Below, one piece after another: positions 1-22,212 of a stretch of 22,212 bases of DNA. Made by a program: the position numbers and the translations under genes. The notes below the pieces were generated by a model, which was not told where the DNA came from, did no database searches, and saw nothing but the letters and a program-made list of their open reading frames with translations. This stretch comes from a virus, in IMG/VR virus record IMGVR_UViG_3300017952_000117, positions 1 to 22,212 of that record; one strand, written 5' to 3'. Numbering within the stretch: position 1 is the first letter of the stretch; every line of letters begins with the position of its first letter.

Positions 1-2
1 CT

Positions 3-3000
3 GGATATGATGTAATTAATCCACCAAATATTCATATTGGTGATACTGTTGGCACTGGCGCAACTGCATATGCAATTGTCGAAAATGGATCTTTAGATTC
101 CATTGAGATTATTTCTGGTGGTTATGATATTAGAGCCGTACCTAATGTATCAATCATTGGTGGAAATGGATCTGGAGCTACTGCTTCAGCAAGACTTAGA
201 TCAATAAGAAATACAAGAACATTCAATGCTGACATTGATGTCAATACAACGGATGATCAGATCGTATTTAATTCAAAACACCTATTTTACAATGGTGAAT
301 CGGTATTTTATGAAAAGGCAAATAACTTTGCAGCTGTTGGTGGACTGGTAGATAGTTCAATCTACTATGTCCATAAAGTAAATGACACCACAATTCAGTT
401 GATGGTAAAATATGAGGATGCAGCTGCAGGAATAAATCCAATTGACTTGACCAGTAAGTCGGCGGGTACTAACACACTTACTGCAACAACAAGTAGAAAT
501 ATTCTTGATAAAATTATCGTTGATAATGCTGGATCTGGATATTCAAATCGAAAGGTTTTAGTAGAATCTGCCATCTATCCTCCAACTGATTACACAGCTG
601 AGTCAACAATCAGAAGTGGAATCAATACCTCAAATGATTATATCTTCTTTAAGGCACATGGATTCAATCATGGTGATTTAGTAGAGTATAGAACCACAGA
701 AACTGAAATTACTGGTCTTAGTACAACACAAAATTATTATATTAATAAACTTAATGATGACAAGTTTAATCTTGTTAGTGCTGGTATTGGAACAACCGCT
801 TCGAGTATAGATTTTGATAAAAAAGACTACATCAGTTTCGGTTCAATTGGTGTTGGTACTCATATATTCAAATATCCAGATATCAACGTTGTCGTAGATA
901 CGATTTCTGGAACAGCCAGTACTGCAATTTCTCATCCAGTAGTGAGACCAATTTGCACTGGTGAGATAACACAAGTACAGTTAACATCTATTGGTTCTGG
1001 ATATGGTGTAACTGACACCTTCAATGTACATAGAAGACCAAACGTAACAATATCAAATGGTTCTGGTGCAGTTATTGATGTTGTTGTGACCGAAGGTCAA
1101 ATAACTCAGGCATTTGTTAAAATTTCTGGTAGTGGGTATGTAACACCACCAACTTTGGTGGTTAATGGTGATGGAAAATATGCAAAACTTGTAGCTAACT
1201 TATCAGATGGTCAATTAAGTAGTGTTTCCATTGTTGATTCTGGAAAAGGATATACTCAAAGTAACACTACGGTAAGTGTTGTCACCGCAGGCGTCGGTGC
1301 AAAACTGACCGCAGATGTAACCAAATGGCAAGTAGATTTTGTACAGAAATATAAAGACTCCATTAATGAGAATGATGATGGTGTCATTTTATCAAGTCAA
1401 AATGAAGATTATGGATTAAAATTTGCACACTCATATCTCTCAAGAAAATTAAGACTTTCTCTCAACGATAACATTGAGGATGATTTCAGTGAAAAGTCAA
1501 CCGTAGCTCACTCACCTATTGTTGGATGGGCATATGATGGTTGTCCGATTTATGGTCCATATGGATATAGTTCACCAACTGGAGGAGCCATTCGTAGACT
1601 TACTCCAAGTTATACACTTGCAACAAAATCCAATAGGCCTCCAACATCAATCTATTCATTAGGATTCTTTATCAATGACTGGGAATATACCGCAGATGGT
1701 GATCTTGATGAATATAATGGTAGATTCTGCAAAACACCAGAATTCCCAGATGGAGTTTATGCATATTTCTGTACCATTGAAGCCACGGATAGTTCAGATT
1801 CTCCATTTACAAATACTAGGGAGCCTTTATTCCCATATGTTTTAAATGGATATAAACATGAGGTAAATCCTTTTAACTTAAATCCTTCCTCTATACAAAA
1901 TATTTCTTTAATTAATAATGGAACACTTGTAAGAAATACTTATCCGTATAAATTCGGATTTAAGTCAAGTGCGTATGATTATTTGACAACCAATAATCTT
2001 GAAGATACTCAGATAACAGTTAGAAATATTATTAGGACTGGAATTGGGTCTGTAAGTGTAGTTGTACCAGGTATCGACTATAAAGTAAATGATCCAATTA
2101 CTTTTAACAACATTAACAGTGGTGGTCAATCAGCGTCAGCTGTTGTTAAAACTCTTGTTGGAAAAGGTGTTTCTAGTATCTCGTTTACTGAAACTGAAGT
2201 AAACAATATAACCTTTACTATTGAGAATCAAACTGTAACTGGTGTTGCAACCACTGCACACAATCTTTCTAATAATGATATTGTTATTATTAGTGGAATT
2301 GGAACAGGAGAACTCAAGTTCATTGAAGGGAAAAGAACTATCTCGGTTTCTTCTGTAACATCTAGACTCGATGTTGGTATTGGTACTAGTGGTGCAACTG
2401 GAATCACCACCACATTGGTTCTTGCAAATTCTGGATCAACTCCAAACATTTTCGTTGATGATGTTATCGGTATTGGAAGTGAAAGAATGAGAGTTCTTTC
2501 AATCAACGCAGATAAAAACGAATATAGAGTTCGTCGTGTTGCAGGCTTACTGACCTCTCATGAAGCTGGCGAACAGGTAACAATTGATCAGAGTAGATTC
2601 TCCTTCACTGTTGGTATCAAAACAAATCTAACAACACCAGCAAACAAAAAAATTGTTTTCAATCCACAAAATTCTATTGGAATTGGAACGACGGTTGTTG
2701 TTCAGAGTGTAGCTGGTGTTGGTACAACCACTGTTGTTAGAGTAAAGGCATATGATGGAACAATCTTAACCAATCACCAACTGCCTCCATCTGGATCTTC
2801 TGCGGACAACATGATTAGTATTTCTAATCATGGATTGTTATCTGGTCAAAAATTAACCTATAGTGCGGGCCCAACAGGTGTTGCATTAACAGTATCTAAT
2901 AATCTTGATCTGAGTAACCCATTTAATTTGTCGGATGGACAAACTGTCTATGCTGTTGATAAGGGTAATAACCTTCTGGGAATTACTACAACAAAGGCTG

Positions 3001-6000
3001 GAATTGGAAGTACATCAACATCTCTCTATTTTACACCAGTTCAGGAAAATACTGGAGTCGAACATTCATTTGAAACTGCCAATCTTTCATATGTTGGTAG
3101 TGTAAAACGATATGATGTTACCATGAAGACCGTTGATTCTCATGAATTGAAAACTGGTGACAACATATCCGTTCACTTACTTCCAAACACAACAAAATCA
3201 GTAGCTCTTGAGTATGATACCATTTCAAGAAAAACTACTATTGATCCAAAATATTTTGCAACATCTGCTGTTGGTGTTGGAACTTCCCTGTCTACCATAA
3301 CCATCACTGATCACAAATATTCAAGTGGTGATAAAATTCTTTATAGTTCATCAAATCCAATCACTCCTTTGACAAATAAAGGTGAGTATTATGTTCAAAG
3401 GCTAGATGATAACAGATTTAGATTATCGACAAATTATGTTGATGCAACTAAGTTTGGTGGTCAATTTATTGGAATTACTAGTTTTGGATCTGGTGTTCAT
3501 AAGGTAACTGCAATCAATCCACATGTTACGGCTAGAAGAGGTCAAACCATTGGATTTGCGGTTTCTGATGTAACGGTTCAAGACTTTAAACTCGAATTCT
3601 TTGAAGATGAAAGTTTTGAAAATAGATATGAGGGATTTGGTATCAGTACCGAAGTAACAAGATCTGGAACACCTGGAACTTCTGGTGCTGTAGTGAACTT
3701 GAAACTCTCTGAGAGTGTACCTTCTCCACTTTACTACAAATTAACGCCGCAGAGTCTGGATACTATTTCTGTCACCAAGAGAGATGCAAATCCAGATGTT
3801 AGTGTTAATAATGGATCTAAGATTATTATCTTTGATAGTGTTTACTCTGGTAGACACGGTATCACGAGTACATCTGATACTGAGCTTAGATATCAAGTAA
3901 CTGAAGAACCAGAATCTGCAAGTTACACATCATCATCTGGAATTACTACATTTAGTTATAGTACAGATTCTACTAATGCTCTTGGTGGAATTAACGAAAT
4001 CAAAGTTAATTTTGGTGGTATCAATTACCTGAGAAATCCTGGAATTACTACAATTAGAACCACATCAGGCAAAAATGCGATTCTAAGACTGTATGATGAT
4101 CAGGTTGGAAGACCAGGTGCAAGAGAAGTTGTCAATCTGGGATTTGAATATCCATCTGATAATACTATCAAACCTTCTGTTGATCTACCAACGGTAGTTA
4201 CTATTACTAATAACTATGTTCTTAACAAAGTTGGTATCGTAACCGCTGGTAGAAATTACATTATTGCTCCAGATTTAATTATTCCAGATAGACCAGATGT
4301 AACACTGGTTGCTAACTTAGAAGGAACTTCTATTGGATCTGTAGAAGTTACAAATGTTGGTCGTGGATTTAACGAGGTTCCAAATCCACCAAGGATTGTT
4401 GCGGTTAGAAACACAAATGGTGTTGGTATTGTTTCTGCAAGTTCTAATGGGGACACCAATTTCTTGACCATTACACAACCTACTAATGGTTGGAGGGCTG
4501 ATGGATCAGACTTCCCATTTGATGTGGGAGATAAAATCTTTGTTGAAGGCATCGGACTAACAACGTCATTAACATCAACTGGTGGTTACAATTCTGAGGA
4601 TTATGATTATAACTTCTTTGAGATTTTGACTAGAAATCCATCGAGTGCTCAGATTACTTATTCTATCGCTGGAATCGGAACCACTGGTGGAACTTTCAAT
4701 GCAGATGATAGTGCTGGTAGAGTTATTAAATCAACAGATCTTCCCACATTCTCGGCTGAACTAAATTCAGAGTCATTCTTCTCTGGTGAAAGAGTAACTT
4801 ATGGTTCTGATGGAATTGGTTTTGTTCTTGATAATCAAGGTTATGATCCAGTAACGAATACTGTTAGACTAAGATCCTTAACCGCATCTATCAATATTGG
4901 AGACGTTGTTAAAGGTTTCTTATCTGGATCAGAAGGCACAGTTGCCAATGTAGAAACACCTAATAAATTCTTCAATGTTGGCTTTGGTGCGGAAAGGACG
5001 AAAGGTTGGCAGAGAGACACTGGTAAATTAAATGACGACTTCCAGAAAATCGAAGATAATGACTACTATCAAAACTTCTCATACTCAATTAAGAGTCAAG
5101 TTCAAGAGAAAGAATGGAAAGATGCTGTAAACAGTATTGTTCATCCAACTGGATATAAAAATTTCTCCGACCTTGTTGTTATTTCTTCAACCACTGCTGG
5201 ATTTGGTAGAAGCTCAAATCTTGATCTTGGTCAACCAACAAGTGATACGGTTCTTTCTGTTAATATTGATAACTTGAAATCTTTCTATACTAGAGATGAT
5301 TTTGATATTGGTGGAGAGGAAACTCTTACCAATGGTCTTTCTAAGTTTGTGACCCTACAAAATAAGAGAATTTCGGCCTTTATTAATGTGGACTCTAACC
5401 GAGTTGATATTATTGATGATATTTCCGATCAGTTTACTGGTATTGGAACAACAACTAGTACAAACATTGTTGGATTGACAACCTTTAAACTTACTAGAAC
5501 GAACAGATCGGTTGTTCTCTTCAACAAAGTATTTGATGGTTCAAGTTCAAGTGTAGTTTCTGTTGGTTCTTCTATTATCAGAATCAACAACCATGACTTC
5601 CAGACTGGTGAAAGAATCAAGTATGATCCTGGTGCAGCCTATGGCAACAATAGAGTTGGTATTGTAACAACCAATAAAGTTCTTGGTGGTGTTTCCACTT
5701 CGTTCATGCCTGCAGAAGTTTATGTTATCAAGATTGACAATAACAGATTCTCTCTGGCTGGATTGAACACTGCCGTTACAAATAATGAACCCTTCTTCTT
5801 CCGTGCAGTTGGATCTGGTACAAGTCATTCATTCGATGTTTTAAACCCAGACAAGAGAGTTGTTATTGACGTTGATGGTATGGTTCAGTCTCCACTCTTT
5901 AAGAGAGGCATTAATGTAACTCTTGCTGAAGCTGTTGGAGTTGGTTCTACAACTATTAAGGTCACTGGAATTACATCAATTACTGCAAATGATTTGTTTA

Positions 6001-9000
6001 ATATTGACAATGAGATTATGCAGGTGGGTGTTGTTGGATTTGGTTCAACAAACGTACTAACGGTTGATCGTGGATTACTTGGAAGTGTTGCAGCTGCACA
6101 CACAGTTGGTGCTGCAGTAACTGTACGTGGTGGTAACTTCCATATTGTTAAGGATGTGATTCACTTTGTTACTGCTCCATATGGACCAACTGGAGTTAGT
6201 ACATTACAACCAGGTATTAGCACATCTTCTACTTTTGGTGGTCGTGTATTCAATAGAAAGAATCCAAATACCAACTTTATTTTTGATGACATTTCCGACC
6301 AATTCACTGGTATTGGTAAGACATTTACACTTCTTCAGGATGATCAGGACGTTACTGGTATTGTTACTACAATATCTGGTCCTGGTGGTAGTAATGAAGT
6401 TGTAAACAATGGATTTATCCTTATTAACAACGTTGTTCAGTCTCCATTGGTTGATTACACCATGGACGAAAGAACTGGATCTGGAATTGGTGCTTCTATC
6501 TTCTTCACTGGAACGACCAGAACTAATCTTCCTAGGGGTGGAATTGTTGGGGACGTTTCTGTTGGTTTTGGTTCTGGATACCAGAATTTGGTTGCAGCTG
6601 CCGCAACCGCAGTTGTAAACGGTTCGGGTGCAATTGAGTCGGTTGTTGTTACTGGTGGTGGATCGGGATACAGATCTTCTGATTCTGTTTCTATTCAGAT
6701 TTTCAATCCTCTTGGAATCGGATCAACGGCAGTTCTTTCAGCAACTGTCGGAACTGCAGGAACAATTACTGGTATTTCTACAGTAAGTGGTGGATCTGGA
6801 TATGCATCCACAACTCCTCCAGTAATCGTTGTTGGTATTCCGACAGCATACAATAATGTATCATTTACTGGTGGACAAGGAAATGGATTTAAGGCTACTG
6901 TTGTAGTTGGTACGGGCGGAAGCATCATTGATTTCAATATCACTGATAGAGGAATTGGATATTATAATGGTGATGTTTTAACTGCCGCTGGAATCCCAAC
7001 AGATCCAAATGTTGGTGCGGCATTTAGTGCATTTACATTCACTGTTAATAGTAGAATCGATGACAAGTTCTCTGGATTTAGTTTCGGTCAGATTCTTCCA
7101 CTTGATAGTTTTGCTGATGAATTTGATGGAAGTCAAACTGTATTCACCTTAACAAAGACTACAGTTACTACTGAGATCATTAACATTGATACTGAAGACA
7201 CCTCTCTTGATGTTGGTAATAATTTGATCATCTTCATTAATGATATTTTACAGAGACCAGGTGCAAACTATACTTTCACTGGAGGAACCCAAGTTCAGTT
7301 TACCGAAGCTCCAAAAGCTGGAAGTAAGTGTCAGGTCTTGTTCTACAGAGGATCTAATGCAGACGTAACTGATGGAACTCCTTTCCCAACGGTTAAGATT
7401 GGAGATAGACTGACCTTACAGAGAAAAAATAATATTGTTGGTCAACTTGATAGAAGGGTAACTGCGATTACTGGTGTTAAAAAGGCAGAAACTAATTTGT
7501 ATGCTGGTGTTGGTATTAACTCTAACGCCGCATTTACAAGGTCTGTTTCTTGGCAAAAACAAACAAGTGATTTGATTCTGAACAATCAAGCTCTTCCAAA
7601 ATCAAGAACCTCACTGATTGGCAAAATTCATCCAACCACTAGAATTATTCAGAATGTTGGTGTTTCTTCAGATGCAATTTTTGTAGAGAACGCATTCCCA
7701 CTGTTTAGTGCTTATGATAATAGATCTGATAGAAACAGTGTTCTTGGTGGAAGTATCAAGATCATGAAAGAGAATAATGTTGACGCGGCTGATGCCACTG
7801 CAACAGTGTCTCTTGGGGGAACAATTTCTGGATTTACTATCACGGATCCTGGTGCTGGATATGATACATTACCAACAATTTCCTTTGCATCTACTATTCC
7901 ACAAACTAAAGAAGTTGGTAAAGATTGGACTGCGGTAGATTCAAATACCGACATTGAATATCAAGATGTTGATTATGCAGATAGTGGAATATTTGTTGCT
8001 GTTGGAAGTACATCTGGAATTAACACTTCTAAGGATGGAGTTACATGGAACTCTTCGACATCAAGTGGATTTGGGACCTACTTTAGTGTTGTTGGTTTAA
8101 CAACAAATATTATTGCTGTTGGACTTGGAGGTACAATCGCGGTTAGCACAGATCGTGGTGGTAGTTACACGAATTCCAGAATTTATACAAGAACTCTGAA
8201 TGGATTCCTTTACACATACAATGATGACAATGTTTCTATTGATTTGAATTCAGTTATTGCTGGAACGACTAAAGCTGTTGCAGTTGGTGCTGGTGGAACC
8301 ATTCTGTTCTCTGAGGATGGGCCTCTTGGTCTTGGAACTGCTTTTGTCATTGCTAATAAGTATTCAATACAAAATCTTCGTGGTGTTGGAAACAACGCAA
8401 ATACTTTCATTGCCGTCGGTGACAATGGAGAACTTCTGAGATCTAATGATGGTGAAATTTGGTCTGGTGTTACAACCACCTCAATCACAACGAGATTGAA
8501 TGATGTGCATCATGGTGATAATGCATGGATTGCTGTTGGAGCAGCAGGAACAATTATTCGATCAACTGATGATGGTCTGAATTGGTCAGTTGTTTCCTCT
8601 GGAGCCACTTTCAGTCTGAATTCTGTCAGTTATGACAACAACGTTTGGGTTGCAGTTGGACAGACTGGAAATGTGATGAACTCCTTTAATGGAACTCATT
8701 GGTATCCAAGATCCGTTGGCGTTACTACAGATTTCAATGGACTTGCATTTGGTGATAATAAACTGGTAACAGTTGGACTGTCTTCGAATATTCTGTACAG
8801 TGAGTTTGCAACCGTATCTGCAGCTGCAACCGCTACGGTTTCTGCCGCAGGAACAATCACATCAATTAATTTAACAGAACGTGGTTTTGGTTATGATCCA
8901 AATACATCTGTAGAGGTTCTTATTTCTACAGAACCAGTCACAATTGAGATAATTACCAGTGCAGATTGTGACGGCGACTACGGTGTAGTTGTTGGTCTTG

Positions 9001-9494
9001 GAACAAGTTCAACTGGTATTGGAACTGATAGTCCAATGGTCAAATTTGAATTGCAGTCAGATCCGTTCTTAGATCAAGCTGCTTTTGGTAATATTACCAA
9101 GAGTGGTATTTCTCAAGGTTATTACTTCGTTATTCACGATTCTGTTGTTGGCAATGGACTGACATCAATTAATGTTGATGCAAGTGTTATTGGAGTTGGA
9201 ACAACATTCATTGATAATGTATACAGAGCTGATGAAATTATTACGTCTACTTCTGGTATCGTTACTGTATGTTCCAACGTTCAGTCTCTTGCTGGACTGG
9301 GAACAACCAGCCTATCTCCTAAGATTGGTTACTATAGTTGGGGTAGATTCTATTCATTCAATAGAGATGTTGTAAACCCACAATCTTTCAGTATCAATAA
9401 TCAAAATGGATATGCTGGACTTACTACAGCGCCAGTTGTTTATCGTGTTAGTGCGGTAACAGAAAATTATAATGACTTAAGTGAGACTTCATAA
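3..9494 (+). CDS. Giant modular virion structural protein (baseplate/tail associated), 5' truncated by window
   Basis: The frame is open from the first bases of the window to TAA at 9492-9494, giving at least 3163 residues; the real start lies upstream. A TTG/ATG at 399/402 is internal, because the protein reads through it with the same repeat style on both sides. Domains seen: HGL-type beta modules (about 235-400, 620-790, 2800-3050, 3290-3510, 5560-5840); GSGY repeats (3-200, 965-1320, 2040-2185, 4210-4410, 6550-7050, 7785-7895, 8805-8940); a YHYH-like domain (1509-1860); a YYQNFSYSIKS...HPTGYKNF module (5050-5185); three F.G..T.FTLT modules (from 5415, 6285, 7110), the latter two with an ILINNVVQSP- or IFINDILQRP-type sequence; an RG/H cell-like module (5930-6130); and a seven-blade propeller (7914-8811). 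It ends with GYYSWGRFYSF followed by a conserved-looking tail. Similar giant proteins are known in marine T4-like phages. Its position before gene 8 matches T4 gene 7, but I see no gp7 homology. Virion location is inferred from context. Confidence 0.85.
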   Translation, partial: GYDVINPPNIHIGDTVGTGATAYAIVENGSLDSIEIISGGYDIRAVPNVSIIGGNGSGATASARLRSIRNTRTFNADIDVNTTDDQIVFNSKHLFYNGESVFYEKANNFAAVGGLVDSSIYYVHKVNDTTIQLMVKYEDAAAGINPIDLTSKSAGTNTLTATTSRNILDKIIVDNAGSGYSNRKVLVESAIYPPTDYTAESTIRSGINTSNDYIFFKAHGFNHGDLVEYRTTETEITGLSTTQNYYINKLNDDKFNLVSAGIGTTASSIDFDKKDYISFGSIGVGTHIFKYPDINVVVDTISGTASTAISHPVVRPICTGEITQVQLTSIGSGYGVTDTFNVHRRPNVTISNGSGAVIDVVVTEGQITQAFVKISGSGYVTPPTLVVNGDGKYAKLVANLSDGQLSSVSIVDSGKGYTQSNTTVSVVTAGVGAKLTADVTKWQVDFVQKYKDSINENDDGVILSSQNEDYGLKFAHSYLSRKLRLSLNDNIEDDFSEKSTVAHSPIVGWAYDGCPIYGPYGYSSPTGGAIRRLTPSYTLATKSNRPPTSIYSLGFFINDWEYTADGDLDEYNGRFCKTPEFPDGVYAYFCTIEATDSSDSPFTNTREPLFPYVLNGYKHEVNPFNLNPSSIQNISLINNGTLVRNTYPYKFGFKSSAYDYLTTNNLEDTQITVRNIIRTGIGSVSVVVPGIDYKVNDPITFNNINSGGQSASAVVKTLVGKGVSSISFTETEVNNITFTIENQTVTGVATTAHNLSNNDIVIISGIGTGELKFIEGKRTISVSSVTSRLDVGIGTSGATGITTTLVLANSGSTPNIFVDDVIGIGSERMRVLSINADKNEYRVRRVAGLLTSHEAGEQVTIDQSRFSFTVGIKTNLTTPANKKIVFNPQNSIGIGTTVVVQSVAGVGTTTVVRVKAYDGTILTNHQLPPSGSSADNMISISNHGLLSGQKLTYSAGPTGVALTVSNNLDLSNPFNLSDGQTVYAVDKGNNLLGITTTKAGIGSTSTSLYFTPVQENTGVEHSFETANLSYVGSVKRYDVTMKTVDSHELKTGDNISVHLLPNTTKSVALEYDTISRKTTIDPKYFATSAVGVGTSLSTITITDHKYSSGDKILYSSSNPITPLTNKGEYYVQRLDDNRFRLSTNYVDATKFGGQFIGITSFGSGVHKVTAINPHVTARRGQTIGFAVSDVTVQDFKLEFFEDESFENRYEGFGISTEVTRSGTPGTSGAVVNLKLSESVPSPLYYKLTPQSLDTISVTKRDANPDVSVNNGSKIIIFDSVYSGRHGITSTSDTELRYQVTEEPESASYTSSSGITTFSYSTDSTNALGGINEIKVNFGGINYLRNPGITTIRTTSGKNAILRLYDDQVGRPGAREVVNLGFEYPSDNTIKPSVDLPTVVTITNNYVLNKVGIVTAGRNYIIAPDLIIPDRPDVTLVANLEGTSIGSVEVTNVGRGFNEVPNPPRIVAVRNTNGVGIVSASSNGDTNFLTITQPTNGWRADGSDFPFDVGDKIFVEGIGLTTSLTSTGGYNSEDYDYNFFEILTRNPSSAQITYSIAGIGTTGGTFNADDSAGRVIKSTDLPTFSAELNSESFFSGERVTYGSDGIGFVLDNQGYDPVTNTVRLRSLTASINIGDVVKGFLSGSEGTVANVETPNKFFNVGFGAERTKGWQRDTGKLNDDFQKIEDNDYYQNFSYSIKSQVQEKEWKDAVNSIVHPTGYKNFSDLVVISSTTAGFGRSSNLDLGQPTSDTVLSVNIDNLKSFYTRDDFDIGGEETLTNGLSKFVTLQNKRISAFINVDSNRVDIIDDISDQFTGIGTTTSTNIVGLTTFKLTRTNRSVVLFNKVFDGSSSSVVSVGSSIIRINNHDFQTGERIKYDPGAAYGNNRVGIVTTNKVLGGVSTSFMPAEVYVIKIDNNRFSLAGLNTAVTNNEPFFFRAVGSGTSHSFDVLNPDKRVVIDVDGMVQSPLFKRGINVTLAEAVGVGSTTIKVTGITSITANDLFNIDNEIMQVGVVGFGSTNVLTVDRGLLGSVAAAHTVGAAVTVRGGNFHIVKDVIHFVTAPYGPTGVSTLQPGISTSSTFGGRVFNRKNPNTNFIFDDISDQFTGIGKTFTLLQDDQDVTGIVTTISGPGGSNEVVNNGFILINNVVQSPLVDYTMDERTGSGIGASIFFTGTTRTNLPRGGIVGDVSVGFGSGYQNLVAAAATAVVNGSGAIESVVVTGGGSGYRSSDSVSIQIFNPLGIGSTAVLSATVGTAGTITGISTVSGGSGYASTTPPVIVVGIPTAYNNVSFTGGQGNGFKATVVVGTGGSIIDFNITDRGIGYYNGDVLTAAGIPTDPNVGAAFSAFTFTVNSRIDDKFSGFSFGQILPLDSFADEFDGSQTVFTLTKTTVTTEIINIDTEDTSLDVGNNLIIFINDILQRPGANYTFTGGTQVQFTEAPKAGSKCQVLFYRGSNADVTDGTPFPTVKIGDRLTLQRKNNIVGQLDRRVTAITGVKKAETNLYAGVGINSNAAFTRSVSWQKQTSDLILNNQALPKSRTSLIGKIHPTTRIIQNVGVSSDAIFVENAFPLFSAYDNRSDRNSVLGGSIKIMKENNVDAADATATVSLGGTISGFTITDPGAGYDTLPTISFASTIPQTKEVGKDWTAVDSNTDIEYQDVDYADSGIFVAVGSTSGINTSKDGVTWNSSTSSGFGTYFSVVGLTTNIIAVGLGGTIAVSTDRGGSYTNSRIYTRTLNGFLYTYNDDNVSIDLNSVIAGTTKAVAVGAGGTILFSEDGPLGLGTAFVIANKYSIQNLRGVGNNANTFIAVGDNGELLRSNDGEIWSGVTTTSITTRLNDVHHGDNAWIAVGAAGTIIRSTDDGLNWSVVSSGATFSLNSVSYDNNVWVAVGQTGNVMNSFNGTHWYPRSVGVTTDFNGLAFGDNKLVTVGLSSNILYSEFATVSAAATATVSAAGTITSINLTERGFGYDPNTSVEVLISTEPVTIEIITSADCDGDYGVVVGLGTSSTGIGTDSPMVKFELQSDPFLDQAAFGNITKSGISQGYYFVIHDSVVGNGLTSINVDASVIGVGTTFIDNVYRADEIITSTSGIVTVCSNVQSLAGLGTTSLSPKIGYYSWGRFYSFNRDVVNPQSFSINNQNGYAGLTTAPVVYRVSAVTENYNDLSETS
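965..1320 (+). repeat. GSGY-type beta repeats, three tandem units
   Basis: Three consecutive protein units share the pattern G-x-(I/L)-x-x-V-x-(I/V), then G(S/K)GY, then a stretch ending in a hydrophobic strand and a Gly-rich turn. Landmarks are IGSGYGV (about 990), ISGSGYVTPP (about 1125) and DSGKGYTQS (about 1236). Each unit is about 35-45 residues. The same unit recurs elsewhere in this protein, in the gp8-like protein and in the DUF4815-type protein. It is probably a short beta-strand building block; no enzymatic motif is seen. Confidence 0.7.
1509..1860 (+). other. Degenerate YHYH domain within the giant structural protein
   Basis: The translation contains GWAYDGCPIYGPYGY (about 1521-1565), then LDEYNGRFCKTPEFPDGVYAY (1703-1766), then PYVLNGYK (about 1834-1857). 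This order (DG.PIYGPYGY, LDE.NG, TPE.PDG.Y.Y, PY..G) is the signature of the YHYH protein family. The family-naming YHYH tetrad is here YAYF (1758-1769), so both histidines are absent. YHYH domains are known as inserts in marine phage structural proteins. The function is unknown; loss of the histidines argues against any metal or catalytic role that depends on them and favours a structural role. Assignment rests on motif recognition only. Confidence 0.75.
5415..6317 (+). repeat. Two copies of the DDISDQFTGIG module start
   Basis: The 11-residue sequence DDISDQFTGIG occurs at 5415-5447 and again at 6285-6317. The two 33-nt stretches differ at 5 positions, all of which leave the protein unchanged. 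Each copy begins a module of the F.G.(G).T.F.LT type seen in phage fibres and tail proteins; a third, divergent copy (ADEFDGSQTVFTLT) starts near 7113 and leads to IFINDILQRPGANYTF. The region between the two copies carries a module with GVGSTTIKV, an IDNEIMQVG segment and DRGLLGSVAAAHTVGAAV (about 5935-6125), a pattern common in phage structural proteins. Confidence 0.7.
6550..7050 (+). repeat. GSGY-type beta repeats, four tandem units
   Basis: Landmarks are GFGSGYQN (about 6570), GGGSGYRSSD (about 6655), SGGSGYASTTPP (about 6788) and DRGIGYYNGD (about 6945). Between them run Ala/Val-rich strands such as AAAATAVVNGSGAIESVVV. It is the densest array of this unit in the window. The units are divergent in DNA, so the array is not a recent tandem duplication. 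It is probably an elongated beta structure; the function is unknown. Confidence 0.7.
7914..8811 (+). other. Seven-blade Asp-box (BNR/Ycf48-like) beta-propeller domain
   Basis: Seven units of the form (I/V)AVG..G.I..S.DG..W are visible, starting near 7991, 8109, 8271, 8406, 8526, 8646 and 8763. Six of the seven are 39-45 residues apart and one (2 to 3) about 54. Examples are FVAVGSTSGINTSKDGVTW, WIAVGAAGTIIRSTDDGLNW and WVAVGQTGNVMNSFNGTHW. Blades 1, 2, 4 and 5 keep Asp-box-like S.D.G.(T/S)(W/Y) turns; blades 3, 6 and 7 are degraded. The domain opens with KDWTAV and closes with NILYSEF, as expected if the first and last strands together close the ring. It is flanked on both sides by GSGY-type units. 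Propellers of this fold often bind glycans or protein partners; here a receptor or structural docking role is an inference. Confidence 0.8.
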
Positions 9495-9497
9495 ATA
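9490..9497 (+). promoter_or_regulatory. Candidate T4-type late promoter (CATAAATA) upstream of gene 8
   Basis: CATAAATA matches the NATAAATA late promoter box of T4-like cyanophages (TATAAATA in T4). It overlaps the TAA stop of the giant gene and lies 19 nt before the ATG of the gp8-like gene, leaving a short leader of about 14 nt. No Shine-Dalgarno sequence is visible in that leader. The overlap with a stop codon makes chance a real alternative. Confidence 0.55.
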
Positions 9498-9516
9498 AAA
9501 CAAAAAGTCTAATAAA

Positions 9517-11121
9517 ATGCCTGCGATTATCTCAGATCAATTTAGGATATTAAATGCTGCGAATTTTGTCGCTGGTGTAGCGAATACGCAGCAGTCATAT
9601 TATACTTTTATTGGATTGCCAAATTCTAATGATGTTGGTGCCGGCTATGGCACTACAGATTGGAATTCTAATACTCCTGCACCCAAAGATGGTCTTAGGG
9701 AGTATAATGATGATTATGACACCATGATCGCACTTAAAAAGCTTGCGACTGGTGACGTAAAACGAATGGTGAGAAAATATACTTGGACTGCGGGCACAAT
9801 CTATGAAATGTATAAGGACACTTATACAAGAGATAATCTAAGTCCACAAACTGCGTCTACAAACTTGTACGATGCAAAGTATTATGTGGTAAACAGTCAG
9901 TTTAAAGTTTACGTTTGCATTAATAACGGACAAAACCCAGATAATCCACTCGGAAAACAGTCTCTGGATGAACCAACATTTACAGATCTTGAACCAAGAT
10001 CTGCTGGCTCTAGTGGAGATGGATATATCTGGAAGTATCTCTACACGATTGTTCCAACAGACATTGTGAAATTTGATTCTATTGATTTTATTCCAGTGCC
10101 AAATGACTGGGGAACTGGTGATACTTCGGATGTTAAGAACAATTCTGTTGACGGTAAAATTGAAACTGCCCTGATTGTAAATGCGGGTGGTGGATATCAA
10201 CCAATCAGTACAACATTTACTAATGTTCCTATTTTGGGAGATGGTACTGGTGGTAGAGCTAGTGTAACAGTTGATAACCAAGGTAAGGTATCTGCGGTAT
10301 CAGTTACCAACGGTGGTAGGGGATATACCAGAGGAACAATTCAGTTCTATCCTGGTGCTCCTGGTGCAGAGACTGGTGGTCCTATTGCTGGACTTTCTGC
10401 AGTTGGTGTTGGTACAACATCTGTAGCTCAGTTTGAAGTTCCAATTCCTCCTATTGGAGGACATGGGAATGACGTTTACAAAGAGTTGGGTGCATTTAGA
10501 GTTCTTCTTTATTCTCGTTATGAGAATGATTCGTCTAACCCAGATTTTATCACTGGAAACGACTTTGCTAGAGTGGGAGTTGTCAAAAATCCATTGACTC
10601 CATCAGGAAGTCTTCTGGAACAATCTAGAGCTAGTGCCCTTTTTGCACTTAAATTAGAATCAACAACTGGTGGTAACATCGCAGACACAACGTATACAGT
10701 TGATACCCCAATTTATCAACAAATTGGTATTGGATCTACTGCTGTTGGTTATGTTGCAAATTGGGATTCTTCCACTGGTGTTCTAAAAGTTTATAATCCT
10801 GTTGGTTTAGGATCAACAACATATGGATATAGATTGGTAGACTTCACTTCACAGATTGGTGTTGGTGGAACTTACATTATTAGTGGTCAAACATCTGGAA
10901 ATGCACTTGGTATCAATACAAGTTTTGGTACATCAGCAAATCCAGGAACTGCAACGACTGTTGGAAGTGCTTTGGTTCAACTTGGCCAAAGTTTTGTTGA
11001 AGGTGTTGCTCAACCAGAAGTTAAAAAATATTCTGGGGAGATCTTATACATAGATAACAGGGCAGCGATTCAGCGCTCCGCCAGCCAGAAAGAAGACATC
11101 AAAATCGTATTAGAGTTCTAA
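9517..11121 (+). CDS. 8: Baseplate wedge protein, T4 gp8-like
   Basis: A protein of 534 residues beginning MPAIISDQFR. Features recognised as the gp8 family: QSYYTFIGLP (residues 26-35), VKRMVRKYTWTAGTIYEMY (81-99), YYVVNSQFKVYVCINN (122-137), DGYIWKYLYTI near 168-178 followed by KFDS and FIPVPNDW, and the C-terminal YSGEILYIDNRAAIQR with EDIKIVLEF as the last residues. In T4, gp8 is a wedge component that binds gp7 and gp10 in the baseplate. T4 gp8 is 334 residues. The extra length here comes from GSGY-type units at about residues 218-280 and GIGSTA/GLGSTT-linked stretches at about 400-490. The gene starts 22 nt after the previous stop and ends 4 nt before the next ATG. The ATG at 9517 is the only sensible start, since the family-conserved N-terminus begins there. 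Confidence 0.9.
   Translation: MPAIISDQFRILNAANFVAGVANTQQSYYTFIGLPNSNDVGAGYGTTDWNSNTPAPKDGLREYNDDYDTMIALKKLATGDVKRMVRKYTWTAGTIYEMYKDTYTRDNLSPQTASTNLYDAKYYVVNSQFKVYVCINNGQNPDNPLGKQSLDEPTFTDLEPRSAGSSGDGYIWKYLYTIVPTDIVKFDSIDFIPVPNDWGTGDTSDVKNNSVDGKIETALIVNAGGGYQPISTTFTNVPILGDGTGGRASVTVDNQGKVSAVSVTNGGRGYTRGTIQFYPGAPGAETGGPIAGLSAVGVGTTSVAQFEVPIPPIGGHGNDVYKELGAFRVLLYSRYENDSSNPDFITGNDFARVGVVKNPLTPSGSLLEQSRASALFALKLESTTGGNIADTTYTVDTPIYQQIGIGSTAVGYVANWDSSTGVLKVYNPVGLGSTTYGYRLVDFTSQIGVGGTYIISGQTSGNALGINTSFGTSANPGTATTVGSALVQLGQSFVEGVAQPEVKKYSGEILYIDNRAAIQRSASQKEDIKIVLEF
10168..10356 (+). repeat. GSGY-type units inserted in the gp8-like protein
   Basis: Residues 218-280 contain two units with landmarks NAGGGYQPIS and NGGRGYTRG, separated by a DGTGGRASVTV turn and strand. 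They are the same type as in the neighbouring giant protein. T4 gp8 is too short to carry them, so they look like an insertion between the two halves of the gp8 core. Confidence 0.65.
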
Positions 11122-11125
11122 GAAA

Positions 11126-14100
11126 ATGCCCCAAGAGACTAACCTCAACGTTTCTCCATATTTTGATGATTTTAATGAGGAGAAGAACTTTAATCGGGTA
11201 TTATTTAAACCCGCTAGTCCAGTTCAGGCAAGAGAATTAACAACTCTTCAATCTATTCTTCAGAACCAAATTGAGAGATTTGGTCAACACTTCTTTAAAG
11301 AAGGTGCAATGGTCATTCCTGGCCAAATTGCATATGACCCACTATATTATGCTGTAGAGTTAAATGATACGTTCTTGGGGGTCCCTCTCTCAGAGTATCT
11401 CGATAAACTGGTTGGTAAAGTAATTAGAGGTGAGTCTTCTGGGGTTGAAGCTACGGTAGTAAACTATGTTTTAGCCACGAATTCTGATAGGGGAAATAAT
11501 ACACTTTATGTAAAATATTCAAAATCTGGTGGAGATTTTGCTACAGAAACTTTTCAAGATGGTGAGAATCTTGTAACAGCTTCTGATATTGAATACGGAT
11601 TATCAAGAATTTCTGCGAATAATCCATTTGGATCATGTATTCCAAATGCCGCAACTTCTATTGGATCAGCCGCATCTATTCAGGATGGTGTTTACTTTAT
11701 TCGTGGTTTCTTCGTAAGAGTAACTGCAGATACCGTTATTCTTGATCAATATGGTGATAGACCCAACTATAGAGTTGGTCTGTTGATCAGTGAAAACGTT
11801 GTTACTGCTTATGATGATGATTCACTCTTTGATAATGCAAAGGGATTTACAAACTTTGCAGCTCCTGGTGCAGATAGATTCCAGGTAAAAACTACTTTAA
11901 TCAAAAAATCTCTCACAGAATTTAATGACGAAAACTTCGTCGAATTGATGAGGCTTGAAAATGGACAATTACAGAAGTTTGTTAAGAAAACTGATTATAA
12001 TATCATCCGTGATGAGTTAGCAAGAAGAACTTATGATGAGAGTGGTGACTACTATGTAAAACCATTCCAAGTAACTGTACAAGAGTCTTTAAACAACAGA
12101 CAGGGTAATGGTGGTATATACTTACCATCCCAAAAAACATCTGAAGGTGGAGCTCATAGTTCAGACTTAATGCTTTATGCAGTTTCGCCTGGTAAAGCAT
12201 ATGTAAGAGGTTTTGATATTGAGAAACTAAACACTAGTTACATTGATGTACCGAAGCCAAGAGATACAAAAACTGTAGACTCATCATCGTTCGTTTTTGA
12301 TGGTGTAAATTACATTAAGATTAATAATGTCTATGGATCTCCCGTTGTTGGATTTGGAACAACTGCGACAGTAAGTCTTAGAAGTGAAAGAATTGGAACC
12401 ACGGGTTCTGATGCTGCAGGCATTGAAATTGGTAATGCAAAGGTATACGATTATAAGTTAGAAGCTTCTGCATATTCTAACGCTGCTACAAAGTATGATT
12501 TGTATCTTTATGATCTTGCAACATTTACAACAGTTACTGTAAATACAGACACCACGCAAACAACTCCAGCTCTGATTGAGGGTGCAAGGAGTGGTGCAAG
12601 AGGATTCTTGAAGAGTGATGTAAGTGGATCTAAGTCTCTGACACTCACATCCACTAGTGGTCAGTTTATCGTTGATGAACCAATTATCATTAATGGTATT
12701 ACACAGAGTACCGTTGTTACTTCCATTAGAGAGTACTCTTTTGATGATATCAAGTCTGTTTATCAAACCGTTGGTATCAATACTTTTAATGCAGATACAA
12801 GTCTTTCAAATCGATTCTCACTCGCTCCCGCAGGAACCAATTTCACTGTAGGAACTGCTGGTATTGTTACTGCTCCAGGAAACAGATTCTCTGTTGGTAT
12901 TAAGACTGGAGATATCGTAACTTATAATAGAACTGGATTTGCCGATCCAACATTCAACAGGGTAAGTTCTGTTGCGGCTGATGGATCTACTCTCACTCTC
13001 GTTTCTCTTGGTGCATCAGTACCTGGAGTTTGTGATGGTGGACTCACCACTTCCGAAATTCAGTCCAGTGATTTCTCACTGATTAGACCTAGAGTTGTAA
13101 ATGGAAATAGATCGAGTCTCATTTCACCACTCCCAACTCCATTCATTTCAAATGTAGATCTTTCATCTGCAGAAATTCAGATCAGAAGACAATTCACTCT
13201 TAATGTTGCCACCAACAGAGCTACGGTTACTGTATCGGATTCTGATCAATTCTTCCAACCTTTTGACGAAGAAAGGTACAATCTGGTTTATTCTGATGGA
13301 ACTGTAGAATATCTGAATTCTCAGAAAGTAACATTCAACTCAACATTCAAAACCATTACTTTAGCTGGTCTGAGTAAAGCAAGTGACACGAATGCTATTC
13401 TCGTAACTACTCTTAAAAAGACCAATGTAAGGTCTCAAGATAAGACTCTTTCGAGATGCACAAAGTTGGTTGTTTCTAGATCCAAGTATGATTACTCTGG
13501 AGCAGCTTCAACAAACTTTAATGATGGTTTAACATATAATCAAGTTTATGGAACTAGAGTTCAGGATAGAGAAGTATCCCTGAACGTTCCAGACGCTCTT
13601 AGAGTACACGCTGTATTTGAATCTAGCACAACTGCTGCACCAACACTTCCAAATATCACCCTTGTCAACAGATCTACTGATTTGACAGATACGATTCAAG
13701 GTGAACTAATTGTTGGTGCCGTGAGTGGAGCTGTTGCAAGAGTTGTGACATCTGCAGCGTCTAACGTTGACATTGTATATCAGAACGATCTGAGATTTAG
13801 TGTTTCTGAATCAGTAACATTCCAATCGTCTGGAATTACAGGTGAAGTATCGGCTGTTGTCATTGGTGACAAGAACATCGTTAAGAACTTCACTTTTGAT
13901 AATGGACAGAGACCAGAATACTATGATTACTCCAGAATTATTAGAAAAGAAGGTTCTCAAGAGCCTAAGAAACAATTAGCAATTGTTTATGATAACTATG
14001 TAATTGACTCTGGATCCAATGGTGATATGGGAACAGTCAATACATATTCCCCAGACACCTATGAGACGGATCTTCCAACCTTTGGTGGTCGTCCAAATTC

Positions 14101-17100
14101 AGACTTTATTGATATAAGACCAAGAGTCAAAAACTACGATTCTTCCACTGATACAGATTCTCCATTCGAATATGATTTCAGAGACTTTAGTTCTTCTGGA
14201 TCATATGTACCAAATATTCTTGTTGGCGATGAAAGTCTAACTCTTGGTTATTCTTATTATATGGGAAGAATTGATAAGATTTTCCTCTCTAAAGATGGAT
14301 TCTTTGAACTGAAGCAAGGAGCTTCTTCAGACTTCCCAGTTGCTCCAGATACTCCAGGTGGATCATTTACTGTTGCTACGATTTACAACAGACCATACAT
14401 TCATAATGCATCTCAAGAAACCGCAGTGGTTCTTGCAAAACATAAGAGATACACTATGTTCGACATCTCCAGACTGGAGACACGTCTCAAGAACGTAGAG
14501 TTCTACACACAACTTTCTCTCCTTGAGACTGATACTGCGAATCTGAATATTAAAGATGCTGTAACTGGTCTTGATAGATTTAAGTCTGGATTCTTTGTTG
14601 ATAACTTCAGAAGTCATGGATCACATTCCATTGTCCATCCAAACTTTAGAGCTTCGATTGATAAAGCTTCTGGACATTTGAGACCACTTCACTATACTCA
14701 TGGTATTGATCTCCTTCTTGGTTCTGAACAAGTAATTGGTATTGGCACAACTGCAAATCCAAATGCAGATTTGACTCAAGTATCAGACTTACAGTCCAAT
14801 GCGTTGAGAAGAACTGGTGATGTTGTAACTCTTGACTATTCTGAAGCCGAATTCATCAAGCAGAGATTTGCTACCAGAACTGAAAACGTTAACCCATTTG
14901 CTGTAATTAATTGGGTTGGTGTTGCAAATCTGAACCCAGCTAGTGATGTATGGGTCGATGAAAAGAGACTTGATGTGAATAACATCACTCTTGAAGGTGG
15001 TTATCAAGCATTCATGGATTCCCTTTCAGTAGATCCCAATACTGGATTTGCTCCTATTGACTGGGGTTCATGGGAAGAAGAGTGGAGTTCTATCGATATC
15101 AGCACAACAGAACTTTCAAGAGATCTCCAGTCAACTGAAGTAAGTCAAGTTGGTGGATGGAGACGTGGATGGACTGGTGGTGGTCAACAAATTGCAAGTG
15201 AACATTCGGCTCTCGCTCAGAGAACTAGAAACGTTACCATGCAGGACAACTTCCTGGTAACTAATGAAGAGACTATTACGATTGATAGAGGTCTTACCAG
15301 AAGTGGTATTCAGATTCAAGTTAATGAAAGAATCGATACACAATCTCTTGGAACTAGATTAATCAGTCAGGAAACCATTCCTTACATGAGATCTAGAAAC
15401 ATTGAGTTTGTTGTTAATAGAATCAAACCAAGAACACGTTTCTACATCTTCTTTGAGAATCAAGATGTAACTCAATATGCAACACCAAAACTCCTTGAAA
15501 TCGACATGGTTCAGGGTGTATTCCAAGTTGGTGAGACTGTTAAGGGAACATTCGCCGATAATGGACTGGATGGTGGTTCTTTACCAGAAATCACGTTTAG
15601 AGTTGCACAACAAAATCACAAATATGGTTCATATGATTCACCAACGATTATCTATGATGTGAATCCATATGCAGATGCAGTTGGTCTCAGTTCAGTATAT
15701 TCTGCAACAAGTAGTGTTCTGAACATTGACACAGCATCTCTTCAAGCAGAAGTTCTTGGAAACTTTACTGGATACGCTGCGAAGAATATGAGATTGGTTG
15801 GTCAAACCAGTGGTGCTGAGGCTACTGTTTCCGACTTTAGACTCATCAGTGATGAAAAGGGTGCATTGATTGGATCTCTCTTCATTCCTAATTCTTCACT
15901 CCCAACAGTTCCTCAGTTCAGAACTGGAGTTAAGACTTTCAGATGCACAAGTAGCCCAGTAAATTCTCTGAGTCCTGTTGATAATCCATCGACAGCTGAA
16001 GTTTCTTTCCGCGCAGAAGGTGTTCTGGACACAGTTCAAGATGATGTTATTGGCATTAGAAATCCAGAAATTCAAAGAGAAACTCTGTCCGATAGCACTG
16101 TTACTAATCAAAGTATTATTAGAACTGTACAAACTGCAGCGTTTGAAGAGAGAACAGTTGCACAAAACCAGTGGTTTGACCCACTTGCAGAGTCGTTTGA
16201 AGTTGTTGAAGATAACGGAGTATTCGTTTCTTCATGTGACATTTTCTTCCAGACAAAGGATGACAACATTCCAGTAACTCTGCAGATTAGAACAATGCAG
16301 ACTGGTCTGCCTACTCAGACAGTTATTGGATTTGGTGAGGTTATTTACGAACCATCTCAGGTTAATGTTTCTGAAGATGGTAGTGTGGCTACAAGATTCG
16401 TATTCCCATCCCCAGTTTATCTTGCTGGTAAGAGAGAATACGCCCTCGTTCTTCTGTCCGCATCAAATAACTACAGAGTCTTCATCTCTAGAATGGGTGA
16501 AGAAGACATTTCTACTGCAAATCTGGCTGAAAGTGAGAGAATTATTGTTTCTCAACAACCTTACATGGGTTCGTTGTTCAAATCACAGAATGGATCAACA
16601 TGGGATGCAAGCCAGTTTGAAGATCTCAAGTTTACTCTTAATAAGTGTAATTTCGTTCCTGGTCCTGGCACTCTCAAACTTTACAATCCAGAGTTGGGTG
16701 TTGGTAAGTTTGAATTCCCAAGATTGCGTCCAGACCCAATTGAATATTATTCACATGAAATTAAAGTTGGTTTTGGAAGTACTGTTGCAACCAGAGACTT
16801 CAATGTTGGATCTAAATTCACTCAGGTTGGAAATACTAACGCCGAAGGAAACCTTGTCAAATCTCTTGGCGCAATCAAGATCAACACTACATCTACTGAA
16901 GCTGGTGGAATCACAACTAACACGGTTGGAACTGGTTTAACACCATCAGCATCCAACTTCACGTTTACTGGTATTGCACTCACATCTATTACTGGCAATG
17001 GATCTGGTGCTGTTGCAAATATTCAGGTTTCTAGTGGCTCCATCGGAGTTGTTACAGTTACTAGTGGTGGTTCTGGATATGCTGTTGGTGATGTTCTTGG

Positions 17101-18667
17101 ATGTACCCTTGGTGAAACTGGAACAGGAACAAGATTTAACGTTGGTATCATTTCCGCAACCAACAGCATCATTCTTGACAGAGTTCAGGGTGAATTTACA
17201 ACGTCATCCGAACTGATGACTATTAACGCCGTTGGTGTTGCGTCTACCTTACCAGGATCGCAACCTTCAGCCATTAATAACACTGCATCATACAAAGATG
17301 GTTTACATGTCAAGGTAAATCATAGAAACCATGGTATGCATGGTAGAAACAATAGAGTAACGATTGCGGGTGTTGTTGGTGTTAACACGACAACTACTGT
17401 CTCATCTCAGTATTCGAATACATCAACCGCAGATCTGGAACTTGGATCGGTATCGGTATTCTCCAACTTTGAAAACGTTGGTGTTTCCACAACCAATCCA
17501 GGATATGTGAAAATTAACAATGAAATTATTGCATACACTGGAACTGACGCATCTGCAACACCACAAAAACTCACTGGAATCACCAGAGCCATTGATAATA
17601 CTGTTGCAGAAACTCATAGAGTTGGTGATATTGTTCAAAAGTATGAAGCTTCTGGAATCTCTCTCAGAAGAATCAATACAACTCACCAGTTCTCAAGTGT
17701 TAATAATTCTAATGAGATTACTCTTGATAGTTACTATCTTAAGGTCGATGTTACTTCAAGTGGTATTGGAACTGTGAGAGATGGAACCAACAGTTTCCCT
17801 GCACTGAAAATCAATGACACTGAGATCTCTGGAGGATACAAGGCTAAGGCAACACAAAACGTTCAGTTCGAAGCCTTGACTCCACTTGTAGAGTTCTTAA
17901 CACCTAGAGATACTGGATTCTCTGGAAGAGTTAGAACAGTTTCTGCAACAAGTGTTAGTGGATCCGAAAGTTCTTTCCAAGATAAAGGATTTGAAAGTGT
18001 TACCCTCAATGGTGTTAATTATTTCACAGATCCTAGAATGTTTGCTTCGAAGATCAACGAACAAAATCAACTGAGTGCGTTACCTGGTAACAAGTCATTC
18101 ACAATGGAGTTGGTTCTTTCTTCACTTGATCAAAATGTTTCTCCTGTGATTGATGTTGATAGACTTGCGGTCATTACAACTACAAATAGACTTGATCAAA
18201 GAATCACGAATTATCCAGATGATAATAGAGTGAATGAAAGATTCAGTGATCCAAATGCTGCAGTTTATATCAGTAAGAGAGTTAATCTGGAAAATCCAGC
18301 AACATTCTTACAAGTCAAGTTTGCTGCATATCGTCACATTTCTAGTGATATTAGAGTTCTCTACAGACTCTTTAGAACTGATACTTTTGATAAGGAAACT
18401 CCATATGAACTCTTCCCTGGTTATGACAACATGACCGATACAACAGGGGATGGATTTGGAGATCAGGTAATTGATCCAAAACTGAACAATGGTAAACCTG
18501 ATAGATTTGTTCCTGCCTCAAGATTTGATGAAGAGTTCAGAGATTATCAGTTTACAGCAAGTAGTCTCCCAGAGTTTAATGGGTTTGAAATCAAAGTTAT
18601 CATGACAGGTACAAATCAAGCTTACGTTCCTAAAGTTAGAGATTTTAGAGCCATCGCATTTGCATAA
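11126..18667 (+). CDS. Giant DUF4815-type baseplate/tail structural protein (2513 aa)
   Basis: The N-terminus has the DUF4815-type hallmarks: YFDDFNEEKNFNRVLFKP, then PVQARELTTLQSILQNQIE and FFKEGAMVIPGQIAYD. Further landmarks are YVRGFDIEK (about 12200-12230), YTMFDISRLETRLKNVEFY (about 14450), LDRFKSGFFVDNF, a PYMRSRNIEFVVNRIKPRTRF segment (about 15379), a module from SFEVVEDNGVFVSSCDIFF (about 16195) to PYMGSLFKSQNG (about 16560), one GSGY unit near 17070, a His-rich HRNHGMHGRNN (about 17325) and an EETH-like ITRAIDNTVAETHRVGD module (about 17578). The C-terminus contains DTTGDGFGD, a Ca-binding-like acidic loop, and ends KVRDFRAIAFA. Such proteins are standard virion components of marine T4-like phages, sitting where T4 has genes 9-10. 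The exact place in the baseplate is unknown. It starts 4 nt after the gene 8 stop and shares a TAATG overlap with the next gene. Confidence 0.85.
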   Translation: MPQETNLNVSPYFDDFNEEKNFNRVLFKPASPVQARELTTLQSILQNQIERFGQHFFKEGAMVIPGQIAYDPLYYAVELNDTFLGVPLSEYLDKLVGKVIRGESSGVEATVVNYVLATNSDRGNNTLYVKYSKSGGDFATETFQDGENLVTASDIEYGLSRISANNPFGSCIPNAATSIGSAASIQDGVYFIRGFFVRVTADTVILDQYGDRPNYRVGLLISENVVTAYDDDSLFDNAKGFTNFAAPGADRFQVKTTLIKKSLTEFNDENFVELMRLENGQLQKFVKKTDYNIIRDELARRTYDESGDYYVKPFQVTVQESLNNRQGNGGIYLPSQKTSEGGAHSSDLMLYAVSPGKAYVRGFDIEKLNTSYIDVPKPRDTKTVDSSSFVFDGVNYIKINNVYGSPVVGFGTTATVSLRSERIGTTGSDAAGIEIGNAKVYDYKLEASAYSNAATKYDLYLYDLATFTTVTVNTDTTQTTPALIEGARSGARGFLKSDVSGSKSLTLTSTSGQFIVDEPIIINGITQSTVVTSIREYSFDDIKSVYQTVGINTFNADTSLSNRFSLAPAGTNFTVGTAGIVTAPGNRFSVGIKTGDIVTYNRTGFADPTFNRVSSVAADGSTLTLVSLGASVPGVCDGGLTTSEIQSSDFSLIRPRVVNGNRSSLISPLPTPFISNVDLSSAEIQIRRQFTLNVATNRATVTVSDSDQFFQPFDEERYNLVYSDGTVEYLNSQKVTFNSTFKTITLAGLSKASDTNAILVTTLKKTNVRSQDKTLSRCTKLVVSRSKYDYSGAASTNFNDGLTYNQVYGTRVQDREVSLNVPDALRVHAVFESSTTAAPTLPNITLVNRSTDLTDTIQGELIVGAVSGAVARVVTSAASNVDIVYQNDLRFSVSESVTFQSSGITGEVSAVVIGDKNIVKNFTFDNGQRPEYYDYSRIIRKEGSQEPKKQLAIVYDNYVIDSGSNGDMGTVNTYSPDTYETDLPTFGGRPNSDFIDIRPRVKNYDSSTDTDSPFEYDFRDFSSSGSYVPNILVGDESLTLGYSYYMGRIDKIFLSKDGFFELKQGASSDFPVAPDTPGGSFTVATIYNRPYIHNASQETAVVLAKHKRYTMFDISRLETRLKNVEFYTQLSLLETDTANLNIKDAVTGLDRFKSGFFVDNFRSHGSHSIVHPNFRASIDKASGHLRPLHYTHGIDLLLGSEQVIGIGTTANPNADLTQVSDLQSNALRRTGDVVTLDYSEAEFIKQRFATRTENVNPFAVINWVGVANLNPASDVWVDEKRLDVNNITLEGGYQAFMDSLSVDPNTGFAPIDWGSWEEEWSSIDISTTELSRDLQSTEVSQVGGWRRGWTGGGQQIASEHSALAQRTRNVTMQDNFLVTNEETITIDRGLTRSGIQIQVNERIDTQSLGTRLISQETIPYMRSRNIEFVVNRIKPRTRFYIFFENQDVTQYATPKLLEIDMVQGVFQVGETVKGTFADNGLDGGSLPEITFRVAQQNHKYGSYDSPTIIYDVNPYADAVGLSSVYSATSSVLNIDTASLQAEVLGNFTGYAAKNMRLVGQTSGAEATVSDFRLISDEKGALIGSLFIPNSSLPTVPQFRTGVKTFRCTSSPVNSLSPVDNPSTAEVSFRAEGVLDTVQDDVIGIRNPEIQRETLSDSTVTNQSIIRTVQTAAFEERTVAQNQWFDPLAESFEVVEDNGVFVSSCDIFFQTKDDNIPVTLQIRTMQTGLPTQTVIGFGEVIYEPSQVNVSEDGSVATRFVFPSPVYLAGKREYALVLLSASNNYRVFISRMGEEDISTANLAESERIIVSQQPYMGSLFKSQNGSTWDASQFEDLKFTLNKCNFVPGPGTLKLYNPELGVGKFEFPRLRPDPIEYYSHEIKVGFGSTVATRDFNVGSKFTQVGNTNAEGNLVKSLGAIKINTTSTEAGGITTNTVGTGLTPSASNFTFTGIALTSITGNGSGAVANIQVSSGSIGVVTVTSGGSGYAVGDVLGCTLGETGTGTRFNVGIISATNSIILDRVQGEFTTSSELMTINAVGVASTLPGSQPSAINNTASYKDGLHVKVNHRNHGMHGRNNRVTIAGVVGVNTTTTVSSQYSNTSTADLELGSVSVFSNFENVGVSTTNPGYVKINNEIIAYTGTDASATPQKLTGITRAIDNTVAETHRVGDIVQKYEASGISLRRINTTHQFSSVNNSNEITLDSYYLKVDVTSSGIGTVRDGTNSFPALKINDTEISGGYKAKATQNVQFEALTPLVEFLTPRDTGFSGRVRTVSATSVSGSESSFQDKGFESVTLNGVNYFTDPRMFASKINEQNQLSALPGNKSFTMELVLSSLDQNVSPVIDVDRLAVITTTNRLDQRITNYPDDNRVNERFSDPNAAVYISKRVNLENPATFLQVKFAAYRHISSDIRVLYRLFRTDTFDKETPYELFPGYDNMTDTTGDGFGDQVIDPKLNNGKPDRFVPASRFDEEFRDYQFTASSLPEFNGFEIKVIMTGTNQAYVPKVRDFRAIAFA

Positions 18668-18870
18668 TGGAATACAAAAAAGTTGAAGGTCATCCAGGTC
18701 TCATTCGGGACCTGGATACTAATGCAGTTATCAATAATGATAAGACAGCATATCAAAACTATGTTCAATTGAGGGAACAAAAACTTAGAGAGAAAGAGAG
18801 ACTTGATAAATTAGAAAATGAAGTGGGTGAAATTAAATCTCTCCTCCAAAAGTTGGTTGATAAACTGTAA
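18667..18870 (+). CDS. Small coiled-coil protein of the structural operon
   Basis: A 67-residue protein beginning MEYKKVEGHPGLIRDLDTNAV. The first about 30 residues form a small polar head. Residues about 33-67 are a highly charged helix with a heptad pattern of Leu and Ile (LREQKLREKERLDKL, then IKSLLQKLVDKL), which predicts a coiled coil. Small proteins of this form, with a GH.GL.RD start, are recognised next to structural genes in marine T4-like phages, but I know of no assigned function. The ATG overlaps the stop of the 2513-residue gene (TAATG), so it is probably translationally coupled. An oligomeric virion or assembly role is an inference. Confidence 0.75.
   Translation: MEYKKVEGHPGLIRDLDTNAVINNDKTAYQNYVQLREQKLREKERLDKLENEVGEIKSLLQKLVDKL
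18692..18717 (+). other. Perfect 9-bp hairpin early in the small coiled-coil gene
   Basis: ATCCAGGTC (18692-18700) is the exact reverse complement of GACCTGGAT (18709-18717), with an 8-nt loop. It is GC-richer than its surroundings and begins 25 nt after the start codon. No T-run follows, so it is not a classical intrinsic terminator. It may affect mRNA decay or translation, or be a by-product of coding for GHPGLIRDLD. Confidence 0.6.
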
Positions 18871-18871
18871 T

Positions 18872-18879
18872 TATAAATA
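18872..18879 (+). promoter_or_regulatory. T4-type late promoter (TATAAATA)
   Basis: This is an exact match to the T4 late promoter box, in the only intergenic gap of more than 40 nt in the window (18871-18913). It lies 34 nt before the ATG at 18914. A start site about 6-7 nt downstream would leave a leader of roughly 30 nt. It is the best-supported promoter here because it lies outside coding sequence and is followed by a gene. Confidence 0.75.
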
Positions 18880-18896
18880 TATCTAGACGAACACTA

Positions 18897-18914
18897 TCTA
18901 AAGAATCTAAAGAA
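18897..18914 (+). repeat. Tandem 9-bp repeat in the leader of the Ig/BppU-like gene
   Basis: TCTAAAGAA is present twice in direct tandem (18897-18905 and 18906-18914). The last A of the second copy is the first base of the ATG. The purine tract AAAGAA just before the start is the only ribosome-binding candidate, and it is weak. Confidence 0.6.
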
Positions 18915-19255
18915 TGGCTGTATACGTTGTCAATTTGGTGATTGATCAAGGCGTCGATTTTACTCAGACGTTTAACTTAGAGAATAGTGCTAGTAATAGT
19001 GCTTTGAATTTGACAAACTATACTGGTTCAGCACAACTTCGCAAACATGCTTCTAGCAGTAAATCTTATACATTTGCTGTTAGTTTTCCAGATAGACTTA
19101 ATGGAACGGTCAATATTACTATGACCGATGAAATCACTAAAAGAATTAAATCTGGAAGATATATCTATGACGTTATTTTGACTGATGTTGATGGACTGAA
19201 GGAACGTGTTGTTGAAGGATCTGTCTTGGTGAGAGAAAGTGCCACTAAGGAGTAA
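18914..19255 (+). CDS. Small virion protein, BppU/Ig-like fold
   Basis: A protein of 113 residues. The order VIDQGVDFTQTFNL (residues 9-22), LTNYTGSAQLRKH (33-45), a central NGTVNITMTDEITKRIKSG, then RYIYDVILTDVDGLKERVVEG (82-102) is that of a widespread small phage tail/baseplate family: a beta sandwich with a Q-G-x-x-F-x-x-x-F start and a G-R-Y-x-Y-D strand near the end. In other phages it is found beside tail fibres or baseplate tips. Here it is the first gene after a late promoter and precedes two fibre genes, which suggests a fibre-attachment or baseplate-periphery role (inferred). It is complete, with no signal peptide or membrane segment. The stop lies 4 nt before the next ATG. Confidence 0.75.
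   Translation: MAVYVVNLVIDQGVDFTQTFNLENSASNSALNLTNYTGSAQLRKHASSSKSYTFAVSFPDRLNGTVNITMTDEITKRIKSGRYIYDVILTDVDGLKERVVEGSVLVRESATKE
19247..19252 (+). promoter_or_regulatory. Strong Shine-Dalgarno (AAGGAG) before the 75-aa gene
   Basis: AAGGAG ends 7 nt before the ATG at 19260 and runs into the stop codon of the previous gene. It fixes 19260 as the start. Confidence 0.8.
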
Positions 19256-19259
19256 ATAA

Positions 19260-19487
19260 ATGCCAGACATTAAGATCCGAGTTGGTCAAAAATCTGCAAC
19301 CAAGGTTGCAACAACATCCACTGGAACTACTGGTGGAACTCTAGCTGGTTTGACTGATACTGACACTGCTGCAGTATCAAATGGTTCTGTTTTGGTTTAT
19401 GATTCAAATACATCTGCATGGGTTGCAACTAATACGTTAACCCCAGGAAACACAAGAAACTTAGACATTAACGGAGGCACATTCTAA
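19260..19487 (+). CDS. Small fibre-associated virion protein (75 aa, GGTF C-terminus)
   Basis: The protein starts MPDIKIRVGQKSATKV. Its middle carries LAGLTDTDTAAVSNGSVLVY followed by DSNTSAWVAT, the pattern (GLTD.d....dGsvLvYds....wvat) common at fibre and tail tips. It ends LDINGGTF. The next gene, the fibre, also ends in a related motif (DCGTF), so the two proteins share a terminal element. The ATG has a strong Shine-Dalgarno, and the stop overlaps the fibre ATG (TAATG). A role as a fibre partner or short fibre segment is an inference. Confidence 0.75.
   Translation: MPDIKIRVGQKSATKVATTSTGTTGGTLAGLTDTDTAAVSNGSVLVYDSNTSAWVATNTLTPGNTRNLDINGGTF
19472..19477 (+). promoter_or_regulatory. Shine-Dalgarno (CGGAGG) for the tail fibre gene, inside the preceding gene
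   Basis: GGAGG lies 9 nt before the fibre ATG at 19487 and is contained in the codons for NGG of the INGGTF terminus of the preceding protein. It supports 19487 as the start and coupled translation through TAATG. Confidence 0.75.
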
Positions 19488-21526
19488 TGGCCAGTAAGAT
19501 TAGGATCTTAAGATCTACTGGTGCGACTGCTCCAGGGTCTCTAGAGTATGGCGAACTTGCAATCACCATAGAACAGGGGACGGCTGGTACTTCTGCTAAT
19601 AAAGCTGGTCGTTTGTTTATCGGTAATGCCTCTAACAATCCTGTAGAACTGGGTGGAGAATATACATATAAACTTTTAGATCATGTCCATGGTGAACTTA
19701 CCAATTCATCTGCTGCAATTGTTGATAGTAACGGTGAAATTGATGGATGGAGTGTTGCTGGTATTCTTACCGCAACCAGAACAAATATTACCGACTTTGT
19801 AACTTCAAATCTGAATGTTACTGGTGTATCTACTTTTGCTCAAGGTCTTAACCTGAATGGCAATGTCACTATCGGTGACTCACATACAGATACCCTCACT
19901 GTAAATGCACGGGCTGGATTTACCACAGACGTAACACTAGATGAAGATCTTCTAGTAACTGGTATTTCTACGTTTACTGGTGCTATTGATGCAAATGGTG
20001 GATTGGATGTTTCTGGTGGAGAAACAATACTTTCTTCCGCGACTGTTAGTGATCTGACTTCAGGAAGAGTTGTTCTTGCTGGTACTTCTGGTGCCCTTGA
20101 AGACAGTGGAAACTTTACTTTCGATGGTTCAACTTTGACGGTAACTGGAGACCAAACTGTCTCTGGGACCATCGATGTTCAGACTGATGCATATGTCGGT
20201 GCTGGTCTTTCTGTTGTTGGTGTTTCTACATTTACTGATGCTATTGATGCAAACAATGGATTGAATGTATCTGGAGCCGAATCGGTACTTTCATCTGCCA
20301 CTGTCTCAGACTTGACTGAGAATCGCATTGTCATTGTTGGCACTTCTGGACAACTGGAAGATGATGCAAATCTCACCTTTGATGGAAGTACACTGGTAGT
20401 TGGTGCAACTCTTGATGGAACGATCATTGATGCAACTACTCTCCGTGCCCCAGTTGGTGTTGTTACTACTCTTACCACACACGACGTAGTTGGTGCAGCT
20501 GCAACATTTACTGAAGCATTTACCCTTGGTTCTGGTGGTACTAAGTATAGTTTCCCAGTTGCTGATGGTTCTGTAGATCAAATTCTGGTTACAAATGGCT
20601 CTGGAAGTTTATCTTTCTCGGATGTTCCATCCAGCATGGTTATTAGTGCTGGTTATGCATCTACAGATAGAGTAAATCTTCTCACAGATACTTTTACTGT
20701 TGCTGCAACTAATAATGAAACTAGAACAACATTAACAGACAATACAATTACAGTTGGTCTTGCCACTGATATCGTTGTTGGTGGTGGTGTTACAATCACC
20801 AATGATCTTCTTGTTCTTGGTAATTTAACTGTTGAAGGAACTGAAACGATTATCAACGTTGATTTCCTTGACGTTCAGGATAAACACATTGGTGTTGCAT
20901 CTACATCTACGGCTTCTAATATAACCGCTGATGGCGGTGGTTTCTTTGTTCATGGTGGTAGTGACGGAGACAAGACTATCTTCTGGAGTTTAACTCAAAG
21001 TGGTTTTGAGGTAAACCAAGATTGGTTACCAAATGCCGATGGATCATTTGATCTTGGTAATACAAACAGAGAATGGCAAAATCTGTTTGTTGATGGTCTT
21101 GCAGAACTAGATGATGTCAATGTTTCTGCAGCCGCAACTATCGCAACGTTAAATGTAACTGGCACTTCAACTCTTGCAACAGTTGATATCAATGCAGGTA
21201 ACATTGATAATACGATTATTGGTGCAGCAACAACTGCAGCTGGTACATTTACAACCCTGACCGCTGGTACAATTGTAACTGGTGGAAGATTGGATGCGGG
21301 ACAGACAACATTCGATACTTTAAGAGTAACGGGTGTTTCAACTCTTGCATCATTAATTCTTTCTTCTGGAACTAATACTAACGGTGCGGCATACTTTGAT
21401 GCCAATGGTCAGTTGCAATCAACCGCAACTCCTTCCGCTGGTATTCAAACCTCTAACTTTATTTTAACAACGAACGCCTCTGGCGTTCCTTCGTGGACGG
21501 ACACTATTGATTGTGGAACATTCTAA
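19487..21526 (+). CDS. Tail fibre protein with hyaline-like repeats (679 aa)
   Basis: The N-terminus (MASKIRILRSTGATAPGSL, then EYGELAITIEQG and GRLFIGNASNNPVEL) matches the virion-proximal start of many phage fibres, with an LEYGELA...LFIGN pattern. Residues about 110-320 carry two hyaline-like repeats (VTGVSTF..., LSSATVSDLT, FDGSTL). The central part has TVEGTETIINVDFLDVQDKHIGV (residues about 449-471, from 20831) and ADGGGFFVHGG. A typical DLGNTNREWQNLFVDGLA segment follows (about 21050-21103), then IDNTIIGAATTAAGTFTTLTA and TFDTLRVTGVSTLASL. These repeats usually form trimeric beta-rich shafts. The end (WTDTIDCGTF) is short, and I see no S74 intramolecular chaperone or receptor-binding head, so the tip may be another protein. 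Host-recognition role inferred. Confidence 0.85.
   Translation: MASKIRILRSTGATAPGSLEYGELAITIEQGTAGTSANKAGRLFIGNASNNPVELGGEYTYKLLDHVHGELTNSSAAIVDSNGEIDGWSVAGILTATRTNITDFVTSNLNVTGVSTFAQGLNLNGNVTIGDSHTDTLTVNARAGFTTDVTLDEDLLVTGISTFTGAIDANGGLDVSGGETILSSATVSDLTSGRVVLAGTSGALEDSGNFTFDGSTLTVTGDQTVSGTIDVQTDAYVGAGLSVVGVSTFTDAIDANNGLNVSGAESVLSSATVSDLTENRIVIVGTSGQLEDDANLTFDGSTLVVGATLDGTIIDATTLRAPVGVVTTLTTHDVVGAAATFTEAFTLGSGGTKYSFPVADGSVDQILVTNGSGSLSFSDVPSSMVISAGYASTDRVNLLTDTFTVAATNNETRTTLTDNTITVGLATDIVVGGGVTITNDLLVLGNLTVEGTETIINVDFLDVQDKHIGVASTSTASNITADGGGFFVHGGSDGDKTIFWSLTQSGFEVNQDWLPNADGSFDLGNTNREWQNLFVDGLAELDDVNVSAAATIATLNVTGTSTLATVDINAGNIDNTIIGAATTAAGTFTTLTAGTIVTGGRLDAGQTTFDTLRVTGVSTLASLILSSGTNTNGAAYFDANGQLQSTATPSAGIQTSNFILTTNASGVPSWTDTIDCGTF
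19949..20431 (+). repeat. Tandem duplication within the tail fibre, two units of about 76 aa
   Basis: Unit 1 is 19949-20176 and unit 2 is 20207-20431, separated by a 30-nt linker. By eye, 46 of the first 65 aligned residues are identical, with blocks STFT, AIDAN, LSSATVSDLT, GTSG, LED and TFDGSTL fully conserved. The DNA has diverged clearly, so this is not a fresh copy. The unit is a shaft repeat. Confidence 0.8.
21472..21488 (+). other. 7-bp perfect hairpin near the 3' end of the fibre gene
   Basis: GAACGCC (21472-21478) and GGCGTTC (21482-21488) are exact reverse complements with a 3-nt loop. It is GC-rich compared with the neighbourhood and sits about 36 nt before the fibre stop codon. 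There is no T-run after it, so it is at most an RNA-stability or processing hairpin. Confidence 0.5.
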
Positions 21527-21722
21527 TCTTGATGCAAACGTTATTGTCGAACTTGCACTAAACAAAGTAGTTGAACTACAAAAACAATTACTCCTGACTG
21601 AGGCTAAGTTTATTAGTCTTCGTCAGGAGTATGACAAACTAAAAATTGAAAATGATGTTTTGAAAAATAAATCTGAAGAGTGGGAATCTTCTTCCACCAC
21701 CAGAAAAACGACCACTAAATAG
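21507..21722 (+). CDS. Small coiled-coil protein with non-AUG start overlapping the fibre gene
   Basis: Up to 71 residues. There is no ATG in frame, so the start must be TTG 21507 or GTG 21513. GGACGG at 21495-21500 lies 6 nt before TTG and 12 nt before GTG, which slightly favours TTG. The start overlaps the fibre gene by 14-20 nt. The sequence is a single helix-like stretch with heptads (VIVELALNKVVELQKQLLL, then LRQEYDKLKIENDVLK) and a Ser/Thr/Lys-rich tail ending TTRKTTTK. Its amphipathic pattern is unlike a chance frame, and its codon use resembles the neighbours. I do not recognise a named family; a scaffold or oligomerisation role is speculative. Confidence 0.7.
   Translation: MIVEHSNLDANVIVELALNKVVELQKQLLLTEAKFISLRQEYDKLKIENDVLKNKSEEWESSSTTRKTTTK
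21589..21631 (+). other. Long near-perfect hairpin inside the small coiled-coil gene
   Basis: TACTCCTGAC (21589-21598) pairs perfectly with GTCAGGAGTA (21622-21631). After one mismatch (21599/21621) the stem continues for eight more pairs, two of them G-U (21600-21607 with 21613-21620), closing a 5-nt loop GTTTA. That makes 18 pairs in 43 nt. No T-run follows. It is the strongest RNA structure I noticed in the window; whether it functions is unknown. Confidence 0.65.
21714..21721 (+). promoter_or_regulatory. Weaker late promoter-like box (ACTAAATA) before the neck gene
   Basis: ACTAAATA differs from NATAAATA at one position and overlaps the TAG stop of the preceding gene. It lies 22 nt before the ATG at 21744, spaced much like the box before gene 8. 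An AGGAAG (21724-21729) is 14 nt from the ATG, which is long for a ribosome binding site. Confidence 0.4.
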
Positions 21723-21743
21723 TAGGAAGCTAGTTTTATATTC

Positions 21744-22212
21744 ATGGCAAAACCTAGCAGTAGACAAGAACTTATTGATTATTGCCTAAGACAGCTGGGT
21801 GAGCCTGTTTTGGAAATCAACGTCGATGACGATCAGATAGAAGATCTCGTCGATGATGCAATTCAGTATTTCCAAGAAAGACACTTTGATGGTGTTGAGA
21901 GAATGTATCTCAAACATCAAATTAGTCAGGCTGATATAGACTCAGCAAGAAGTAACACAGTAGCTTCTACTGGTATTAAATCTGATGTGTTTAACCCAGA
22001 GAGTTCTGGTGTTGTAAACATCAGTGCAAGTAATATCACAATTCCAAATCACGGACTTATCACTGGGTCTCCTGTTTATTATAGTTTTGGTGCAGGTTCT
22101 ACTTCTATTGGAATTGCAACAACTGCTCTTGCTGGAGTAGGAACGACAAGTTTCCTTGGCATTTCAACGGATAGTGTTCTTCTTTATGCAATTGCAGATA
22201 ACAGAAATCAAA
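21744..22212 (+). CDS. 13: Neck protein, T4 gp13-like (N-terminal part, cut by window end)
   Basis: The first 156 residues are visible. The start, MAKPSSRQELIDYCLRQLG then EPVLEINVDDDQIEDLVDDA and IQYFQERHFDGVERMYLKHQI, is the recognised N-terminus of gp13-type neck proteins of T4-like phages. In T4, gp13 and gp14 form the neck that seals the filled head and joins it to the tail. The gene order (fibre genes, then 13) agrees with T4, where 13 follows wac and the fibre genes. From about residue 87 the protein turns into a beta module (NITIPNHGLITGSPVYY, then GIATTALAGVGTTSF) of the type found in the giant upstream protein, which I do not expect in gp13. The frame is open at the end of the window. 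Confidence 0.8.
   Translation, partial: MAKPSSRQELIDYCLRQLGEPVLEINVDDDQIEDLVDDAIQYFQERHFDGVERMYLKHQISQADIDSARSNTVASTGIKSDVFNPESSGVVNISASNITIPNHGLITGSPVYYSFGAGSTSIGIATTALAGVGTTSFLGISTDSVLLYAIADNRNQ
22004..22212 (+). other. HGL-type beta module inside the gp13-like protein
   Basis: The motif order (I)..(N)HGL.(S/T)G..V.Y, GxGTT linker, LLYAIADNRN parallels the giant protein's NHGLLSGQKLTY...TVYAVDKGNN (about 2815-2965) and the YYVQRLDDNRF type (about 3388-3417). It begins right after the helical gp13 start, where the family core would be expected to continue, so it looks like an insertion. The far end lies outside the window. Confidence 0.6.

Follow-up and report, generated by a model that had tools for sequence, protein, structure and literature searches.

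A predicted seven-bladed Asp-box beta-propeller at a single site in the gp7-type baseplate protein of T4-like cyanophages

The window analysed here is a viral contig of 22,212 bases. Its first open reading frame (ORF; 3-9494) encodes the C-terminal part of a protein whose full-length relatives measure about 3860-3890 aa. In a profile search the encoded protein scored 2506 bits against PHROG 2885 (baseplate wedge subunit); it contains a YHYH domain (E 2e-25) and is 60% identical to the gp7 proteins of cyanophages S-CAM9 and S-8S55 (3174-3176 aligned columns), which are annotated as baseplate wedge subunit or initiator. It adjoins a gp8-like protein, which is followed by a DUF4815 protein of 2513 residues (11126-18667); the order gp25-gp6-gp7-gp8 is annotated in S-CAM9 and S-8S55, and the window holds the gp8 side of this order only. 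By PHROG match and gene order, the ORF is assigned as the gp7-type baseplate wedge initiator of T4-like cyanophages, which agrees with the preliminary description of a giant protein of the baseplate region; kinship to T4 gp7 itself is suggested by annotation names and gene order. No match to any solved baseplate protein was found when the ORF was compared with PDB sequences (E 0.1), a fold search with the C-terminus of a gp7 relative with an empty site (low-confidence model, pLDDT 67) returned zero matches, and a scan of the window for RNA families and tRNAs identified none. The features discussed below are as follows.

3-9494, plus strand: gp7-type baseplate wedge initiator, C-terminal part (3163 aa; ORF open at the 5′ end)
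~7791-7913, plus strand: GSGY-type beta unit preceding the propeller (from sequence; three strands in the model; retained in propeller-less relatives)
7914-8807, plus strand: seven-bladed Asp-box beta-propeller domain (ORF residues 2638-2935, 298 residues; homologues at the same site in cyanophage gp7)
7929-7937, plus strand: N-terminal strand completing blade 7 (ring closure; DSSP of the model, residues 54-56)
7959-8060, plus strand: blade 1, Asp-box SKDGVTW (model plus blade and loop analysis)
8079-8177, plus strand: blade 2, degenerate Asp-box STDRGGSY
8169-8237, plus strand: long beta-hairpin insert between blades 2 and 3 (model strands 137-144 and 147-153)
8244-8351, plus strand: blade 3, GLGTAF in place of an Asp-box
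8376-8477, plus strand: blade 4, Asp-box SNDGEIW
8496-8597, plus strand: blade 5, Asp-box STDDGLNW
8616-8711, plus strand: blade 6, Asp-box SFNGTHW
8733-8801, plus strand: blade 7, three strands, without Asp-box; the fourth strand comes from the N-terminus
8808-8942, plus strand: GSGY-type beta unit following the propeller (sequence and model; retained in propeller-less relatives)
8943-9494, plus strand: conserved gp7 C-terminal block (present in 24 phage records)
9517-11121, plus strand: gp8-like baseplate wedge subunit (534 aa; Pfam Phage-Gp8, E 3e-7; PHROG 438, 521 bits)

GSGY beta units are found not only in the gp7-type protein (3-9494) but also in the gp8-like protein (9517-11121), the DUF4815 protein (11126-18667) and neck proteins; cross-matches of gp7, such as that to "head closure Hc2" (PHROG 460), are likely due to this recurring unit and represent an annotation trap. 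A head-tail adaptor-like protein (PHROG 211) starts at 21744-22211, and its second part matches PHROG 2885, the gp7 family, again a shared beta module.

The pattern [IVL][ATV]VG..G.[IVLM] occurs seven times in residues 2638-2935 (spacings of 39, 55, 44, 40, 40 and 39), twice in the remaining 2865 residues of the ORF, and on average 0.034 times in the shuffled domain (5000 shuffles). The seven repeats thus stand as originally proposed, but an Asp-box in all seven does not; Asp-box-like turns are present in blades 1, 4, 5 and 6, the turn is degenerate in blade 2, and blades 3 and 7 have none, so that the S-x-D-x-G-x-x-W turn of Asp-box/BNR propellers is found in four canonical-like blades and one degenerate blade of the seven, and the Pfam BNR match stays below its cut-off. 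The start of the proposed span (7914-8811) was retained, while an end at 8807 fits slightly better, and the domain lies between two GSGY-type units as described. An AlphaFold2 model built with 48 homologous rows from IMG/VR presented seven four-stranded blades (pLDDT 89.3, pTM 0.88), with the N-terminal strand (DWTAV) completing blade 7; the W neighbouring this closing strand is invariant in alignment A4. Foldseek against the PDB placed Ycf48 first (TM 0.73 by target, 18% identity), ahead of WD40-type and designed propellers, with propellers occupying the top of the match list, whereas the first match among viral models was gp7 of S-SSM7, both flanks included (TM 0.83 by query). The domain is therefore predicted, by modelling rather than experiment, to be a closed seven-bladed ring, and model and fold search agree with the ring closure suggested from the sequence.

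The insertion site was compared across all loci fetched, using the segment before the propeller (up-block) and the segment after it (down-block). Three states were observed: propeller present, with about 294-337 residues between up-block and down-block; only the two GSGY units present, with a short linker such as NPVGLGTTARAEA between them; and neither propeller nor GSGY units. Known phages with the propeller are S-CAM9, S-8S53/55/56, DSL-LC03, DSL-LC02, S-SSM7, Sf-FS3 and S-SCSM2R, and those without it are Bellamy, SynMITS9220M01, S-T4, B23, Sf-CH8, S-SRM01, S-SKS1 and two single-cell virus genomes. The propeller occupies the exact linker position between the two GSGY units, and the flanking units are unchanged; because other phages keep both units without a propeller, the idea that the domain was dropped into a GSGY array is borne out. 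While the up-block was matched by 389 phage records (E 1e-3), the propeller was matched in only 19 phage records (E 1e-3), some of them with matches outside gp7, indicating that it is a minority trait in isolates; the IMG/VR sample over-represents the propeller-bearing state, since its members were chosen as best hits to the flank and propeller of the window. All 40 rows of the window's own clade carry the propeller, as do some other clades, always at this one site. The preliminary description had reasoned that presence of the domain at this place in all relatives would make it an old fixed part; it is indeed old and fixed in its own clade, but it is absent from many other cyanophages. Two or more ORFs make up gp7 in DSL-LC02 (L012), S-SKS1 (L020) and B23 (L021), a fibre-connector gene lies between two gp7-named genes in S-SSM7 (L011), and the gp7 of S-SCSM2R (L016, 1-8543) carries the misleading annotation "large exoprotein involved in heme utilization or adhesion".

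An unrooted tree of 90 loci was built from the flanks only, leaving out the GSGY units and the propeller, so that gain and loss of the domain are inferred. On this tree the presence of the propeller requires 3 changes (2 of them forced by well supported branches), as compared to 28 with shuffled labels, and 2 changes after three long rows are dropped; constraining all propeller-bearing rows to one clade was not rejected (AU p 0.17), and the propeller tree recovers the same groups as the flank tree. Two irregularities recur in the gp7 propellers across clades: blade 3 lacks an Asp-box, and an insert of roughly 25-35 residues, modelled as a hairpin in the window, separates it from blade 2. The two outside phage propellers that were aligned, from DSL-LC01 and L095, have neither. 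Independent insertion in each clade is disfavoured by these common irregularities. The simplest reading of the trees and alignments is one old acquisition followed by vertical inheritance and one or two losses at most; against the profile, certain outside phage propellers reach the scores of distant gp7 propellers, which leaves some probability for later replacement in single clades and for independent insertion.

The propeller is under purifying selection; its pace of change resembles that of the remainder of gp7 and is far below that of the fibre-like ORF nearby. In close pairs the dN/dS of the propeller, about 0.13-0.26, exceeds that of the flanks only a little; many pairs approach saturation at synonymous sites (dS >1), which makes these ratios rough. 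Propeller dN and up-block dN are correlated (0.88). Compared with S-CAM9, gp8 of the window is 82% identical, the DUF4815 protein 69%, gp7 60%, the propeller 55% and the fibre-like ORF (19487-21526) 33%. Among the propeller loops, with classes taken from predicted strands without coordinates, variability is highest in the AB loops, followed by the DA and CD loops, and lowest in the BC turns, whose conservation may be structural alone; no single conserved face or pocket was found among the loops. The domain has a net charge of -13. Hypervariability, as a sign of receptor binding, was not found in the propeller by the loop and dN/dS analyses. The fibre-like ORF contains internal repeats and is a better host-range candidate than the propeller.

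Because Ycf48 is the best solved-structure match both by fold and by profile (E 3e-8), and because the preliminary description had suggested a gift from a cyanobacterial host, we considered whether the domain is a captured Ycf48 that binds D1 or photosystem II during infection, or mimics such binding. Weak matches to Ycf48 models in NCBIfam and Pfam (NF010237/PF14870) favour this reading, but the score of 25.5 bits lies far below the cut-off of 326, which was exceeded in one of 14 control genomes (Synechococcus elongatus among the 14); profile comparison with Ycf48, BNR and sialidase families, proposed at the outset as a check, reached the cut-off of none of them. Ycf48 binds D1 via an Arg patch (PMC10403576). 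Four of its positions were recognised, on our reading of the alignment, as R-to-E differences between 2xbg and 5ojp; three of them align to N, T and T in the phage protein, and the fourth is R in the window and N or K in S-CAM9 and S-8S55, so the patch is not kept. Moreover, Thermus plasmid proteins match the propeller over its full length (28-32%), its close relatives all lie within cyanophage gp7, and the domain is an internal part of a virion protein. A scan of bacterial and archaeal genome contigs with propeller patterns gave 48 matches, with no relative among them, a weak negative because the patterns are narrow. Given the Ycf48 score, the Arg patch and the Thermus matches, a host gift from cyanobacteria is unsupported, and a captured Ycf48 with a photosystem-related role is very improbable; the comparisons brought no cyanobacterial kinship to light. 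In this group of viruses the propeller is a genuine component, old and slow to change, and probably not a recently taken photosynthesis gene.

Most likely, with confidence that is about evenly balanced, the propeller is a rigid, non-enzymatic docking domain that replaced the GSGY linker early in one branch of T4-like cyanophages. In the C-terminal region of the gp7-type wedge protein, the domain would stand where a short linker had joined two GSGY units, in a branch comprising Kanaloavirus, Lipsvirus and freshwater relatives, and it may act as a protein-binding platform on the baseplate rim, one per wedge, that holds or braces a clade-specific peripheral part, for example a fibre, the connector of a fibre, or the neighbouring DUF4815 giant. 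The gp7 of T4 is monomeric; each virion has six copies at the edge of its baseplate, in contact with gp8, gp10 and gp9 (the fibre connector), and they swivel during triggering (PMC3004832); by analogy with this peripheral protein, the propeller would be placed on or near the rim, presumably in six copies per virion. The position of protein-binding propellers, Ycf48 included, at the head of the PDB fold matches counts for docking, and the nozzle protein of phage SU10, a structural seven-bladed propeller with a fibre-docking loop on blade 1 (PMC9509320), may serve as a fair model. Slow, gp7-like evolution and the lack of an enzyme-family match favour docking or bracing over a host-range adhesin. 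Against docking counts the finding that loop conservation singles out no one interface, and the phages that lack the domain show that a baseplate can, in general, work without it.

The same slow evolution bears on the main, though somewhat unlikely, alternative, namely that the propeller is an exposed receptor- or glycan-binding domain on the rim; once the fibres have bound, it would give the phage a weak second hold on the polysaccharide of the cell surface. The receptor-binding protein of phage phi11 has a propeller with a cavity that could hold the GlcNAc of teichoic acid, the seven-bladed propeller of PhiKZ gp131C at the baseplate periphery has been suggested to bind a receptor (both PMC4901313), and beta-propeller lectins are present in fibres of contractile injection systems (PMC12923769); the variability of the AB and DA loops and a weak match to an Asp-box family named for glycosylhydrolases (E 1.5e-10; 41 bits of a 175-bit cut-off) would also fit. 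However, purifying selection at a gp7-like rate, much slower than in the fibre-like ORF, speaks against a host-range role, and the net charge of the domain and the lack of a conserved pocket count against glycan binding. Asp-box repeats are typical of sialidases, and these repeats and the single weak glycosylhydrolase-named match could point to a sialidase or other glycoside hydrolase; this is highly unlikely, as the domain has seven rather than six blades, no sialidase is among the 50 PDB fold matches listed, and there is no Pfam sialidase match. That the propeller is a tolerated passenger, a bulky neutral domain between modular beta units that is kept only because it folds well, would explain why it sits exactly at the linker with unchanged flanks and why it is absent in many relatives, with at least one loss as the simplest reading, but its retention in 40 of 40 rows of the clade and its low dN/dS over deep divergence make this improbable, since a neutral insert of 900 bases would be expected to decay or be deleted. 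More speculative than docking, and in our view also improbable, is a wedge initiator with a ligand-binding ring of its own, present six times in the virion, which would sense or grip the cell surface and so help to trigger the baseplate; if so, T4-like cyanophages would divide into baseplate types by a propeller gained or lost in a core protein rather than in a fibre.

T4-like cyanophages, whose gp7-type baseplate protein is for no known reason three to four times the size of that of T4, are among the most abundant marine viruses. The locus is a clear example of an entire domain that entered a core baseplate protein at a single precise position, was retained and has probably also been lost, and, as filled and empty sites exist side by side in cultured phages, the role of the propeller is directly testable. 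A literature search, which covered few subscription papers, found no paper on a propeller inside cyanophage gp7; as far as the literature searched shows, the gain and probable loss of a propeller in this protein are described here for the first time. Labels such as "photosystem II assembly factor" on phage propellers need not mean photosynthesis genes. One such label is found in DSL-LC01 (L015), where a stand-alone propeller (5983-6855) lies between collagen-like proteins; the name is probably misleading, since this context indicates a virion protein. In two viral contigs (L095:3591-6998 and L096:1208-3415), Asp-box repeats fill a long stretch, apparently with more than one propeller, that lies behind an N-terminal segment rather like the start of the window's fibre ORF and before a pectin-lyase-like tail-spike segment.

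The closest known systems are the gp7 proteins of S-CAM9, S-8S53/55/56 (Kanaloavirus), S-SSM7 (Lipsvirus) and DSL-LC03, which represent the same protein with the same insertion site and the same propeller as the window (propeller identities of 55%, 51%, ~33% and 31%, respectively); the propeller is unannotated in these records, which name the genes as baseplate proteins only. The same repeat type, with 28-41% identity over parts, occurs outside gp7 in the stand-alone propeller of DSL-LC01, the tail-spike proteins of L095/L096, the tail fibre of Caulobacter phage Percy and the BNR protein of S-CBWM1. The nearest solved fold is the photosystem II assembly factor Ycf48/HCF136 (2xbg, 5ojr, 8am5), likewise a seven-bladed Asp-box propeller; Ycf48 is a lumenal lipoprotein, whereas the window propeller is a domain inside a virion protein, far below the family cut-off and without the Arg patch. 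The propeller of PhiKZ gp131C likewise has seven blades and lies at the edge of a myophage baseplate (PMC4901313), but it is the C-terminal domain of a different protein and is not among the 50 best fold matches listed. In phi11 the receptor-binding protein also places a propeller, with proposed glycan binding, in a baseplate component (PMC4901313); it differs in having five blades and in being a trimeric, dedicated adhesin of a siphophage.

Follow-up and report, generated by a model that had tools for sequence, protein, structure and literature searches.

A baseplate-type beta-module inserted in the neck protein gp13 of Kanaloavirus cyanophages and their uncultured kin

The neck protein gp13 of phage T4 is a dodecamer, and its domain I is a helix bundle, as described in a preprint (PMC12270204). 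According to the same source, domain II (residues 52-192) is a swing domain that forms a peripheral ring. This domain turns upward through some 90 degrees, and residues 90-157, its anchor region, contact the portal and gp23. Domain III (residues 190-239) binds fibritin, and the neck fibres then interact with the long tail fibres in the up state. A fibre contact of another kind is seen in cyanophage A-1(L). In that phage, fibres lie folded back against the sheath, with the shoulder of the fibre anchored in part by an insertion domain of a baseplate wedge protein, gp31B (PMC10966104). Like the gp13 described below, gp31B is a virion ring protein with an inserted domain, which in gp31B contributes to fibre anchoring. 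However, gp31B belongs to the baseplate and not to the neck, and the two are likened by description. In the tailspike of phage K1F, a small endosialidase beta barrel is one of three polysialic-acid binding sites (PMC12632334, a preprint).

The DNA analysed here is the complete IMG/VR record IMGVR_UViG_3300017952_000117. The window, i.e., the whole stretch of 22,212 bp, spans all of this record, and nothing of it lies beyond the window's end. Judged by its relatives, the source of the record is a T4-like cyanophage. The nearest named relatives by gp13 are Synechococcus phages S-8S53, S-8S56, S-8S55, and S-CAM9, with 70.7-72.6% identity over all 156 residues. S-8S53, S-8S56, and S-CAM9 belong to the genus Kanaloavirus of the family Kyanoviridae, and the cultured members of the lineage discussed below infect marine cyanobacteria. 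The genes listed in the record all lie on the plus strand (Table 1).

Table 1. Genes and module copies of the window, with the matches that identify them
Feature	Position	Strand	Basis or remark
gp7, giant baseplate wedge subunit (P0002, 3163 aa)	3..9494	+	phrog_2885, E 0, 2505.6 bits; 5' end missing
gp7 module copy 1, residues 73-159	219..479	+	iterated profile, E 9.4e-14
gp7 module copy 2, residues 205-289	615..869	+	iterated profile, E 1.1e-12
gp7 module copy 3, residues 932-1025	2796..3077	+	iterated profile, E 6.7e-16
gp7 module copy 4, residues 1084-1169	3252..3509	+	iterated profile, E 1.3e-19
gp7 module copy 5, residues 1842-1945, window copy closest to the gp13 insert	5526..5837	+	iterated profile, E 4.7e-28; gp13-only profile, 2.8e-10
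gp8	9517-11121	+	phrog_438
2,513-aa protein with DUF4815	11126-18667	+	phrog_358
Three small ORFs between the 2,513-aa DUF4815 protein and gp13, listed before the 679-aa ORF		+	
679-aa fibre-like ORF, 5' of gp13, at the place of T4 wac (fibritin)	19487..21526	+	phrog_15769 (unknown function), residues 1-102, 3.4e-39; T4 gene order
gp13, head-tail adaptor Ad2, neck protein (P0001), 5' part of gene	21744..22212	+	phrog_211; ORF 21744-22211 open at record end
Inserted beta-module, start (gp13 residues 77-156)	21972..22212	+	phrog_2885 over residues 77-139, 1.7e-5

The window holds 76 core residues of gp13, after which the chain enters a beta-module. Residues 2-78 match phrog_211, the head-tail adaptor Ad2, at 1.8e-15, and residues 77-139 match phrog_2885, a baseplate wedge subunit. 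Against a module profile built from close relatives of the window gp13 itself, residues 77-156 score 5.3e-45. An earlier sequence-only reading of this DNA had proposed that a gp13 N-terminus switches to other sequence, and these matches bear it out, although the insert starts at about 21972 and not at 22004. It had also likened the insert to the giant protein upstream. This likeness holds, with the best gp7 copy lying 16 kb upstream and the end of the gp7 gene 12.5 kb upstream. As for the motifs HGL and GxGTT, by which the module had been recognised, the former stands as HG(L/F)xxG. The latter is compositional and also occurs in P0003 and P0005, in both of which the module was not found, which makes HG(L/F)xxG the more reliable mark. 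The likeness needs profiles to become significant: when the window gp13 was compared with the remainder of the window by tblastn, the best E was 0.15. The best nucleotide match elsewhere in the window covers 29 bases at 83% (E 0.004) at 2672-2700, outside the module copies.

Because the record ends within the insert, the continuation of gp13 was followed in relatives. The gp13 of contig L002 is 99% identical to that of the window over residues 1-156, with one difference in 156 residues. It is complete at 375 aa and carries a module of about 114 residues (77-190) followed by gp13 core. The C-terminal core is present in the complete relatives L002-L013, and in 72 of the 73 insert-bearing ORFs overall; the exception is L014, whose contig stretch stops inside the insert. 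Where complete, insert-bearing gp13 is 372-385 aa long. The sequence-only reading had named a gp13 core that fails to resume as a refuting outcome, but in L002 and the other relatives that reach past the insert the core does resume.

Two contig searches define how widely the insert occurs. In the first, the insert was present in 13 of the best 80 of at least 597 relatives (L002-L014), and 12 of these were complete at 372-375 aa. Among the other 67 of those 80, 62 were complete at 264-290 aa and five were cut short, and no ORF in their loci matched the module profile below 1e-3. The second search used the insert alignment as query, and 59 of the best 80 of 125 loci carried module and gp13 core within a single ORF, the other 21 being other large ORFs. 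The searches overlap in 12 contigs, giving at least 60 distinct insert-bearing contigs, a lower bound counted from contig names that includes the IMG/VR entry of S-CAM9. The 183 loci together contained 113 module-bearing ORFs, 73 with a gp13 core and 40 that are parts of giant proteins. When 50,697 phage records were searched with the module by tblastn, 31 matched, seven of them in gp13 of S-CAM9 and S-8S53/55/56. The remaining 24 comprised 16 annotated as gp7 or baseplate wedge, three as virion structural protein, two as hypothetical or predicted protein, two unannotated records, and phage DSL-LC01.

Ordinary cyanophage gp13 (P-SSM2, S-SRM01, S-CAM4, and others) shares the same core, and 21 contig rows are 51-65% identical to L002 (alignment A1). 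In contrast, it is only 266-282 aa long in seven isolates, and these full-length proteins matched the module profile at E 0.25 at best. Comparison with other cyanophage gp13 found the inserted stretch absent from the ordinary proteins examined, so that the other refuting outcome named by the sequence-only reading, its presence in ordinary gp13, did not occur either. On the 103-kb contig L164, a giant module-bearing ORF lies directly upstream of an ordinary gp13.

The module was gained once in gp13, in Kanaloavirus and its uncultured kin. In a tree of 96 unique gp13 cores from which the insert had been removed, the 37 insert-bearing cores fell on one side of a single branch (100/99) with no ordinary row among them, and therefore one gain explains them. 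With shuffled labels, 29.8 changes would be expected. The insert replaces a loop that varies among ordinary gp13s, too. Loop length is bimodal, with 12-38 aa in 61 ordinary rows versus 117-130 aa in 67 insert-bearing rows, and no loss is seen within the clade (37/37 unique cores bear the insert). The set consists of 128 of 143 core-bearing ORFs, 96 of them unique. The 15 dropped ORFs lacked an anchor (four), an end (five), or a start (three) or were too short (three), and seven of them, the window included, bear the insert. As ordinary rows, the tree includes the gp13s closest to the query, and a further gain among distant gp13s may exist; none was found in the tblastn search of the 50,697 phage records.

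The same module is repeated in giant cyanophage gp7. A profile of 15 gp13 inserts found a full-length copy at residues 1842-1942 of the window gp7 (i-E 2.8e-10) plus weaker pieces, and reversed window proteins gave 0.01 at best with the same profile. After iteration, five copies were found in the window gp7 (E 1.1e-12 to 4.7e-28), and the best value on reversed sequences was 1.0 in the window-gp7 search set and 0.043 for S-CAM9. Because loci entered the iteration by their likeness to the module, later-round E-values are biased in its favour; the first-round value is independent of this. Conversely, 14 of the 15 gp13 inserts match phrog_2885, with 8.2e-17 as the best value. In the whole genome of S-CAM9 (1,132 six-frame ORFs of at least 50 aa, E up to 0.1), only gp7 with six copies and gp13 with one copy contain the module. 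S-SM2 and P-TIM68 also have six copies each in gp7, and the five of the window come from a gp7 whose 5' end is missing. Unlike gp13, gp7 is a very long protein of another virion part in which the module is repeated and is not a single insertion. Together with the core tree, the profile searches bear out the reading that gp13 carries a module of the giant baseplate protein, here an insertion present in one clade and homologous to the gp7 repeats, and we regard this anatomy and common ancestry as practically certain.

Some further features of these giant proteins were observed. The window gp7 contains a YHYH domain (PF14240, 2.1e-25) at residues 500-594 (1500-1784). Its repeats of the type AVGxxGTI-S-DG-W at 7900-8900 resemble by eye what we take to be BNR or Ycf48-like blades; no such blades were matched by Pfam in the window gp7 at E 0.01. 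In S-CAM9 (L197), the annotation of baseplate wedge initiator gp7 is attached to a 192-base ORF at 2814-3005, whereas size and place identify the 3,884-aa protein encoded at 52887-64541 as gp7. In Actinomycetia phage DSL-LC01, the 2,853-aa protein encoded at 4204-12765 of L186 matches the module nine times (E up to 0.01), in part incompletely. This protein is annotated as ALK tyrosine kinase receptor, a name that looks wrong.

The sequence-only reading held that the module moves between virion parts. Its presence in both gp7 and gp13 is compatible with such a move, whichever its direction. In a tree of 105 modules, the gp13 copies form one group (98/93) whose sister group does not resolve; the tree has few columns, long branches, and unsettled bootstrap values. 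Ten loci were omitted as near copies, and the gp13 rows were limited to 14 loci. The 91 other rows were all labelled gp7, and this label is loose, because DSL-LC01 is not annotated as gp7 and, among the five giant proteins tested against phrog_2885, L182 had no match and L166 matched over a short part only (L162 is a phrog_2885 protein). By pairwise score, the L002 insert pairs best with the final gp7 copy of S-SM2 (41 identities over 104 columns), and the inserts of L082 and L010 score best with a gp7 copy of L162. Copy 5 of the window gp7 has 40 identities with the L002 insert over 112 alignment columns. By eye, a segment of the GIATT-AGVGTT type is common to the gp13 copies and this last gp7 copy, and it is missing from most other gp7 copies. 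The last gp7 position is the best candidate donor. Since nucleotide likeness between the gp13 insert and the window gp7 modules is absent, the event appears old. A recent copy from the window's own gp7 was rejected, as no nucleotide match falls in the module copies and the closest proteins are copies of other phages. It is also possible, if somewhat less likely than not, that the gp13 and gp7 copies were taken separately from a wider pool of phage beta-modules and not from one another. The single gp13 group with its unresolved sister, the good matches in the giant DSL-LC01 protein, and the missing nucleotide likeness all fit such a pool. However, 16 of the 24 tblastn records outside Kanaloavirus gp13 are annotated as gp7 or baseplate wedge, and L002 reaches its highest score with the last S-SM2 gp7 copy.

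The position of the insert can be read against T4 gp13 (PDB 9mkb, 9lu4), which belongs to the same protein family: a profile of 33 gp13s matches it at 1.6e-22. The T4 protein (309 aa) likewise has accessory parts, including domain III. However, it lacks the module, and its accessory domain sits elsewhere in the chain, the insert site falling near T4 residue 72. A full-length gp13 model was poor (pLDDT 62.9, pTM 0.39). With this low-confidence model, Foldseek gave six matches below 0.001, all T4 neck entries, at 3.7e-7 to 2.5e-6 and with TM-scores of 0.22-0.33. Aligned with T4 gp13, the cyanophage profile holds firmly up to residue 72 and from residue 233 onwards, with weak alignment in between. 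The insert starts just past residue 72, and the alignment is weak directly after it; from this placement the insert would belong to the swing domain. In the sequence alignment the site is separate from both the anchor region (90-157) and domain III (190-239), so the insert does not take the position of the fibritin-binding domain. Between the firm parts, a stretch that includes domain III, the cyanophage core has 131 residues versus 160 in T4. Ordinary cyanophage gp13 may therefore lack domain III, which is a weak indication from length. The insert is probably exposed. The placement of the module on the neck surface, as had been supposed, is backed by its alignment to the T4 peripheral-ring region, which makes it an inference from sequence.

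AlphaFold2, run with an alignment of 81 modules, predicted a small beta-domain consisting mostly of strands with one short helix (pLDDT 91.5, pTM 0.85). First among its viral fold neighbours is an unnamed protein; others are the baseplate wedge initiators of Bellamy (TM 0.81) and S-SRM01 (TM 0.72), as well as a number of fibre proteins. Since annotated tail fibres and other structural proteins are among them, the module also occurs outside gp7 and gp13 in phages at large. Foldseek found no solved structure below 0.001 (best E 0.21). In a second fold comparison, ubiquitin-activating enzymes ranked at the top (Z 7.5, UBA6 residues 212-292, which we take to be the FCCH domain). Endosialidases followed over 75-78 residues (3ju4 residues 424-507, Z 6.3; 4hiz_C, Z 6.9). 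All values were below 8, which may mean only a common arrangement.

The commonest weak Pfam match of the module is PF12195, the endosialidase beta barrel. It was found in 12 of 81 modules at E up to 1 (best 5.3e-5), in two of 15 gp13 inserts (best 0.014), and in four DSL-LC01 copies (8.5e-4 to 0.21). The curated cut-off of 35 bits was not reached, 19.7 bits being the best among eight proteins scored, and the L002 insert and three window gp7 copies had no PF12195 match. The sequence match falls on K1F residues 438-461, the same barrel as the fold match, with an hhalign probability of 16%. The E1 FCCH domain (PF16190) was matched once among the 81 modules, at 0.028. Each of the sequence and fold evidence alone would be dismissed; since the endosialidase and E1 families recur in both kinds of search, a shared barrel type is plausible. 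The barrel of K1F gp17 and phi92 may thus be a similar small barrel with an HGLxxGDxVxF-like motif at the same place, but it belongs to a tailspike enzyme and the match lies below the family cut-off. We take these as weak, converging hints. A sequence-profile search of the PDB found nothing at E 1 with the gp13 inserts, and with the 81 modules the best match was the phi92 endosialidase at 0.11. None of the 23 Pfam families matched by the 81 modules is of Ig type by name (a PKD-like model matched once, at 0.024), and no Ig-like chain is recognisable by title among the 50 fold matches listed, which leaves room for an Ig-like fold beyond that list. NCBIfam gave scattered weak matches only, and neither it nor Pfam assigned the 81 modules a family name above cut-off.

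Selection acts on the insert. Among 53 distinct coding sequences, the median dN/dS is 0.26 in the insert versus 0.048 in the core, computed from the 366 of 1,378 pairs that were usable (1,012 were dropped for dS outside 0.1-1.5 or saturation). In addition, 26 insert positions are invariant in the 53 sequences. The insert is thus functional protein under looser selection than the core. It is kept by selection yet evolves faster than the core, as would be expected for an exposed domain.

Taken as a whole, the explanation we consider best, with about an even chance of being right, is an outward-facing binding domain that was gained once and is homologous to the gp7 modules, with fibre docking as its first-choice role. 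Twelve copies would stand around the neck and face outward, because their loop belongs to the swing domain, which builds the neck's outer ring in T4. The module would be a binding domain whose copies in the baseplate (gp7) and the neck (gp13) hold fibres. For example, fibres folded back along the tail would be held at the neck by the gp13 module, which would thus play the part that in T4 falls to a separate domain, the fibritin-binding domain III. Fibre docking is favoured because the module is otherwise a baseplate domain in S-CAM9, because T4 gp13 bears a fibre-binding part and the T4 neck fibres interact with the long tail fibres in the up state, and because the A-1(L) fibres fold back with a wedge insertion domain helping to anchor them. 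As the main role of the module it is nevertheless a tentative choice, made by analogy. A bolder form, which we hold to be rather unlikely, makes the module a fibre clip at both ends of the tail, with the gp13 graft as a second dock at the neck for the same fibres that gp7 holds at the baseplate. If this were true, the fibre-retraction role of T4 fibritin would have been re-invented by moving a baseplate domain to the neck.

The chief rival to the fibre dock, and the second choice of role, is weak binding of cell-surface sugar. The barrel would bind host or environmental glycans weakly and many times, like the accessory barrels of tailspikes, in adhesion or decoration. The scattered PF12195 matches in modules, gp13 inserts, and DSL-LC01 copies speak for this, as does the fall of fold and sequence matches on the same endosialidase barrel, which in K1F is a polysialic-acid site. 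However, the PF12195 scores stay far below the cut-off with a low hhalign probability, several copies lack the match altogether, the fold list is headed by ubiquitin-activating enzymes at Z below 8, and a shared fold shows no function. In A-1(L), a sugar-binding module at the tip of the neck fibre did not bind the host (PMC10966104), and this cautions against a quick adhesion reading. We therefore consider sugar binding a somewhat doubtful candidate. The insert could also contact the capsid and not face out, since the T4 swing domain flips up against the portal and capsid. As part of the same swing domain, it would then pack on the portal or the major capsid protein after the flip and stiffen the head-neck joint. 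Its dN/dS, about 5x that of the core, is ill-suited to a close-fitting interface with a conserved capsid, and such a clamp seems improbable. Domain gain in phage virion proteins is a common and known kind of event, which lends some credit to a neutral spacer, meaning an unremarkable domain, picked up through recombination, that folds properly and is harmless. The lack of any loss in 37 unique cores, the insert length of 117-130 aa in 67 rows, its dN/dS, and its 26 invariant positions argue against it, leaving it equally improbable. The outward-facing binding domain, with fibres as its first-choice ligand, remains our preferred reading.

As far as the titles and abstract beginnings of the literature show, the presence of the module in gp13 and its sharing with gp7 are new. 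We found no published description of a gp7-type module in gp13 in this coverage, outside which most subscription journals lie. At the exit of the packed head, gp13 forms a connector ring that is conserved, and its tolerance of a whole domain marks a site that is safe for additions. Sharing with gp7 alone in one complete genome narrows phage modularity to one event in a named genus with cultured members. The role of the module, be it fibre dock, adhesion, or filler, thereby becomes testable by one structure. The beta-module repeated in giant cyanophage baseplate proteins, moreover, is one to which Pfam and NCBIfam gave no name above cut-off in the 81 modules scanned.

Among the insert-bearing loci inspected, kin of the 679-aa ORF precede gp13 wherever the flank is long enough; in seven listed loci with short flanks, a small ORF is all that is seen. 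Its N-terminal 110 residues match 25 records, seven of which are Kanaloavirus. An obligate partnership with the insert was rejected, because the N-terminus also occurs alongside ordinary gp13: P-SSM2 and DSL-LC03 carry it, and their gp13s of 281 and 267 aa lack the module. The 679-aa ORF is a possible partner of the module. Roughly the final 50-70 residues are found again in the ORF preceding gp13 at several ordinary loci, with middle and length varying. The small ORF at 21507-21722, between the 679-aa ORF and gp13, has an apparent coiled coil by eye, and Pfam matched nothing in it at E 0.01. L108, L110, L123, and L004 have small ORFs of 84-87 residues in the corresponding position.

The same module in gp14 was considered and rejected, as a scan of 19 loci gave one domain match below 0.1 (L051, 0.037), in an ordinary locus. 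Instead, gp14 carries another repeat type. This second type, GxGYT-PPTV, seems to be shared by gp14 (phrog_460) with gp7 (2e-20) and gp8 (2.4e-5), and the neck and baseplate may share this second module more widely. By eye, GxGYT-PPTV is seen in gp14 of L016, an ordinary locus, and in gp14 of L006 and L082.
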